This document shows positions 1-55,670 of a stretch of DNA of 55,670 nt, one piece after another (within the stretch, counting starts at the first letter, position 1; each line of letters starts with the position of its first letter). Under the pieces are notes generated by a model. The model was not told the DNA's origin, made no database searches, and saw nothing but the letters and a program-made list of their open reading frames with translations. The stretch comes from Chloroflexota bacterium. Lineage in GTDB: Bacteria > Chloroflexota > Dehalococcoidia > Bin125. The position numbers were made by a program, and so were the translations under genes. The DNA is taken from the NCBI GenBank assembly GCA_028874365.1, contig JAPPJZ010000003.1:1-55670 (forward strand). The letters run 5' to 3'.

Positions 1-135
1 TGGGGCCCCCTGGGATTGTAACGGGTACCGCCCCACCCCGCGCCGCTCGCTTTCTTGTGGCCATAAATCGGCACTGGTTTCAATTCACTAGGGGGGGCGC
101 GGGGGCGCCGCCCTTCGTCATATCATCGAACCACG

Positions 136-1230
136 ATGACGGAACTACTCCTCGCCAGGCGGCTCGCCCTGACGGCCTTGCTGGCCCTACTGCTGCTGGT
201 CGGCTTGGCAACGCTCGACGCGCACGGCGACGACGGCGGAGAGACGGTTCGCGTCATCGCCCGCCTGCACGAGGGAGGGCAAATCGAGTTCGGCCTGCGC
301 ACATCGGAAGGCAACCAGTTCCCCAGACTGCGAATCTTCCCCGCGAACGTGTCCCATGGGCGTTGGTTGCGCAGCTCCACGCTCGAGCTCCCGGACGGCA
401 CCGTCGTCCGGATCATTGCCAGACGGAGTGGCGACACGAGGGTCGAGTTCGGAATTCGGATCGATGAGCCCCTCCGCGACTTCCTGCCCACCCGACGTTT
501 CTTCCCGCGCTCCGCCACGGTCGGCCGCTGGCTCTCCAGCACACCGGTCCTGCTCCCAGCGCCCGGGACCGACGCCGATCATCACGACCCGGTACCGGAA
601 ACTCCGGCGCCTGAACCGGACGAACCGGATCCGCCGCAGGATGACAGCGACGACTCCGCAGCCGATCAGCCGGATGAAGGTTCCGGCGTCGAGAGAATCA
701 GCGGTGGAGCCCGTGACGGACTAATCGTCGACGGCAACATCATCGGCGACCCCGACGCGCCGGTCCTGATCGTCGAGTACGGCGATCCGTTTTGACCGAA
801 TTGCCACCGCATCGCGACTCAGGTTGAGCCGCGACTGATCGAAGAGTACGTACGCACCGGCATCGCCCGGTTCCAGTTCATCAACATCGCCTACTTGGGC
901 GCAGCTTCCGAACGGGTTGGCTATGCGATGATCTGCGCAACCGAGCAGAACGGCGCCTCGTTCTGGCGGTTCCACGATCGCTTCCTCGTCGACCGCAGCC
1001 GCGCCGCATCGCGTGCGCAACTGATCGAGTATGCAGGCGAGATCGGTCTCGACTCCGACGACTTCACGCAGTGCTACGACGCTCCGGCAACGCGGCAGGC
1101 ACATAACCAGAACGTCAGTGACGCTCGGGACATCGGTATTACGTACGGTCCGAGGGTTCATGTCAACGGAACCAACGCAGGCACTTCGTTTGACGCGATC
1201 CGGCGCGCCGTGGAAGCCGCAGCGCCGTGA
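136..1230 (+). CDS. DsbA-like thiol oxidoreductase, candidate selenoprotein (UGA at 793-795)
   Basis: Predicted exported or membrane-anchored thiol-disulfide oxidoreductase. Read through the TGA at 793-795, the frame runs 364 residues. Residues 7-24 form a hydrophobic signal or anchor. Residues 36-140 hold two copies of a roughly 45-residue unit (VRVIARLHEGGQIEFGLR and VRIIARRSGDTRVEFGIR, each followed by an FP..GRWL segment). A Pro/Glu/Asp-rich linker follows, then a thioredoxin-fold DsbA domain from about residue 195. The TGA encodes residue 220 in the context DAPVLIVEYGDPF-U-PNC. This aligns with DAPV.IVEFSDFQCPFC of DsbA-like proteins, so the stop sits at the first Cys of CxxC. The downstream frame continues in register with family features: FWRFHDRFL, LGLD-like IGLD, and a cis-Pro region YGPRVHVNG. 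A SECIS-like hairpin lies just 3' of the UGA. Selenocysteine decoding is inferred; the alternative is a gene broken by a Cys-to-stop mutation or a sequencing error. Confidence 0.8.
812..834 (+). promoter_or_regulatory. Candidate bacterial SECIS hairpin
   Basis: An imperfect hairpin inside the coding frame, 16 nt after the in-frame TGA. TCGCG (812-816) pairs with CGCGA (830-834), A817/C829 is a mismatch, CTCA (818-821) pairs with TGAG (825-828), and the apical loop is GGT (822-824). The loop begins 26 nt after the UGA and its first two bases are G. Both properties fit the general description of bacterial SECIS elements, which place the apical loop roughly 16-37 nt from the UGA with a G in the first two loop positions. 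Binding by SelB is inferred, not shown. Confidence 0.65.
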
Positions 1231-1250
1231 CTCAGCGGTACGCTGGGTAG

Positions 1251-1661
1251 ATGAAGCCAAAGATCAGCATCGTCACGCTCGGCGTCTCCGACCTCGATGC
1301 CTCGGTCCGCTTCTACCGCGACGGACTCGGGCTCCCCGCTCCCAACTACAACGACGGCGACGACATCTGCTTCCTCGAACTTGAGGGGACCTGGCTCTCC
1401 CTCTATCGCCGAGACAAGTTCCCCGAGGAGGCCGACGTTCCTTTCGCCGATTCCACGGCCGGCACCCCGACCATCACTCTCGCCCACAACCTGCCCTCGC
1501 CCGAGGACGTCGATGCCGCCATGCAGGAAGCCGTCGACGCGGGCGCCACGCTGGTCAAGCAGCCCGAAAAGGTCTTCTGGGGCGGCTACAGCGGCTACTT
1601 CGCCGACCCCGACGGCTACCTCTGGGAGCTCGCACACAACCCCTTCACGGACCTGACATGA
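1251..1661 (+). CDS. VOC family protein (glyoxalase/dioxygenase fold)
   Basis: A 136-residue single VOC module built from two beta-alpha-beta-beta-beta units. The N-terminal unit begins KISIVTLGVSDLDASVRFYRDGLGLP, the typical start of glyoxalase/bleomycin-resistance-like proteins. The C-terminal unit ends GYFADPDGYLWELAHNP, which carries the usual metal-ligand Glu (WE). Its length is normal for a one-module member that dimerises. It starts 20 nt after the DsbA-like gene, and its stop overlaps the next VOC gene (ATGA), so the two VOC genes are probably co-translated. The substrate cannot be told from sequence. No strong ribosome binding site is visible. Confidence 0.85.
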   Translation: MKPKISIVTLGVSDLDASVRFYRDGLGLPAPNYNDGDDICFLELEGTWLSLYRRDKFPEEADVPFADSTAGTPTITLAHNLPSPEDVDAAMQEAVDAGATLVKQPEKVFWGGYSGYFADPDGYLWELAHNPFTDLT

Positions 1662-2047
1662 CCATGCCGAAGGTCACGTCCCTCAGCGCAGTCACCCTGG
1701 CCACTGCCGACATGGCCGCCGCCACGACGTTCTACGAGGCGCTCGGCTTCGAGAAGATCTACGGAGGACCGCAGGCCGGTTTCACCTCATACCGAGCAGG
1801 CCAGAGCTATCTCAATCTGATCGCCGCCGAGACTGGATCAGGCTTCTGGGGACGTGCCATCTTCTACGTGGACGACGTCGACGCCTTCCACGCCAACGCA
1901 ACCAACGCCGGACTCAATCCCGAGTTCGAACCCAGAGACGCCCCCTGGCGCGAGCGCTACTTCCACATCGTCGACCCCGACGGCCACGAGATCTCATTCG
2001 CCAGGCCGATCTCCACTCCCTCTCCCTCTGGGAGAGGGCAGGAGTGA
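1658..2047 (+). CDS. VOC family protein
   Basis: A second VOC-fold protein of 129 residues, only distantly similar to its upstream neighbour. It starts SLSAVTLATADMAAATTFYEALGFEKI and ends YFHIVDPDGHEISFARP, with the metal-ligand Glu in HEISF. The ATG overlaps the upstream stop by 4 nt, which suggests translational coupling and perhaps a heterodimer. The last residues (STPSPSGRGQE) come from a perfect hairpin repeat that has run into the 3' end of the frame. The ancestral protein therefore probably ended near FARPI. Function beyond the fold is unknown. Confidence 0.8.
   Translation: MTMPKVTSLSAVTLATADMAAATTFYEALGFEKIYGGPQAGFTSYRAGQSYLNLIAAETGSGFWGRAIFYVDDVDAFHANATNAGLNPEFEPRDAPWRERYFHIVDPDGHEISFARPISTPSPSGRGQE
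2014..2046. repeat. GC-rich hairpin repeat at 3' end of VOC gene
   Basis: CCCTCTCCC (2018-2026), loop TCT, GGGAGAGGG (2030-2038) is a perfect 9-bp stem, with an outer CACTC/GAGTG pairing (2014-2018 and 2042-2046). It is of the common REP-like type scattered through many bacterial genomes. There is no U-tract, so it is not a classical terminator. It lies between convergent genes and contributes the last codons of the VOC gene. Confidence 0.6.
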
Positions 2048-2105
2048 GGGTCCGCCGGTTTCGCAGTACAGCCTTGGCGGAGAGGGAACGCGCCGGCGTC
2101 GGCAG

Positions 2106-2876
2106 CTATTCCCCCACCTCGAGCGACCGACCTGCGGTCAGCCCACCATCAATGACGAACTCAGAGCCGGTGCTGTAGGTCGCGTCGGCGGCGATGAACA
2201 GCATCATCTTGGCCACCTCATCGACCCGACCAAAGCGCGGGATCGGCATCCGAACCGGCACGTCGCCGTCCGGCCTGCGCGGTGTGTCCTCATTCGTGGT
2301 CATCAGCGTGTCAATCGGACCGGGATGAACCGAGTTGACGCGAATGTTGTATGGCCCCAGCTCCAGCGCCGCAACTTTCGTCAGGCCCCGAACCGCGAAC
2401 TTCGACGAAACATAGGCGCTGGAATCGGGATAGCCTTCCAGACCGGCCGTCGATGACGTGTTGATGATGCAGCCGCCGCCGGCCTCGCGCATCGCCTTGA
2501 TCGCTGCTCGGATGCCCAACCACACGCCCACCTGGTTGATCTTGATCATCTCCAGGTACTCCTGCGCGGTCGTGTCCTCGATCGACGCGTTGCGTAGGAT
2601 GCCTGCGTTGTTGATCAGGATGTTCAGCTTGCCGAACCGCTCGGTCGTCGCGTCGACCATCTCGGCCCAGCTTGATTGATCGGAGACATCCAGCTTCCGG
2701 AACATGGCATCGCCGCCGGTGTCGTTGATGCTCTCGGCAACCCGGTTGCCGTCTTCCTCCAGCACATCGCCAATCGCGATTGCCGCGCCCTCGCGCGCAA
2801 AGAGGCGCGCCTGATGTTCACCCTGCCCTCGGGCGCCTCCAGAAATCAGTGCGACCTGTCCATCGAGCTTGCCCAT
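2106..2876 (-). CDS. SDR family oxidoreductase, copy 1
   Basis: Classical short-chain dehydrogenase/reductase of 256 residues, using NAD(P)H to oxidise or reduce an alcohol or ketone. The nucleotide-binding Gly motif near residue 12 is GGARGQGE, a variant of TGxxxGxG. NNAG lies at about 88, and the catalytic Ser (TSSTAG), Tyr and Lys are in SAYVSSK. The C-terminus has the usual YSTGSEFVIDGG. It begins MGKLDGQ like the three paralogues upstream, and is the most distal gene of a minus-strand run (cupin, then four SDRs), 68 nt after copy 2. GARGQG-type SDRs are often annotated as steroid or glucose dehydrogenases, but the substrate is not determinable here. Confidence 0.92.
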   Translation of the reverse strand: MGKLDGQVALISGGARGQGEHQARLFAREGAAIAIGDVLEEDGNRVAESINDTGGDAMFRKLDVSDQSSWAEMVDATTERFGKLNILINNAGILRNASIEDTTAQEYLEMIKINQVGVWLGIRAAIKAMREAGGGCIINTSSTAGLEGYPDSSAYVSSKFAVRGLTKVAALELGPYNIRVNSVHPGPIDTLMTTNEDTPRRPDGDVPVRMPIPRFGRVDEVAKMMLFIAADATYSTGSEFVIDGGLTAGRSLEVGE

Positions 2877-2944
2877 GTTGGTTCTCTCAATCCAGTTTCG
2901 TCATTCCGGAATTCGCGGGAGCATTGCCGCCCTGGTCGACCATG

Positions 2945-3724
2945 TCAATCCTGGGACCGCGCGACCATTGTTCCGGCTGTGACGCCGCCGTCGATCACGA
3001 ATTCGGCTCCGGTGCTGTAGGTGGCATCGGCGGCGATGAAGAGCATCATCTTAGCCACCTCGTCGACGTGCCCCACTCGCGCGATCGGTGCGGTCCTTGC
3101 GATGTCGAAGTCGTCGTCGTCAGTCCGCTGGATCTGCGGATCGCGAATCATCGGCGTGTCGATCGGTCCCGGATGCACTGAATTCACGCGAATGTTGTAC
3201 GGCGCCAACTCCAGCGCCGCCACCTTGGTCATCCCGCGAACCGCGAACTTCGACGAGACGTAAGCTCCCAGGCCCGAGTAGCCTTCAAGGCCTGCCGTGG
3301 ACGACGTGTTGATGATGCAGCCGCCGCCGGCTTCCTTGAGCGCCGGAATCGCCGTCTTCATGCCCAGCCAGACACCGAGTTGGTTGACCAGGATCACGTC
3401 CAGATAGTCCTGCAGAGTGGAGTCTTCGATCAGGTTCACCCGGGCGATGCCGGCGTTGTTGATCACGATGTCGAGACGGCCAAACTGCGACACGCTCTCG
3501 TCGACCATCGACTGCCAGCTCGACGCCTCGGTCACATCGAGCTTCTGGAACATGGCCTGACCGCCGGTGTCGTTGATGCTCTCGGCGACGCGCTGGCCGT
3601 CTTCCTCCAGCACATCGCCGAGCGCGACAGCCGCTCCCTCTCGGGCGAACAGACGAGCCTGAGCCTCTCCCTGTCCTCTCGCGCCGCCGGATATCAGCGC
3701 AACCTGTCCATCGAGCTTTCCCAT
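2945..3724 (-). CDS. SDR family oxidoreductase, copy 2
   Basis: A 259-residue SDR paralogue with the same GGARGQGEAQARLFAREGA nucleotide-binding segment, NNAG, and the catalytic Ser-Tyr-Lys set in the segment ending GAYVSSK. The ATG is preceded by a strong GGAGGAGG Shine-Dalgarno, which fixes the start. Relative to copy 1 it has a longer substrate-loop segment (RDPQIQRTDDDDFDIARTAPIARV), the region that normally differs between SDR substrates. The catalytic machinery is unchanged, so the copies may differ mainly in substrate. Confidence 0.92.
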   Translation of the reverse strand: MGKLDGQVALISGGARGQGEAQARLFAREGAAVALGDVLEEDGQRVAESINDTGGQAMFQKLDVTEASSWQSMVDESVSQFGRLDIVINNAGIARVNLIEDSTLQDYLDVILVNQLGVWLGMKTAIPALKEAGGGCIINTSSTAGLEGYSGLGAYVSSKFAVRGMTKVAALELAPYNIRVNSVHPGPIDTPMIRDPQIQRTDDDDFDIARTAPIARVGHVDEVAKMMLFIAADATYSTGAEFVIDGGVTAGTMVARSQD

Positions 3725-3812
3725 CTCGTACCTCCTCCGTCAGATTCCGTCTTTCCCTACAGCTTGCTCTCGCAGAGCGAAGACTAGTCTCCGCTACTCG
3801 GAGCATCGACAG

Positions 3813-4583
3813 CTAGTCGTTGACCGGAATCGCCCGGCCCGACATATGACCGCCGTCGATCTGGAACTCCGCCCCGGTGCTGTAGGTCGCGTCGGCCGCA
3901 ATGAACAGCATCATCTTGGCCACCTCTTCCGGCAGACCAGCGCGCGCGATTGGGCTGGTTACCGAAATCTCCCCGTCGGGGCTGCCGCCAATCCTGGGAT
4001 CTCGCACCATCGGCGTATCGATCTGCCCGGGATGAACCGAATTGACGCGAATGTTGTACGGCGCCAGTTCCAGCGCCGCCACTTTGGTAATCCCCCGCAC
4101 GGCGAACTTCGAGGAGACGTAGCCGCTGAGGCCGGCATACCCCTCGTATCCGGCGGTCGACGACACATTGACGATGCAGCCACCACCCGCCTCGCGCATC
4201 GGCTCGATCGCGGCACGGATCCCCAACCAGACACCAACCTGGTTGATGTCGATGACCTCGAGATACTCCTCGAGCGTCGAGTCCTCAATCGTCCCGGCGC
4301 GCAGTATGCCGGCGTTGTTGATCAGGATGTTGAGACCGCCAAACCGTTCCACGGTGAGAGCGACAATCTCGGACCAGCCCGCCTGCTCCGTGACATCCAG
4401 TCGGTGGAACATCGCCTCGCCGCCGGTGTCGATGATGCTCTCCGCGACTTGCCGCCCCTCTGCCTCCAGCACATCGCTGAGCATGACCGCAGCGCCCTCC
4501 CGGGCGAACAGTCGAGCTTGCGCTTCACCCTGTCCCCGCGCCGCGCCCGAGATGAGCGCCACCTGTCCGTCCAGTTTGCCCAT
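3813..4583 (-). CDS. SDR family oxidoreductase, copy 3
   Basis: A 256-residue SDR paralogue. The open frame extends 18 codons upstream, but the start chosen is the ATG of MGKLDGQVAL, shared by all four copies and preceded by GAGGAG. The nucleotide-binding motif reads GAARGQGE (A for G in the second position). NNAG and the Ser/Tyr/Lys residues (GLSGYVSSK) are intact. The variable loop reads RIGGSPDGEISVTSPIARAG. It starts 17 nt after the end of copy 4, consistent with one transcript. Confidence 0.92.
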   Translation of the reverse strand: MGKLDGQVALISGAARGQGEAQARLFAREGAAVMLSDVLEAEGRQVAESIIDTGGEAMFHRLDVTEQAGWSEIVALTVERFGGLNILINNAGILRAGTIEDSTLEEYLEVIDINQVGVWLGIRAAIEPMREAGGGCIVNVSSTAGYEGYAGLSGYVSSKFAVRGITKVAALELAPYNIRVNSVHPGQIDTPMVRDPRIGGSPDGEISVTSPIARAGLPEEVAKMMLFIAADATYSTGAEFQIDGGHMSGRAIPVND

Positions 4584-4600
4584 CTCAATCGCTCCTCGAT

Positions 4601-5383
4601 CTACTCGCCGCGATCCTGCACCCGGGTGACTGACCACCCGGCGGTCATCCCACCGTCGATCACGAACTCCGACCCGGTGCTGTACGTGGCATCTGCGGCA
4701 ATGAACAGCATCATTGCCGCGACCTCATCGGTCCGGCCCACCCGCGGAATGGGTGCGTCGAAACTGGTGTCCCCCGCGTCGCGCGTGGCGATCGCCGGGT
4801 CGCGAATCATCGGCGTGTCGATCGGGCCGGGATGGACGGAGTTCACTCGAATGTTGTACTGACCCAGCTCTTGCGCCGCGACCTTGGTCAGGCCGCGCAC
4901 AGCGAACTTGGACGACACGTACGCGCCCAGCCCCGCGCTGCCCAGCAGTCCGGCCACCGAGGACGTGTTGATGATGCAGCCGCCGCCCGCAGCCTTGAGC
5001 GCGGGAATGGCCGCCTGGATGCCCAGCCACACCCCAACCTGGTTGATCCGGATCACCTCGAGGTAGTCCTCCAGCGACGATTCCTCGATCAGTTTGATCC
5101 GCGCGATTCCGGCGTTGTTGATCACGATATCGAGCCGTCCGTACTGCTCCACGACGGCATCAACCGTGGCCCTCCACTGGCTCTGCTCGGTCACGTCGAG
5201 ATGGTGGTACACCGCGTCGCCGCCCGTGTCGTTGATGCTGGCCGCCACGAGTTCGCCCTCGGCGTCCAGCACGTCGGCGAGCGCCACCTGGGCGCCCTCA
5301 CGAGCGAACAATCGCGCCTGCGCTTCGCCCTGACCTCTCGCCCCACCCGAGATCAGTGCCACGTGTCCGTCGAGCTTGCCCAT
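4601..5383 (-). CDS. SDR family oxidoreductase, copy 4
   Basis: A 260-residue SDR paralogue starting MGKLDGHVAL. The start is set by an AGGAGG Shine-Dalgarno and by alignment with the other copies; an in-frame extension of 41 codons overlaps upstream non-coding DNA and is not supported. It has GGARGQGE, NNAG and GAYVSSK. It is the first SDR after the cupin gene, 41 nt downstream of it. With copies 1-3 it forms a tandem array that probably arose by repeated local duplication followed by divergence of the substrate loop. Confidence 0.92.
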   Translation of the reverse strand: MGKLDGHVALISGGARGQGEAQARLFAREGAQVALADVLDAEGELVAASINDTGGDAVYHHLDVTEQSQWRATVDAVVEQYGRLDIVINNAGIARIKLIEESSLEDYLEVIRINQVGVWLGIQAAIPALKAAGGGCIINTSSVAGLLGSAGLGAYVSSKFAVRGLTKVAAQELGQYNIRVNSVHPGPIDTPMIRDPAIATRDAGDTSFDAPIPRVGRTDEVAAMMLFIAADATYSTGSEFVIDGGMTAGWSVTRVQDRGE

Positions 5384-5424
5384 CAACTGCCTCCTGCCCG
5401 TCCTACAGAGCGCCGGCGCTTCGG

Positions 5425-6000
5425 TCAGATCGACTTGATCTCTCTTCGGGTGCTCATGCCGAACGGCTCGACTTCGTTGGTCTCCAGGTTGAATCGGTAG
5501 CGCCACTGACGCAGCAGATCAAGCCCGTACACGTGAATCGCCAGCGTCTTACCCTCCCTGATCTCGACCGAGTGAATATCCGCCGGCGGCTCGGCGATCA
5601 CCGTCGTCGTGCCCGTCGGCACGCGGGTCGGATCCAACTCCTCCAACTCCGCGTACCACGGAGTCGTACCGTCGTCCACGCGCTGGTAGTTGCGATTGAA
5701 CTCCACCCCCGAGATCACGCCTTCCATCGCCCAGCCGTTGTGGTTATGCACCGGAGCGCTCGAGTCGGGCTGCCACACCGTGCACATGATCGTCAGGTTG
5801 TCCGCGCGATGGATCACGAAACCCTTGTCGGGGTCGGCGTCATCGTTATCGGGCAGGTCGAGCAAACAATCCTGTCGCTGGATGATCCGCTCAAGCGGCT
5901 CCGCGATCTGCGCAATCTGCCGCTCGGCCGATTCGCCGCGGTCGGCAACCCGTTGAGCTTCCTTGACAAAGTCCTGCAGGGTGTATGTGCCGGTCGTCAT
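5425..6000 (-). CDS. Cysteine-dioxygenase-like 3-His cupin
   Basis: A 191-residue single-cupin protein resembling type I cysteine dioxygenase and 3-mercaptopropionate dioxygenase, which add O2 to small thiols using an Fe(II) held by three His. The candidate ligands are His85 and His87 (PVHNHNGW) and His143 (PADIHSVE), in the family's arrangement. GVEFNRNY follows the first pair. Start is the ATG at 6000; a TTG one codon earlier is also open. It is the promoter-proximal gene of the minus-strand run leading into four SDRs. The thiol substrate is not predictable, and related cupins act on other small acids. Confidence 0.8.
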   Translation of the reverse strand: MTTGTYTLQDFVKEAQRVADRGESAERQIAQIAEPLERIIQRQDCLLDLPDNDDADPDKGFVIHRADNLTIMCTVWQPDSSAPVHNHNGWAMEGVISGVEFNRNYQRVDDGTTPWYAELEELDPTRVPTGTTTVIAEPPADIHSVEIREGKTLAIHVYGLDLLRQWRYRFNLETNEVEPFGMSTRREIKSI

Positions 6001-6038
6001 CAATCGAGCCCTTCACTCGGTGGCGTACGTTGGCGTCG

Positions 6039-6044
6039 AGTATA
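6039..6044 (-). promoter_or_regulatory. Putative -10 box for the cupin-SDR operon
   Basis: TATACT on the minus strand, 38 nt upstream of the cupin ATG, matches the sigma-70 -10 consensus in 5 of 6 bases. No convincing -35 is visible at the usual spacing. The perfect palindrome at 6069-6096 covers the position where the -35 or activator site would lie. Weak evidence on its own. Confidence 0.35.
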
Positions 6045-6068
6045 GGTCTGCGAAATCCCTCGGGGAGC

Positions 6069-6096
6069 CTGTCGGTTAGCCTGCCCTAACCGACAG
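6069..6096. promoter_or_regulatory. Perfect 11-bp inverted repeat in divergent promoter region
   Basis: CTGTCGGTTAG (6069-6079), six-base spacer, CTAACCGACAG (6086-6096). The 28-bp dyad lies between the minus-strand cupin/SDR operon (start 6000) and the plus-strand LLM gene (start 6119). Its position and symmetry fit a dimeric regulator operator controlling both transcripts. It could alternatively be a hairpin in the 5' leader of the LLM gene. No T-run follows in either direction, so a terminator is unlikely. No regulator gene is nearby. Confidence 0.55.
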
Positions 6097-6118
6097 ACTG
6101 GACGAGCGGAGCAGGTCC

Positions 6119-7174
6119 ATGCCTCGCGAGCGCGCTGAATTCGGACTCTTCTTCCAGCTGCCCCAGGCCGACGGCCAGGACGTTCCGCAGCGGTACCGCG
6201 ACACCATCGCCCAGATTGTCCATGCCGATCGAATCGGTTGGGACGCCGCCTGGCTGGCGGAGATGCACTTCGTTCGTGAGTTCTCCGTCTTGCCGTCTCC
6301 CATGGTCGCAATGGCCGCAGCAGCGGCCCAGACCGAACACATCCGCCTGGGCACCGGCGTCGCGCTGTTGCCACTCGTCGACCCCATCCGCGCCGCCGAG
6401 GACGCCGCGACGCTCGACATCATTTCGGGCGGACGCCTGGAATACGGCATCGGACGGGGCGCCATCAGCGAGCATTTCGCCGGCTTCAACGTCAGCATGG
6501 GCGACCGAGCGATCCGCTTCAACGAAGCACTGAACGTGATCCAGCAGGCCTGGTCCGATAAGCCGGTCAACTTCGACGGCGAGCATTTCAGTTATCGCGA
6601 CGTGCAGGTCGTGCCCAAACCGATCCAGCGGCCCGGTCCCCCTCTGCGGATGGCCGCCAACAGCGACGAGTCGTTCGCCCGCGCAGCCAACGAAGGCTGG
6701 CGCGTCTTCGCCAGCCCGATCACCGCCTTCAATGACGAACTCGATCGTCGCTTCACGATGTACCACGGCGCACGGCCGCACGCTCCGGCAGCTGACGCCG
6801 GGCTCCTCCTCCCCGTCCACGTGCACGAGTCCTCCGAGACCGCGAAGGCCGAAGCCCGGGGCAGCCTGATGAGCTACATGAAGGTCGTCACCGATACCGG
6901 AATGCGCGGTTGGCTCCGGCGTGGCGGCGACCCGGACGACCTACCGCCGCTACTCGCTCGGAACCGCAACGCCAGCTACGAGGAGATCGTCGATGCCATG
7001 TGCGCGATCGGCAACCCCGACGAAGTCACCGAGAAGCTGTCGGGGCTGGGCGCCCGCTACGGCGTCGGACACTTCCTGACCTGGTGCAACGCCGGCGGCG
7101 TCATCCCGCACGAACAGGTGACTCGATCAATGAGCCTCTTCATGCAGGAATGCGCGCCCAACATTACGGTCTGA
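6119..7174 (+). CDS. LLM class flavin-dependent oxidoreductase
   Basis: A 351-residue luciferase-like TIM-barrel enzyme using reduced flavin and O2 to oxygenate or oxidise a small substrate. It begins AEFGLFFQLPQ, and has the typical EMHF segment after the first barrel strands, LGTGVALLPLVDPIRAAEDAATLDIISGGRLEYGIGRG, and the late IGNPDEVTEKL. All are standard for bacterial-luciferase-like monooxygenases. Start ATG is the first in frame after the palindrome. It overlaps the DNA methyltransferase gene tail-to-tail by 11 nt. A flavin reductase is encoded one gene away on the other strand and could supply reduced flavin. Confidence 0.9.
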   Translation: MPRERAEFGLFFQLPQADGQDVPQRYRDTIAQIVHADRIGWDAAWLAEMHFVREFSVLPSPMVAMAAAAAQTEHIRLGTGVALLPLVDPIRAAEDAATLDIISGGRLEYGIGRGAISEHFAGFNVSMGDRAIRFNEALNVIQQAWSDKPVNFDGEHFSYRDVQVVPKPIQRPGPPLRMAANSDESFARAANEGWRVFASPITAFNDELDRRFTMYHGARPHAPAADAGLLLPVHVHESSETAKAEARGSLMSYMKVVTDTGMRGWLRRGGDPDDLPPLLARNRNASYEEIVDAMCAIGNPDEVTEKLSGLGARYGVGHFLTWCNAGGVIPHEQVTRSMSLFMQECAPNITV

Positions 7175-8003
7175 CCACCTCAGCCTCAGGCAGCCTCTGC
7201 CGCATCACCTCGACCGCCTCGGGATTCTCGTCAATCAGCAGATAGCCTCGACCGAGCCCAGCCGCCGCCGCGCCGACCGTGCCGCTGCCCGCAAACGGAT
7301 CCAGCACCAACTCCCCGGGATCGCTGGACGCGCGGATGATTCGTTCCGCCAACGCGACCGGTTTCTGCGTTGGATATCCGGTCCGCTCCCTGGCGTTCGT
7401 GCCAACAATCGTGTGCCACCAGACATCGGTCGGAAGCTTGCCTCGCTCCGCCTTCTCCTTCCCCACCAGCCCAGGCGCCAGGTAGGGAATCCGATCAATG
7501 GCATCGCGGTTGAAGATATACCGCTCCCGATCCTTGACGTAGACCAGGATGTTGTCGTGCTTGGCCGGCCACCGCCGCCTCGGCCGCCCGCCATAGTCGT
7601 AGGCCCAGATGATCTCATTCAGGAAACAATCACGGCCGAAGATGCTATCGAGCAGCACCTTGACGTAGTGCACCTCACGCGCATCGAGATGCAGGTACAG
7701 GCTCCCGTCGGAACGCAACACCCGCCAGATCTCGGCGAGCCGGGGCGTCAGAAAATCGATGTACTCCTCAAACGCGTCGGCGTACGACAGAGACTCGCCT
7801 GGCGCGCTGCGATACCGTCGCCCGCCGAAACCAACCCGGTCGCCGTCCTTGTCCTGGGTCGTGTGGATCCGCTGATAAGCGCGAACGTTACCGGTATTGA
7901 AAGGCGGGTCCGAATAGACGAGCTGCGCGCTCTCCGAGGGCAACGCGCGAAGGACAGGCAGATTGTCGCCCTCAATGATCCGACCGGCCGGTTCCAGGCT
8001 CAC
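7164..8003 (-). CDS. DNA N6-adenine/N4-cytosine methyltransferase (beta-class, orphan)
   Basis: A 279-residue SAM-dependent DNA methyltransferase. The catalytic motif DPPF (residues 32-35) precedes the SAM-binding motif FAGSGT (about 237-242), the beta-class order. EGDNLPVLRALPSESAQLVYSDPPFNTG and GYPTQKP are characteristic of site-specific adenine or N4-cytosine methylases. The GTG start overlaps the upstream stop (GTGA), so it is translationally coupled to the flavin reductase gene, an unexpected partner. No restriction endonuclease or specificity subunit is adjacent, so it may be a solitary regulatory or protective methylase. The recognition site is unknown. Confidence 0.88.
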   Translation of the reverse strand: MSLEPAGRIIEGDNLPVLRALPSESAQLVYSDPPFNTGNVRAYQRIHTTQDKDGDRVGFGGRRYRSAPGESLSYADAFEEYIDFLTPRLAEIWRVLRSDGSLYLHLDAREVHYVKVLLDSIFGRDCFLNEIIWAYDYGGRPRRRWPAKHDNILVYVKDRERYIFNRDAIDRIPYLAPGLVGKEKAERGKLPTDVWWHTIVGTNARERTGYPTQKPVALAERIIRASSDPGELVLDPFAGSGTVGAAAAGLGRGYLLIDENPEAVEVMRQRLPEAEVVRP

Positions 8004-8737
8004 GCTTCAGGCAACTCGCGAGGCAGGCTGGACGTGTCCGGCTCCGACTCGCCGCGCCGCTCCTCTTCGTCTCGCCGCTCGGCCTCTTCTTCGCGTTTGA
8101 TCCGCCGCTCGGCCTCTGCCTCTTCCAGCTCTCGGCCGATTCCCTCTTCGATCATCTGCTCGACCGGCCGCTGTTCCACCGTTGCATCAAACCCATCGTC
8201 CATGATGCTGTAACTGCGCCCGCCCAGGTACATCAGCGGTTTGTACTCATCATCATCCAGCGACCACATACCGGTATTGAAGTCGAACCCGTCGGTATCG
8301 GCCTGGGCCGACATGACTTTCCCGATGAACAACGTATGATCGCCCATCGTGTAAAAGTCATGCAACGTGCATTCAATCCAGCCGATACAGCCCTCAAGCA
8401 ACGGCGAATCAATCTCCTTGCCCTTGAACGTCGGCACGCCCGACGCTTCCAGCTTGTCGCCAATCGTGTTCGATACCATCCCGAGCCACTGCGTGTGATT
8501 CAGCAGCACCTTGGACGGAATGTTGATCGCAAACTCCTCGCCGAACTTGATCATGTCGTGCGTGCGCCGAGAGGGATGCACCGCGATCGCGACCAGTGGA
8601 GGATTGACCGACACGGGCATTGACCAGGCGATCGGCGCAGCATTCCCCACTCCCCGCCAGTTGGTGCTGACGATCGCCACCGGCGACCCGCCCAACAGAC
8701 GTCGGGCGTCATCCTCCAGCATCCGTTTGCGAACCAT
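8000..8737 (-). CDS. Flavin reductase-like split-barrel protein with charged tail
   Basis: A 245-residue protein. Residues 1-170 match the flavin-reductase-like FMN-binding split barrel: SPVAIVSTNWRGVGNAAPIAWSMPVSVNPPLVAIAVHPSRRTHDMI, followed by FAINIPS and a CTLHDFYTMGDHTLFIGKV segment. Residues 195-245 form a highly charged Glu/Arg-rich tail, probably one long helix or coiled coil, that is not part of the usual domain. It might reduce free FMN for the nearby LLM enzyme. Its gene ends in a 4-nt overlap with the methyltransferase start. Confidence 0.82.
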   Translation of the reverse strand: MVRKRMLEDDARRLLGGSPVAIVSTNWRGVGNAAPIAWSMPVSVNPPLVAIAVHPSRRTHDMIKFGEEFAINIPSKVLLNHTQWLGMVSNTIGDKLEASGVPTFKGKEIDSPLLEGCIGWIECTLHDFYTMGDHTLFIGKVMSAQADTDGFDFNTGMWSLDDDEYKPLMYLGGRSYSIMDDGFDATVEQRPVEQMIEEGIGRELEEAEAERRIKREEEAERRDEEERRGESEPDTSSLPRELPEA

Positions 8738-8799
8738 GGCCAGAGTCTAGCCTCGACTTGAGATACGATGCGTTCAACTGGCCCGGATGGAGACGCACG

Positions 8800-9984
8800 A
8801 TGGTTGACTTCCACGACAACAACGAAGAAGCCGCATTCCGCACCGAGGTGAAGTCGTTTATCCAGGACGAATTCCAGCCGCGACGCAATCAGATGCGTGA
8901 GGAAGCCCGCTCGGCTCAGCCATTCGACCGACCGCCGACCCAGCGCGAGTGGGAGAAGGAACTCGCCGACCGCGGCTGGATCGCCCCCGCCTGGCCGAAG
9001 CAGTACGGCGGCGCCGGACTCTCCGTCATGCAGCAGTTCATCTTCAACGAAGAAATGGCCGAAGCCCGCGCGCCGCGACCCGGCGGCATCGCCATCGGCA
9101 TGGCCGGCCCGACCATCATCACCATCGGCACCGAGGAGCAGCAGGAAGAACACCTGCCGCCAATCCTCAGCGGCGATGTGGTCTGGTGCCAGGGTTACTC
9201 GGAACCGGGCTCCGGCTCCGACCTCGCTTCGCTTCAGACCCGAGCCGTCAAGGACGGCGACGACTTCGTCGTCAACGGCCAGAAGATCTGGACCTCCGGC
9301 GCCCACAAGTCCGACTGGATGATCCTCCTCGCCCGCACCGACCCCGATGCCCCAAAGCACAAGGGCATCACCTACTTCGTGCTCGACATGCACTCGCCCG
9401 GCGTCTCGACCCGGCCGTTGGTCAACATGGCCGGCACGCACGAGTTCAACGAGGTCTTCTTCGAGGATGTCCGCATTCCACAGCGCAACGTCCTCGGCGA
9501 GGTCAACCGCGGCTGGCACGGCGCCGTCACCACCCTCGACTTCGAGCGCTCCAGCATCGGATCCGCCGTCGGCATGCAGCAGGCCGTCGAAGATATCGTC
9601 CGCTACGCCAAGGAGAACCGCGGCACCGGACTCTCCTCTGTCGACCGGCGCGAGACTCAGCTCGCCCTGACCGACCGTTACATCGAGACCCAGACCGCGC
9701 GGATGATCTCCTACCGCATCGTCTCGATGCAAAACCAGGGCCTGATCCCCAATCACGAGGCGTCAATGGCCAAGCTGTTCGCGATGGAGCTGAACCAGCG
9801 CATCCAGAGCACCGCCATCAAGGTGCTGGGACTGCACGGTCAACTCCAGGGCAAGAACGCCCCGCGCCGCGGTCGCCACTCCTACGGATTCATCCGTTCG
9901 ATCGCCAACACGATCGAAGGCGGCACGTCCGAGATCCAGCGCAACATCATCGCCACCCGCGGCCTCGGATTGCCTCGCGGCTAG
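8800..9984 (+). CDS. Acyl-CoA dehydrogenase
   Basis: A 394-residue FAD-dependent acyl-CoA dehydrogenase, introducing a double bond alpha-beta to a CoA thioester and passing electrons to ETF. The start is the ATG of MVDFHDNNEEAAF with GGAG 9 nt upstream; a TTG 14 codons earlier is also open. Family marks are WCQGYSEPGSGSDLASLQTRA, NGQKIWTSGAHKSDWM, and the C-terminal GGTSEIQRNIIATRGLGLPRG. The usual catalytic-Glu region is near FIRSIANTIEGGTSE. It resembles the second dehydrogenase at 22109-23317. Its stop codon shares bases with the convergent downstream gene (CTAG). Confidence 0.92.
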   Translation: MVDFHDNNEEAAFRTEVKSFIQDEFQPRRNQMREEARSAQPFDRPPTQREWEKELADRGWIAPAWPKQYGGAGLSVMQQFIFNEEMAEARAPRPGGIAIGMAGPTIITIGTEEQQEEHLPPILSGDVVWCQGYSEPGSGSDLASLQTRAVKDGDDFVVNGQKIWTSGAHKSDWMILLARTDPDAPKHKGITYFVLDMHSPGVSTRPLVNMAGTHEFNEVFFEDVRIPQRNVLGEVNRGWHGAVTTLDFERSSIGSAVGMQQAVEDIVRYAKENRGTGLSSVDRRETQLALTDRYIETQTARMISYRIVSMQNQGLIPNHEASMAKLFAMELNQRIQSTAIKVLGLHGQLQGKNAPRRGRHSYGFIRSIANTIEGGTSEIQRNIIATRGLGLPRG

Positions 9985-10445
9985 TCCCTCAACACCAGGT
10001 CCGCGTTCAGGTCCTCCTGCCGGAGACGGGCAGGCCGATTGAACCAGCCGCACAGGCCAAACAACACGCGCCTCGGCTCCCCGCACGCGATCCTCACGCT
10101 CGCCGATTGCCAGGCGGCGTTGAGATAGATACCGCCCCGACGCTGCCCCGGAATCCGCCGCTGAAAGATCAGACCGTCCGGCTCTCGCGAGTCGTGAACG
10201 ACCAGCCGCGCCCCACCAATATGATCCGAGATCGCCGACGCTGTGGATGCCGCGGCTTCATCGTCTCCACGGGTCGCAATGATCCACGTGCGCTGACTCC
10301 GCGGCACGCCCGCCTCACGCAGCCGTCCCGTAATCGCTTGCGCCAGTCGCGTGGCGTCGTCCGCCGGCAGCCGGTCCGAAATGGCGATGGCCACGTCGTC
10401 GCCACGCCCGATCGACAGAGTCCGGAGGCCGTCGACCAGAATCAT
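9981..10445 (-). CDS. Small protein resembling LarA N-terminal domain
   Basis: A 154-residue protein starting MILVDGLRTLSIGRGDDVAIAISDRL. The pattern of a D-V-A-I-A-I-S-D strand, LREAGVPRSQRTWIIATRGDDE, and the later VVHDSREPDGL recalls the N-terminal domain of the lactate racemase (LarA, DUF2088) family, but without the nickel-pincer catalytic half. The start at 10445 is chosen because ATGA overlaps the upstream stop; a GTG six codons earlier is open. It is the third gene of a minus-strand unit with a membrane protein and the double-esterase lipoprotein. Homology is a tentative reading and the function is unknown. Confidence 0.6.
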   Translation of the reverse strand: MILVDGLRTLSIGRGDDVAIAISDRLPADDATRLAQAITGRLREAGVPRSQRTWIIATRGDDEAAASTASAISDHIGGARLVVHDSREPDGLIFQRRIPGQRRGGIYLNAAWQSASVRIACGEPRRVLFGLCGWFNRPARLRQEDLNADLVLRD

Positions 10446-11026
10446 TGCGGCTCCAAGATCCACTGCACGATACGCGCGCCGAGGTCGGTCGGATCGTCAA
10501 TCCGCAAGATGGGCAGATCGCCGCACGGGTCCAAAACGGTAGTCGCTCCGGTTTCCACGATGATCACGCCAGACCAACCGTCTCCCAATCGACCGTCGCA
10601 AAGAGCCGAGATCGGTGAGCCGCTGAAAGCCGCCACATAGATGTCTCTGTGCATCACGAACTGACCGGCAAGGTCAGCCAACTCGGTCAACTGGTCGCGA
10701 CCCACCGGAACAGTGACGGGGATCAGGGCAAGTTCGTGGCTGTCGACGTATTCGAGCAAGCCGAGCGCCTCCGTCGCCGACCAAGCGTGTCGCTCATCGT
10801 CGGGCAGCACCAGGACGAGCACCACCGAGTCGGGAGGCTCCGTCGGGACGACGAGCGCCGCTGGCGGCTCATCGCGAATCCGCACGACCGTGTGGTTGCG
10901 CGCCAGGTCGCGGGTGGCGGCATCGAAGGTCGGTTCGGATGTACCGAAGAGGAAGAGATAAGTCAACGCCGCGACGATCGCGACCAACGGAACACCCAGG
11001 CCGACAATGCCCAGTTTGCGCAGCAT
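10442..11026 (-). CDS. Membrane-anchored protein of unknown function
   Basis: A 194-residue protein with an N-terminal hydrophobic helix (about residues 5-27, LGIVGLGVPLVAIVAALTYL) and a single soluble domain predicted to face outside. The strand-like segments SVVLVLVLPDD, YVAAFSGSPISAL and GVIIVET suggest a Rossmann or alpha/beta-hydrolase-like fold, but no GxSxG nucleophile is present. I do not recognise a family. It begins 6 nt after the lipoprotein esterase gene and overlaps the next gene by 4 nt (ATGA), so all three are probably one operon. Confidence 0.65.
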   Translation of the reverse strand: MLRKLGIVGLGVPLVAIVAALTYLFLFGTSEPTFDAATRDLARNHTVVRIRDEPPAALVVPTEPPDSVVLVLVLPDDERHAWSATEALGLLEYVDSHELALIPVTVPVGRDQLTELADLAGQFVMHRDIYVAAFSGSPISALCDGRLGDGWSGVIIVETGATTVLDPCGDLPILRIDDPTDLGARIVQWILEPQ

Positions 11027-11032
11027 GGCCCG

Positions 11033-13030
11033 CTAGTTAGCCCGCGACTCATTGAACAGCCAGCGCAAGAGTCGGTCCGGCCAGTCCTCCTGGAAATCCG
11101 GGAAGTGGTCCCCGCCCTCAATGGTCCACAGCTCAATCGTGATCCCCTCGGAGCAACCCTCGCGGACCCGCTGGACCGACGTCTCGGCCCCGGCAATGGC
11201 AATCTCAAGATCGACGTTCGTCAGCGCAACAGCCGAGTCAAAATCGCATCCGGCTCGTTCCGCCCAACGCGTCACCAGTTCGACCGCACCGGGATAGCCG
11301 GCCTCGTACTCAAGCGTGCCTTCGTACGGGATCTGCATGTCCCGAGTCCCGTGAATCTGTAGGACCGACACCGCTGACGCATCCGCGCATCGCTCCGGAT
11401 CGCCGAACGACGATCCGGCCAGGCTGGCAATCGCGACCAGTCCGTCAAGCCCGTCGCAGGCAACTCGATAGGACATAAACCCGCCGTTGGAGTAACCCAC
11501 CGAGTACACGCCCGAAATCTCCACGATCTCACGCGCTTCAGCCACCAGTTCGCTCAGCCAGCGGTAGTCGTCGACGTCGCTGCCGTAGAAATTGCAGCAG
11601 CCGTCGGTGGCGTTCCAGAAGGCATTGCCACTCGAGTCGGGCGTTCCCTGCGGCACAATCAGTGCGAAGCCGTACTCGACGACCCGAGCTGGCAGACCGA
11701 AGTACCAGTCTTGCCCTTCCGAGTCGCCGCCGTAGCCGTGCAGCGACAGGACGAGCGGCATCGGTTCATCGCTGCGCTCGGCCGGCAGCAACAACTGAGC
11801 GGTCCGTTCACCGCCGATGGTCCGTTCCTCGACCTCTGTGCTGGCCGAGTCCTCCGCCAGGACATCAACGCCATAACGCTCAAGCAGCCACTTCAGGATT
11901 CCCGGTGTGAAGTCGGTCCCCCAGACCAGCGGAATATGGCCCCCGCCCTCGATCGTCCAGAGCTCCATCACCGTTCCGTCGGCGCAGCCTTCAGCGAAGC
12001 GAACGATCGATGTCTCGGCGCCGTCAACCGCTGTGTCGGTGTCGATCCTCGGTGGGAACTTCGCGTTGTCGACATCGCAGCCCGCCCGCTCCGCCCAGCG
12101 CAAGACTGACTCCTTCGCGCCCGGCACCGCTTGACGATCCGGGTCTGGATGATCCGGCAGCCGCCCGCCTTCGTAGAGCACGGACTGGTCTTTGGTGCCG
12201 TGAATCTGCAGCACCGATAGCGGCGCCGGAACGCGGCAATCCTCCGGGTCCGCGAACGCCCCGCCGGCGAGACTGACGATCGCCGTCAGGCCGGGAACCT
12301 CCTCACAGGCGAGCCGATAGGCCATGAATCCGCCGTTCGAGTGACCGACCGCGAAGACCCGATCGAAGCTCCCGACAGTCTGCGCTTCTTCGATGAGCGA
12401 CTTAATGTAGCCCACATCATCCGTCTCGGCGCCGAAGATGTCGCAGCACTCGGGTGTGGCATTCCAGAAGCGGTTACGGATCTGATCGATCGTTCCATCG
12501 GGCAGCAACAGGCCGAACCCGCCCTCGTCAACGCGCTCCGAAAACTGGAAGTACTGGTCCGCCTGTTGAGCGAAGCTGCTGTAGCCGTGCAGCAACACGA
12601 TCAACGGTCGCGGAGCCGCTAGGTCCGCCTCCTGCGGTAGCACGAGGGTCGCCGGTCGATCGCCGCCAACGATCACCTTCATCGGCCCTTCCTGCGACGT
12701 CTGCTGAACCTGCTGCTGACCCTGCTCCTCGGTCTCCTGTTCTTGCTGCGATTGTTCCGCAGCGACCTGCGCGGACTGGGCATGCTCGGATTGTTCCGGT
12801 GTCACTTGCTCGGATTGGCCCTCCTCCGCCGTCTCGGTCGGCTCCACCTGCTCCGACTGCTGCGCTCGCGCAGTCTCTCCATCGCGCTGCCCCGCATCCT
12901 CCTGCTGCTCGACTTGCGCAGGCGACGACCGTACAGGTTCCACCTGCTCCGTCGCATCATCGTCCCCGCAACCAGCAACCATCAAGGCGACAGCGAGTGA
13001 GCCGACAAGTAGGGTGACTGTCCGACGCAT
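11033..13030 (-). CDS. Lipoprotein with two tandem PHB-depolymerase/LpqC-like esterase domains
   Basis: A 665-residue predicted extracytoplasmic lipoprotein. Start is the ATG of MRRTVTLLVGSLAVALMVAGC, where lipobox VAGC puts the lipid on Cys21. Next come Asp residues and a Gln/Glu-rich tether (about 25-118). Two homologous alpha/beta-hydrolase domains follow, each with LLHGY or SLHGY (oxyanion region), nucleophile Ser in GHSNGG or GYSNGG, a conserved FWNAT..CC pair, LQIHGT, and a C-terminal catalytic His in TIEGGGH or TIEGGDH. This matches polyhydroxyalkanoate depolymerase/feruloyl-esterase-like (LpqC) proteins, normally about 300 residues with one domain. Internal duplication is clear, and both triads look intact. 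It is the first gene of a three-gene minus-strand unit. Confidence 0.85.
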   Translation of the reverse strand: MRRTVTLLVGSLAVALMVAGCGDDDATEQVEPVRSSPAQVEQQEDAGQRDGETARAQQSEQVEPTETAEEGQSEQVTPEQSEHAQSAQVAAEQSQQEQETEEQGQQQVQQTSQEGPMKVIVGGDRPATLVLPQEADLAAPRPLIVLLHGYSSFAQQADQYFQFSERVDEGGFGLLLPDGTIDQIRNRFWNATPECCDIFGAETDDVGYIKSLIEEAQTVGSFDRVFAVGHSNGGFMAYRLACEEVPGLTAIVSLAGGAFADPEDCRVPAPLSVLQIHGTKDQSVLYEGGRLPDHPDPDRQAVPGAKESVLRWAERAGCDVDNAKFPPRIDTDTAVDGAETSIVRFAEGCADGTVMELWTIEGGGHIPLVWGTDFTPGILKWLLERYGVDVLAEDSASTEVEERTIGGERTAQLLLPAERSDEPMPLVLSLHGYGGDSEGQDWYFGLPARVVEYGFALIVPQGTPDSSGNAFWNATDGCCNFYGSDVDDYRWLSELVAEAREIVEISGVYSVGYSNGGFMSYRVACDGLDGLVAIASLAGSSFGDPERCADASAVSVLQIHGTRDMQIPYEGTLEYEAGYPGAVELVTRWAERAGCDFDSAVALTNVDLEIAIAGAETSVQRVREGCSEGITIELWTIEGGDHFPDFQEDWPDRLLRWLFNESRAN

Positions 13031-13130
13031 GAAGGTCAGCGTATCCGCAGCCCGCCATCGCGCGCCCGCTCCGGCTGTTAGCCTTGCCGCGAATTCGACC
13101 CCACCTGTGGCAGCCGATTGGAGCCCACCG

Positions 13131-14171
13131 ATGCGACGCGCCGCCTGGAATAAAGACCGTTCACTCAGCGTCCACGACGATCCAACCCGCGCCCCCGGCG
13201 GGGGAGAAGTGCGAGTACAGGTCGTCAACGCCGGCATCTGCGGCTCCGATCTGCACTGGTACCGCGGAGACTTCGAACCAATCTCCATGCGCACGCCCGG
13301 ACACGAGATCGGCGGCATCGTGTCGGCCGTGGGTCCCGGCGTCGACCACGTACAGGAGGGCGATGTCGTCGGCGTCGAGCCGCTCCTGCGCTGCGGCAAC
13401 TGCGGACACTGCGTCTCAGGACACTACAACCAGTGCCAGGTCGCCGGTGGACTGATCGGCATCGCCGTCGACGGCGGCATGGCCCAGGATGTGTTCGCCC
13501 CCTCGCCCGCCGTCTTCAAGGCGCCGCCCAACGTCGACGGCGAAGTCGCCGCCATCGCCGAGCCGCTCGCCTGCGGCGTACACGGCTACAACATGGCCAC
13601 CCTGGGACAGGGCGAGACCGTCCTGGTCATCGGCGCAGGCACCATCGGACTCACCGCCCAGCTCGCCGCCCAGGCTGCCGGAGCCAACGTCATCGTCCTC
13701 GCCCGACACCCCCACCAGCAGGAAGCCGCTCGATATCTCGGTGCAGCCGAGGTCATCGGCGAGGACGAAGCCGGACAACAACGACTCAAAGAACTCACCG
13801 GCGACGACTCCATCGACGTTGTCGCCGAGTGCGTCGGCGGACACGCCGACACCATCCGCCAGTCCGTCGATGTCGTCCGCCGCCTTGGACGCGTGATCGT
13901 CCTCGGCGTGTTCGCCATCGACAACGCTGGCTTCAATCCGCTCACACTGCTGGGCAAAGAGATCACCATGGTTGGAGCCGTCACCTATGGCGCACTCGGC
14001 GGTCGAGCCCCCGACTACCAGCAGGCGCTGGAAGTCCTCTCCGGCTGCACCGAGGAAGCCCGTTCCCTGATCACCCACCGCTACACCCTCGAGGACGTCA
14101 ACGAGGCCTTCGACACCGCCCTCGACAAGAGCTCGAAGTCGATCAAGGTCCACATCACGCCCAACGCGTGA
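13131..14171 (+). CDS. Zinc-dependent medium-chain alcohol/polyol dehydrogenase
   Basis: A 346-residue NAD(P)-dependent dehydrogenase. Start is the ATG with GGAG upstream; the longer open frame crosses the divergent lipoprotein start and is unlikely. Catalytic zinc ligands are Cys37 (NAGICGSD), His58-Glu59 (PGHE) and Glu144 (AEPLAC). The structural zinc loop has Cys88, 91, 94 and 102 (CGNCGHCVSGHYNQC). The Rossmann motif is VIGAGTIGL (about 166-174). It resembles the threonine, butanediol and sorbitol dehydrogenase branch. It lies 6 nt from the convergent cyclase gene. The substrate is not assignable. Confidence 0.9.
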   Translation: MRRAAWNKDRSLSVHDDPTRAPGGGEVRVQVVNAGICGSDLHWYRGDFEPISMRTPGHEIGGIVSAVGPGVDHVQEGDVVGVEPLLRCGNCGHCVSGHYNQCQVAGGLIGIAVDGGMAQDVFAPSPAVFKAPPNVDGEVAAIAEPLACGVHGYNMATLGQGETVLVIGAGTIGLTAQLAAQAAGANVIVLARHPHQQEAARYLGAAEVIGEDEAGQQRLKELTGDDSIDVVAECVGGHADTIRQSVDVVRRLGRVIVLGVFAIDNAGFNPLTLLGKEITMVGAVTYGALGGRAPDYQQALEVLSGCTEEARSLITHRYTLEDVNEAFDTALDKSSKSIKVHITPNA

Positions 14172-14177
14172 ACCGAC

Positions 14178-15128
14178 CTAGAAGATCGCCAACGGATTCG
14201 CCGGACTCCCCGTCCCGCCGATAATCCTGAGCGGACTCAGCACGAACTGGAACTCGTGCCGACCGTATCGGTCTGCCGCCGCCGCAACATCCTCAAGCTG
14301 CATGTTGTCCATCAGCCAAAGACCCATATGCACAATCCCGACCGCATGGATCGGGATGCGCAGCGTCTCGTAGCCCGACGGATTCACATCCGTCGCGGTA
14401 TCCGCCCCGATCACCGCCGCGCCCCGCTCATGCAGCCAGGGCAGACTGGCGACGTGCCAGCCCGGGAATCCCGTCTCGAGTAGCGGCTCACGCCCGACCT
14501 CGCGCTTGCGCTTGCCGTAACCGGTCCGCAGCAGCACGGCGTCGCCCTCGCGCACCCGAACGCCCTGCCGCTCTTCCGCCGCCTCGAGATCCTCCGGGAA
14601 GACCCCCTCGCCCGGCTCCATCCAGTCGACGCCCTTCGCCGCGGCCACATCGAGCAGCACGCCGCGAGTCACAATCCCGTCCCGCAACTCCGTAATCGGC
14701 AGGTCGGTCGCGCCCCCGCCCGAGTTGACCAGATGCGCCGGCTTCCCGTTGTACATCTTGCCGTCCCAGAATATGTGGCACAGACCATCCAGGTGCGTAA
14801 TCGCATAGCCGTGATAGACGAGCCCGAAGAACTCCAGCGCCCCGCTCATCCGCGACACCCCGGACTCCGCGACCGCCGCCGCCGACTCGCCGGTCGCCAC
14901 CATGAATCGCTGCGGCGTCCCCATCGCGTGGTCCGGCTCGTGCGTGTTCTCGATATCCCACGCGCACGACACCGACACGCCCTCGGTCACCAGCCCCGCC
15001 GCCGCTTTGCGCACTTCGGGAGTGACGTAGTTCAGCGTCCCCAGCTGATCATCGTCGCCCCAGCGACCCCAGTTGGAGAGCGAGTCCATCATCGCAATCA
15101 CTTCAGCTTCAGTCGGAACGTTCGGCAT
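14178..15128 (-). CDS. Cyclase family protein (kynurenine-formamidase-like)
   Basis: A 316-residue metal-dependent hydrolase of the cyclase (PF04199) family, which includes bacterial kynurenine formamidase and isatin hydrolase. The family metal motif HxGTHxDxPxH appears here in part as THLDGLCH followed by FWDGKMYNG. GVLLDVAAAKGVDW and GDAVLLRTGYGKR are further family segments. The N-terminal SNWGRWGDDDQLGTLNYVTPE is typical of the longer bacterial members. It probably hydrolyses an amide or lactam. It is convergent with the alcohol dehydrogenase and divergent from the serine hydrolases. Confidence 0.85.
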   Translation of the reverse strand: MPNVPTEAEVIAMMDSLSNWGRWGDDDQLGTLNYVTPEVRKAAAGLVTEGVSVSCAWDIENTHEPDHAMGTPQRFMVATGESAAAVAESGVSRMSGALEFFGLVYHGYAITHLDGLCHIFWDGKMYNGKPAHLVNSGGGATDLPITELRDGIVTRGVLLDVAAAKGVDWMEPGEGVFPEDLEAAEERQGVRVREGDAVLLRTGYGKRKREVGREPLLETGFPGWHVASLPWLHERGAAVIGADTATDVNPSGYETLRIPIHAVGIVHMGLWLMDNMQLEDVAAAADRYGRHEFQFVLSPLRIIGGTGSPANPLAIF

Positions 15129-15249
15129 CGGAGTGTCCTCTCTAGGTCATCGAGTCAGGTCGGATTGACGCCGACAGGCTACCCGCTAGCCGACGTGCTA
15201 GCGTTGCCTGCGGACACTTCGAGACCCAGCCAGACCAAGGAGTTCAACC

Positions 15250-16410
15250 ATGACCGACACCCCAATCGGCGGATGGACCGAGCCGCAATTCGCCGCAGTC
15301 AAGGAAGCCTTCGCCAACAACTTCGCCGAGCACGGCGAGGTCGGCGCCGCCGTCTCGGTCTACCTCAACGGCGAACCGGTCGTCGACCTCTGGGGCGGCT
15401 GGTACGACACCGACCGCCAGCGCGCCTGGGACCGCAACACGCTCGTCAACGTCTTCTCGACCACCAAGGGTCTCGCCGCCTTCTGCGCTCACCGATTGGC
15501 CGAGGAAGGCCGGCTCGACTTCGACGCCCCCGTCTCCCAGTACTGGCCCGAGTTCGCCCAGGCCGGCAAGGGCGATATGCCCGTCCGCTGGCTAATGTCG
15601 CACCGCGCCGGCATGGCCGCCGTCCGACGTCCGCTCGTCATGGAAGACCTCTTCGACTGGGACACCATGTGCGACGCCCTCGCCGAGCAGGAACCCTGGT
15701 GGACCCCGGGCGAGCAGCATGGTTATCACGCCCTGACCTACGGCTGGCTCGTGGGCGAGGTCGTGCGCCGCATCGACGGACGCTCAATCGGCCGCTACTG
15801 GTGGGATGAGTTCGCCGCGCCCCTCGGTCTCGACGCCCACATCGGCACCGGACCCGAATTCGACGCCCGCATCTCCACCCTGATCGACGCCCCGGTCGAC
15901 CCCGACGCGCCAAACCTGTTCGAGATGCTGGGCGAAGACAGCGTCGGAGCCGCCGCCTTCTCCAACCCGCCCATCGCCGGGCCCGACGAAGACAACATCA
16001 CCGCCAGCCGCGGTTGGCGAGGCGCCGAAATTCCCGCCGCCAACGGACACGCGACGGCCCGCTCGCTCGCCCGTCTCTACGGGGGAGCAGCCAACGGCGG
16101 CCAGATCGACGGCATCCACGTCATCAACCCCAAAACGCTGGACAACGCGATCGTCGAGCAGTCCCGCGGCCCCGACGCCTGCCTCATGATCCCCACCCGC
16201 TTCGGCCTCGGCTTCATGCTCACCGGCGAGTTCATGCCGCTCGGCCCCAACCCCCGCGCCTTCGGCCACCCAGGCGCCGGAGGCTCCCTCGGCTACGGAG
16301 ACATCGACGCCAACATCGGCTTCGGCTACACCATGAACCAGATGCAAAACAACCTCAGCGGAGACCCCCGAGTCAACGGCCTCATCGACGCCGTTTACGC
16401 CTCGCTCTAG
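15250..16410 (+). CDS. Serine hydrolase, class C beta-lactamase fold, copy 1
   Basis: A 386-residue beta-lactamase-family esterase or peptidase, probably cytoplasmic since no signal peptide is visible. The nucleophile motif SxxK is Ser70-Thr-Thr-Lys73 (VFSTTKG). The second motif is Tyr159 in GYHALTYGW, with Ala in place of the usual Asn of YxN. The C-terminal GHPGAGGSLGYGD is the HxG-type motif region. An AAGGAG Shine-Dalgarno precedes the ATG. Such EstB-like enzymes hydrolyse esters or lactones more often than beta-lactams. It is followed 17 nt later by a close paralogue. Confidence 0.9.
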   Translation: MTDTPIGGWTEPQFAAVKEAFANNFAEHGEVGAAVSVYLNGEPVVDLWGGWYDTDRQRAWDRNTLVNVFSTTKGLAAFCAHRLAEEGRLDFDAPVSQYWPEFAQAGKGDMPVRWLMSHRAGMAAVRRPLVMEDLFDWDTMCDALAEQEPWWTPGEQHGYHALTYGWLVGEVVRRIDGRSIGRYWWDEFAAPLGLDAHIGTGPEFDARISTLIDAPVDPDAPNLFEMLGEDSVGAAAFSNPPIAGPDEDNITASRGWRGAEIPAANGHATARSLARLYGGAANGGQIDGIHVINPKTLDNAIVEQSRGPDACLMIPTRFGLGFMLTGEFMPLGPNPRAFGHPGAGGSLGYGDIDANIGFGYTMNQMQNNLSGDPRVNGLIDAVYASL

Positions 16411-16427
16411 CGGGAAGCACTGGTCGC

Positions 16428-17588
16428 ATGACTGCCCCGATCCACGGCTGGAACGACCCACGATTCGACGCCGTCCGCCAGGCATTCGAGAGCAACTTCG
16501 CCGAGCGCAACGAGATCGGCGCTGCGGTCGGCGTCTACGTCCACGGGGAGCCAGTCGTCGACCTCTGGGGCGGTTGGTACTCCCCCGACCGCGAGCGCGA
16601 GTGGGACCGCAACACGCTCGTCAACGTCTACTCCTCGACCAAGGGCCTCGTCGCCTTCTGCGCGCACCGACTGGTCGAAGAGGGCAAGCTCGACATCGAC
16701 GCCCCCGTCGCCGAGTACTGGCCGGAGTTCGCCGCCGCCGGCAAGCAGGACATGCCCGTCCGCTGGCTGCTCTGCCACAAGGCTGGTATGGCCGCGGTCA
16801 AGCGCGAGCTCGTCACCGAGGACATGTTCGACTGGGACACCATGACCTCCGCCCTCGCCGAGCAGGAACCCTGGTGGACGCCCGGCGAGAAGCACGGCTA
16901 TCACGCCATGACCTTCGGCTGGCTCATCGGCGAAGTCATACGCCGCATCGACGGCCGCTCGGTCGGCACGTACTTCCGCGAAGAGTTCGCCGCCCCGCTC
17001 GGTCTCGACGCCCACATCGGCACAGGACCCGAGTACGACACCCGCATCTCCACCGTGATCGAGCCGCAGGTCGCCGCCGAGTTTCCGCCCACCAGCGACC
17101 TCTTCGGCGACCCGGACAGCGTGGGCATCGTCGCCGTCATCAATCCGCCCGTCTTCAATCCCGGAGGCCCGGCCATGGCCTCGCGCCGCGACTGGCGAGC
17201 CGCCGAGATCCCCGCCGCCAATGGTCACACCACCGCCCACGCACTCGCTCGCATCTACGGAGGCGCAGCCAACGGCGGAGAAATCGACGGCGTTCATGTC
17301 CTCAACCCCGAGACCATCGAGCGAGGCATCAAGGAACAGACCAACGGTCCCGACACCTGCATCGGCATCAACACCCGCTTCGGCCTCGGCTGGGCCCTGA
17401 CCGGCGAGTCCACCCCCTACGGTCCCAATCCCCGAGCCTTCGGCCACCCCGGTGCCGGAGGCTCCCTCGGCTACGCCGACCTCGACGCCGGAATCGGCTT
17501 CGGCTACGCCATGAATCAAATGGGAACCGAAGTCGCCCACGACCCCCGCTGCGCCACCCTCATCGACGCCCTCTACGAATCGCTGTGA
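16428..17588 (+). CDS. Serine hydrolase, class C beta-lactamase fold, copy 2
   Basis: A 386-residue paralogue of the preceding gene, of equal length and with most motifs identical: Ser69-Ser-Thr-Lys72, GYHAMTFGW, and GHPGAGGSLGYAD. The start is the ATG of MTAPIHGWNDPRFDAV, aligned with MTDTPIGGWTEPQFAAV of copy 1; a longer reading inside copy 1 in another frame is spurious. The copies differ most around residues 215-245, the lid over the active site, so they may divide substrates. Probably co-transcribed with copy 1. Confidence 0.9.
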   Translation: MTAPIHGWNDPRFDAVRQAFESNFAERNEIGAAVGVYVHGEPVVDLWGGWYSPDREREWDRNTLVNVYSSTKGLVAFCAHRLVEEGKLDIDAPVAEYWPEFAAAGKQDMPVRWLLCHKAGMAAVKRELVTEDMFDWDTMTSALAEQEPWWTPGEKHGYHAMTFGWLIGEVIRRIDGRSVGTYFREEFAAPLGLDAHIGTGPEYDTRISTVIEPQVAAEFPPTSDLFGDPDSVGIVAVINPPVFNPGGPAMASRRDWRAAEIPAANGHTTAHALARIYGGAANGGEIDGVHVLNPETIERGIKEQTNGPDTCIGINTRFGLGWALTGESTPYGPNPRAFGHPGAGGSLGYADLDAGIGFGYAMNQMGTEVAHDPRCATLIDALYESL

Positions 17589-17862
17589 CCCAACCCACCC
17601 AAAGTCGGCCCCGCGCAGGCGAGGCCCCGTAACGCCCACCTGCTCACTCCGTCCCCGCTGCAGCCAGACCCTAGCCCCTACCTGAACGCCAGGATCCGTT
17701 CTCGCTCTCACCCGCACTGCGCCTCCTGTACCCGGCCTGAGCAGAACAGAGCGGCGTCGCTGTGAAGCCTCGCCACTCAACCACACTCCGCTTCGGTAGC
17801 ATTCGAGCAAGGCAAGCGATCAACACGCAGAACGCTCAAGCCTGGGACGATGAGAATCCCTG

Positions 17863-18780
17863 ATGTCAATCAACATCGTCGTCGCTGTTACTGATCTCGA
17901 TTGGCACGCGTTCTTGAGTGGACAGCCTGATATCTCCGAGGTGAACTTTTGGTCTCCATCGCCGACCCAGTTCCGTTCCCTGCGAGAGGGCGAGCTCTTT
18001 CTCTTCAAGGCCAAGGCGCCGGTCAACAAGATCGTGGGCGGCGGCATCTTTGCGCATTCGACGATCATGCCGTGTTCTTACGCGTGGGAGGCATTTGGAA
18101 CCAACAATGGAGCTGCCTCATTCGCAGAGATGCGAAACCGAATCGTCAGCCTCAAAAGGGAACCAACAGATCGCTTCGATGACTTTGAAATCGGTTGCCG
18201 AATCATCACTCAGCCATTCTTCCTAAACCGGTCGCAATGGTTCGATCCTCCGGGTTGGAGTCGGAGTATTGTTCGGCACAAGACCTACTTCAGTGACAGC
18301 GACGAAGGATTCATGCTGTGGAATGCAGTCCAAGACAGGCTGCGGAGTCAAGAGGCGGTGGCCGTTGCCGAAGAGGCACCGATGTACGGCGCCCCGCAAC
18401 TGGTTGCACCTCGACTCGGTCAAGGAGCGTTCCGGCTCAAGGTCACGGATATCTACTCGCGCAAGTGTGCCGTCACCGGGGAACGGACGCTGCCCGCGCT
18501 TGAGGCCGCACACATTCGCCCGTACTCGGAGGGCGGTCGTCACGACGCCAGCAATGGGCTGCTCTTGCGCCGCGATCTCCATAGCCTCTTTGACGCTGGC
18601 TATCTCACTGTGAGTCCCTCGCTCCGCTTGGAGGTCAGCAGATCCATCCGCGAGCAGTTCAGCAACGGACGCCACTACTACGCGATGCACGGTTCCAAGA
18701 TCTTCGTACCGGACCGTTACGAGGAGCGTCCGACGACCGAGTCCCTCGAGTGGCACAACGAGCATGTCTATCGAGGCTGA
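17863..18780 (+). CDS. HNH endonuclease with N-terminal PUA-like domain
   Basis: A 305-residue nuclease. Residues 215-270 form an HNH_2-type domain: KCAVTGERTLPALEAAHIRPYSEGGRHDASNGLLLRRDLHSLFDAGYL, with the His of AAHI, the Asn of SNGLLL and a distal His (DLHSLF). The N-terminal 150 residues (VNFWSPSPTQFRSLREGELFLFKAKAPVNKIVGGGIF) resemble PUA/EVE-like readers found fused to HNH domains in modification-dependent (type IV-like) restriction proteins. Base composition is lower in GC than its neighbours, a sign of transfer. No partner methylase is adjacent; the orphan methyltransferase is 10 kb away. Role in defence is inference. Confidence 0.85.
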   Translation: MSINIVVAVTDLDWHAFLSGQPDISEVNFWSPSPTQFRSLREGELFLFKAKAPVNKIVGGGIFAHSTIMPCSYAWEAFGTNNGAASFAEMRNRIVSLKREPTDRFDDFEIGCRIITQPFFLNRSQWFDPPGWSRSIVRHKTYFSDSDEGFMLWNAVQDRLRSQEAVAVAEEAPMYGAPQLVAPRLGQGAFRLKVTDIYSRKCAVTGERTLPALEAAHIRPYSEGGRHDASNGLLLRRDLHSLFDAGYLTVSPSLRLEVSRSIREQFSNGRHYYAMHGSKIFVPDRYEERPTTESLEWHNEHVYRG

Positions 18781-18919
18781 AGGACCTCCGTGCGGCGGCC
18801 CCATCGACCTGATCCGCCGAAAGCTCGCCCGAGAACCCCAGATCCACGGAGGCAAGAAGTCCCGCGTCGTCTTCACCGACGACGGCGAGAAATCCGTCCC
18901 TCGCGACGATCGCCACTAG
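18764..18919 (+). CDS. Possible 51-residue small protein
   Basis: An open frame starting inside the last codons of the HNH gene and ending in TAG at 18917-18919. It encodes a basic and acidic 51-residue peptide (MSIEAEGPPCGGPIDLIRRKL onward, ending DDRH). Codon third positions are strongly GC, like genuine genes of this window and unlike the flanking repeat region. Overlap with the nuclease gene hints at co-translation. No family recognised; it could be a degraded gene end. Confidence 0.35.
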   Translation: MSIEAEGPPCGGPIDLIRRKLAREPQIHGGKKSRVVFTDDGEKSVPRDDRH

Positions 18920-19097
18920 AACATTTGTCGCTCCCGACACACAAGACATTCCTGACCACCACCACGGTCCGTCGATCGCAGTACAGTTGTGCTACTCCAC
19001 CACCGCGATCGGAGAACGCCGTGCCGCCAGCGACATCGCCGAACCCCTCGAACAATCGGAGATTTTTTCTCGGCGGCGCGCGTCGCCGCGCTCCGCA

Positions 19098-19345
19098 CGA
19101 ACCTCAACCACACCGAAAAAACCTGAAAGAACATGAAAGTCGAAACGCCACGATCTCCCGCAAAACACTGGACCTGCGCTCTCCAGCGACCCCAGAAAAA
19201 ATTCTTCCGAGAAGCTGAAAGTGAGCGAACCCGTCACCCGATCATCGAGCGAGCCCCACCCAGGCAGTGTTCGACCTCAGCCGAACAGAACCGAACAAAA
19301 CCGAACAAGGCCGAACGCCAACACGCACGATCTCCCGCCCACAGC
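19098..19345 (-). repeat. Dispersed repeat family, locus 1 (two copies, minus orientation)
   Basis: The 500-bp gap 18920-19419 has no convincing gene. It holds two head-to-tail copies of an element also present at 43930-44340. Read on the minus strand, the core GTGTTTTGCGGGAGATCGTG lies at 19149-19168 (full), and a shorter match GCGGGAGATCGTGC at 19325-19338. An A/T run (AAGAATTTTTTC) precedes the full core. Runs of TTCGG spaced by about ten bases (19281-19319) follow the partial core. Orientation and order of modules match locus 2. Function unknown. Confidence 0.7.
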
Positions 19346-19419
19346 AGGAAATCGTGCCCAACCCGTCGAAATTCGTCCGCGTCCGAACGGACCTCACCCA
19401 CCGCCGGCCGCAGCCGTCT

Positions 19420-22041
19420 CTAGACGCTCGTCAGTCCCTCGGCGATCACGCCATCGTCTGCCAGCCGCGCTATCTCCGACGAGCTCATCCCCAGCAACTC
19501 GCCCAGCACGTAGTGGTTGTCCTCCCCGTAGCACGGTGCGCCGCGATCGATCGGACCGCCCATGAACGGAGGTGTGTGACTCCACTTGACCGGCACTTCC
19601 TTCGTCGGCCACGCCCCCATCTCCGAGTGCTCGACCTCGGTCAGCCAGTTCAGATGCGCAAGCTGAGGGTCGACCTCGAGCCGATCCTGCGCGTCCTGGC
19701 AGACACCGGCGGCGACGCCTGCCTCCTGCAGACTGTGCATTAGCTCCCAGCGGTCGTGCTGGCGCGTCCACTCGCCAATCCGCTCGTCCAGCTCGTCATG
19801 ATTCGCGAGTCGGTCAGAGAGGCTCGCGAACTGGTCGGCGGAGGCCCACTCGGGATCGCCCATCACCCGCCGCAGCGCGTGCCAGTCCGACTCGTCGAAG
19901 CAGGCAATCGCGATCCACCGGTCGCTGGACTCGACATCGTCGCGGCAGCGGTAGGCGCCATGCGGCGCAGCCGGCTTGTAGGGCGAGCGATTCCCGTAGC
20001 GCTGCCAGACCGTCCCGTTGGCCGACCACTCCAGCACCGAAGGGCCATTCAGGTAGATCCCCGCGTCGACCTGCGAGGAGTCGATCCACTGGCCCTTGCC
20101 GGTCCGGTCGCGGTAGTACAGCGCCGCCATCATCGCGTTGGCCAGGTTGTACGCCCCGAACCAGTCCAGATAGCTGTATCCCCAGCCCGCCGGCGCATAC
20201 GGCTCGGGCAGCCCCGACAGCTCAGAGATGCCCGCGAACGACGCCGCGATCGGACCCACCGTCCGGTAGCGCCCATAGACCCCGACCTGTCCCATCCCCG
20301 ACTGCGAGAGGTAGATGATGTCCGGCTTGATCTCCTTCATCACCTCGTATCCCAGCCCCCAGCGCTCCATCACACCCGGCGAGAACCCCTCCGCCACGAT
20401 GTCGCTCACCGCAACGAGCTGCTTGGCAATCTCCAGACCCCGCGGGTCGCGCAGTTTCAGAGACAACCCGCGGTGCCCGGCATGGAAGTCGTTGAACTGC
20501 CCCGACCGGTTGATCGTCGAGTTGTCCGGCGCCAGCGGCGCGTCGTTCACATCCAACGCCTGCCGAGCGGCCTTACCGCCCTGCGGGAACTGAGCCATCC
20601 CAACCCGCAGGTCCATGTTCTGGTGCCACTCAACCTTGATGTCCTCCGCACCCAGAGCCGACAGGAACCGAGGCGCCCCACCCGACGCCAGCCACCAGGT
20701 GAAGTCCAGTATCCGGACCCCGTCAAGCGGAAACGCCGTCCCCCACCGAGACCGCATGCTCCCCTCTCCCCCCGCAACCCGGGAGGAGATGCCGGCCGCT
20801 GCGGAGGGCTTCCGTACAGCCAACTCCGCCAGGATCCCCTCATTGTGCTCACCCAGCAGCGGAGCCCGAGGCCCCACCTTCCACCGCGTCTCCGACGACA
20901 CCCACTTGCTCGACGTGTAGACGAACTCCGCCGGCCTGCCATCAATCAGGTGCTCCGGATGCGCCACCTTGGCAAAGCTGCCGCGCTCCCACCAATGAGG
21001 GTCGAGCACGTTCTCATGCGGCTTGCGCAGTGGCGCCCAGAGCTGCCCGAGATCCTGCGCCTCACGCCACGGCACATCGTCGAAGCGGAACTTGCGGATC
21101 AGCCGCTGCGTCACCTCCTGCAGATGAGCAGCCGTCTCACCCCTCGAACGGTTGTTGGCGCCGCCGCCCTCCGGCGGCACGTCGTTCAGGTCCGCGGCCA
21201 TGTCGTAGCGCTCGAGGAAGTCGATCAACGACCGCGAGCGTCCCCGCGGCAACGCCATCACCCAGCGTCCATCCTTGGTCGGGCCGATCATCGGCAGCGG
21301 CGAGACTTCCTCCATCGCGTGTCGGCAGGTCTGCCGGTAGAACCGAGCCCGCCGATAGACCCAACTCATCAGGTCCAGCTCGGTGTTCTTGGCGACCGCA
21401 TCATGCACCGCGGTATGCAGAGTCTGCGCCCGACCGGAACGTCCTCGGTCAATCAGCGCCCCAATGGCGTTCATCACGGTCAGCTCGCCGGCGATGTGAT
21501 ACGCCTGCCAGATCTGCGGCGCGATCGGTGGTGTGTCGTACGTGCCGTCGGGCTGCGGGTCGTAGCCGCAGTTCATCATTGGACCACCGAGCGCGAGATG
21601 GACCAGGTCCGAGCCCCGATATCCGGCCCACGGCCCCGTGTCCCCAAACGGCGTCATCCGAGCGATCACAATGCCCGGGCTCGCCTCACGAATCGCAGCC
21701 TCGGCGGGACCGTGCTGGTCGATATCCGGCTTCGGACGCGCGTCGAGGAGCAAGTCGGCCGTCCCAAGGAGCTCGAGCAACGTCGATCGGCCATCTTCAG
21801 CGCTCAAATCGAGCGTCAGCGACCGCTTGCCAACGCTGTAGTGCCACCAGAACAGCGATCGTTCAGGGCCCGGCTCGTCCTGATAGAACGGTCCGATGCT
21901 GCGCGTTGAGCACCCCTCAGGCGGCTCCACCTTGATCACGTCGGCGCCCAGCCCGGCCAGCAGCTTCCCGGCATAGGCCGAAACTTCGTCGCCGATCTCA
22001 ACCACGCGGACGCCGCCGAGGAGATGCTCATCTTGGGTCAT
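19420..22041 (-). CDS. Double-domain CaiB/BaiF family III CoA-transferase
   Basis: An 873-residue fusion of two CoA-transferase family III domains, normally about 400 residues each, and often obligate interlocked dimers. Domain 1 (about 1-400) begins LGGVRVVEIGDEVSAYAGKLLAGLGADVIKVEPPEG, and domain 2 (about 430-870) begins LDGVRILDFTWWLASGGAPRFLSALGAEDIKVEWHQN. The usual catalytic Asp region is better conserved in domain 2 (WIDSSQVDAGIYLNGPSVLE). Domain 1 has TLHTAVHDAVAKNTEL at the corresponding place. Start is the ATG at 22041; a GTG seven codons earlier is open. It moves CoA between carboxylic acids. It follows the acyl-CoA dehydrogenase by 67 nt on the same strand. Confidence 0.88.
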   Translation of the reverse strand: MTQDEHLLGGVRVVEIGDEVSAYAGKLLAGLGADVIKVEPPEGCSTRSIGPFYQDEPGPERSLFWWHYSVGKRSLTLDLSAEDGRSTLLELLGTADLLLDARPKPDIDQHGPAEAAIREASPGIVIARMTPFGDTGPWAGYRGSDLVHLALGGPMMNCGYDPQPDGTYDTPPIAPQIWQAYHIAGELTVMNAIGALIDRGRSGRAQTLHTAVHDAVAKNTELDLMSWVYRRARFYRQTCRHAMEEVSPLPMIGPTKDGRWVMALPRGRSRSLIDFLERYDMAADLNDVPPEGGGANNRSRGETAAHLQEVTQRLIRKFRFDDVPWREAQDLGQLWAPLRKPHENVLDPHWWERGSFAKVAHPEHLIDGRPAEFVYTSSKWVSSETRWKVGPRAPLLGEHNEGILAELAVRKPSAAAGISSRVAGGEGSMRSRWGTAFPLDGVRILDFTWWLASGGAPRFLSALGAEDIKVEWHQNMDLRVGMAQFPQGGKAARQALDVNDAPLAPDNSTINRSGQFNDFHAGHRGLSLKLRDPRGLEIAKQLVAVSDIVAEGFSPGVMERWGLGYEVMKEIKPDIIYLSQSGMGQVGVYGRYRTVGPIAASFAGISELSGLPEPYAPAGWGYSYLDWFGAYNLANAMMAALYYRDRTGKGQWIDSSQVDAGIYLNGPSVLEWSANGTVWQRYGNRSPYKPAAPHGAYRCRDDVESSDRWIAIACFDESDWHALRRVMGDPEWASADQFASLSDRLANHDELDERIGEWTRQHDRWELMHSLQEAGVAAGVCQDAQDRLEVDPQLAHLNWLTEVEHSEMGAWPTKEVPVKWSHTPPFMGGPIDRGAPCYGEDNHYVLGELLGMSSSEIARLADDGVIAEGLTSV

Positions 22042-22108
22042 GGGACGTTCCTGCCCTGTCACACTTCAGAGGATGATATGAGCAGGTCGCTCGACGCTCG
22101 AAGATGAG

Positions 22109-23317
22109 CTACGCCCGAGGCAGACCCAGGCCCCGCGTCGCAATCACGTTGCGCTGGACTTCCGACGTTCCGCCGCGGATCGTGGCCGGGACCATGCCGA
22201 CGTAGTTCCTCGTGAATGTGCTGGCCGGCGGCGAGTCGCTCCAGGTCTGGGCGTGGAGGCCGAAGACCTTGGTCGCAGTCAGGGCCAGACGCTGGCTCAA
22301 CTCCGAGGCGAACAGCTTGGCCGTCGACGCCTCATAGTTCGGCACGAGGCCGGCCGACTGCATGGAGATGATGCGAAAGCTGAACTGGTAGAGCGTCTCA
22401 GTCTCGACGTAGCGGTCGACGATCTCCTGGCGTAGCTCCGGAGTGACGCGCTCCCGCGCGCCCTGATCGTTGTTCTGAATGTGCGTGATCAACTGGTGCA
22501 ACTGTCTCCGCGCTGCGACGGCCCCGCCGATGTTGGAGCGCTCGAAGTCAAGCAGCGTCATGCCGACGTACCAGCCACGATTGAGCTCGCCGACGAGATT
22601 GCTCGCCGGTATACGGACATCCTCGAAGAACACCTCATTGAAGTAGTGGTCGCCGTTGATGTTGATCAATGGTCGGACGGTGATGCCGGGAGTCTTGATG
22701 TCGTCGATCATCACAAACGAGATACCGCGATGCTTGGGCGCGTCGGGATCGGTGCGGACGAGCGCAAACATGGCGTCCGCAGTGTGTGCGGCCGAGGTCC
22801 AGATCTTCTGCCCATTGATGATGAAATCGTCACCGTCGCGGACGGCTCGGGTCGTGAGCGAAGCGAGGTCGGAGCCGGAGCCCGGTTCGCTGTAGCCCTG
22901 TGCCCAGGTGACCGCTCCGCCGAGGATTGGTGGAAGGTACTTCTCTTTCTGCTCGTCCGAACCGTGAACGATCAGCGTGGGGCCAAGCATATGCACGCCG
23001 GAACCGCCCACGGCGGGCGCGCCGGCCTCGGCGACCTCCTGATTGAAGATGAACTGCTCCATCGCAGTCAGCCCGCCGCCGCCATACTCGGCAGGCCAAT
23101 GCGGGGCAACCCAGTGACGATCGGCCAGCGCGGCGTGCCAGTCGACCGCCGCCTGCAATGCAACCGGATCGTCCGATTTGCGATCGTTCTCCCAGGCGCG
23201 TTCCGGCATCGCGCCGCGTGCGGCAAAGTCGCGGTAGCGCTGCGGCAGCCGCTCACCAATCAGCGTCGACACTTCACTGCGAAAGGCGGCCTGCTCAGGT
23301 GTGTCGCGCCAATCCAT
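22109..23317 (-). CDS. Acyl-CoA dehydrogenase
   Basis: A 402-residue FAD-dependent acyl-CoA dehydrogenase of the same subfamily as the one at 8800-9984. The start is the ATG of MDWRDTPEQAAFRSEV behind a GGAGG Shine-Dalgarno; the upstream open frame is not supported. Signatures are WAQGYSEPGSGSDLASLTTRA, NGQKIWTSAAHTADAM and the C-terminal GGTSEVQRNVIATRGLGLPRA. It is probably transcribed with the GPP34 gene upstream and the double CoA-transferase downstream. That would put acid activation by CoA transfer and oxidation of the resulting acyl-CoA in one unit. The acyl substrate is unknown. Confidence 0.92.
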   Translation of the reverse strand: MDWRDTPEQAAFRSEVSTLIGERLPQRYRDFAARGAMPERAWENDRKSDDPVALQAAVDWHAALADRHWVAPHWPAEYGGGGLTAMEQFIFNQEVAEAGAPAVGGSGVHMLGPTLIVHGSDEQKEKYLPPILGGAVTWAQGYSEPGSGSDLASLTTRAVRDGDDFIINGQKIWTSAAHTADAMFALVRTDPDAPKHRGISFVMIDDIKTPGITVRPLININGDHYFNEVFFEDVRIPASNLVGELNRGWYVGMTLLDFERSNIGGAVAARRQLHQLITHIQNNDQGARERVTPELRQEIVDRYVETETLYQFSFRIISMQSAGLVPNYEASTAKLFASELSQRLALTATKVFGLHAQTWSDSPPASTFTRNYVGMVPATIRGGTSEVQRNVIATRGLGLPRA

Positions 23318-23360
23318 GGCGGCCTCCGGTGCGGATTCGTGGCGATAGGGCGGGCGGCGC

Positions 23361-24011
23361 CTAGAGTCCAGGCACGGCCAGCGCGACGGCGGCCTGGATC
23401 TCATCGAGCGTGCGGTTGACACTCATGCCGATCAGGTCCATTCTGGCCAGCTGCTCAATCCGCGTCTCGACACGGTCGAGGTACTCGCGCGGCAGCAGCA
23501 ACTCGAGCAGTCGGCTCGCTCGGGCGAGGCCGATCAGGGCGACCGTCTCCGGGTCGGGAATCTCATCCGAGAGCAACGTGTCAATCAGCTTGCGCTGCAC
23601 GTCGCGGACGACCTGCGGATCGATCGGCGGAAACTTCTCCGACTTGAGCACAATCAGGCGGCGCCCAGCCTCGCGCTGGATAATCTGGCGGTCTGTCAGG
23701 TCTTCGATGATCTGCTGACGCAGGACCAGCGCGTAACGCGCGATCTCGGAGATCCAGTATGAGATCGGCTGGTTCGGAGGACCGGAATTGATCTGATGCA
23801 GCACGCTGTCGAGCAGCGGGTTGCCGGTCGCGTCGGCCGAGATAATGAACAGGCGATTGGGGTCGGTGTCGATCCGATTCAGAAACGACAGGTCGAGCAA
23901 CGAAGCACCGGCGATCGCGTAGTCCAGGCGGCCATCGTAAGGTCGGTCCAGCACTCCGTCCTCGCCGAGTCCCAACAACACGATCTGGTCGCTGATCGAT
24001 AGTTCTGCCAT
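23361..24011 (-). CDS. GPP34 family phosphoprotein
   Basis: A 216-residue, mostly helical protein of the GPP34 (Golgi phosphoprotein 3-like) family. Eukaryotic members bind PI4P; bacterial members are of unknown role, often in actinobacteria and Chloroflexota. Recognisable segments are LSISDQIVLLGLGEDGVL, YAIAGASLLDLSFLNRI, GNPLLDSVLHQI, and the C-terminal AVALAVPGL. ATG at 24011 has AGGGGAC upstream; a GTG one codon earlier also opens the frame. It starts 43 nt before the acyl-CoA dehydrogenase on the same strand. A link to that metabolism is only positional. Confidence 0.8.
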   Translation of the reverse strand: MAELSISDQIVLLGLGEDGVLDRPYDGRLDYAIAGASLLDLSFLNRIDTDPNRLFIISADATGNPLLDSVLHQINSGPPNQPISYWISEIARYALVLRQQIIEDLTDRQIIQREAGRRLIVLKSEKFPPIDPQVVRDVQRKLIDTLLSDEIPDPETVALIGLARASRLLELLLPREYLDRVETRIEQLARMDLIGMSVNRTLDEIQAAVALAVPGL

Positions 24012-24235
24012 CACTGTCCCCTTTGTCTTTGGAGCCGACTACGCAACGCATCGGTAGGGACCAGCGTTGCTTATAGGGCAATCCTAACGGACACCCTGCG
24101 GCGGCTCTGTCGCGCGTTGACCAGTCCAAACTTCAGCGCTCGAGCTCGATCACCGTGTTGACCGCCAGCGCGTCGGTATCGGCGGCATTCGGTAAGCATC
24201 TAACCTATGGACGCCGATGAAGATCCGTGAACCAT

Positions 24236-25468
24236 CTAGCGGCTGCCCCGCAGTCGCGGGTCGAGCACGTCGCGGAGGGCGTCGCCCAGGACGTTGAAGC
24301 CGAACACGAGCGAGCTCAAGGCCAGGCCGGCCCAGAGCGACGTCCAGGGCGAATAGACGATGAACTGGCGGCCATCGGCAATCATCTTGCCCCAGGAGAC
24401 ATCCAGCGTGCCCAGGCCGAGGAAGCTAAGCGCCGCCTCGGCGAGGATGAAGGCGCCGATGGTGATCGAGAAAATCACGATCAGCGGCGCGAAGAGATTG
24501 GGCAGAATGTGGAAGATCATGATTCGACCGGATGACGCGCCGATCGTTCGGGCCGCCTCGACGTACGGCATCTCGCGAATTTGAATCACGCTGCCGCGCA
24601 CAATGCGATTCGTAGGCGCGACGCCGAGCACCGAGAGGGCGAGCGTGACCCATAGCGCCGAGGGGTCAGTCAACGACGCGATCAGCAACAGGAACACGAT
24701 CGGTGGGTACGACTGAATCGCATCCATGATGCGATTCACCGTCAGGTCGACGGTTCCACCCAGGGAACCGGCGACCAACCCGATGATCGTGCCGACGCCG
24801 ACGCCGATCAACGTGGCGAAGAACCCGATGTACAGCGACAGCCTCGCGCCCTCGGTCACGCGGGAAAAGAGATCGTGTCCAGCCCGATCAGTACCGAGCC
24901 AATGCTTGCTTGATGGTCCCTGCAGTGAGGCGGCGGTTAGCGGATTGTCGGTGCCCGTGGCGAGCAGCGCATCGATGTCGTGGATGGTGCCGCTACGAAT
25001 CTCAATCTGTTCCTCGTCGATCAACGTCTCAAGCAGGGTCCTGGCCTCAATCTGCTGGAGCGCGTAGTCGACCATCTCATGTGCAACGCCCTGATCGATA
25101 GCCGCCGATCCGTAAATCTCCGGGTCCGAAACAAGCTCGCGTAGCTCGCCATCCGAAACGTCCTCAGCCAGGCCATCCAACGCATTGGCGAGCTTGTCAT
25201 CCGCATAGCTCACGGAAGCGATCTCGAAGACGTCTCGCGAGTCGTAGCGACCGATCCCCATCCAGCCGCCACCGTCGCCCACGGTACCGACAGCGATGAT
25301 GCTCCAGAAGAAGACCAGCAGCACGCCGGCCGCGCCGAGCCGCTTTTGACTCATGAAGTCGGCGAACCAGCGGATACTGCCGCGCAGCCCACCGGACTCG
25401 TCAACCCGCAGGCCCTCCGACGCCGCGAATTCCTCGATCGATCCCGCGTCGGCCGTTGGCTCGCTCAT
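24236..25468 (-). CDS. ABC transporter permease, DppC/OppC type, with enlarged loop (cassette 1)
   Basis: A 410-residue inner-membrane permease of the dipeptide/oligopeptide type. After a 40-residue cytoplasmic head comes TM1 (about 44-64), then an unusual acidic, helix-rich extracytoplasmic segment of about 120 residues (67-188). The conserved HWLGTDRAGHDLFSRVTEGARLSLYIGF and the remaining TM helices follow. The EAA coupling motif is EAARTIGASSGRIMIFHILPN, and the end is FNVLGDALRDVLDPRLRG. Typical DppC proteins are about 300 residues with a much shorter first loop. It follows its DppB partner by 18 nt. No ATPase gene is adjacent. Confidence 0.9.
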   Translation of the reverse strand: MSEPTADAGSIEEFAASEGLRVDESGGLRGSIRWFADFMSQKRLGAAGVLLVFFWSIIAVGTVGDGGGWMGIGRYDSRDVFEIASVSYADDKLANALDGLAEDVSDGELRELVSDPEIYGSAAIDQGVAHEMVDYALQQIEARTLLETLIDEEQIEIRSGTIHDIDALLATGTDNPLTAASLQGPSSKHWLGTDRAGHDLFSRVTEGARLSLYIGFFATLIGVGVGTIIGLVAGSLGGTVDLTVNRIMDAIQSYPPIVFLLLIASLTDPSALWVTLALSVLGVAPTNRIVRGSVIQIREMPYVEAARTIGASSGRIMIFHILPNLFAPLIVIFSITIGAFILAEAALSFLGLGTLDVSWGKMIADGRQFIVYSPWTSLWAGLALSSLVFGFNVLGDALRDVLDPRLRGSR

Positions 25469-25486
25469 GATGAAGTGCCAGCCGAG

Positions 25487-26968
25487 CTACGCATAGCGGA
25501 TGCGCGGATCGATGAGCGCATAGCTGATGTCGATGATGATGTTGACGACGATCACGAACAGGGCGAGGAAGAAGACCATCGTGGCAATGACCGGCGTATC
25601 GGCCTGGTAGATGCGCTGCAGCAGCGCCAGGCCGACACCGGGGATGTTGAACAACACCTCGAGGATGATGTTGCCGCCAACCAACGCAGCCACCTGCAGT
25701 CCGAACACGCTGAGCACCGGCACCAGGGCATTACGGAACGCGTGCCTTCGAATGACCTGTCGTTCGCGGAGCCCTTTCGACCATGCGGTGCGCACGTAGT
25801 CCTGTCGCAACACCTCCAGCAATTCAGAGCGGGTGATGCGCATGAGTCCTGCTCCGGCGGCTATGCCGCCGGCCACCGCGGGGATCGTATAGAGGGCGAA
25901 GAACCCCGGAACCGAGGTAAAGATGCTTCGCGCCTCCTCCTCAGCCAACGGAATCGACCACAAACCGCCTTCGAACAGCGAGCCCGGCGAGACCACGAAG
26001 ATCAGCATGGTCGCGACCCAGAACGAGGGCGCGGCGAGAGCGAAGATTGCAAAGCCGCGCAAGAGGTAGTCGGGCAGCCGGTCCTGGCGCATCGCGGAGA
26101 ACACGCCGACCGGTAGCGCAACCACGATGGCCACGATCAGCGCGTACACGTTGAGGTGGAGCGTGCGCGGGAGCGTGCGCAGGAAGATATCCATCGACGG
26201 TTCGTTCGTCTGGAACGACGGTCGGAACTTGAGCCGAATCGTGTCCCAGATGAACTCCACGTATTGAATCCCGAGCGGCTTGTCGAGCCCGAGACGATTC
26301 TTGACCGACGACTCTGTAATTTCACGGGTTGGCGCAATGATCGTGGATCCCGGCAACAATGGCGTGTCCGCGGTCAGTTCCCCGTCGGGGTTCGACGGTG
26401 TGCCGACGAGGTTGACATTCAGATAGTCCTCGGGCGTGACCCGGTTGACGTGGGCAAGCTCGTTGATGGTGGTGCTGTCACGCAGTTTCAGCGTGGTGCC
26501 GGCCTGAGCAAAGGGCTCTCCAGCGAAGGTCGCGAAGTCGACGCTCGGATTGCGCTCGATCAATAGCGCGACTCCCTGGTCGACATCTTCGGGAAGCGCA
26601 AGCCGCTCCCGTCTGGCGATGACTGACAACAACTGGCCGTCAATGACGATGATGCTGGAGCCGGGAATCAGCTCGCTGTCGCGCTTGACTCTCGGATTCA
26701 GAGCGAGAATCTCTTCTGGCGCCACTCCATAGAAGAGCGCCAGCGAGTCGACGCTGTCACCAGCCACCACGCGATGCAGTGTCCGCTCGATCTCGACCTC
26801 GCCGATGATATCCGCCGGCTGAGTCGTCGCTCCGGAGGCTTCGAGATTAGAAAGCTTGATGGTGACGTAGTCGCCAGGCAGCAGGTTCACTCCGAGGAAG
26901 AGCAGCGAAATCACCAACCACAGCGTCGGTATCACGAGCAAGAGGCGGCGGATCAGATACTTCTGCAT
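25487..26968 (-). CDS. ABC transporter permease, DppB/OppB type, with inserted LysM-like domains (cassette 1)
   Basis: A 493-residue permease. Residues 1-40 are the standard DppB start (TM1, LLPGDYVT). Residues 62-215 are an insertion not found in ordinary DppB. It contains a LysM-like unit at about 65-110 (HRVVAGDSVDSLALFYGVAPEEILALNP, ending PGSSIIV) and a degenerate second unit at about 157-213 (TTINELAHVNRVTPEDYLNVN, ending PGSTIIAP). Normal permease sequence resumes at NRLGLDKPLGIQYVEFIWD, with TM helices from about 273 and an EAA-loop segment in TRSELLEVLRQDYVRTAWSKGL. LysM normally binds peptidoglycan or chitin-type glycans outside the cell, and the loop faces outside. It lies between its lipoprotein binder and the DppC gene. 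Confidence 0.9.
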   Translation of the reverse strand: MQKYLIRRLLLVIPTLWLVISLLFLGVNLLPGDYVTIKLSNLEASGATTQPADIIGEVEIERTLHRVVAGDSVDSLALFYGVAPEEILALNPRVKRDSELIPGSSIIVIDGQLLSVIARRERLALPEDVDQGVALLIERNPSVDFATFAGEPFAQAGTTLKLRDSTTINELAHVNRVTPEDYLNVNLVGTPSNPDGELTADTPLLPGSTIIAPTREITESSVKNRLGLDKPLGIQYVEFIWDTIRLKFRPSFQTNEPSMDIFLRTLPRTLHLNVYALIVAIVVALPVGVFSAMRQDRLPDYLLRGFAIFALAAPSFWVATMLIFVVSPGSLFEGGLWSIPLAEEEARSIFTSVPGFFALYTIPAVAGGIAAGAGLMRITRSELLEVLRQDYVRTAWSKGLRERQVIRRHAFRNALVPVLSVFGLQVAALVGGNIILEVLFNIPGVGLALLQRIYQADTPVIATMVFFLALFVIVVNIIIDISYALIDPRIRYA

Positions 26969-27011
26969 CTTGCGCTCCGGCCGCTGTACGCGGCGCTGCC
27001 CTGCAACGAGC

Positions 27012-27048
27012 GCGGGGTTACGCTCTCAGGTTGAGCGGAACCCCGCGG
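27012..27048 (-). promoter_or_regulatory. Intercistronic stem-loop after binding-protein gene 1
   Basis: CGCGGGGTT (27012-27020) pairs with AACCCCGCG (27040-27048), and CGCT (27022-27025) with AGCG (27035-27038), across a 9-nt loop. It lies 26 nt after the stop of the lipoprotein gene and before the DppB gene on the minus strand. No U-tract follows. Such hairpins between a binding-protein gene and its permeases usually protect the upstream mRNA or partly attenuate transcription. Confidence 0.55.
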
Positions 27049-27073
27049 CCGAATGGTCTCGAATCCCGGTGGC

Positions 27074-29113
27074 CTAGGCCTGGAATTGCGGGTGGTTCGT
27101 GTCGAGCCAGGTCTCGTCGTGCTTGTGCGAGTCGTGCGCGAACTGCCAGGTGTTCTCGTCACGGTTGACGTACGGCCACCAGATGGTCGGCACAACGCCG
27201 TTCATCACACCGAACCAGCTGAAGATGCCGTCCAGACCGTGATCGCTGTTGGGGTACCCACCGCCTTCGTCGACGCCGAGCCCGATCCGCTGCACATTGC
27301 GCGCCATGTCGCGGCGCTTCTCCGTGTCGAGCGTGACGGTCATCTCGTCGATGATGTCTTCGACCGGCTGGTAGTTGTACTGCGTCACGTTGGAGGCGCC
27401 GCCGCGCTTGAGCGCGAGACCGAACTGCGCGGTCGGGTCGAGGTCGGCCGGTGGATTCGTCCAGGTCGGCGCGCGGCCGGGGAAGGTCTTGTTGTCGAAG
27501 CGGTCCTGCATCACCGTGTAGGGCTGCAAGTCGAGCTCGACGTTGAATCCCACCGCCTCGCTGTACATGTTGCGAGTGGTCTCCGAGACACCCGGGTATG
27601 TTGTCTCCCAAATGTCGGGGATGTAAATCGTCACCGTCCGATCGGTGTCGAAGCCTGAGGCGGCGATCAACTCACGGCAGAGCTGAATGTCGGCCTCGCG
27701 GTCGATCCGGTAGCCCGGATACTGGCGCAGCTCGTCGGCCGGGATCGTCCAGTAGGTCGAGAACCAGGGGCAGTAGTGCGTGCCGGACGGCTTCGCCGCG
27801 CCCAGATAGACCGCGTCAATCAACAGGTCGCGGTCGACCGCGACATGCATCGCGTAGGCGAAGCGCCGGTCAAGGTACGGGTTGCCCAGACCGTCGGAGC
27901 CTTCCCAGCCCGGCTCGTAGGTACCGGTCACGGTCACGATCGTGTAGCCAAATGCGCCTTCGGCGACCGGGTGGTCGGGGAAGTCGCTGGTCATTTCCTC
28001 GACCTGCACCGATGACAGCGGGAATCCGCCAATGTCGATCTGCTGGCCGCGATAAGCGGCGTCAACGGCGGTCGGGTCGGTCAGGTTGACGAAGTCGACC
28101 GCGTCGGGGTACGGCAACTGCTGACCGTCGGCCCCGTTCTTCCAGTAGTTCGGGTTGCGCTCGAGGTAGGTGCCGATGTCAGGGTCGTAGCTGATCGGGA
28201 TGAACGGCCCGGAACCTGATGAGAGCTCGATGTTGGCCGTCTCGTCACGCCAGCGGCTCCCGAACTCCTGGATGCCTTCGGGCGAAGTAAACCACGAGAA
28301 CGGCCGCAAGATCGTGCCACCCAGGTAGGTAGAGTCGGGGCCGTCAGTCCTGGCGATGAAGGTCTGCTCGTCGGGAGCTTCCTTGGTCGCGGTCTTGCGG
28401 AAGGCGTCCTGACCACGGAACCGGGCGTCGGGGTTGCCGTCGGCATCGAGTGCAGCGATTTGGCGGTCGAAGTTGATGTCGATGTCCTGTGCGGTGACCA
28501 GTCGACCACCTTCGGTCGGATACTGGTCCCACCAACTCGCTCCGCGGTCGATATTGAAGATGTAGGTCTCGCCGTCCGGCTGCTCCGGCAGGGACGCGAT
28601 ATCCGACTCCATGATCCCCTTCTCTTTGTTTGCCCAGCGGATGAGGTAGTTCATGTAGAACCCCATCCAGTAGACGGTGGGACCAAAGACACCGCGGTGC
28701 GGGTCGAAGAAATCGTGGGTGGCAGCCGGCGTGGAGAACTTCAGCGTGCCGCCGTATGTGCGTAGCGGAGCGGCAGCCTGCTGCTGTTGTTGCTGCTGCG
28801 CCTGGGCGACAGTCTGCTCTTCCTGCTGCTCAGCCTGCTGAGCGGCCTGGTCGGCTTGCTGCTCTTGCTGCTCCTGCTGCATGGCCTGCTGCTGTTGCTG
28901 CATCGCCTGCTGCTGTTGCTGCATCGCCTGCTGTTGCTGTTGCTGCTGTTGCCGTGTCTGAGCGACGGCCTGTCCGTCGTCATCGTCATCGTCACCGCAG
29001 CCGACGAGCGCGAGACCGGCTGCGCCGACTCCGGCTCGGCCTGATGCGCGCAAGAGAGCACGCCGACTCAAACGATTGCGCTGCATGCGCTGCCAATAGT
29101 TGCGATCGCTCAT
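27074..29113 (-). CDS. ABC substrate-binding lipoprotein, family 5, no. 1
   Basis: A 679-residue extracytoplasmic solute-binding protein of the oligopeptide (SBP_bac_5) type. Start MSDRNYWQ has AAGGAG upstream. The leader has a twin-arginine motif (SRRALLRASG), a hydrophobic stretch and lipobox LVGC, so it is probably Tat-exported and lipidated. After Cys-Gly come six Asp, then about 65 residues almost entirely Gln with Ala, Met and Glu, likely a flexible tether. The binding domain starts near TYGGTLKFSTPA and includes FDPHRGVFGPT. First gene of cassette 1 (binder, DppB, DppC). The ligand is unknown; family 5 members carry peptides, nickel or glycans. Confidence 0.9.
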   Translation of the reverse strand: MSDRNYWQRMQRNRLSRRALLRASGRAGVGAAGLALVGCGDDDDDDGQAVAQTRQQQQQQQQAMQQQQQAMQQQQQAMQQEQQEQQADQAAQQAEQQEEQTVAQAQQQQQQQAAAPLRTYGGTLKFSTPAATHDFFDPHRGVFGPTVYWMGFYMNYLIRWANKEKGIMESDIASLPEQPDGETYIFNIDRGASWWDQYPTEGGRLVTAQDIDINFDRQIAALDADGNPDARFRGQDAFRKTATKEAPDEQTFIARTDGPDSTYLGGTILRPFSWFTSPEGIQEFGSRWRDETANIELSSGSGPFIPISYDPDIGTYLERNPNYWKNGADGQQLPYPDAVDFVNLTDPTAVDAAYRGQQIDIGGFPLSSVQVEEMTSDFPDHPVAEGAFGYTIVTVTGTYEPGWEGSDGLGNPYLDRRFAYAMHVAVDRDLLIDAVYLGAAKPSGTHYCPWFSTYWTIPADELRQYPGYRIDREADIQLCRELIAASGFDTDRTVTIYIPDIWETTYPGVSETTRNMYSEAVGFNVELDLQPYTVMQDRFDNKTFPGRAPTWTNPPADLDPTAQFGLALKRGGASNVTQYNYQPVEDIIDEMTVTLDTEKRRDMARNVQRIGLGVDEGGGYPNSDHGLDGIFSWFGVMNGVVPTIWWPYVNRDENTWQFAHDSHKHDETWLDTNHPQFQA

Positions 29114-29162
29114 CGGTCTCACTCCTTTTCAGCGCTTCTGGAGACGCGCCGATAGTCGGATA

Positions 29163-29191
29163 ATTCTAGCCCAACCGATGCGTAGTGTCTC
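29163..29191 (-). promoter_or_regulatory. Putative sigma-70-type promoter of cassette 1
   Basis: On the minus strand, -35 GAGACA (29186-29191) and -10 TAGAAT (29163-29168, 5 of 6 to TATAAT) are separated by exactly 17 bp. The -10 lies 50 nt upstream of the binding-protein start at 29113, within the 141-bp gap after the upstream DppC gene. This suggests cassette 1 can be transcribed on its own. Confidence 0.5.
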
Positions 29192-29254
29192 ATTCGCTCA
29201 ACTCCATTGGGCCGAGCGACCAGATAGAACCACTGCGACGCGTCGAGAGTCGGC

Positions 29255-30499
29255 CTAGCGGGTGCCTCGAAGGCGAGGGTCAAAGACGTCTCGCAGGGCG
29301 TCTCCCAATACGTTGAAGCCGAAGACCAGGCTGGTCAGGGCGAGACCGGCGAAGAGCGATGTCCACGGCGACTGGACGATGAATTGGCGTCCGTCAGCGA
29401 TCATCTTGCCCCAGGACACATCCAGGGTGCCCAGCCCGAGGAAGCTCAGCGCCGCCTCGGCAAGGATAAAAGCGCCAATCGTGATCGAGAAGATCACGAT
29501 TAGCGGAGCAACGATGTTGGGCAGGATGTGCAGCATCATGATCCGCGCGTTGGTGGCGCCAACCGTGCGTGCTGCTTCGACGAATGGCATCTCGCGCAGA
29601 GCGATCACGGCACCGCGCACAATTCGCTGTACCGGCGCGATCGCCAGAACAGAGAGCGCGAGTGTCACCCAGATTGCCGAGGGCTCGGTGACCGAGCGCA
29701 GCAGCAGCAGCAGCACGATCGGCGGGAACGAGAGCAGCGCGTCGACCAGGCGGCTGATCGCCAAGTCGATGTTGCCGCCTAGCCCTCCGGCGACCAGACC
29801 GAGAGCGGTTCCGGCGACGACGCCGATCAGGGTCGCGAAGAAGCCGATGTAGAGCGATAGCCTCGCGCCTTCGGTGACCCGCGAGAACAGGTCGTGTCCG
29901 GCCCGGTCGGTGCCAAACCAATGCTTGGCCGACGGTCCCTGAAGCGAGGCGGTCGTCAGCGGCGTGTTGGTTCCTGTCGCGAGCAGGTCGTCGACATCGG
30001 TGATCGTGCCATTGGCGATTTCGATCTGGGCGGGATCGATGTCCTCTGCCAGGTGAGTCAGCAACGTGCCGGTCTCAATCAGGCCTTCGACGTAGGCGAG
30101 CATGTCGTCCAGTACGCCGGACTCTTGGGCCAGCTCTCCGTAGACCTCCGGGGCGAGCAACAGCTCCCGCAGCCTCGCGTCGGAGATGTCGGCCGGCTCA
30201 CCGTCCAGGGCGTTGGCCATCTTGTCGTCGGCGAAGCTGGGATTGGCGATCTTGAAGACATCTTGCGAGTCGTAGCGCCCGATTCCGAGCCAACCGCCGC
30301 CCGAGCCGACCGTGCCGACGGCGATGATCGACCAGACAACGACCAACACGAGCCCGGCCGCGCCCAAGGGTTTGGTCCGGAAGAAGGAAAGCAGCGCGCT
30401 GCTGACCAGTTGGAGCGTGGTGCGCTCTTCAACGCGCAGACCCTGAGCCTGCGCGAACTCTTCCAGTTCCCTGGCGGTCGTCTGACGTTCGTCGCTCAT
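29255..30499 (-). CDS. ABC transporter permease, DppC/OppC type, with enlarged loop (cassette 2)
   Basis: A 414-residue permease paralogous to the one at 24236-25468. Start is the ATG of MSDERQTTARELEEFAQ with GGGAG upstream; the much longer open frame covers the DppB tail in another frame and is rejected. Order: cytoplasmic head, TM1 (VWSIIAVGTVGSGGGWLGIGRYDSQDVF), an extracytoplasmic segment of about 120 residues rich in acidic residues and Leu, then HWFGTDRAGHDLFSRVTEGARLS and the TM core. The EAA motif is EAARTVGATNARIMMLHILPN. The loop diverges from cassette 1 much more than the membrane core does. Confidence 0.9.
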   Translation of the reverse strand: MSDERQTTARELEEFAQAQGLRVEERTTLQLVSSALLSFFRTKPLGAAGLVLVVVWSIIAVGTVGSGGGWLGIGRYDSQDVFKIANPSFADDKMANALDGEPADISDARLRELLLAPEVYGELAQESGVLDDMLAYVEGLIETGTLLTHLAEDIDPAQIEIANGTITDVDDLLATGTNTPLTTASLQGPSAKHWFGTDRAGHDLFSRVTEGARLSLYIGFFATLIGVVAGTALGLVAGGLGGNIDLAISRLVDALLSFPPIVLLLLLRSVTEPSAIWVTLALSVLAIAPVQRIVRGAVIALREMPFVEAARTVGATNARIMMLHILPNIVAPLIVIFSITIGAFILAEAALSFLGLGTLDVSWGKMIADGRQFIVQSPWTSLFAGLALTSLVFGFNVLGDALRDVFDPRLRGTR

Positions 30500-30522
30500 A
30501 GTGCGTCTCCCGCTCGACCCGG

Positions 30523-32148
30523 TTACGTGTATCGAATACGCGGATCGATCACCGCGTAGGAGATGTCGATGATGATGTTGACGACAATGATGAAGAGCGC
30601 GAAGAAGAACACCATCGTCTGGACGACCGGCAGGTCCGCCTGGTTGATCCGCTGAATGAGCAGCAGGCCGATGCCGGGGATGTTGAAGAGCAGCTCGAGG
30701 ATGATGTTGCCCCCGACGAGCGCAGCGATCTGAAGGCCGAGCACGCTCATCACGTTGACCAGCGCGTTGCGCATCGCATGGCGTCGGATGACCGTGCGCT
30801 CGCGCAGACCCTTGGACCATGCGGTCCGCACGTAGTCCTGGCGCAGGACCTCGAGCAGCTCGGACCTCGTGATGCGCATCAGGCCCGCTCCCGCCGCAAT
30901 CCCTCCGGCGATGGCCGGAATCGAATAGAGCGCCAGCGCGCCGGTGAAGGAGCTAAAGACCGAACGCGCCTCCTCGGACGTCAGCGGGATCGACCAGATG
31001 CCGCTCTCCGAGATACCGCCGGGTGTCACGACGAAGATCAGCATCGTCGCAATCCAGAACGAGGGTGCCGCCAGTGCCAGGATGGCGAAGCCGCGCAGCG
31101 CGTAGTCGAGCGGTCGGTCCTGCCGCATGGCCGAGAGGATCCCGACCGGCAACGCGATGATCAGCGCCACGATCAACGAATACACATTGAGGTGCAGCGT
31201 GCGGGGCAGGGCGCGGAGGAAGATGTCGAGTGAACCCTCCTGGGTCTGGAACGACGGACGGAATTTGAGCCGCACCGTCTCCCAGAGGAAATCGATGTAT
31301 TGCGTGCCCAGCGGCTTGTCGATCCCAAGCCGATTCCGGATGTTGGCCTCGGTGATCTTGGTCGTCGGTGTGACGATCTTGTCCGAGGGGATCACGATCT
31401 CCTTGCCCGCCTCGAGTGGTTCAGCCGCATCGATTCCGCGGTTCGCATCGGTCACGTCATCGACGTCGCGCCCGAAGGCGACCGCAATCCCTTCGAGCGT
31501 GTCGCCCTCCTCGGCGATCACCAGCGAGGTTGGCACCAACTGGGTATCGGCAGTCAAGTTGCCATCGGGATTGCTCGCGCTGCCGGTCGGATTGACGGCC
31601 AGGATGTCGCCGGCCTCAATACGGTTGACGTGCGCCAACTCCTCCAACGTGAGGCTGGTGCGGATCGTCAGGATCGTTCCAGCCTCCGCGTATGGTTTCC
31701 CCTGATACAAGGGAAAGTCGATATCAGGATTGCGATCGATCAGCAGCTGAACGCCCTGCTGGGCTTCTTCAGGCAGTGATACCTTCTCCGCGACCGCAAT
31801 CGTCTCCAGCAACCGGCCAGGGATCACCGCCACTCTGGTACCGGGCCGTAAATCGGCCGAGGTATCGAGGTCGGGATTCGTCGCGAGGAGCTCCGAGACC
31901 GTGGTGCTGTTGTCCGCGGCGATCGACTCCAGAGTGTCGCCAGAGATCACACGGTGCAACGTCTCCTCGACTTCGATGTAACCAGTAATCTCTGATTCTC
32001 GCTGCTCTGCACCCTGGTTCTCCAGGTTCGAGAGCTTGCGCGTGACGAAGTCGCCCGGCAGGGCGCGAAGCGCAAGGAAGAGCAGCGAGACAACCAACCA
32101 CAGCGTCGGGATCACCAGGAGTATGCGCTGGAGAAGGTATCGCTGCAT
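30523..32148 (-). CDS. ABC transporter permease, DppB/OppB type, with three LysM-like units (cassette 2)
   Basis: A 541-residue DppB-type permease, about 200 residues longer than usual. The excess lies between TM1 (1-32) and the resumption NRLGIDKPLGTQYIDFLWE near 272. The insertion carries LysM-like unit 1 at about 64-110 (HRVISGDTLESIAADNSTTVSELLATNP), unit 2 at about 157-212 (LTLEELAHVNRIEAGDILAVNP), and unit 3 at about 209-256 (EEGDTLEGIAVAFGRDVDDVTDAN, ending AGKEIVIP). Cassette 1's homologue lacks unit 3. The C-terminal half has the usual helices and cytoplasmic loop. It follows lipoprotein 2 by 56 nt and precedes its DppC by 23 nt. Confidence 0.9.
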   Translation of the reverse strand: MQRYLLQRILLVIPTLWLVVSLLFLALRALPGDFVTRKLSNLENQGAEQRESEITGYIEVEETLHRVISGDTLESIAADNSTTVSELLATNPDLDTSADLRPGTRVAVIPGRLLETIAVAEKVSLPEEAQQGVQLLIDRNPDIDFPLYQGKPYAEAGTILTIRTSLTLEELAHVNRIEAGDILAVNPTGSASNPDGNLTADTQLVPTSLVIAEEGDTLEGIAVAFGRDVDDVTDANRGIDAAEPLEAGKEIVIPSDKIVTPTTKITEANIRNRLGIDKPLGTQYIDFLWETVRLKFRPSFQTQEGSLDIFLRALPRTLHLNVYSLIVALIIALPVGILSAMRQDRPLDYALRGFAILALAAPSFWIATMLIFVVTPGGISESGIWSIPLTSEEARSVFSSFTGALALYSIPAIAGGIAAGAGLMRITRSELLEVLRQDYVRTAWSKGLRERTVIRRHAMRNALVNVMSVLGLQIAALVGGNIILELLFNIPGIGLLLIQRINQADLPVVQTMVFFFALFIIVVNIIIDISYAVIDPRIRYT

Positions 32149-32204
32149 CGCTGCTCCCGATCAGTTGACTACAAGCGCCACTGAGGTTCGTGCGAAAGTG
32201 CACA

Positions 32205-34220
32205 TTAGGCGGGGTAATCCGGGTGGTTCAGGTCGAGCCACGCGTCGTCGTACCGGTGTGACGCGTGGGCGAACTGCAAGGTGTCTTCGGGGCGCTGGAC
32301 GTACGGCCACCAGAGCGCCGGCGAGATGCCGTTCATCACGGCGGGGGCGAAGCCAAGACCCTCGACGCCGTGATCCGGGTGAGTGCCGAGCAAGATGCGC
32401 TGCGCCTCGAAGGCCATGTCTCGGCGCTGCTCCTGGTCGAGCGTCACTCGCATCGTGTTAGCAATGTCGGTCATCGGCTGGAAGTCATAGGACAGGTTGT
32501 TGGTCGCGCCGCCCGGCACGAGGTTCTGCAGATATGACGTCGTCGGGTCGAGGTCATCCGGCGGGTTGGTCCACTGCGGTCCGCCGCCGGGGTATGTCTT
32601 CGAGACCCAACGCTGCAGCAGCACGGTATAGGGCTGGATGTTGAACTCGATCTCGATCCCCAGCGCCTCCTCGTACATGTTCTTCTCGGTCTCGAGGATG
32701 CCCTGGTACGTCTGCTCCCAAATGTCGGGCGCATAGAGGATCATCTTGCGATCCTTGTCGTAGCCCGATGCGTCGAGAGCCGCGCGAGCATCGGCGATGT
32801 CCGCATCGCGGTCGGGCCGATAGCCCGGTGTCGAGAGCAGTTCCTCCTCGGGGATGGCCCAGTACTTGTTAAACCAGGGCGTGTGCTCCTGACCACTGGG
32901 CTTGCCCGACCCGAGGTAGACCGCGTCGATCATCAGGTAGCGATCGACGGCCAGGTGCAGCGCGTAGCAGAATCGGCGATCGAGGTAAGGATTGCCTAGT
33001 CCGTCTTCACCGGGCCAGTCCGGGTTGTAGTTGAAGATGCCGGTGATGATTGTGAAGCCGAATGCGATCTGACCCTGCGGGTGATCGGGGAAATCGGCGC
33101 CGATCGATTCCGCCTGCAAGCTCGACAGCGGGAAGCCGCCAACGTCGATCTCTCCGTTGCGGTAGGCCGTTTCGACGACCGTTGGATCGTCCATACTCGC
33201 AATGCCAATGCCATCCATGTAAGGCAGCGGCTGGCCGTCGGCGCCCATCTTCCAGTAGTCCTCGTTGCGGACCATGTCCACGCCGATGTCGGGGTCATAG
33301 AACGTGGGAATGTAGGGGCCCGTCCCGGACGACAACTCAACGTTGGTCGCCTCGTCGCGCCAGCGATCGCCGAACTCACTGATCGCTTCCGGCGAAGTGA
33401 TCCACGAGAACGGACGCAAGACCGGGCTGCCCAGATAAGTGGCGTCGATGCCATCGGTCTTGGCGATGAATGTCACGTCGTCGGGAGTCTCCATCGCCGC
33501 CGTTTTACGAAATGCCGACGAACCAAGGTAGGTACCGTCCTCGGAACCGCTCGCGTCGACCGCGTCGATCTGACGCTGGAAGTTGGCCTCGATGTCCTGG
33601 GCCGTAACGAGGCGTCCGCCCTCGGTTGGGTACTGATCCCAGTACCGCGCCCCGCGGTCAATCGAGAAGATGTAGGTTTCCGCGTCCGGCGTCTCTGGAA
33701 GCGACGCCACATCGGCCTCGAGGATGCCCTGTTCCTTGTTGCGCCAGCGGATGAGGTAGTTCATGTAGAACCCCATCCAGAACTGGGTAGGCCCGAACAC
33801 GGCTCGGTGAGGATCGAAGTAGTCGTGCGTGCGGGCAGGACTCGAGAAGCGCAATGTGCCGCCACGGGTGATGTTCGACACCGCCGCCTGTTGCTGTTGA
33901 TCGGCGTCGTCAGCCGTTTGCTCCTGCTGATCGGCCTGCTCCGCCTGTTGCGTCGCGGCCGATTCCTGTTGCGCCTGCTGGCCCTGCTGCGCGGCCTGCT
34001 GCTGCATCGCCTGCTGTTGTTGTTGCTGCGCGGCCTGCTGCTGCATCGCCTGCTGTTGTTGCTGCGCGGTTTGCGCGACGCTGTCCTCGTCGTCGTCGCC
34101 TCCGCAGCCAATCAACGCCAGACCGGCGGCGCCCACGCCCGCCCGACCCGACGCTCGTAGCAGAGCGCGCCGGCTCATCCGATTCCGCCTCATGCGTTGC
34201 CAGTAGTTGCGTTCAGCCAT
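32205..34220 (-). CDS. ABC substrate-binding lipoprotein, family 5, no. 2
   Basis: A 671-residue binding protein directly upstream of cassette 2 permeases and therefore their likely partner. Start MAERNYWQ has GGAG upstream; an extended frame to 34445 overlaps the neighbouring gene and is not used. The twin-arginine leader (SRRALLRASG) ends in lipobox LIGC, then GGDDDED and a Gln-rich tether (about 50-125) with repeated AMQQQAAQQ units. The binding domain runs from RGGTLRFSSPARTHDYFDPHRAVFGPT to the C-terminus (HPDYPA). It shares the domain organisation of binding proteins 1, 4 and 5. Confidence 0.9.
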   Translation of the reverse strand: MAERNYWQRMRRNRMSRRALLRASGRAGVGAAGLALIGCGGDDDEDSVAQTAQQQQQAMQQQAAQQQQQQAMQQQAAQQGQQAQQESAATQQAEQADQQEQTADDADQQQQAAVSNITRGGTLRFSSPARTHDYFDPHRAVFGPTQFWMGFYMNYLIRWRNKEQGILEADVASLPETPDAETYIFSIDRGARYWDQYPTEGGRLVTAQDIEANFQRQIDAVDASGSEDGTYLGSSAFRKTAAMETPDDVTFIAKTDGIDATYLGSPVLRPFSWITSPEAISEFGDRWRDEATNVELSSGTGPYIPTFYDPDIGVDMVRNEDYWKMGADGQPLPYMDGIGIASMDDPTVVETAYRNGEIDVGGFPLSSLQAESIGADFPDHPQGQIAFGFTIITGIFNYNPDWPGEDGLGNPYLDRRFCYALHLAVDRYLMIDAVYLGSGKPSGQEHTPWFNKYWAIPEEELLSTPGYRPDRDADIADARAALDASGYDKDRKMILYAPDIWEQTYQGILETEKNMYEEALGIEIEFNIQPYTVLLQRWVSKTYPGGGPQWTNPPDDLDPTTSYLQNLVPGGATNNLSYDFQPMTDIANTMRVTLDQEQRRDMAFEAQRILLGTHPDHGVEGLGFAPAVMNGISPALWWPYVQRPEDTLQFAHASHRYDDAWLDLNHPDYPA

Positions 34221-34325
34221 TTCATGCTCCATCAAGTCAGACATGCGTCGCGCGCGGTTGCGACTTGGCAGAGTGTAAGCGAATTGACGTTGCGGGTGTC
34301 GAGTCCGCAACAGACCAGAGCCGCA

Positions 34326-34368
34326 TCGCCCGGCGCGAACTCCACGTCCGCGGTCGCGCCGGGCGATC
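34326..34368 (-). promoter_or_regulatory. Perfect 14-bp stem-loop after binding-protein gene 3
   Basis: ATCGCCCGGCGCGA (34326-34339) and TCGCGCCGGGCGAT (34355-34368) form a perfect 14-bp stem with a 15-nt loop, 6 nt after the stop of the gene at 34375-36402. There is no U-tract on the minus strand, so it is more likely an mRNA-stabilising or Rho-assisted end than an intrinsic terminator. A candidate promoter for the next gene (TACACT at 34272-34277) lies just downstream. Confidence 0.6.
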
Positions 34369-34374
34369 TCTGGG

Positions 34375-36402
34375 CTACGCCGGGTAGTCCTCGTGGGCGG
34401 TGTCGAGCCACAGCTCCTCGACGATCTTGTGGCCCTGGTGCGCAAACTGGTAGCCGTCGGGAATCACGTGGTACCACGGCCACGCGGCCTCGTTCGAGAC
34501 CGGGTTCATCACGCCCAGACCCGGCGAGAGCGATTCCCAGCCGTAGTCGGGGTGAATACCCAACTGGAGTTGCACCATCTCGTGTCCGAGTGCGCCCTTG
34601 GCCTCGAGGTCGAGCGTGACCTTCATCTCCTCGGCGATCTCGGTCACGCGTGGGTTCTCGTAGCTGTAGAAGTTCGCCGATGCCCCGGGCACTCGACCGT
34701 TGAGCCAGTAGCTGGTCGGGTCGAGGTCGGACGGCGGGTTGGTCCAACAGGGGACCTGACCCTGGAACGTGCCGTCGACCAACCGCTGCAACAGCACGGT
34801 GTACGGGTCGATGCCGATCTCGATGCCGACCCCCATCGCCGACTCATACATGTTCTTTTGGGTCTCGACGATGCCGGGATAGCGCTGCTCCCACACATCG
34901 GGCGCGAACAGGCCGATGGTGCGCCCCTCATCGCGGAACCCGCTGGCGTCCATGAGCTCGTTGACCAGCTGTAGCTCAGCATCGCGATCCGGTCGGAAGC
35001 CGGGGATCTGGGCCATCTCTTCCTGGCTGGGCGACCAGAATGTCGAGAACCAGGGAATTTCTTCCAACACCGATGGCTTGGCCGAACCCAGGTAGACGGT
35101 GTCGATCATCAGGTACCGGTCGGTCGCCACGTGGAACGCGGCCGCGACCCGCCGATCCAGCCAGGGGTTGCCCAGCCCGTCTTCGCCCGGCCAATCGGGG
35201 TTGTAGTTGGTGCGAATCATGATCGTGAATCCGCCGCCGACCGTGTTGCGCTGCATCTGTGGGAAGTCGTTGAGCAGCGACTCCACGCGGCTGATGTTCA
35301 GCCAGGCGCCGTCCAGCTCCTTCGAGCGAACCGCGGTCTCAATCGCCGTTTCGTCGAAGAGGTTGTAGTACTCCATCTTGTCGACATACGGCAACTGCTG
35401 GCCCCACTGGTCGTCCTTCCAGTAGTTCGGGTTGCGGTTGGCGATGAACACCTCGGTCGGCTCATAGCTCTCGGCGATGAACGGGCCGGAGCCGGCGACG
35501 CGCAGGGTGGTCGGGTCGTCGCGCCAGACGTCCGACTCGGTGCCCCACTCTCGGATCCCTTCGGGCGCGGCCATCCATCCGAACGGGCGCAGGAACGTTG
35601 CCGACAGGTACGTCGAGTCGATGCCCTCCGAAGTCGTTCGCAAAGTGAGATCGTCTACCGCTTCGGCCGATGCGATCTTGCGCCAACTTGATAGTCCGAG
35701 GAATGTGCCGTCCTCGGCGCCGGTCGAGTCGACGCCGGCCGTGTTGCGCTCGACGTTGACGACGATGTCCTCGGCCGTGATGTTGCGCCCGCCCTCGGTC
35801 GGATAGGCGTCGTGCCAGGCGGCCCGGGGGTTGATGTTGAAGACGTAGGTCGTCGGATCCGGGATCTCCGGCAGATCGGAGATGTCGGCCTCCATTTCCG
35901 ACTTCTCCTTGTTCTTCCAGCGGATCAGGTTGTTGTAGAGCATCGAGTGCATGAACTGGGTCGGCCCGAACACGCCGCGGTGCGGATCCCAGTAGTCGTG
36001 CGTCTCAATCGTCGACGCGCGGCGCATCGTGCCGCCATAGGTCGGAATCCCGCTCTCAGGGACCTCAGCCGCAGCCTGTTGCTGTTGCTGCTCGTCGGCG
36101 TCGGCAACCGCCTGCTGCTCTTGTTGATCAGCTTGCTGCGCCGCCTGATCGGCCGCCTGCTGCTGTTGTTGCTGCTGCATGGCCTGCTGCTGCTGTTGCT
36201 GCTGGCCCTGCTGCTCCATCGCCTGCTGTTGCTGCTGCTGTTGCTGTCGAACCTGGGCAACACCGTCGTCATCGTCGTCGTCGCCGCAACCGACCAGCGC
36301 GAGGCCCGCCGCCCCTACTCCAGCCCGCCCCGAAGCTCGCAAGAGGGCACGCCGACTCATTCGGTTGCGCCGCATGCGTTGCCAGTAGTTTCGCTCGCTC
36401 AT
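34375..36402 (-). CDS. ABC substrate-binding lipoprotein, family 5, no. 3 (divergent)
   Basis: A 675-residue binding protein with the shared leader (MSERNYWQ, SRRALLRASG, lipobox LVGC, six Asp) and the longest Gln tract of the set (about 50-115). It differs most in the mature domain: HSMLYNNLIRWKNKEK replaces the usual WMGFYMNYLIRW, and the ligand-facing middle third is diverged. This suggests a different ligand but use of the same permeases. AAGGAG precedes the ATG. No permease genes directly follow; a stem-loop separates it from binding protein 2. Confidence 0.9.
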   Translation of the reverse strand: MSERNYWQRMRRNRMSRRALLRASGRAGVGAAGLALVGCGDDDDDDGVAQVRQQQQQQQQAMEQQGQQQQQQQAMQQQQQQQAADQAAQQADQQEQQAVADADEQQQQQAAAEVPESGIPTYGGTMRRASTIETHDYWDPHRGVFGPTQFMHSMLYNNLIRWKNKEKSEMEADISDLPEIPDPTTYVFNINPRAAWHDAYPTEGGRNITAEDIVVNVERNTAGVDSTGAEDGTFLGLSSWRKIASAEAVDDLTLRTTSEGIDSTYLSATFLRPFGWMAAPEGIREWGTESDVWRDDPTTLRVAGSGPFIAESYEPTEVFIANRNPNYWKDDQWGQQLPYVDKMEYYNLFDETAIETAVRSKELDGAWLNISRVESLLNDFPQMQRNTVGGGFTIMIRTNYNPDWPGEDGLGNPWLDRRVAAAFHVATDRYLMIDTVYLGSAKPSVLEEIPWFSTFWSPSQEEMAQIPGFRPDRDAELQLVNELMDASGFRDEGRTIGLFAPDVWEQRYPGIVETQKNMYESAMGVGIEIGIDPYTVLLQRLVDGTFQGQVPCWTNPPSDLDPTSYWLNGRVPGASANFYSYENPRVTEIAEEMKVTLDLEAKGALGHEMVQLQLGIHPDYGWESLSPGLGVMNPVSNEAAWPWYHVIPDGYQFAHQGHKIVEELWLDTAHEDYPA

Positions 36403-36518
36403 CTGCCCGCTCCTTTACTTGTGGTGTCGGCAGGAGATTCGCGAAGTGTAAGCGCGGATACACCCTACGCACCAGCGATACAACCGAATGTCGAAACATC
36501 CGTGGGAAGGAACAAGCA

Positions 36519-36552
36519 GGCGGCCCCCGATTCGAGTCGATAGCGGGCCGCC
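36519..36552 (-). promoter_or_regulatory. Stem-loop after binding-protein gene 4
   Basis: GGCGGCCC-CC-G (36519-36529, two-base bulge) pairs with CGGGCCGCC (36544-36552) around a 14-nt loop, 23 nt after the stop of the gene at 36575-38587. There is no U-tract. Same position relative to the gene as the hairpins after binding proteins 1 and 3, but unrelated in sequence. Confidence 0.45.
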
Positions 36553-36574
36553 GAAGGTTGCGCCAGGTAAGGGA

Positions 36575-38587
36575 CTAGGCCGGGTAGTCGGGGTGGTTTA
36601 AGTCGATCCAGGTCTCGTCGTAGCGATGGCTGGCGTGAGCGAACTGCAGGGTGTCCTCGCTGTGGTGGACGAACGGCCACCACAGCACCGGCGAGATACC
36701 GTTCATCACACCGGGGATCGTGGTGATTCCGTCCAGACCGTGATCGGGGTGGGTGCCAAGCAGCAGGCGCTGGGCGTCTTGGGCCATCCCCCAACGCTCT
36801 TCGCGGTCGAGGGTGACGCGCATCTTGTACGCGATCTCGGCCATTGGCGGGTAGTCGTAAGACAGTGTGTTGACCGACCCTTCCGGGGTGAAGAAGTCGT
36901 TGTAGGGCGCAGTCGGGTCGAGTTCGGCGGGCGGGTTGCCCCACTGCGGTCCGCTGCCGGGGTAGGTGCCGTCGACGAAGCGCTGCAGGATGACGGTGTA
37001 CGGCTGCACATCGAACTCGACCTCAAGGTCGAGCGCGTTGCGGTACATGCCGACTTCGGTTTCGAGTACGCCGGGATAGGATGCTTCCCAAAGGTCCGGC
37101 GCGATCATGCGCAGGCCGCGGCTCTTGTCGTAGCCGGAGGCTTCGAGCAGTGCCCGCGCTTCGGCGATGTCGAGGTCGCGGTCGGGGCGGAAGCCGGGGG
37201 TTTGCAGCAGTTCTTCCTCCGGGAGCGCCCAGTACGAGCTGTACCACGGGGTGTCGTGCAGACCGGTCGGCTTGCCTGAACCGAGGTAGACCGTGTCGAT
37301 CATCAGGTACGGGTCAACGGCCATGCCGAGCGCCTTGGCGAAACGTCGGTCGACCCAAGGGTTGCCGAGGCCGTCCTCACCGGGCCAGTCGGCGTTGTAG
37401 TTGACCAGCGTGATAATCGTAAAGCCGAAGGCGATTTGTCCATAGTTGTGGTCGGGGAAGTCTTCGGCGATGCCGTCGGCTTGCAGGGTGGTCAGCGGGA
37501 AGCGCCCGTTGAGGATTTCCTTGCTGCGGTAGGCGGCGTCGACTGTGGTGGGATCCTCCATGTTGGCCAGCGTGACCTCGTCGTAGTAGGGCAGCGGCTG
37601 GCCGTCAACGCCCATTTTCCAGTAGTTGGGGTTGCGCGACATGCCGATCCCGATATCGGGGTCATAGCTGTGGGGGATGAACGGGCCGGTGCCGCTGGAC
37701 AGTTCGAGGTTGCCGGCTTCGTCGCGCCAGCGGTCGCCGAATTCCGAGATCGCTTCGGGCGAGGTGATCCAACTGAAGGGGCGCAGCGGGACACCGAGCC
37801 ACGTGGCGTCGGGCCCGTCGGTCTTGGCGATCCAGGTCTCGTCGTCAGGCACGTCCATCGAGGCGGTGCGGCGGAACGCGCCGGCGGAGAGGTAGGTGCC
37901 GTCGTCGGCGCCCGTGGCGTCTTTGGCCTCGATCTGGCGCTCGTAGTTGACGCGGATGTCTTCGGAGGTCACCAACCGACCGCCTTCGGTCGGATATTGG
38001 TCCCAGAAACGGGCGCCCTGATCGATCTTGAAGATGTAGGTCTCGTCGTCGGGGATTTCTGGCAGCGAGGCGATGTCGGGCTCGGCGATGTCCTGTTCCT
38101 TGTTGCGGTAGCGGATGAGGTAGTTCATGTAGAACCCCATCCAGAACTGCGTCGGACCGAACACCCCGCGGCCGGGATCGAAATAGTCGTGCGTCGCTGC
38201 CGGGGTCGAGAAGGTCAGGTTGCCGCCGCGCACGATCTCCGCGACGGCGGCTTGCTGTTGCTCCTCGGCATCGGCAGCGGACTGCTCCTGTTGGTCGGCC
38301 TGCCCAGCCTGCGATTCCGCAGCGGCCTCCTGTTGCTCCTGACCGCCCTGTTGTTGCATGGCTTGTTGCTGTTGGGCTTGCCCGCCCTGTTGCTGCATCG
38401 CCTGCTGTTGCTGCTGTTGTTGCGCGGCCGCCTGTGCAGCCGACTGCTGGCCGTCGTCGTCATCGTCGCCGCAGCCGACGAGGGCCAATCCCGCTGCGCC
38501 GACCCCGGCCCGACCGGAAGCTCGCAACAAGGCGCGTCGGCTCATCTGCTTGCGCCGCATTCGCTGCCAGTAGTTTCGCTCTGCCAT
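36575..38587 (-). CDS. ABC substrate-binding lipoprotein, family 5, no. 4
   Basis: A 670-residue paralogue. The start is the ATG of MAERNYWQ behind GGAGAGG; ten upstream codons are open but unsupported. The leader (SRRALLRASG) ends in lipobox LVGC, then GDDDDDG and a Gln/Ala-rich tether (about 50-125). The binding domain runs from RGGNLTFSTPAATHDYFDPGRGVFGPT to HPDYPA and is close to numbers 2 and 5. It is one of three binding proteins in this run with no dedicated permeases, so it probably feeds cassette 2 or a transporter elsewhere. Confidence 0.9.
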   Translation of the reverse strand: MAERNYWQRMRRKQMSRRALLRASGRAGVGAAGLALVGCGDDDDDGQQSAAQAAAQQQQQQQAMQQQGGQAQQQQAMQQQGGQEQQEAAAESQAGQADQQEQSAADAEEQQQAAVAEIVRGGNLTFSTPAATHDYFDPGRGVFGPTQFWMGFYMNYLIRYRNKEQDIAEPDIASLPEIPDDETYIFKIDQGARFWDQYPTEGGRLVTSEDIRVNYERQIEAKDATGADDGTYLSAGAFRRTASMDVPDDETWIAKTDGPDATWLGVPLRPFSWITSPEAISEFGDRWRDEAGNLELSSGTGPFIPHSYDPDIGIGMSRNPNYWKMGVDGQPLPYYDEVTLANMEDPTTVDAAYRSKEILNGRFPLTTLQADGIAEDFPDHNYGQIAFGFTIITLVNYNADWPGEDGLGNPWVDRRFAKALGMAVDPYLMIDTVYLGSGKPTGLHDTPWYSSYWALPEEELLQTPGFRPDRDLDIAEARALLEASGYDKSRGLRMIAPDLWEASYPGVLETEVGMYRNALDLEVEFDVQPYTVILQRFVDGTYPGSGPQWGNPPAELDPTAPYNDFFTPEGSVNTLSYDYPPMAEIAYKMRVTLDREERWGMAQDAQRLLLGTHPDHGLDGITTIPGVMNGISPVLWWPFVHHSEDTLQFAHASHRYDETWIDLNHPDYPA

Positions 38588-38678
38588 GGGACCTCTCCTC
38601 GTGTTCGATTCGACCAACCGTCAACTGCAGAATGCTAGGGATATTGGAACGGCTTCGTCGGCGAACAGCACCGAATGC

Positions 38679-40700
38679 CTAGGTCGGGTAGTCGGGATGG
38701 ATCACGTCGAGCCAGGTGTCGTCGTGGCGGTGCGAGTCGTGGGCGAACTGGAGTGAATCCTCGCCGCGATGGACGAACGGCCACCACACTGCCGGTGCGA
38801 TTCCGTTCATGACGCCGGGTGTTGGTGAGATGCCGTCAAGACCGTGGTCGGGGTGCGTGCCCAGAGCGATGCGCTGCGCCTCATGGGCCAGGCCGCGGCG
38901 GGTCTCCTGGTCGACCGTGGTGCGCATCAACTGCACGATCTCTGCCATCGGCTCGTAGTCGTAGTGGAAGTAGTTCCAACTGCCGCCGGGGATGAAGCGG
39001 TTGTGGTAGGCGGTTGTGGGATCGAGCTCGATCGGGGCGTTGGACCATTGTGGTCCCGAGCCCGGGTAACTGCCGTCGATCAATCGTTGCAGGATGACCG
39101 GGAACGGCTCCATCTGGAACTGCACCTCGATGCCCAATGCCTCGGTGTACATGGCGCGCTCGGTCTCGAGGACGCCCGGATATGTGACCTCCCAGAACTC
39201 GGGGGCAATGAGTTTGACCGGACGCTCGATGTCGTAGCCGGATGCGTCGAGCAGTGCTCGAGCCTCTTCGATGTCGGTTTCTCGGTCGGGTCGGAAACCG
39301 GGGACGGTCAGCAGTTCATCCTCGGGGATCGCCCAGTAGCTGTTGTACCAGGGCGTGTCCTCCTGGCCCGTGGGCTTGGCCGAACCGAGGTAGACGGTGT
39401 CGATCATCAGATAGCGATCGACGGCCACGTGCATCGCCTGGCAAAAGCGGCGATCGAGGTAGGGGTTGCCCAGCCCGTCCCAGCCGGGCCAATCGCGGTT
39501 GAAGTTGAACCAGCCGGTGATGATCGGGTAGCCGAAGGGCACGCTGCCGGTCGGATGGTCGGGGAAGTCGGACGAGATGGACTCCACCTGAATCGAGGTG
39601 AGCGGAAAGCCGCCGATCGAGATTTCGCGGCCGCGATAGGCCGTCTCGATCGCGGTGGGATCCTGCATGCTGGCGAACGTCACTTGTTCGAAGTACGGCA
39701 GCGGCAGACCATCGACGCCCAGTTTCCAGAATCCTGGATTGCGTTCGAGTTCGATCCCGATGTCAGGGTCGTACGAGCGCGGGATTGTCATGCCGGTGCC
39801 GCTGGAGAGCTCGATGTTGGTCGGATCGTCCCGCCAGCGGTCGCCGAACGCGGCGATCGCTTCGGGCGAGGTGATCCAACCGAACGGTCCCAGGGGAACG
39901 CCCAACCAGGTGGCGTCGGGACCGTCGGTGCGGGCGATGAATGTCAGGTCGTCGGGCGTGTCCATCGATGCCGTCTTGGCGTAGGAATCACGATGCGGGA
40001 AGGTACCGTCCTCGGCGCCGGTCGCATCTCGGCCGTCGATGTGGCGCTGGAAGTTGAGGCGAATGTCCTCCGATGTGACCGCTCGCCCGCCTTCGGTGGG
40101 GAACCGGTCCCAGAAGCGCGCGCCCTGATCTACACGGAACAGATAGGTCTCTTCATCGGGTGTCTCGGGGAGGCTGCAGATGTCCGCCTCCATGACCGCC
40201 TGCGCCTTGTTGCGCCAGCGAATGGTGTTGTTCATGTAGAACCCCATCCAGTACTGGGTCGTGCCGAACACGGCCCGATGGGGATCGAAGTAGTCATGCG
40301 CGTGGGCGGGAGTGGAGAGGCGTAGGTCACCGCCACGCACGACCTGGGTGACGGCAACCTGCTCTTGCTGCGGCTGGGCAGACTGCGGATCCTGCTCCAG
40401 AGCATTCTGTTGATCGGCCGCAGCCTGTTGCTGGCGCTCGACCTGGTCTGCCTGCTGTTCCGCCTGCTGTTGCTGCTGTTGCGAGGTCGGGCCGTCCGGT
40501 TGTCGAACTCGCGGGCGCGGGGCGGCGGCCTGCTGCGCTTCGGACTGGACGACAACGAGCTCGTCGTTGTCATCGTCGTCGCCGCAACCGACCAAGGCCA
40601 GGCCGGCAACGCCTACGCCTGCACGTCCAGCCGCCCGCAGCAGCGCACGGCGACGCAGGCGTTTGGTGTTCAGCCGCTGCCAGTAGTTGCGATCGTTCAT
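38679..40700 (-). CDS. ABC substrate-binding lipoprotein, family 5, no. 5
   Basis: A 673-residue paralogue and the promoter-proximal gene of the whole minus-strand transporter run. Start is the ATG of MNDRNYWQ with GGAG upstream; the 42-codon upstream extension overlaps the divergent methyltransferase and is rejected. Its leader is the most diverged (LRRRALLRAAG), but keeps two Arg and lipobox LVGC, followed by GDDDDNDE. The tether is mixed (Gln, Ala, Pro, Arg, Glu) instead of nearly pure Gln. The binding domain has AHDYFDPHRAVFGTT and ends HPDYPT. Confidence 0.9.
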   Translation of the reverse strand: MNDRNYWQRLNTKRLRRRALLRAAGRAGVGVAGLALVGCGDDDDNDELVVVQSEAQQAAAPRPRVRQPDGPTSQQQQQQAEQQADQVERQQQAAADQQNALEQDPQSAQPQQEQVAVTQVVRGGDLRLSTPAHAHDYFDPHRAVFGTTQYWMGFYMNNTIRWRNKAQAVMEADICSLPETPDEETYLFRVDQGARFWDRFPTEGGRAVTSEDIRLNFQRHIDGRDATGAEDGTFPHRDSYAKTASMDTPDDLTFIARTDGPDATWLGVPLGPFGWITSPEAIAAFGDRWRDDPTNIELSSGTGMTIPRSYDPDIGIELERNPGFWKLGVDGLPLPYFEQVTFASMQDPTAIETAYRGREISIGGFPLTSIQVESISSDFPDHPTGSVPFGYPIITGWFNFNRDWPGWDGLGNPYLDRRFCQAMHVAVDRYLMIDTVYLGSAKPTGQEDTPWYNSYWAIPEDELLTVPGFRPDRETDIEEARALLDASGYDIERPVKLIAPEFWEVTYPGVLETERAMYTEALGIEVQFQMEPFPVILQRLIDGSYPGSGPQWSNAPIELDPTTAYHNRFIPGGSWNYFHYDYEPMAEIVQLMRTTVDQETRRGLAHEAQRIALGTHPDHGLDGISPTPGVMNGIAPAVWWPFVHRGEDSLQFAHDSHRHDDTWLDVIHPDYPT

Positions 40701-40726
40701 CGCCGGCTCCGGTGGGAAGTTGCGCG

Positions 40727-40732
40727 AGTATA
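40727..40732 (-). promoter_or_regulatory. Putative -10 box upstream of binding-protein gene 5
   Basis: TATACT on the minus strand, 26 nt before the start of binding protein 5, in the 98-bp gap shared with the divergent methyltransferase gene. It is identical to the -10 proposed for the cupin operon. A -35 is not clear. Confidence 0.35.
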
Positions 40733-40798
40733 CGAACTCCGCCGTGCGTCTCCTGTTCGCTCGGATACCGCGATGGGCGAGGCGATTACCCTGAGCCC

Positions 40799-41626
40799 AT
40801 GAGTCAGCAACGTCCACAGCCGCCACCCGATCCCGACGCGATGATCGCCCAGTTGCGCCAGCAGGTGCTTGACGGCTGGGAGAAGGGCGCCGACTTTTTC
40901 GATGAGCGCTGGGGTGATCAGGGAGACGAATTCCACCACGATGTTTTCGCGCCGGCGGCTGAGCAGATGCTCGGTCTCGAGCGGGGAGCCAAGGTGATCG
41001 AGTTCGCTTGCGGCAACGGCGCCTTCGCCCGGCGGCTCGGGCGGGCCGGCATGAGCGTGCTGGCGACCGATCTCTCTCCGTCCCTGATTGCCCACGCCGA
41101 ACGGCGCACCGAAACGATCTCCGATCAAGCGGTGGATGTCAGCTACCAGACCGTCGATGCGACGGACGAGCGCGCCATCCTCAACTGCGGCGGACCGTTC
41201 GATGCGGCCGTCTGCATCATGGGCGTGATGTCGATGCCGCTGCTGCGCCCGATGTTCGGCGGCGCCTGGCGCGTGCTCCGACCGCGCGGAGCGTTCGTCG
41301 TGGTCACCCTGCATCCCGGGTACGCGACCGCCGGATACAAGCTTGCCAAGTCGGAGGAGGAGGGTGAGCCGCACGGTCTGACGATCACCCGCTACCTCTC
41401 GCGCTATGTCACGCATGGCAGGACCAACACGGCGCAGAAGGAGCCGCAGATTTACTTCCACCGATCGATGAGCGAACTGCTGGCGGACGCGTTTGCTTCG
41501 GGCCTGGTACTCGACGGGATGGAGGAGTTGGCCGCTCCGCAGCAGCCGATCGAGGAGGCCAAGCTGATGTGGAACTTCCTGCCGGAAATCCCGATGGCGG
41601 TCGCGCTGCGTTTCCGCCGAGTCTGA
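40799..41626 (+). CDS. Class I SAM-dependent methyltransferase
   Basis: A 275-residue soluble methyltransferase with a Rossmann core. Motif I is VIEFACGNGAFARRLGRAG, followed by VLATDLSPSLIAHAERR (motif II acidic residue). FDAAVCIMGVMSMPLLRPMFGGAWRVLRPRGAFVVVTLHPG covers motifs IV to VI. It belongs to the broad Methyltransf_11/25 type acting on small molecules. The ATG at 40799 is chosen over a longer reading that would run into the divergent lipoprotein promoter. A small membrane protein gene follows 13 nt later. Confidence 0.85.
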   Translation: MSQQRPQPPPDPDAMIAQLRQQVLDGWEKGADFFDERWGDQGDEFHHDVFAPAAEQMLGLERGAKVIEFACGNGAFARRLGRAGMSVLATDLSPSLIAHAERRTETISDQAVDVSYQTVDATDERAILNCGGPFDAAVCIMGVMSMPLLRPMFGGAWRVLRPRGAFVVVTLHPGYATAGYKLAKSEEEGEPHGLTITRYLSRYVTHGRTNTAQKEPQIYFHRSMSELLADAFASGLVLDGMEELAAPQQPIEEAKLMWNFLPEIPMAVALRFRRV

Positions 41627-41639
41627 TCGGAGGCACGAG

Positions 41640-42110
41640 ATGATGGTGATCGGGCTGGGCGAGATCGTGGTGGTGGTAATGATTCGTCCGCTGCGCTTCC
41701 TGCTCGGCGGGGAACGCACTCCGTTGGGTCGGGGGATCCTGCGGTTCGAGAACTGGATTCTGCACCATCTTCATGTGATGGGCGCGGAGTCTCGCATGCG
41801 CTACGAGCTGGAGATGCGCGGCCAGGCATCGAGCTTCCTGGCGGAGGGCTTGAGCGACCATTCGAGCGCGATGCCCAGCGGCAGTAGCACTCTCGAACGC
41901 GTACGCGACGAGACCGGGGCCAACCTTGAGGCGCGTCAGCGGTCGACAGCGCTGCAAGGTCAAGGCGAACTCCGGCGCGGCCAACGGCAGGTGGAGTCGA
42001 GTGGTGGCGACCGTTCCGATGACATTCACGAGGCGATGCTGCAAGCGCAACGGCGCCAGAATCAACTGGTCGAACGGGAGCGGCGGCACAACCTGCGTCG
42101 AGAGCGCTAA
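41640..42110 (+). CDS. Small membrane-associated protein of unknown function
   Basis: A 156-residue reading with a good GGAGG Shine-Dalgarno, a hydrophobic N-terminal 15-20 residues (VIGLGEIVVVVMIRPLRFLL), and a polar, Arg/Gln/Glu-rich helical C-terminal half. No family recognised. It follows the methyltransferase by 13 nt, and its TAA shares bases with the stop of the convergent ABC-2 gene. A long opposite-strand frame overlaps it, but that has no start signal and no recognisable domain. Moderate confidence that it is expressed. Confidence 0.5.
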   Translation: MMVIGLGEIVVVVMIRPLRFLLGGERTPLGRGILRFENWILHHLHVMGAESRMRYELEMRGQASSFLAEGLSDHSSAMPSGSSTLERVRDETGANLEARQRSTALQGQGELRRGQRQVESSGGDRSDDIHEAMLQAQRRQNQLVERERRHNLRRER

Positions 42111-42934
42111 CCGGAGCGGTCCCACTTGAAAGTGAGGATCGAGAGACCGAGGCCGGCGACGATCCACACGCCCAGCACAATGGCGGCGAGTTCGAGCTGC
42201 CAGCTCATGCCGGGTTCGGCGAACTTGTAGGCGTCGGGCAGGAAGACCGAGCGCAACCCCTGGGCCAGCCAGCGCAAGGGGAAGACGCCGGCGACCCACT
42301 GGAGCCAGGTAGGCAGCGAGGCGAGCGTGAAGAACACGCCCGAGATGAACTGCAGGATGATGAACGGGGCCTGAATCACCGCAGGCGCGGCGTTGGCGGA
42401 GGGAATGATCTTGGTGATCGCGATGCCCAGCACACAGCCGGCCGGGACGCCGAGCAGGATGATCCAGATCAGGGTCAGCCAGCCCTGGGCGTCCGGCAGC
42501 TCGACGCCGTAGGCGACGACGCCGAGGATGATCATGATTATCAGTTGCAGGATCGTGTAGGCCAACGCCGTGCCGACCAGGCCCATGAAGAACGAGGCCT
42601 TGGGCAATGGGGTTGCGGCCAGTTGCTTGAGCGTGCCGTCGAACTGCTGGATCGAGAGCGACGTGCCCAACAGGTTGAAGGACGTGCCGAAGATCGCCAC
42701 GGCGACGATCCCGGCGACGAAGTACTGGCTGAACTTGACGACCGGGACGTGTCCTTCGGCCTCCGGGGGAATGCCGATTTCAAAGGTCAGCAGCGACGAG
42801 AAGATGACGAGGAACATGATCGGGAAGGCGACGACGAAGAAGAGCGCTGCCGGCTGGCGATAGATCGTCTTGAGGTTGAGCAACATGTAGAAGAAGCCGA
42901 GGCGCAGCGTGCGCGCGATGTCTGCGGTGTTCAT
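42107..42934 (-). CDS. ABC-2 type transporter permease
   Basis: A 275-residue six-helix ABC-2 membrane subunit. The start is the ATG of MNTADIARTLRLGFFYMLLNLKTIYRQPAALFFVVAFPIMFL, overlapping the ATPase stop (ATGA); the longer frame through the ATPase gene is rejected. Family features are the FDGTLKQLAATPLPKASFF cytoplasmic segment and the C-terminal LPTWLQWVAGVFPLRWLAQGLR. With the next gene it forms an exporter of drug or lipid/polysaccharide type. The substrate is unknown. Confidence 0.88.
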   Translation of the reverse strand: MNTADIARTLRLGFFYMLLNLKTIYRQPAALFFVVAFPIMFLVIFSSLLTFEIGIPPEAEGHVPVVKFSQYFVAGIVAVAIFGTSFNLLGTSLSIQQFDGTLKQLAATPLPKASFFMGLVGTALAYTILQLIIMIILGVVAYGVELPDAQGWLTLIWIILLGVPAGCVLGIAITKIIPSANAAPAVIQAPFIILQFISGVFFTLASLPTWLQWVAGVFPLRWLAQGLRSVFLPDAYKFAEPGMSWQLELAAIVLGVWIVAGLGLSILTFKWDRSG

Positions 42935-43866
42935 CTCGGCTCCGCCGGATCGAGCGCTTGACTGTCGTCGACCAGTTCGAGGTACATCTCTTCGAGGTCG
43001 GGACGCTCGACCTGCAGCTCGGGCAGCTCGTCGATGCCGCGACTTCGGGCCCAGTCGATCAGGCGAGCCAGATCGACGGTCGGAGTTTGCGTGGGCAGCG
43101 ACAGTCGTCCATCGGGACCGGCGCGCACGGACTTCCATTCGTCCAGCAGGTCGGACAGGTCGAGGCCGATGGGCGGTTGCCATGAGATGCGTGTGTCGGT
43201 CGCCATTTCGCGGCGCAGCTCGGCGATGTCGCCCTCGAAGATGATCCGGCCGTCCTTGATCAAGCCGATCCGCTGAGCGAGATGCTCCGCCTCATCGAGG
43301 TAGTGGGTGGTCAGGATGACGGTTGCGCCGCGCTCGGTCAGTCCGCGCACCACCTCCCACGCTTGCCGCCTGGCTGTGGCATCGAAGCCGGTGGTCGGTT
43401 CGTCGAGGAAGATCAGGTCGGGGTTGCCGATCACGCTGGTGGCGAGGTCGAGCCGGCGCTTCTGGCCGCCGGAGAGCTTTGAACCGCGTCGATACGCATG
43501 CTCCGCGAGCCCGACCAGCTCCAACGCCTCGTCGGTGTCCATCGGGTGGTCATAGAGCCGGGCCGAGAAGCTGAGCATTTCGCGGGGCGTGAGGCCCTCC
43601 ATCGGCGTGCTGCGCTGGAGGACGATGCCAACCCGGCGATTGAGTTCGCCTCGCTGACGCTGCGGGTCATAGCCGAGCACCGACACGTCGCCGGCGTCTC
43701 GCTGGCGGTAACCCTCGAGGATTTCGATCAGCGTGGTCTTGCCGGCACCGTTGGGACCGAGCAGGGCGTAGACCTGACCGGCTTCGATCTCGAGGTCGAC
43801 GGCGTCGACGGCGGTGACGGAGCCGTAGCGCTTGGTTACGCCGTTGATGCTGATCACCGAGGGCAT
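42931..43866 (-). CDS. ABC-2 type transporter ATP-binding protein
   Basis: A 311-residue ATPase of the DrrA/CcmA-like group. Walker A GPNGAGKTT (37-45), signature LSGGQKRRL (131-139), Walker B LIFLDEP (151-157) and the switch His in ILTTHYLDEAEHLA are intact. A C-terminal extension of about 90 residues follows the nucleotide-binding domain, as in DrrA-like proteins. The start is the ATG of MPSVISINGV; an extended frame to 44001 runs into the repeat region and is rejected. It is translationally coupled to the ABC-2 permease. Confidence 0.92.
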   Translation of the reverse strand: MPSVISINGVTKRYGSVTAVDAVDLEIEAGQVYALLGPNGAGKTTLIEILEGYRQRDAGDVSVLGYDPQRQRGELNRRVGIVLQRSTPMEGLTPREMLSFSARLYDHPMDTDEALELVGLAEHAYRRGSKLSGGQKRRLDLATSVIGNPDLIFLDEPTTGFDATARRQAWEVVRGLTERGATVILTTHYLDEAEHLAQRIGLIKDGRIIFEGDIAELRREMATDTRISWQPPIGLDLSDLLDEWKSVRAGPDGRLSLPTQTPTVDLARLIDWARSRGIDELPELQVERPDLEEMYLELVDDSQALDPAEPR

Positions 43867-43929
43867 GGGTGGCAGGTTACGCGAGCGGTTCGGGCGAGCG
43901 CGGTTTCCGACGCCGGGCGAGAATATTGC

Positions 43930-44340
43930 GGAAAAATACTTCGGACGCTGATGCGCGGATCGCCAGTGTTTTGCTGGAGATCGTGCGATCCGTGTGGTCA
44001 AAATTGATCAATTCCGGAAGGCTTTCGACGGTCGTCGGTGTTCGGGCCTGTTCGGTTTTGTTCGGGTTCGTTCGGTTTTGACCGGCGCTGTTGATCGGAG
44101 CGTTGGTGTTCGGACACGTTGGTGTTCGGACACGTTGGTGTTCGGACACGTTGGTGTTCGGACACGGGGCGGTTTCTGTGGACGAGCGGTGGTCAGGCGA
44201 AAAAAATTCTTCGCGGGGTCCGGCGGGCAAACCCAGTGTTTTGCGGGAGATCGTGCGATCCAGGTGGTCAGGTTTGGTCAGGTTTGGAAGGTGATGGACA
44301 GTCATGGTTGTTCGGGTTTGTTCGGTTCCGTTCGATCCTG
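43930..44340 (+). repeat. Dispersed repeat family, locus 2 (two copies, plus orientation)
   Basis: The 980-bp gap 43867-44846 holds no convincing gene. It contains two head-to-tail copies of the element seen at 19098-19345. Copy 1 has an A/T run at 43931-43940, core GTGTTTTGCTGGAGATCGTG (43966-43985), and TTCGG runs at 44040-44076. Copy 2 has GAAAAAAATTCTTCG (44199-44213), core GTGTTTTGCGGGAGATCGTG (44236-44255), and TTCGG runs at 44310-44334. The cores are 270 bp apart. Copy 2 and the full copy at locus 1 are identical over 23 bases across the core. A perfect 16-bp tandem repeat lies between the copies. The rest of the gap (44341-44846) holds two known-type small hairpin repeats and the start region of the next gene. 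Confidence 0.75.
44102..44165 (+). repeat. Four perfect 16-bp tandem repeats
   Basis: The unit GTTGGTGTTCGGACAC is repeated four times without a mismatch (44102-44165) and contains the TTCGG word common to the surrounding dispersed element. No spacers separate the units, so this is a minisatellite and not a CRISPR. Copy number is likely variable between strains. Confidence 0.9.
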
Positions 44341-44599
44341 TCGTGGTCGGGCTCGCTTGTGACGAGGCCAGATCTCGGCGTCGGTCTCTCACGGGAGGTT
44401 GAACGGGTTGACCGGACATGAGGCGGCTCCAGCGCAGGCGATGTGAGTACGCACAAACGTACTGCGTTGTCGCGGGGATGGCAATCGGCGCGTCTTGATG
44501 CGTGTCATGTAGGCGGCATTGCCATGAGAGACTTGGGCCCTGATCGTGGATCGTCGAGATCCGGTCAGTGTGGCACTTGCAAACCGGATCGCAGAATGG

Positions 44600-44619
44600 A
44601 TTCCCGCCTGCGCGGGAAT
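44600..44619. repeat. REP-like hairpin (IPAQAGIH-type)
   Basis: ATTCCCGC (44600-44607), loop CTGC, GCGGGAAT (44612-44619). This belongs to a very common intergenic repeat type whose reverse strand reads as the peptide VIPAQAGIH when over-annotated. It marks this stretch as intergenic. Confidence 0.75.
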
Positions 44620-44718
44620 GACGGAGATTGGGTTACGTGAAGGACGCCAGAGGGAGATCGCGGACGGGCGGCTGAGCTGAGGGGGACGGTGGCGCCCCGG
44701 GCGATGAGCGAGGTCTGG

Positions 44719-44739
44719 GCCCCGCATCAAGTGCGGGGC
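44719..44739. repeat. Short GC hairpin repeat
   Basis: GCCCCGCA (44719-44726), loop TCAAG, TGCGGGGC (44732-44739), a perfect 8-bp stem of a type often found in bacterial intergenic regions near the previous repeat class. No T-run, so not an intrinsic terminator. Confidence 0.65.
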
Positions 44740-44846
44740 ATCCGGACAGGGGGAGTGCTGGGGATTGGACTGGGAGGGGGCGGGGCGGTCGGAGGGGGCT
44801 GAACAGGGTCTAGACTTGGCGCACGCCAGAAGGGGCGGAGGGTGAC

Positions 44847-45977
44847 ATGACTTCGATCAACCAGGGCAAGCTGAACGAGCTCTTCGACTATGTCGAGGGC
44901 ATCGTGGACGACGGTAAGGTGCCCGCCGCGCAGATTGCGATTGGCCATGACGGGGAGCTGGCGGGTGCGCGGACGTTCGGTGCCGCTCATCAGGGCACTT
45001 CAGTAGGGCCGGCCGGGGACGACACGCTGTTTTGCATGTTCTCGTCGACCAAGGCGATCGTTGGGATCGGGGCCTGGAAGCTGCTCGACGAGGGCCTGCT
45101 CGACCTCGACGAGCGGGTGGTGGACATCATCCCGGGCTGGTGCGCGGAGGGCAACGGCGAGGCCTCGTACGCCGACGTGACTGTACGCAACGTGATGCTG
45201 CACACGGGCGGATTCCCGCACGCGCCGATGAATCCTCGCCTGTGGGAAGACCGCGATGCGCGGCTGCGGCGGATGATGGGCTGGCGGCTGAACTGGACGC
45301 CGGACACGCAGTGGGAGTACCACGCGACGTCGGCTCACTGGGCGCTGGCAGAGATCATTGAGCAGAAGACGGGTGAGGACTTCCGCGACTGGCTGCGGGG
45401 CAACCTGCTCGACCCGATGGGCATGGACAACCTGTTCGTCGGCCTGCCGAACGAGGAGCACGGACGCGCGGCTTCGATTGTCTACACCGAGGAGCCGCTG
45501 CCGGTCGACGGCGGCGAGGTGTTCCCGCAGACGATCCTGCACTTCAACCTGGCGTCGCAGCGCCGGGCCGGATGTCCGGGAGGCGGCGCATTCGCCAACG
45601 CGGCGGACGTCGCGATGTTCTACCAGCAAGTGATTAACCCGGCGGACGACGGCCCGCTGAGCAAGAGCGCGGTTGAACTCGGCACGACTGTGATGACCAA
45701 TCCCGATCGACACACCGACCCGCTGAGCGGCATCCACGTCAACCGCGCCCTGACGGTGGTTGTGGCCGGCGACGACGGCCTCACGGCCGAACGCGGCTTC
45801 GGCCGCGGCGCGTCGCCGAGCGCATTCGGGCACGCCGGCGCCGGCGGCCAGATCGCCTGGGGCGATCCGGAGACGGGGCTGTCGGTGGGGTTCCTGACGA
45901 ACGGGTTCCAGCAGGACGAGAACGTCTACGAACGCACGCACACGATCGGCACGATGGCCGCCGCCTGCGTCGAGTAA
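44847..45977 (+). CDS. Serine hydrolase, class C beta-lactamase fold
   Basis: A 376-residue beta-lactamase-related enzyme with SxxK motif Ser66-Ser-Thr-Lys69 (MFSSTKA), a Tyr motif in WEYHATSAHWAL, and GHAGAGGQIAWGD near the C-terminus. It is only distantly related to the tandem pair at 15250-17588. No signal peptide is visible. GGAGGG precedes the ATG. It is probably an esterase, lactonase or D-amino-acid-type peptidase. It is the first gene to the right of the second repeat cluster. Confidence 0.9.
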   Translation: MTSINQGKLNELFDYVEGIVDDGKVPAAQIAIGHDGELAGARTFGAAHQGTSVGPAGDDTLFCMFSSTKAIVGIGAWKLLDEGLLDLDERVVDIIPGWCAEGNGEASYADVTVRNVMLHTGGFPHAPMNPRLWEDRDARLRRMMGWRLNWTPDTQWEYHATSAHWALAEIIEQKTGEDFRDWLRGNLLDPMGMDNLFVGLPNEEHGRAASIVYTEEPLPVDGGEVFPQTILHFNLASQRRAGCPGGGAFANAADVAMFYQQVINPADDGPLSKSAVELGTTVMTNPDRHTDPLSGIHVNRALTVVVAGDDGLTAERGFGRGASPSAFGHAGAGGQIAWGDPETGLSVGFLTNGFQQDENVYERTHTIGTMAAACVE

Positions 45978-45986
45978 GGGGTTCGG

Positions 45987-46940
45987 CTACTCGGACTCGG
46001 TGCCGGGCAAGAGCGGACCCTCGGAGATGGCGGGGAAGGCGCGGGTGACCGCGAGGGCGGCGTCGGTGTCGGCGAAGGTCAGACGCTGAATTGTTGTCCA
46101 GTCGTCGGACGACCAGCGTTGACGCAGCCGGTCGCCCTCCGGGAGTCTTCCGCAGACGACATCGATCAGATGATCGAGCAGGTCGTCGAGCCAGCGGAAC
46201 ATGCCCAGCATCGAAGCGTCGATTGCCTCGGCGGCGGCGATGGTCTGGTTGGCCGACGCCTTGAGCGCCTCGAGCTTCTGCTCGGCCTCGGCCCGTTCGA
46301 AGTTGGGATGGTTGGTGATGATGTAGATGTTGGGGTCGTTGGCCAGGGGTAAGGCGGAGAAGTCTGAGCTGGCGCCGATCGTCGAGGATGCCAACGTCTC
46401 GGCCCATTCGGGCAGAGTGCCGCGAGGGGCGATGATGTCGGCCAACCGAGGATCGACTTCGGCCAACGGCACCTGCGCCAACCGCCTGAGGTTGCCGCGT
46501 CCTTCGAGCAATGGGTTGGCGGACTCGCCGTAGCAGCGCGGCACAATCGTCGCGACGTGGTCGAGCAGTTCGGCGATGTAGCGGGCGACGAGATCGACGC
46601 GCAGCGGCGTGCGTTCCACGAGTTCTCGTGTGAGTTCTTCCTCGATTGCGCCTACGGTGCGGTTTTTCAGGTCTTCAAGCGGAACCTGCATCTCCTGTAG
46701 GGCAGCGACCAGTTTGGGACCGAGTTGACGCAGACGTACCGCCGCGTCGGTGAAGGCGTCGTCGGGCTCGAGGTAGGCCATCGCCTCGGACGGCCAGAGG
46801 CCGATGCCGAAGCGGATCTCGGGGTCGGGCATTCGCGAGACATCGCGGTCGCGTCCCGCCTCGACGAAGGTTCCCCGGGCGGGCATGAAAATGCCATGGC
46901 GCTGCGGAGCCGTGGCTGGCTCGGCGTCAGTAGCCGGCAT
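45987..46940 (-). CDS. Conserved-looking protein of unknown function
   Basis: A 317-residue soluble, mostly helical protein. The start is the ATG of MPATDAEPATAPQRHGIF, which overlaps the upstream dehydrogenase stop by 14 nt; the longer frame lies within that gene and is rejected. Visible segments include EIRFGIGLWPSEAMAYLEP, DPNIYIITNHPNFERAEAEQKLEALKA and MFRWLDDLLDHLIDVVCGRLPEG. No catalytic motif, signal or membrane helix is apparent. I do not recognise the family. Overlap suggests co-translation with the 2-hydroxyacid dehydrogenase. Confidence 0.7.
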   Translation of the reverse strand: MPATDAEPATAPQRHGIFMPARGTFVEAGRDRDVSRMPDPEIRFGIGLWPSEAMAYLEPDDAFTDAAVRLRQLGPKLVAALQEMQVPLEDLKNRTVGAIEEELTRELVERTPLRVDLVARYIAELLDHVATIVPRCYGESANPLLEGRGNLRRLAQVPLAEVDPRLADIIAPRGTLPEWAETLASSTIGASSDFSALPLANDPNIYIITNHPNFERAEAEQKLEALKASANQTIAAAEAIDASMLGMFRWLDDLLDHLIDVVCGRLPEGDRLRQRWSSDDWTTIQRLTFADTDAALAVTRAFPAISEGPLLPGTESE

Positions 46941-47949
46941 GTCGATCGACGATGTCGTGTAGCGGCTCGTTGTTGATGAAGCGACGCAGATTCTCGGCGA
47001 AGCGGTGGGCGGCCTTGCCGAAGTAGTTGGGTTGCAGGCCGCTGTTGTGCGGCGTGATGAAGAGACTCGGCACGCTCCACAACGGGTGTCCGTCGGGCAG
47101 CGGTTCGGGCGCCGTGACGTCGGTGTAGGAGGCTCGCAAGCGTCCGCTATCGAGAGCGGCGACCTGGGCGTCCCAGTCGACGACTTCACCCCGAGCGATG
47201 TTGATCAAGGCGGCTCCGGGCTTCATCGCGGCCAGTTCTCGCTCCCCGATGAGGTGATGGGTGTCCTGGGTCAGGGGGACGGCGAGCACGACGTAGTCGG
47301 ACTCGCTGAGTACGTCGTTGAGGCGCTCGGGCGGCCAGACGTAGGCGACTGACTCGGGCGCGCCCGGTGGGGGAGTGCCGTCGCCGGAGGCGCGTCGGCG
47401 AATGCCGACGACGCGTGCGCCGAAGGCGTCGCAGAAGCGGGCGATCTCGGAGCCGATCGCGCCGTAACCGATGATGCCGACCGTTGCGCCCTCGAGCGTC
47501 TGGGGATCGGAACGGGCCCACGTGCCCTGTCGATGCGCTTCGATCAGGCGGATCATCTGCTTGGCGTCCATGAGCATGAAGGTGAGCACCCACTCGCCGA
47601 TCACGCGGGCCGCGAGACCGGGCATCTTGGTGATTGTGACATCCTCGCCAATGTGACGGTCGAGGATCTGGTTGGCGCCGGCCGAGGCGAGGGCGATCCA
47701 TTCCAGCGCCGAGGCCTGGCCGGCCAGATCGCCGCTGAAGAAGGTGAACCAGATGCGGTCGCGTTGCTGGATTTCCTCCCCTTCTTCGATCGCCGATCTG
47801 AGATCGATTTGTGGATGCCTTGGTTCGCGCATGTGGCGGGCCAGATTCTGAGAGACGTTATGGATCTCGATCCGCGGGTCGACCGCTCGAATCACGTCGA
47901 GGGCGGAATCGGGCACCGGCAGGAAATTGGCGATATGAATGGTGTCCAT
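46927..47949 (-). CDS. D-2-hydroxyacid dehydrogenase
   Basis: A 340-residue NAD(P)-dependent dehydrogenase of the D-isomer-specific (glyoxylate/hydroxypyruvate reductase-like) family, interconverting 2-oxo and 2-hydroxy acids. The Rossmann motif is GYGAIG (161-166). Catalytic Arg253 (NIARGEVVDW), Glu282 (APEPLP) and His301 (TPHNSG) are all present. It starts 38 nt from the divergent tsaE gene, so a compact shared promoter region is likely. It is followed, with a 14-nt overlap, by the unknown gene at 45987-46940. Confidence 0.92.
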   Translation of the reverse strand: MDTIHIANFLPVPDSALDVIRAVDPRIEIHNVSQNLARHMREPRHPQIDLRSAIEEGEEIQQRDRIWFTFFSGDLAGQASALEWIALASAGANQILDRHIGEDVTITKMPGLAARVIGEWVLTFMLMDAKQMIRLIEAHRQGTWARSDPQTLEGATVGIIGYGAIGSEIARFCDAFGARVVGIRRRASGDGTPPPGAPESVAYVWPPERLNDVLSESDYVVLAVPLTQDTHHLIGERELAAMKPGAALINIARGEVVDWDAQVAALDSGRLRASYTDVTAPEPLPDGHPLWSVPSLFITPHNSGLQPNYFGKAAHRFAENLRRFINNEPLHDIVDRHAGY

Positions 47950-47986
47950 GCGCTCAGAATACGTCGTCTACCGATAAGCTGGCCGC

Positions 47987-48508
47987 ATGCCGGATGCGCA
48001 GCCAACACTTCGACTGACCTGCGATGACGCGGAAGCGACCCGCGCGGTCGGGGCGGCGGTTGGCCGCTTCGCGGCTGCGGGGACGGTGGTGCTTCTGCAA
48101 GGCGACCTCGGAGCGGGCAAGACGGTGTTCGCACAGGGCGTCGGGCGCGGGCTGGGAGCGCCGACGGTCGTCAACTCGCCGACCTTCGTGCTCGTCAACG
48201 AGCATCTGGGCGGGCGTTTGCCGCTGCGCCACGCCGATCTGTATCGGCTTGACGATCTCGACCTGATCGCCGAGCTTGGCCTGGACCAGGCGGCGATCGG
48301 CGGCATCCTGCTCGTCGAATGGCCGGAGCGCGGCGAAGGCGTCCTTCCGTCGGACCATCTGCACGTGCAGATCGTGCCGCTCGAGGAAGACGTCTCCGAG
48401 GACGCGCTCGACGCGTCGCCGCGGGGACTGGTGCTGACTGCATCAGGGGAGCAGGCCGAGCTGTTGCTCAGCAGCCTGACCGAAGAGCTCGCTGCGGTTC
48501 CTGCCTGA
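47987..48508 (+). CDS. tsaE: tRNA threonylcarbamoyladenosine biosynthesis ATPase TsaE
   Basis: A 173-residue P-loop protein, slightly longer than the usual ~150. It helps TsaB and TsaD make t6A37 in ANN-decoding tRNAs. The P-loop GDLGAGKT (39-46), SPTFVLVNEH after it, and the ADLYRLDD segment are diagnostic, as is LLVEWPERG. The TGA overlaps the tsaB ATG (TGATG), so the two are coupled. The last 40 residues are variable and partly acidic. Confidence 0.93.
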   Translation: MPDAQPTLRLTCDDAEATRAVGAAVGRFAAAGTVVLLQGDLGAGKTVFAQGVGRGLGAPTVVNSPTFVLVNEHLGGRLPLRHADLYRLDDLDLIAELGLDQAAIGGILLVEWPERGEGVLPSDHLHVQIVPLEEDVSEDALDASPRGLVLTASGEQAELLLSSLTEELAAVPA

Positions 48509-49227
48509 TGGAACTCTCAATCGACACGGTCGGCGAGCAGTCCGGCGTCGCGGTGAGCGAGCAGGGTCGCGTGCTGACCGAGATCAGCTGGCACTCGGGA
48601 CGGCGACACACGCCGTCGTTGACGCCGATGATCGACCTGGTCTGCCGGCAAACGGGGAACGCCGAGATCGTGAAGCGTGAACTGGAGGCGGTGTTCGTGG
48701 ATGTGGGGCCTGGGGCGTACGGCGGTATCCGATCCGGGATGGCGGCGGCGGAGGGGTTGGCGGTGGCGCTCGATCTGCAATGTGTTGGCATCGGGCGACT
48801 GGAGGTTGAGGCGTATCAGCATGCCTCAAGCGGCCTGGCGGCCGCGATCCACCGCGCGTCGCGGACGACGTGGGCGTGGCAGATTTTCTGGGGTCCGCTC
48901 GACCGCTGGCGTGAACTTGAACCGCCGAGGACCGGAGCCACGTACGAACTGCAGCGCGCACTGGCCGACGCCAAGCGCTTCGCCGGGCGGTCGGGGATTA
49001 TCTGCGGTGAGCCGGAGCGGCTCGAGGATGAGGCTTCGCAATCGCTGCAGGACGAGGGCTGGATGCTCTCGCCGCCGTCGTTGAACGCTCGACGGGCCGG
49101 GATCCTGGCGGAGCTCGGGTGGAGACGGCTTCAAGACGGTCACGGTGTTGCGCCGGCTGCACTTGAACCGCTGTACCTGCGCGAACCGGCGATCGGTCCA
49201 CAGCCCTCACAGCAACCATCTCAATAG
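48508..49227 (+). CDS. tsaB: tRNA threonylcarbamoyladenosine biosynthesis protein TsaB
   Basis: A 239-residue actin-fold protein of the TsaB/YeaZ type, non-catalytic partner of TsaD in t6A synthesis. It starts MELSIDTVGEQSGVAV (normally LAIDTS). It also has GRRHTPSLTPMIDLV, and VDVGPGAYGGIRSGMAAAEGLAVAL, the family's GPGSFTGLRIG region. Start is the ATG coupled to the tsaE stop; a longer frame inside tsaE is rejected. It is followed 14 nt later by ndk. No tsaD is in the window. Confidence 0.88.
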   Translation: MELSIDTVGEQSGVAVSEQGRVLTEISWHSGRRHTPSLTPMIDLVCRQTGNAEIVKRELEAVFVDVGPGAYGGIRSGMAAAEGLAVALDLQCVGIGRLEVEAYQHASSGLAAAIHRASRTTWAWQIFWGPLDRWRELEPPRTGATYELQRALADAKRFAGRSGIICGEPERLEDEASQSLQDEGWMLSPPSLNARRAGILAELGWRRLQDGHGVAPAALEPLYLREPAIGPQPSQQPSQ

Positions 49228-49241
49228 GTCTGGAGCAGTCG

Positions 49242-49697
49242 ATGTCCAACGAACGCACCCTGGTCCTGGTCAAGCCCGACGGCGTGCAGCGCGGACTGAT
49301 CGGAGAGGTCCTGGCACGACTTGAGGGTCGGGGACTGAAGCTGATCGGCCTCAAGTTGATGCAGATGGACGAGGCGCTGGCCAACCAGCACTACGCAGAG
49401 CACGTGGAGAAGCCGTTTTTCCCCGGTTTGCGCGACTTCATTACGTCGGGACCGCTGGTGGCGGCGGCATTTGAGGGGTCGAACGCGGTTCAGCTCGTGC
49501 GCAACACGATGGGCGCGACGAATCCTCTTGATGCGACGCCGGGCAGCATTCGGGCAGATTTCGGTGTGGATCTGGGTCGCAATGTGATCCACGGTTCGGA
49601 CTCGCCTGAATCAGGCGAGCGTGAACTGGCGCTGTTCTTCGCGCCGTCGGAGCTGGTCGACTGGAGCCGCGACGTCGAGAGATGGATTTACGAGTAA
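49242..49697 (+). CDS. ndk: Nucleoside diphosphate kinase
   Basis: A 151-residue enzyme of normal length, transferring the gamma phosphate of NTPs to NDPs through a phospho-histidine. The catalytic His is residue 117 in NVIHGSDS. TLVLVKPDGVQRGLIGEVL at the N-terminus and MGATNPLDATPGSIRADF are diagnostic. Probably the last gene of the tsaE-tsaB-ndk unit. It is convergent with rsfS, with only 11 nt between stops. Confidence 0.97.
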   Translation: MSNERTLVLVKPDGVQRGLIGEVLARLEGRGLKLIGLKLMQMDEALANQHYAEHVEKPFFPGLRDFITSGPLVAAAFEGSNAVQLVRNTMGATNPLDATPGSIRADFGVDLGRNVIHGSDSPESGERELALFFAPSELVDWSRDVERWIYE

Positions 49698-49708
49698 GGC
49701 TCGGACCG

Positions 49709-50104
49709 CTACTCGACGCGCAGGAGCGTGTCGGCCTGCGACCAGAGGCCGTCGAGGTCGTAGTAGTCGCGGGTTTCGCGGTCGAAGATATGGACCACGA
49801 CGGAACCGTAGTCGCAGAGCAGCCAGCCGCCCTCGGCGGTACCCTCGCGACGCGGGAAGTCGGCGTCTGGGACATGCCGGAGCGCGTCCTCGAGCGCGCC
49901 GAACTGGCGCCTCGAGGTTGCCGAGGCGATGACGAAGTAGTCGGCGAGGTCGGTGTGAGCGGCGACGTCGAGCAGGACGATCGCCTCGGCCTGGCGATCG
50001 TCGAACTGTTCGACGATGGCGCGGGCGAGCCGCTCGGCATCTTGCTTGGTCGTACGAATTGGCCGCGACGCGGATAGGCTGAGATCCGTTGCGGAGGTCG
50101 TCAC
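49709..50104 (-). CDS. rsfS: Ribosomal silencing factor RsfS
   Basis: A 131-residue Iojap-family protein that binds ribosomal protein uL14 and blocks subunit joining in starvation. Segments AEAIVLLDVAAHTDLADYFVIASATSRRQFGALEDAL and WLLCDYGSVVVHIFDRETRDYYDLDGLW are diagnostic. The start is uncertain: GTG at 50104 is chosen because the ATG at 50137 would overlap the start of the divergent mnmA by two bases. A later start is also possible. Confidence 0.9.
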   Translation of the reverse strand: MTTSATDLSLSASRPIRTTKQDAERLARAIVEQFDDRQAEAIVLLDVAAHTDLADYFVIASATSRRQFGALEDALRHVPDADFPRREGTAEGGWLLCDYGSVVVHIFDRETRDYYDLDGLWSQADTLLRVE

Positions 50105-50135
50105 GTGGACAATGGTAGCGTCCCTCGGTTCGCAC

Positions 50136-51188
50136 ATGACTGAGCGGGTTGTCGTCGGGATGAGCGGCGGAGTGGACTCGTCGGTTGCTGCGGCGTTGCT
50201 GGTCGAGCAGGGCTATGACGTGATCGGGATCACGATGCGTCTGTGGACCGAGGCGCGGCCCGAGGACTACACCGGCCGCAGCCAGTGTTGCGCGATTGAG
50301 GACATCGGCGACGCGCGACGTGTCGCTCAGCGGCTGGGGATTCCGCACTACACGCTCAACCTGGAGCGGCCGTTCCGGAAGTTCGTAGTGGACCAGTTCA
50401 TCGACGAGTACGCGCATGGCCGGACACCGAATCCCTGTCTGAACTGCAACACCTTCATCAAGTTCGACGCATTTCTCGAACGTGCGCAGGCGCTCGGCGC
50501 GGACTGGATAGCTACCGGTCACTACGCGCGGACTGCGACCGGCCCGGATGGGCGTCCTCAGCTTCTGCGGGGCGTCGATCGGGATAAGGATCAGTCGTAC
50601 TTCCTCTACACGCTCAGGCCGGATGCGCTGGCGATGACCCGGTTCCCCGTTGGTGATTTGCAGAAGTCAGAGGTGCGGGCGGTGGCCGAGCGTCACCACC
50701 TCGCGGTCGCCGACAAGCCGGAGAGCGCCGACATCTGCTTCGTCCCGGGCGGCGACTACCGGGCCGTGGTTGCCACGAAGGTCGCGGATCGGCCAGGGCT
50801 GATGCTCGACATCGAGGGGCGGGAGGTCGGGCGGCATCGGGGTATCCAGCATTTCACGATTGGCCAACGCAAGGGTCTCGAGATTGGCGGGGGCGGCGAG
50901 CGGCGCTTCGTGACCGGGATCGATGCGGAGACGAATGTCGTCACGATTGGCAGCGTCGAGGACCTGCTGGTCGAGCGGATTGCGCTGTCGGATGTGCGCT
51001 GGCTGTCGCGGCCGGTCGACCGGTTGCAGGTGCAGCTGCGCTACCGCTCAGCGCCGATCTCGGCTCGTCTGGATGGGAAGCGGCTCGTGCTCGACGAGCC
51101 CGCGAAGGCGGTCGCACCGGGGCAGGCTGCCGTGTTCTACGACGGCGAGCGCGTGCTGGGCGGCGGCACGGTGGAGACGGCGGCGTAG
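50136..51188 (+). CDS. mnmA: tRNA 2-thiouridylase MnmA
   Basis: A 350-residue tRNA-specific 2-thiouridylase that thiolates U34 of Glu, Gln and Lys tRNAs. The PP-loop is SGGVDSS (10-16). NPCLNC (Cys101 and Cys104) covers the first catalytic Cys region, and SADICFVPGGDYR the second Cys. HFTIGQRKGLEIGG is the conserved central motif. Start is the ATG of MTERVVVG; a 40-codon extension overlapping rsfS is rejected. Divergent from rsfS. Confidence 0.96.
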   Translation: MTERVVVGMSGGVDSSVAAALLVEQGYDVIGITMRLWTEARPEDYTGRSQCCAIEDIGDARRVAQRLGIPHYTLNLERPFRKFVVDQFIDEYAHGRTPNPCLNCNTFIKFDAFLERAQALGADWIATGHYARTATGPDGRPQLLRGVDRDKDQSYFLYTLRPDALAMTRFPVGDLQKSEVRAVAERHHLAVADKPESADICFVPGGDYRAVVATKVADRPGLMLDIEGREVGRHRGIQHFTIGQRKGLEIGGGGERRFVTGIDAETNVVTIGSVEDLLVERIALSDVRWLSRPVDRLQVQLRYRSAPISARLDGKRLVLDEPAKAVAPGQAAVFYDGERVLGGGTVETAA

Positions 51189-51202
51189 GTTACGCTCACG
51201 TC

Positions 51203-51532
51203 ATGCCGCTGAGCACGATCACTGACATCAGGGACATCGTCATCATCGTCGCTGGGCTGCTCAGCGTGATCGCGCTGGTCGTGATGATCCTGGCCACGAT
51301 CATCGTCGGCTTCCTCTCGTTCCGCCTGCTCAGGGCTGCCCGCAAGACATTCCAGGAAGGCGTCCCGCCGCTTCTCGAAAGCGCGCAGGAGACGGTCAAG
51401 TCGGTCAAGGGAACGGCCGAGTATCTGGGTGACTCGGCCGCCGAGCCGGTGATCCGCGCCTACGCCACCGCGTCGAGGATTCAGAGGATGTTCGATGTCC
51501 TGAGCGGCAACTTCCGCCAGAGAGACAGCTGA
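51203..51532 (+). CDS. Small single-span membrane protein
   Basis: A 109-residue protein with a strongly hydrophobic segment at about residues 11-40 (DIVIIVAGLLSVIALVVMILATIIVG) and an amphipathic helical tail. The tail (FQEGVPPLLESAQETVKSVKGTAEYLGDSAAEPVI) resembles DUF948-type membrane-associated proteins. It starts 14 nt after mnmA and is followed directly by another small membrane protein, so the two are probably one unit. Role unknown. Confidence 0.75.
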   Translation: MPLSTITDIRDIVIIVAGLLSVIALVVMILATIIVGFLSFRLLRAARKTFQEGVPPLLESAQETVKSVKGTAEYLGDSAAEPVIRAYATASRIQRMFDVLSGNFRQRDS

Positions 51533-51533
51533 G

Positions 51534-51731
51534 ATGGGCTTCTGGAGGGGCCTCAGATGGGGGCTGTTTCTCGGAGTGGTCGCGGCGCTCGTTGGTCGGG
51601 TGATGAGCGGCGATGACAACAAGGAGAACTGGGAACAGGCCAAGGTCGCGGGAGACATCGCGGCCGCCCAGGCCGAGGCGGAGCAGCGGGAGAAGTTCGA
51701 GCGGACTCGTCGGGGTGGGGAATTTAGCTAG
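51534..51731 (+). CDS. Small YtxH-like membrane protein
   Basis: A 65-residue protein with an N-terminal helix containing GLRWGLFLGVVAALVGRVM and a charged helical tail (AAAQAEAEQREKFERTRR). Small size and architecture recall YtxH-type gas-vesicle/general-stress-like proteins, but similarity is weak. It begins two bases after the previous stop. Its own stop TAG shares the CTAG tetramer with the convergent tcmP stop. Confidence 0.6.
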   Translation: MGFWRGLRWGLFLGVVAALVGRVMSGDDNKENWEQAKVAGDIAAAQAEAEQREKFERTRRGGEFS

Positions 51732-52585
51732 AGCCTCGTCAAGATGTGATTGGCAATCTCTACGGCCTTAGCAGCTCCTCTAGGATTCGCCGCGGCAAAC
51801 ATAAACTCATAGATGGGAGCGTTGTTCGAATTCCTCAGGGTGCGACTCGCTGCAGCCACCTCAGCAAACTCCTGACCAAGTCGACGCTGGTAGGCCGCGA
51901 CGATAGCGGCTGTACCAGCCGCAGTTTCAACTTCACCAGGCGGGTCGAAGAATGACGGCTGCGATACCGGTCTCTGGAGCTCCGCAGTCGGATCATCGCC
52001 AAACACTCGGATGAGCTCGTTTCGGTCTGCTTCGGACCTAACAGTGCCGCGCCTAGGTATGAGGAAGCGGCGGATGTACCCCGAAGGAAAGAGGATCCAT
52101 GTGTCGCACTTCTCCGACCTTGCAATGCTCCGAACTGTGGGCCGCCAATCTACCTGAGCGCCAAACGGGTCGAGAAACACCACCGCTCGGTCGAAGCTGC
52201 CCATGTCATTGAGAAATCGCGGCAGTAAGTCATTTGCATTGCCTCGGCGAGCTTCGGCCCGTCCTTGTTCATTTCGATTCCTGATCAGTTCTTGAAGAGA
52301 TTCGACGTTCCGAGCATCAATGTCGACAAACAAAAGGTGGTCAAATGGTCTGTTGTCAATGTCAAGTGCGATCTGGACGGAACCGTTGAGAAAGCTACTG
52401 CCATCAGCGTCTTCTGCGACCTTTACAGATCCAGATCCAGCGAACGCGTCAACGTAGTACAGGGTGAACCCCTGATTCTTCATCAACGTGGTGTACGTCT
52501 CCAGATAGGCTTGGAGGATCTTGAGCTTGCTCCCGGTCCATTCGCCTCCAAATCTCTGCGGCCTCTCTGAGACGCTATGCGACAT
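51728..52585 (-). CDS. tcmP: Three-Cys-motif partner protein TcmP
   Basis: A 285-residue protein of the TcmP family with a methyltransferase-like Rossmann fold. It has YYVDAFAGSGSV near residue 40, LLFVDIDARNVESL, and VVFLDPFGAQVDW, the conserved DPFG. Start is the ATG behind GGAGG; it overlaps the upstream gene by 11 nt. In known genomes tcmP sits next to a three-Cys-motif (Gp37/Gp68) gene, exactly as here. The reaction is unknown. The base composition is lower in GC than the neighbours, which fits transfer of the pair as a module. Confidence 0.9.
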   Translation of the reverse strand: MSHSVSERPQRFGGEWTGSKLKILQAYLETYTTLMKNQGFTLYYVDAFAGSGSVKVAEDADGSSFLNGSVQIALDIDNRPFDHLLFVDIDARNVESLQELIRNRNEQGRAEARRGNANDLLPRFLNDMGSFDRAVVFLDPFGAQVDWRPTVRSIARSEKCDTWILFPSGYIRRFLIPRRGTVRSEADRNELIRVFGDDPTAELQRPVSQPSFFDPPGEVETAAGTAAIVAAYQRRLGQEFAEVAAASRTLRNSNNAPIYEFMFAAANPRGAAKAVEIANHILTRL

Positions 52586-53312
52586 TTGACGCCTCCGGCA
52601 TGTGAGACCATGTTTCGCCATCTAGCGTTCGCCCGGCCCGCTTCTTGCCGACGCGCCCCCCCATCTCGTCATGCGCACCCCACTGCTTGAAGAAGAACGG
52701 AACCTCTGCATTGACACATTGGTCGCGAACCGCTCGGACCCATTCTGGATCCATTGGTCGAGCTCCTGGTCCGCTTTCTCCTCCGGCAATCACCCAGTGG
52801 ATTTCCGCAAGGTCGAGGTCCAACTCGCCCAATAGCGGCTCACAGGAGAGGAACCTTACCGTCGCTGGCGCCACACGCAGATCGTCGATGCGACGAGCAA
52901 ACCGCTGATTCTCGACTGACACCCCCATCCAGACGTTCGATGGCCAGGGCAGCGAGGGGGCAAGCTGGGCGAGTCGCTCCGAGCGCTTTGTGAGGACCTG
53001 GAATCGGTGATGGGAGGCCGACTCCATTACCGCAAACACTTGCTGGATGTAGTCCTCCGGTACCTCCTCGTGAAAGAGGTCGCTCATCGAGTTGACGAAG
53101 ATTGTCCGCGGTTTCTTCCAGCGCAGCGGCTGTTCCATGCGGTCGGGTCGCAGCTGAAGATCGAATCCGTTCTCGTAAGGATGACCTGGCACGCCGCGAA
53201 ACCGCTCGGCGAAGGTCAAGGCATAGCAGTGAGCGCAGCCGGGGCTGATCTGGGTACAGCCGGTGATGGGATTCCAGGTCGCCTCGGTCCATTCAATCGA
53301 AGAACGCTGCAT
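52575..53312 (-). CDS. Phage Gp37/Gp68 family protein (DUF5131, three-Cys motif)
   Basis: A 245-residue protein with the family N-terminus SIEWTEATWNPITGCTQISPGCAHCYALTFAERFRG. The three Cys (19, 26 and 29) form CX6CX2C, which suggests an Fe-S or zinc site in a fold related to radical-SAM-like barrels. FVNSMSDLFHEEVP, RFQVLTKRSERL, WMGVSVENQ, FLSCEPLLG and VIAGGESGPGARPM are hallmark segments. Start ATG is preceded by AAGGAGG. First gene of a two-gene module with tcmP. Found in phages and genomic islands; its biochemical role is not known. Confidence 0.92.
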   Translation of the reverse strand: MQRSSIEWTEATWNPITGCTQISPGCAHCYALTFAERFRGVPGHPYENGFDLQLRPDRMEQPLRWKKPRTIFVNSMSDLFHEEVPEDYIQQVFAVMESASHHRFQVLTKRSERLAQLAPSLPWPSNVWMGVSVENQRFARRIDDLRVAPATVRFLSCEPLLGELDLDLAEIHWVIAGGESGPGARPMDPEWVRAVRDQCVNAEVPFFFKQWGAHDEMGGRVGKKRAGRTLDGETWSHMPEASNVA

Positions 53313-53347
53313 CAACTACCTCCTTGCGCACTTTATCCACAACCTCC

Positions 53348-53377
53348 ACAATAGAACATATATACTTACTTTGTCCA
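53348..53377 (-). promoter_or_regulatory. Putative promoter of the DUF5131-tcmP module
   Basis: On the minus strand, -35 TGGACA (53372-53377, 5 of 6 to TTGACA) and -10 TATTGT (53348-53353) are 18 bp apart in an AT-rich patch unusual for this window. A perfect DnaA-box sequence TTATCCACA reads on the plus strand at 53333-53341, within the leader between promoter and start codon. Confidence 0.45.
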
Positions 53378-53461
53378 CTTCCGCAGTCGAGTTTGCTGGC
53401 CGTTACGTCCCTAGCATGGCGAGCGACTCAAACGTTGCGCGTGACAGGAGCCCACTCAGCC

Positions 53462-54367
53462 ATGATTCCCGCAGACGAGACCTTCGACGGCACGTTTCCG
53501 TTCGAGCCGCACTTCACTGATGCTCCCGGGTTCCGGATGCACTACGTCGACGAGGGCGAGGGCGAGCCGGTGATCCTGCTGCATGGCGAGCCGACCTGGG
53601 GGTATCTGTACCGGAACTTCATTCCCGGGTTGTCGGAGACGAATCGGGTGATCGTGCCCGACCACATGGGTTTCGGCAAGAGCGAGACACCCCGGGATCG
53701 GGAGTACACGCTGAGGACGCACGTGGAGAACCTGGCGGCGCTGATCGAGGAGCTGGACCTGGGCGACATCACGTTCGTGATGCAGGACTGGGGCGGGCCG
53801 ATGGGGTCGCAGTACGCCGTACGGAATCTCGACCGGGTGAAGCGCATGTGCGTCTTGAACACGGTCATACCGGGCTCACGGCGGGAGCCTCCGAACGCGC
53901 CGGTGACTCCGTGGTTCCAGTGGATCGGCAAGCACCACGAGGCGGGCACGCTGCACGAGACGCTCGGTCACCTGGGCAGCAACGTGCTGAGTGTGATGAA
54001 GATCATCGGGTTTGAGAATTCCGAGGCCGTCGACGATGCGTGGATCCGCGCCTACTCGGCGCCGTTCCCGGACAAGGAGTCATGCATCGGCGCGATCGAG
54101 TTCCCGCTCGACGCGTATCTCGGACGGATTCGCGACTTCGTTTTCGAGGAGATCGCCAACGTGCGGGAGCTGGGTTCAATGCCGGCGATGATGGTCGAGG
54201 GGATGCAGGATCACGCGATCGATCCCGAGCGCGCGATCGGGGGGTTCCAGGCGCTGTATCCGGATGCGCCGGTCACCGTGCTGCCGAACGCGGGGCATTT
54301 CTGCCAGGAAGACGCGCCGGAGATCATCGTGCCGTTGATCCGGCAGTTCCTCAGGTTGACGACGTAG
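53462..54367 (+). CDS. Haloalkane-dehalogenase-like alpha/beta hydrolase
   Basis: A 301-residue alpha/beta hydrolase. HGEPTWGYLYRNFIP (41-55) is the haloalkane dehalogenase oxyanion segment. The nucleophile is Asp109 in VMQDWGGP, followed by Trp110, a halide-stabilising residue in true dehalogenases. The catalytic His is 279 in NAGHFCQEDAPE. An Asp nucleophile instead of Ser argues for dehalogenase or a close relative such as an epoxide hydrolase. Start is the ATG of MIPADETFDG; the longer frame starts in the AT-rich promoter patch and is rejected. Substrate unknown. Confidence 0.88.
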   Translation: MIPADETFDGTFPFEPHFTDAPGFRMHYVDEGEGEPVILLHGEPTWGYLYRNFIPGLSETNRVIVPDHMGFGKSETPRDREYTLRTHVENLAALIEELDLGDITFVMQDWGGPMGSQYAVRNLDRVKRMCVLNTVIPGSRREPPNAPVTPWFQWIGKHHEAGTLHETLGHLGSNVLSVMKIIGFENSEAVDDAWIRAYSAPFPDKESCIGAIEFPLDAYLGRIRDFVFEEIANVRELGSMPAMMVEGMQDHAIDPERAIGGFQALYPDAPVTVLPNAGHFCQEDAPEIIVPLIRQFLRLTT

Positions 54368-54381
54368 TCGGGGTTCGTAGC

Positions 54382-54471
54382 TGGCGGAGAGGGTGGGATT
54401 CGAACCCACGAGGGCCTTGCAGCCCTACACGCTTTCCAGGCGTGCCTGATCGTCCACTCCAGCACCTCTCC
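54382..54471 (-). tRNA. tRNA-Ser (GGA)
   Basis: On the minus strand, the acceptor arm GGAGAGG (54465-54471) pairs with CCTCTCC (54386-54392). The T-loop TTCGAATC is present, and a long variable arm is typical of Ser. The anticodon loop CTGGAAA gives anticodon GGA. Discriminator G (54385) and an encoded CCA (54382-54384) complete the gene. Confidence 0.95.
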
Positions 54472-54490
54472 GGGGACGTTGGCCGACGCG

Positions 54491-54587
<97 letters not shown>

Positions 54588-54703
54588 AATTTGAGTATAC
54601 GCAGCGGCCTTGTCAGTCCCGCGGGGGGAGTGACAATACGCTGTATCGCGTGTGGCGCATTTGACCGCTCGTTCGTGCCGCTATTCCTTCGTCGGGAGAC
54701 CCC

Positions 54704-55670
54704 GTGACCCAGCCAACCTCTGACGCCAAGACCATTTCCGAACTGCTCGCTCCGTTGGACGGCGACGCCTCCGCGCTCGGCTCTCCGGGTCGGCCTGATC
54801 TGAGCTTCGACGGACTTCGCGCGCAGATTGCGCAGACCGGCGAGCAGCTGAACAGCTTCGGGCTCGGACGCGAGGACGGCATCGCGATCGTGCTGCCGAA
54901 CGGGGCGGAGATGGCGGCCGCCTTCCTCGGCGTGGCCAACGCCGCGACGGCGGCGCCGCTCAATCCCGGCTACCGCGCGGACGAGTTCGAGTTCTACCTC
55001 CAGGACCTCGAAGCGAAAGCCGTCGTGGTCCAGGATGGCGTCGACTCGCCGGTCCGCGAGGTTGCGCAACGACTGAGCATTCCGCTGGTCGAGCTTCATC
55101 CGCAGTCCGACGGTCCAGCTGGAGTCTTCAGCCTGTCGTCCACAATCAGCGGCTCCCCCGAGCGTCCGGGCGAAGCGGGAGCGGATGACGTCGGGCTTGT
55201 GCTGCACACCTCGGGCACGACGTCGCGGCCCAAGATTGTGCCGCTGCGTCAGCGCAACCTGACCGCGACCGCGCACAACATTCGCAACACGCTCAATCTG
55301 ACGTCTGGGGATCGCTGCCTCAACATCATGCCGCTGTTTCACATTCATGGCGTGATGGCCGGCATCCTGGCGAGCGTCGGCGCGGGCGGCTGCACCTGGT
55401 GCTCGCCCGGGTTCAATGCGATGCAAGTCTTCGGTTGGCTTAGCGAGGCGAAGCCGTCCTGGTACACCGCTGTGCCGACGATGCACCAGTTGATCCTGAC
55501 GCGGGCATCGCGCAACGCCGATGTGCTGGCGGAGACGAGTCTGCGCCTGATCCGGTCTTCGTCGTCCTCACTGCCGCCGACCGTGATGGCCGAGCTTGAG
55601 GAGACGTTCGAGGCCCCGGTGATCGAGTCCTACGGCATGACCGAGGCGGCGCACCAGATGAGCTCCAATC
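54704..55670 (+). CDS. AMP-forming acyl-CoA ligase, oxalate-CoA-ligase-like (partial, runs off the end)
   Basis: The first 322 residues of an adenylate-forming enzyme, cut by the window end. The start is a GTG (54704) with GGGAG upstream. The P-loop-like motif is HTSGTTSRPKIVPLRQRNL. The stretches IMPLFHIHGVMAGILAS, WYTAVPTMHQLIL and ESYGMTEAAHQMSSN closely resemble the Pcs60/AAE3 oxalate-CoA ligase group, which converts oxalate, CoA and ATP to oxalyl-CoA. Specificity is inferred from these segments. The C-terminal lid domain lies beyond the window. Confidence 0.88.
   Translation, partial: MTQPTSDAKTISELLAPLDGDASALGSPGRPDLSFDGLRAQIAQTGEQLNSFGLGREDGIAIVLPNGAEMAAAFLGVANAATAAPLNPGYRADEFEFYLQDLEAKAVVVQDGVDSPVREVAQRLSIPLVELHPQSDGPAGVFSLSSTISGSPERPGEAGADDVGLVLHTSGTTSRPKIVPLRQRNLTATAHNIRNTLNLTSGDRCLNIMPLFHIHGVMAGILASVGAGGCTWCSPGFNAMQVFGWLSEAKPSWYTAVPTMHQLILTRASRNADVLAETSLRLIRSSSSSLPPTVMAELEETFEAPVIESYGMTEAAHQMSSN

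Follow-up and report, generated by a model that had tools for sequence, protein, structure and literature searches.

In the maltose importer, the permease MalF carries a large extracytoplasmic domain (P2) in one of its loops, where it touches the substrate-binding protein (SBP). For peptide importers, the structure of E. coli DppABCDF shows a scoop motif after TM1, made up of alpha1, the scoop loop, and alpha2, that fills the SBP cleft, and salt bridges to DppA are made by E41 and R42 in the scoop loop of DppB; this loop has been proposed to act in releasing and retaining the substrate (PMC12136057). LysM domains are known from proteins such as the endopeptidase P60_tth, in which the V..GD(S/T) positions contact GlcNAc (PMC4356369). 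Here, we describe importer permease genes in a 55,670-nt stretch of DNA (hereafter, the window) from a Chloroflexota bacterium (Dehalococcoidia; Bin125; GCA_028874365.1, contig JAPPJZ010000003.1, positions 1 to 55,670), which belongs to a group of bacteria known solely from metagenome bins. LysM modules in the scoop loop of an importer permease seemingly lack a published description: by titles and abstracts, we found no paper in the open-access literature on LysM inside an ABC permease, which is weak evidence of absence.

Two importer cassettes with enlarged permeases

The window holds two cassettes with the same gene order, namely, at least one SBP_bac_5 lipoprotein gene, followed by a DppB permease and then by a DppC-type partner. 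Their features are as follows:

25487..26968, minus strand: DppB1, a DppB/OppB-type permease of 493 aa with a LysM-bearing scoop insert (Pfam BPD_transp_1 and LysM above cut-offs)
26312..26854, minus strand: scoop insert of DppB1, about residues 39-219, replacing E. coli DppB 39-49 (phmmer alignment to 8z1v_A)
26645..26776, minus strand: LysM1 of DppB1, residues 65-108 (Pfam PF01476; hhalign; AlphaFold2)
26498..26644, minus strand: middle unit of the DppB1 insert, residues 109-157, LysM-like by predicted topology only (AlphaFold2; weak profile match)
26330..26497, minus strand: degenerate LysM-like unit of DppB1, residues 158-213 (hhalign to LysM1; AlphaFold2)
25496..26119, minus strand: BPD_transp_1 membrane core of DppB1 (Pfam)
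24236..25468, minus strand: DppC1, partner permease of 410 aa, which itself carries an insert following TM1 (Pfam; AlphaFold2)
27074..29122, minus strand: SBP_bac_5 lipoprotein adjoining DppB1, with twin-arginine-like signal, lipobox, and Q-rich tether (Pfam; sequence)
30523..32148, minus strand: DppB2, paralogous permease of 541 aa whose insert matches that of DppB1 and has one more clear LysM (Pfam; additional unit by hhalign)
31831-31956 and 31387-31509, minus strand: Pfam LysM stretches of DppB2
29255..30499, minus strand: DppC2, partner permease that carries an insert following TM1 as well; start codon picked by homology (Pfam)
32205..34445, minus strand: SBP_bac_5 lipoprotein of cassette 2; open reading frame limits, true start probably inside (Pfam; sequence)
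34375..36402, minus strand: SBP_bac_5 lipoprotein (Pfam; sequence)
36575..38617, minus strand: SBP_bac_5 lipoprotein (Pfam; sequence)
38679..40826, minus strand: SBP_bac_5 lipoprotein; open reading frame limits, true start probably inside (Pfam; sequence)

A gene for a GPP34 (Golgi phosphoprotein 3-like) protein lies just downstream of DppC1 (window 23361-24014); in many relatives, too, it is found close to the cassette.

The Pfam domain BPD_transp_1 covers residues 284-491 of DppB1 (E 2.5e-38; 132 bits against a cut-off of 26.4), and the cytoplasmic coupling (EAA) loop can be aligned to E. coli DppB through EVLRQDYVRTAWSKGLRERQVIRRHAFRNAL. VIA-align of the DppB1 model gives a Z of 25 to both OppB and DppB, and a Foldseek search with the whole model returns DppB structures at the top, with the LysM structure 4uz2 at an E of about 0.014. 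DppB1 does not reach the cut-off of the NCBIfam DppB/OppB/NikB equivalogs (best Opp2B, 238 bits versus 350), so its assignment is to the family and not to an equivalog. The setting is likewise of the Opp/Dpp type, with a DppC-type partner and an SBP_bac_5 protein encoded alongside; at the level of sequence, DppB1 is a permease of an Opp/Dpp-type ABC importer. No DppD/DppF-type ATPase gene is found alongside on the window contig, and the three oligo_HPY ATPase genes of the whole genome all lie on other contigs (C55, 53489-54974, and C9, 48984-49187). This arrangement is compatible with membership of DppB1 in the Opp/Dpp permease family: the genome, with 19 DppB-type and 31 SBP_bac_5 matches, probably shares ATPases among its importers.

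Both DppC partners also bear an insert of about 90 residues after TM1. That of DppC1 (about residues 77-165; window 24974-25240) is predicted by AlphaFold2 to form helices and a beta hairpin, at pLDDT values up to 86, and a structure search with the whole DppC1 model listed only permeases.

Most SBP_bac_5 lipoproteins of the genome (window 27074-40826; L105-L134) combine a twin-arginine-like signal and a lipobox with an Asp run and, ahead of the binding domain, a long Q-rich tether; being this widespread, the tethers are ruled out as a companion of the LysM insert. Similarly, the cassette SBPs lack R383 and D436 of DppA, the residues that hold the ends of the dipeptide, and this loss is not a specific co-variation with the altered scoop, since both are missing from almost every SBP in the genome. 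The nearest solved relatives of the SBP profile in the PDB are DppA and OppA, and a murein-peptide-binding protein is also matched (E 4e-7); searches of the PDB with single SBPs at E 1e-8 gave no match. A further SBP of the cassette subfamily is encoded on another contig (C39, 1849-2988; 906 bits to the cassette profile).

LysM-like units mapped to the scoop tip

A preliminary description of the window, made from its letters alone, had placed LysM-like domains inside a DppB-type permease and proposed a profile search, a structure prediction, and a survey of permease lengths. Its central claim is borne out: in DppB1, PF01476 matches residues 65-108 (LysM1) at E 1.2e-6 and 28.7 bits, above the curated cut-off of 20.9, and hhalign aligns LysM1 with the LysM domains of the same genome at 97%. 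DppB2 has two Pfam LysM stretches (65.5 bits together), with its extra unit recognized as LysM at 97% (hhalign). PF01476 is matched in 17 of 19 family members, and scanning the B3 paralogues (see below) one by one gave no match to it. The description also counted one clear and one degenerate unit, which correspond to LysM1 and to unit 3 (about 158-213), the latter aligning with LysM1 at 95.6% in hhalign; the middle unit (about 109-157) reaches 78% to LysM1 and <1% to canonical LysM.

The AlphaFold2 model of DppB1, built on a shallow alignment of 30 sequences, shows three consecutive beta-alpha-alpha-beta units at about residues 63-109, 111-155, and 159-212, with pLDDT mostly 78-90 across the insert. 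At 63-109 (pLDDT about 81-87), the order of strands and helices is that of the LysM fold. On the predicted topology, the array of DppB1 is one of three LysM-like units and that of DppB2 one of four. By sequence, LysM1 of DppB1 matches solved LysM domains, such as those of P60_tth (4uz2) and SafA, and LysM1 of DppB2 matches Ecp6 at 5e-7. The ligand loop reads GDS in LysM1 of DppB1 and GDT in DppB2, and units 2 and 3 are without GD(T/S). The V..GD(S/T) positions are retained in LysM1 and mostly in its orthologues as well, with alterations in a few.

The array was originally described as an insertion of ~155 residues between TM1 and the rest of the permease. The location after TM1 stands; its size must be revised, and it falls within the scoop motif. 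In a phmmer alignment to E. coli DppB (8z1v_A), residues 2-38 of DppB1 pair with 2-38 and residues 220-492 with 50-337, such that 11 E. coli residues (39-49) are exchanged for about 181 (about residues 39-219). Because these 11 residues belong to a scoop that enters the SBP cleft in E. coli, the alignment would set the insert at the scoop tip. The flanks of the scoop are retained: a conserved L(S/A)NLE..GA stretch follows alpha1, and TE..(I/V)(K/R)..LG(I/L), the equivalent of alpha2, comes after the end of the insert. By DppB topology, the LysM units should face outward. Both the placement of the insert and its fold family are supported by computation, and with the insert at the scoop tip, simple docking to the wall is no likelier than a function where the SBP docks.

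Distribution and evolution of the insert

A search of 197 genomes of the class gave matches of insert length in 11 of the 12 genomes of the window's genus and in one family neighbor, with the remaining matches spanning mostly TM1 or the alpha2 region. An alignment of the insert searched against 400 genomes across the phylum matched four, all from this genus. A scan of the contigs of 84,980 species, which used patterns from the flanks of the insert and as such finds relatives only and not convergent LysM-permease fusions, returned MAGs titled Dehalococcoidia, Chloroflexi, or Chloroflexota, plus one Thermomicrobiaceae record matched over the alpha2 region only. No relative of the insert was found in viral contigs. 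In a length survey of 121 genomes of the phylum, searched with just the permease core, all DppB-type frames listed besides the window's own two (512 and 545 aa) measure 305-407 aa. The insert is not an assembly artifact, as about a dozen other MAGs have the same architecture and gene order. Judging by isolate names, we believe that several of the MAGs returned by the contig scan come from sponges or corals.

In a tree of permease cores, every insert-bearing permease falls into one clade (support 100/99), and a single origin of the insert followed by duplication is most likely. Repeat number has changed since the extra LysM is present in DppB2 of the window's genus and lacking in DppB2 of the family neighbor. 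Across pairs of B1 orthologues, the dN/dS of the insert is about 0.05-0.26, always above that of the membrane core and well below 1, with synonymous sites near saturation in distant pairs. The insert is under purifying selection. Mean identity within B1 is 67-73% for the insert versus 89% for the core, with LysM1 (67%) among the faster-evolving parts. The length of the insert is near-constant across orthologues, and three paralogous lines keep it.

Some relatives have a third permease pair (B3/C3), which in three of them lies directly downstream of C1 (L071, 12657-15289; L075, 12673-15314; L077, 12654-15211) and is also present in G151 (L062/L063); we found none in the window's own genome. Both B3 and C3 have lost their cytoplasmic coupling loops, C3 of L075 and L063 has no BPD_transp_1 match at all, and the pair is possibly non-transporting. 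B3 nevertheless keeps the scoop insert, which favors an extramembrane role for the insert and, in the case of units 2-3, contact with a protein: compared with B1/B2, identity is 0.43-0.51 in the scoop loop, alpha2, and units 2-3, 0.40 in the core, and 0.26 in LysM1.

Cell wall setting

Peptidoglycan-synthesis genes are present in the genome (3.12 Mb; 96% complete): six frames give eight Mur-ligase matches, of which three lie on contig C21 along with a transpeptidase, and further penicillin-binding proteins are encoded elsewhere. Dehalococcoidia orders 1-9 are reported to retain peptidoglycan genes and orders 10-25, the marine radiation among them, to lack them through loss; Tepidiforma has a periplasm of 40 nm that includes a wall layer of ~20 nm (PMC10284905). 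The genes found here agree with this picture, in that they would be expected in a member of the wall-keeping orders. Among sponge Chloroflexi, LysM (CBM50) was reported only from Caldilineae and Anaerolineae, and SAR202 was without peptidoglycan genes (PMC6306507), whereas this genome, the relatives of which bear the title Dehalococcoidia, has both LysM proteins and peptidoglycan genes. A second LysM membrane protein of the genome is an OafA-type acyltransferase with LysM and a possible SGNH region (L018, 1-2433, on contig C67).

What the array may do

We tentatively favor a dual role, in which the enlarged scoop would touch the docked SBP and, with its canonical LysM units, probably also bind wall glycan that contains GlcNAc. 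Where the SBP docks, the expanded loop would then form an extracytoplasmic platform. The degenerate units and the conserved scoop stem may contact the docked lipoprotein SBP, by analogy with E. coli DppABCDF, and LysM1 (with the extra LysM of DppB2) would bind glycan, most likely the cell's own peptidoglycan, thereby holding the mouth of the importer at the wall. This reading is preferred because the insert sits at the SBP site, because LysM1 and the added LysM of DppB2 are canonical, and because of the B3/C3 pattern; it further draws on the LysM homology, the predicted fold, purifying selection, the retained GlcNAc-contact positions, the peptidoglycan genes, and the single origin and restricted lineage of the insert. 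Counting against it are the fast evolution of LysM1, the altered GD of some orthologues, and a B3 LysM1 that is no longer recognizable. Its reach to the wall is uncertain, given the 40 nm periplasm of Tepidiforma and a DppB1 model that is silent on where the array lies relative to membrane, SBP, and wall. Wall or glycan docking as first proposed in the preliminary description therefore keeps part of its footing, in that the LysM is real, its GD(S/T) loop is kept, peptidoglycan genes are present, and the topology points outward; it overlooked a role at the SBP-docking site, and binding itself is inferred.

A close rival, possible if rather doubtful, dispenses with glycan altogether: the LysM fold would have been recruited for protein-protein contact, gripping the docked SBP or setting its orientation, perhaps with help from the DppC insert, much in the role of MalF P2. 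The position of the insert in an SBP-contacting loop (PMC12136057), the missing GD(T/S) loop of units 2-3, the better conservation of stem, alpha2, and these units than of LysM1 in B3, and the insert in DppC itself all fit such a clamp, which does not need a LysM1 that is canonical in most B1/B2 copies or an additional canonical LysM in DppB2. Should the LysM units instead catch GlcNAc-containing fragments (muropeptides or chito-oligosaccharides) and hand them to the SBP for uptake, their place at the SBP mouth, SBPs without R383 and D436, and the murein-peptide-binding relative would be accounted for. We nonetheless judge this quite unlikely, as the nearest solved SBP relatives are DppA and OppA, the residue loss extends to nearly all SBPs of the genome, and no gene resembling muropeptide- or chitin-degrading ones appears among the Pfam-scanned open reading frames (23-24, 14-23, and 40-48 kb); import of glycan or muropeptides is possible, with less support than either the enlarged scoop or the clamp. 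The earlier suggestion that the transporter senses glycan fragments finds no specific support. That the docking scoop became a glycan-binding array that either fastens the transporter to the cell wall or passes wall-derived fragments to the SBP, with the paralogous pairs of related genomes that lack ATPase coupling acting as non-transporting receptors, is unlikely as a whole. A neutral or decaying insertion without function would account for the higher rate of change in the insert than in the membrane core, but it is very improbable in light of the substitution pattern (dN/dS well below 1), the near-constant length, the retention in three paralogous lines, and the LysM gained in DppB2.

If the favored dual role holds, LysM would gain a place in transport. 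In any case, a natural lineage in which the scoop tip has been swapped for LysM units that are maintained by selection, with one more gained in one paralogue, offers a direct test of how far the scoop loop can be altered and of whether physical attachment of an importer to the wall is possible, and it does so in a wall-making member of a class with reported loss of peptidoglycan genes in orders 10-25 (PMC10284905).

Comparison with known systems

DppB1 shares with DppB/OppB of E. coli and M. tuberculosis its permease family, topology, alignable scoop flanks, and coupling loop, and its cassette shares with those importers a DppC-type partner and SBP_bac_5 neighbors; it departs from them in having ~181 LysM-like residues for 11 at the scoop tip, and the window cassettes differ in the DppC insert and in having no ATPase genes alongside. 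MalF P2 is comparable to the insert in role only, as the MalF family, the loop, and the fold all differ and P2 has no LysM. The L018 acyltransferase resembles DppB1 in being an integral membrane protein that bears LysM, but there the LysM follows the membrane domain and precedes the possible SGNH region rather than lying inside a transport permease. The LysM endopeptidase P60_tth (4uz2/4uz3) has a homologous unit with the same V..GD(S/T) ligand loop (PMC4356369); it is, however, a secreted hydrolase with separate LysM domains, whereas in DppB1 the array occupies a permease loop and two of its three units are degenerate.

Follow-up and report, generated by a model that had tools for sequence, protein, structure and literature searches.

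The importers of the peptide/opine/nickel class exemplified by DppABCDF and OppABCDF of E. coli combine an OppA-fold SBP_bac_5 binder, the permeases DppB and DppC, and DppD- and DppF-type ATPases with the oligo_HPY domain. The locus of a Chloroflexota bacterium analyzed here resembles them in all five of its binders and in having both permeases, but lacks oligo_HPY ATPases in the same operon: the ATPase genes lie elsewhere, one pair per 18 permease pairs. It also differs in carrying LysM modules on the DppB proteins of the window (the whole analyzed stretch of 55,670 nt), and in having as its binders Tat lipoproteins with Gln-rich tethers. As the ATPase pair is located on another contig (C55), we do not claim the complete-operon form.

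In the MsmX/MsmK group of CUT1 sugar importers, a distant orphan ATPase gene energises several ATPase-less permeases (PMC7658222); as of 2020, the accessible part of that source reports such sharing only in CUT1 importers. Here, too, an ATPase gene is situated away from several ATPase-less permease operons, but the candidate for sharing is an oligo_HPY DppD+DppF pair and not a CUT1 (MalK-like) protein. The system would work like the MsmX group, yet is no member of it, as the best hits of the pair are of the OppD/OppF type, with oligo_HPY. The Staphylococcus aureus ATPase FhuC energises at least four iron-compound importers and, unlike our pair, is described in the available portion of the source as serving iron importers and encoded with two permeases in the fhuCBG operon (PMC10147376). 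In Pseudomonas aeruginosa five binders of differing specificities, DppA1–A5, use one dipeptide transporter, DppBCDF (PMC4206461); there the operon is single and complete, and the part of that paper at hand reports no ATPase sharing across permeases, LysM, or common leader. In one literature collection, the closest match to shared peptide-importer ATPases among the texts available in part was the FhuC work, and the SAR202 literature, accessible to the same extent, yielded no description of this system. Motor sharing has precedents among CUT1 sugar importers and iron importers, and the proposed peptide-type version would be a variant of that kind.

Profile searches confirm the five family 5 binding lipoproteins claimed in an earlier note on this DNA: all exceed the SBP_bac_5 (PF00496) cut-off of 32.4 bits, with scores of 94–112 bits, and are encoded on the same strand as two DppB/DppC pairs (Table 1). 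Both pairs of the earlier note are indeed present, but the second one (24236–26968) falls below position 27074, where that note had begun the locus. Nor does the locus stand as a self-contained unit: its five binders belong to a set of 28 that bear this leader, and 16 more permease pairs also lack an ATPase. The start of binder 4 was placed at MAERNYW, from the leader. There is a 4-base overlap between the first DppC gene and the end of its DppB partner, and the start codon of this DppC is uncertain. The best NCBIfam matches of the window permeases are B and C models of Opp, Nik and Dpp, all below equivalog cut-offs.

Table 1. Genes of the uptake locus and of the neighboring exporter (positions in the window).
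Feature	Coordinates	Strand	Profile evidence
SBP_bac_5 Tat lipoprotein, binder 1 of five, transcribed ahead of the others	38679..40700	-	PF00496 94.3 bits
SBP_bac_5 Tat lipoprotein, binder 2	36575..38587	-	PF00496 101.8 bits
SBP_bac_5 Tat lipoprotein, binder 3	34375..36402	-	PF00496 103.0 bits
SBP_bac_5 Tat lipoprotein, binder 4	32205..34220	-	PF00496 112.4 bits
First DppB-type permease, with LysM insert	30523..32148	-	PF00528 132.3 bits; LysM 65.5 bits, 2 stretches
First DppC-type permease	29255..30526	-	PF00528 87.8 bits; EAA loop
SBP_bac_5 Tat lipoprotein, binder 5, with a permease pair on either side	27074..29113	-	PF00496 101.7 bits
Second DppB-type permease, one LysM (Pfam)	25487..26968	-	PF00528 132.1 bits; LysM 28.7 bits
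Second DppC-type permease	24236..25468	-	PF00528 96.5 bits
ABC-2 exporter ATPase, outside the uptake system	42931..43899	-	PF00005 99.5 bits; adjoins ABC2_membrane
ABC-2 exporter permease, partner of the preceding ATPase	42107-43108		

Thirty-one SBP_bac_5 proteins, 18 DppB, 18 DppC and three oligo_HPY ATPases are encoded in the genome, a 96%-complete draft in 82 contigs. As noted earlier, the locus has no DppD/DppF: oligo_HPY ATPases are absent from the window and from its 55.7-kb contig, and the single ABC ATPase there belongs to the ABC-2 exporter, which disposes of an ATPase hidden just beyond a miscalled border. No ATPase gene lies within 7 kb of any of the 18 Dpp-type permease pairs; the nearest ABC_tran gene to any of them is at least 7.3 kb away, and 8 of the pairs reside on contigs without any ABC_tran. 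The genome-wide search for dppD/dppF-like genes, proposed along with the idea of a common ATPase elsewhere, produced one complete pair, standing alone between lepA and thrS in a housekeeping location far from the permeases, and gene content supports that idea. An ATPase might have been missed in a draft genome, but hardly 18 pairs of them next to assembled permeases. The ATPase near other permeases on contig C14 is of the PstB type and was rejected as the Dpp motor.

The same imbalance is seen in all 15 genomes of the genus, each having 15–36 SBP_bac_5 and never more than three oligo_HPY genes (exactly three in 12). The F-D pair lies between lepA and thrS in this genome and in 14 of 16 other stretches, with neither binder nor permease in the flanks examined (the remaining two contain lepA only, at contig ends), and the pair is conserved across genera. 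In contrast, genomes G026, G037 and G022 retain A-B-C-D-F operons. As the genome has only one matching motor gene pair, nearly all of the approximately 30 binders and 18 channels probably depend on one motor. We consider it likely that uptake of the Opp/Dpp type is modular here, with binders and channels having multiplied around one shared DppD/DppF, and that the unit in the window is docked to the wall.

Several ATPases could instead divide the work, with DppD+DppF, a lone OppD-type ATPase (the third oligo_HPY gene, C9:48357) and a NikD-NikE fusion each serving a subset of orphan permeases. All these genes do exist, three oligo_HPY genes are kept in most genomes of the genus, as counted above, and the C9 protein might share work. 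We nevertheless find this division unlikely: the fusion, the other ABC ATPase beside peptide/nickel-type permeases and above both curated cut-offs, is located with permeases of its own, and the C9 contig has neither a second oligo_HPY gene nor a BPD_transp_1 permease.

The five window binders begin with a common leader, M-x-(E/D)-R-N-Y-W-Q-R ... RRALLRA(S/A)GRAGVG(A/V)AGLAL(V/I)GCG(D/G)DDD, that of binder 1 (MNDRNYWQRL...) being the most diverged. Genome-wide, the leader is found at 28 of the 31 SBP_bac_5 loci, and R17, R18 and C39, that is, the twin-arginine motif and the lipobox cysteine, are invariant in all 28 aligned sequences. Mean identity is 0.695 in the leader versus 0.233 in the mature domain. 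In agreement with the earlier description of a strongly conserved leader on less similar mature domains, leader identity in the window (0.71–0.95) exceeds mature identity (0.46–0.70) in all ten pairs. A comparison of orthologues shows no greater conservation of the leader (0.858) than of the mature domain (0.850), and this counts against our main reading. Synonymous codons in the leaders are near saturation, which rules out maintenance mainly at the RNA level and, together with the high leader identity, makes constraint on the leader protein likelier than recent duplication.

An ordinary Tat lipoprotein signal, alike on every Tat lipoprotein of the genome, would also yield such uniformity. The core SRRxLLRxxxxAGVGAAGLALVGC indeed fits the general Tat and lipobox plan, and it is partially matched in an apparent hydrolase-like protein (C78) and an M23-like protein (C68). 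Both of these, the other Tat lipoproteins compared, have neither the N-Y-W block nor the Asp run. The E value of the matches drops off from 3.0e-17 for the SBP with the poorest match and 7.5e-15 for an SBP-like protein on C18 to 1.8e-8, and the three remaining SBP_bac_5 bear different leaders, apparently of the Sec type. This explanation is, in our judgment, improbable.

The uniformity of the leader might also stem from recent duplication or gene conversion rather than from function. Genome-wide codon identity at shared residues is 0.406, above the 0.354 of leader-pool permutations (sd 0.005; reached by none of 200), so that some common ancestry of the leaders shows; still, it is below the 0.428 expected from mature-domain codon usage. 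An identity of 0.6 is reached by just 8 of 378 pairs, the pair with 95% identical leaders has 10 of 33 codons in common, and the five window genes match at 107 of 300 codons versus 111.9 expected. The codon test contradicts such an origin for the window leaders, and in general we regard it as very unlikely. Leader swapping among paralogues is not supported as a general process: at L076, the locus most closely related, each of the five genes has its orthologue as the best leader match. At loci L083 and L085 the best leader match is often a paralogue.

The shared-motor reading receives indirect support from the ATPase-docking (EAA) loop of orphan DppB, which is unusually uniform. In the 18 orphan DppB its identity is 0.607 versus 0.380 in the rest of the domain, compared to 0.459 versus 0.365 in seven DppB with their own ATPases; the excess of the orphan over the dedicated set is 0.133 (bootstrap 0.055–0.222). 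In DppC no significant excess is seen (0.029, bootstrap –0.045 to 0.118). The dedicated control set, from other genomes, is small (7 DppB and 6 DppC). That these are non-energised scavenging or sensing surface proteins, whose ATPase genes were lost with the need for transport, would agree with binders far outnumbering ATPases here and in six further genomes among 151 sampled from the phylum (first-look candidates, as only 12 SBP per genome were scored), but is hardly credible given the intact permease frames, the ATPase pair conserved across genera, and a docking loop in orphan DppB that is better conserved than the remainder of the domain, unexpected without a docking ATPase.

LysM is found in 2 of the 18 DppB, exactly those of the window, and in none of the 16 others; both scores exceed the Pfam cut-off of 20.9 bits. 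The first DppB has an extracytoplasmic LysM insert of approximately 200 residues with two modules by Pfam and, as read from a structural model, possibly up to four beta-alpha-alpha-beta units. The modelled insert, the only usable part of the model, matches known LysM folds; confidence in the membrane part is poor (mean pLDDT 62.6, pTM 0.42). Peptidoglycan synthesis genes are present, the PBP transpeptidase domain (PF00905) occurring in four genes. The wall-associated permeases suggested earlier are consistent with these domain assignments. In one literature collection, we found no paper on LysM with Dpp permeases.

The tethers are Gln-rich (30–50% Gln), as had been described, and slightly longer than the claimed maximum of 70 residues, extending 80–84 residues past the cysteine with the Asp run counted in. 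The AlphaFold2 model of the mature domain of binder 2 (pLDDT 79) has OppA as the best match (1ola, E 5.7e-28); it matches OppA, DppA, MppA, and glutathione- and opine-binding proteins alike, so that the fold names no ligand. No NCBIfam model scored above its cut-off for the five binders. From their 46–70% mature-domain identity, a difference in specificity is plausible.

In the proposed system, each binder would be exported via the shared Tat-lipoprotein leader, whose motifs are present, and anchored at the lipidated cysteine, the Asp run and Gln-rich tether holding it off the membrane. The five OppA-fold binders may each take up their own small peptides or solutes resembling peptides, to hand them to either of the two DppB/DppC channels, with DppB presumably docked to peptidoglycan via LysM modules in the first outer loop. 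The lepA-thrS DppD+DppF heterodimer would power these channels and the 16 other orphan pairs; this is the best supported step, and a single motor is probably behind nearly all channels. The lineage seems to have expanded its set of binders and channels around a single motor rather than copied whole operons, and the leader may stay uniform because its protein sequence is read in a single step of export or recognition.

More tentatively, we propose a plug-in platform, in which approximately 18 channels run on the lepA-thrS motor, and the N-Y-W...SRR leader of 38 residues forms, with its Asp run and Gln tether, a protein-level address for a dedicated factor. Its reader might be, e.g., a variant of the Tat receptor or a proofreading chaperone of the Tat pathway that handles these binders only. 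If so, the platform would admit any new binding domain fused to the leader, and it would combine motor sharing among peptide importers with a class-specific Tat address. The leader offers a clean handle on the extent to which a signal peptide may act as a family-specific address, its residues being held and its codons randomised.

If the shared-motor reading is correct, ATPase sharing reaches the peptide/nickel importer family, one ATPase pair is a single control point for most peptide-type uptake, and counts of binders and channels in these uncultured marine bacteria do not equal counts of complete transporters. LysM within a permease loop would directly fix an importer to the wall.

A promoter scan was at chance level (2 found versus 2.9 expected). 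Terminator-like sites number 19 versus 9.6 in shuffles, but are mostly within genes. Two tRNA-Ser genes are the sole matches of the Rfam and tRNA scans in the window.

Along the direction of transcription, five SBP_bac_5 (PF00496) lipoproteins, hereafter binders, and two DppB/DppC permease pairs are arranged as binder-binder-binder-binder-B-C-binder-B-C, the genes being 18-172 bases apart or overlapping by 4 bases. No Opp/Dpp ATPase is found on the window contig (C82) by searches with oligo_HPY, the domain marking such ATPases, and ABC_tran; the ATPase at 42931-43899 is that of an ABC-2 exporter. The composition reported in the earlier note, five binders and two permease pairs lacking an ATPase, is confirmed and extends from the locus to the whole genome, while the range given there ends before the second permease pair and misses it.

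Features of the window
Feature	Coordinates	Strand	Remark
CoA-transferase III protein	19420-22062	minus	two domain matches; with the next gene, directly downstream of the last permease
Acyl-CoA dehydrogenase	22109-23422	minus	with the previous gene, directly downstream of the last permease
Array of binders and permeases	24236-40700	minus	
DppC	24236-25468	minus	
DppC	29255-30526	minus	
Binder with modeled mature domain	36575-38587	minus	
ATPase of ABC-2 exporter	42931-43899		not a component of the uptake system

The draft genome (3.12 Mb, 82 contigs, completeness 96.1%, contamination 2.31%) contains 31 SBP_bac_5 loci, 48 BPD_transp_1 domains (18 DppB and 18 DppC among them, as classed by us from C-terminus and position), 40 ABC_tran matches, and only three oligo_HPY matches. 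None of the 18 Dpp-type permease pairs has an ABC_tran match within 7 kb, and eight lie on contigs without any. Two oligo_HPY genes, one of OppD/DppD type and one of OppF/DppF type, adjoin on contig C55, flanked by lepA and thrS (names according to our reading of the translations). The third match is a lone OppD-type gene (contig C9, L032 6283-7278) beside an apparent DNA polymerase III delta-like gene, on a contig with no second oligo_HPY and no permease; most genomes of the genus also have a third oligo_HPY match. A NikD-NikE fusion on contig C43 is accompanied by its own permeases.

Fifteen genomes of the genus carry 15-36 SBP_bac_5 each, and three oligo_HPY in twelve, two in one, and one in two of them; the three genomes with fewer than three are split into 170-470 contigs. 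We further fetched 16 stretches around ATPase pairs, namely those in which lepA turned out to be present. In 14 of them the pair lies between lepA and thrS; 12 of these come from the genus itself and the other two from different genera of its family. In the remaining two, both ending at a contig end, only lepA flanks the pair; an HMM search identified no binder or permease near the pair in any of the 16. Three genomes (G003, G012, G018), where no ATPase pair was matched, were left out of this comparison. One family member (G016) differs, having a lone pair away from lepA, two runs in the order B-C-D-F, and one C-D-F run truncated at a contig end, and the classical A-B-C-D-F order is observed within the same class (G037, G022, G026). 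In the phylum sample of 151 genomes, 35 have at least 15 first-look SBP candidates, and seven of these, own genome included, have at most five oligo_HPY by our own tally; hence, the decoupling of binders and ATPases recurs. A more extreme imbalance is seen in G054 (4.4 Mb, same sample), with 199 first-look SBP_bac_5 candidates, 12 of them scored, versus four oligo_HPY ATPases. G037 has at least 36 binders and two oligo_HPY ATPases; three of its stretches (L126, L127, L128 on contigs C47, C39, C33) carry four SBP_bac_5 genes apiece in 13-17 kb and no permease by HMM.

The EAA loop of the permease is the contact site for the ATPase. Among the 18 DppB without an ATPase gene nearby, its mean identity is 0.607, compared to 0.380 elsewhere in the domain (153 pairs); the respective values for a small control set of seven DppB with their own ATPases (five from G026, one each from G037 and G022) are 0.459 and 0.365 (21 pairs). 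The loop excess over control is 0.133 (bootstrap 0.055-0.222) for DppB, and not significant for DppC (18 vs. 6; 0.029, bootstrap -0.045 to 0.118). Such uniformity, measured against a small control set, is the trace to be expected if the DppB side met a single shared partner.

The system works like one with a multitask ATPase, yet lies outside the CUT1 group of sugar importers, in which shared ATPases were described (PMC7658222). As ATPase sharing is reported there and for FhuC (PMC10147376), and binder sharing for DppA1-A5 (PMC4206461), we consider the present system a variant on a known principle, itself new. Profile search with a binder yields OppA and DppA, and the modeled mature domain (pLDDT 79) best matches OppA (E 5.7e-28), followed by DppA, MppA, and glutathione- and opine-binding proteins.

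An alignable Tat-lipoprotein leader is present at 28 of the 31 SBP_bac_5 loci, with Trp at -32 from the Cys in 25; the other three leaders differ (two with a lipobox, one unmatched by the lipobox pattern). The leader profile recovers from the genome these 28 and an SBP-like protein, after which the matches fall off steeply to proteins without the N-Y-W block. The SBP-like protein (L068, C18:7707) is read from a frame of 696 aa that combines the leader core with a body resembling an SBP; it has no PF00496 match and is probably a diverged 32nd binder. At E 1e-10 the profile is found in all 20 family genomes and, among 21 further genomes of the class, in G037 alone (18 copies), and a wider profile matches two of 151 phylum genomes (own genome and G172). 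Binders of G037 and of locus L092 have the common Y-W at the same spacing ahead of RR, those of G037 without the Asp run and Gln tether. Tat proofreading chaperones can read a conserved stretch preceding the twin arginines. The Asp run comes after Gly at +2. In Staphylococcus aureus, Asp at +2 and neighbors tightens lipoprotein anchoring, and released lipoproteins have Gly or Ser at +2 (PMC5727369), so the analogy is only partial. The tether is no simple CAG repeat, as its Gln codons are mixed (683 CAG, 256 CAA).

In all 378 binder pairs the leader is more similar than the mature domain (mean identity 0.695 vs. 0.233, jackknife errors 0.033 and 0.012). Codon identity at shared leader residues, 0.406, is bracketed by the nulls from mature codon usage (0.428) and from shuffling within the leader (0.354, sd 0.005; 0.406 was reached in 0 of 200 shuffles). 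Synonymous positions are thus close to saturation, apart from a slight residual position-wise codon likeness, and the leader is therefore held as protein; in the five window genes, 107 of 300 leader codons match, compared to 111.9 expected. Orthologs were compared for 39 of the 50 gene-locus combinations available, namely those whose best match reached a mature identity of at least 0.72. Here the leader (0.858) is as conserved as the mature domain (0.850), which counts against a simply "ultra-conserved" leader, and its codon identity is lower (0.459 vs. 0.645). In our reading, leader sites would be free inside a narrow residue set and barred beyond it, while no such limit restrains the divergence of mature domains. 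Binder 2 (36578-38620 in this comparison) is 92-98% identical to L076 and L077 in mature DNA and 70-88% in most of the leader and tether, the level changing abruptly near residue 120; its binding domain may have been exchanged by recombination where tether and mature domain meet.

LysM is found in two of the 18 DppB, precisely those of the window, and also in the relative L088. The modeled DppB insert (residues 51-260, block pLDDT 70-91) matches LysM structures, among them Ecp6 (E 4.6e-4) and 5ylg (TM 0.88 by target length, E 0.14), and the membrane part matches Escherichia coli DppB. Peptidoglycan is indicated by PBP transpeptidase domains in four genes of the genome, and the window permeases would dock to the wall through LysM. 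The earlier interpretation, binders of different specificity feeding shared, wall-associated permeases with a common ATPase elsewhere, is partly supported: the shared motor gains support from gene content and wall docking from LysM, and the binders may differ in specificity. Both window DppC have an extra segment of roughly 100 residues after the first hydrophobic stretch, matching no Pfam family.

Relatives of the window DppB are found in 16 loci (L076-L091; 59-95% identity across 489 or more of 541 residues), all titled as Dehalococcoidia, Chloroflexi or Chloroflexota MAGs; L084 is MPNM01 bin125, listed among Chloroflexi bins of the sponge Aplysina aerophoba (PMC5649159). Nine loci (L076, L077, L079-L081, L083-L085, L087) have two such pairs of permeases intact, and the binder array around them recurs in all nine, with locally varying binder number. 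The acyl-CoA dehydrogenase is likewise downstream in five of the 16 (L076, L077, L081, L088, L090), many others ending too early. The locus may be linked to acyl-CoA metabolism, with the dehydrogenase and CoA-transferase neighbors a possible clue to the ligand.
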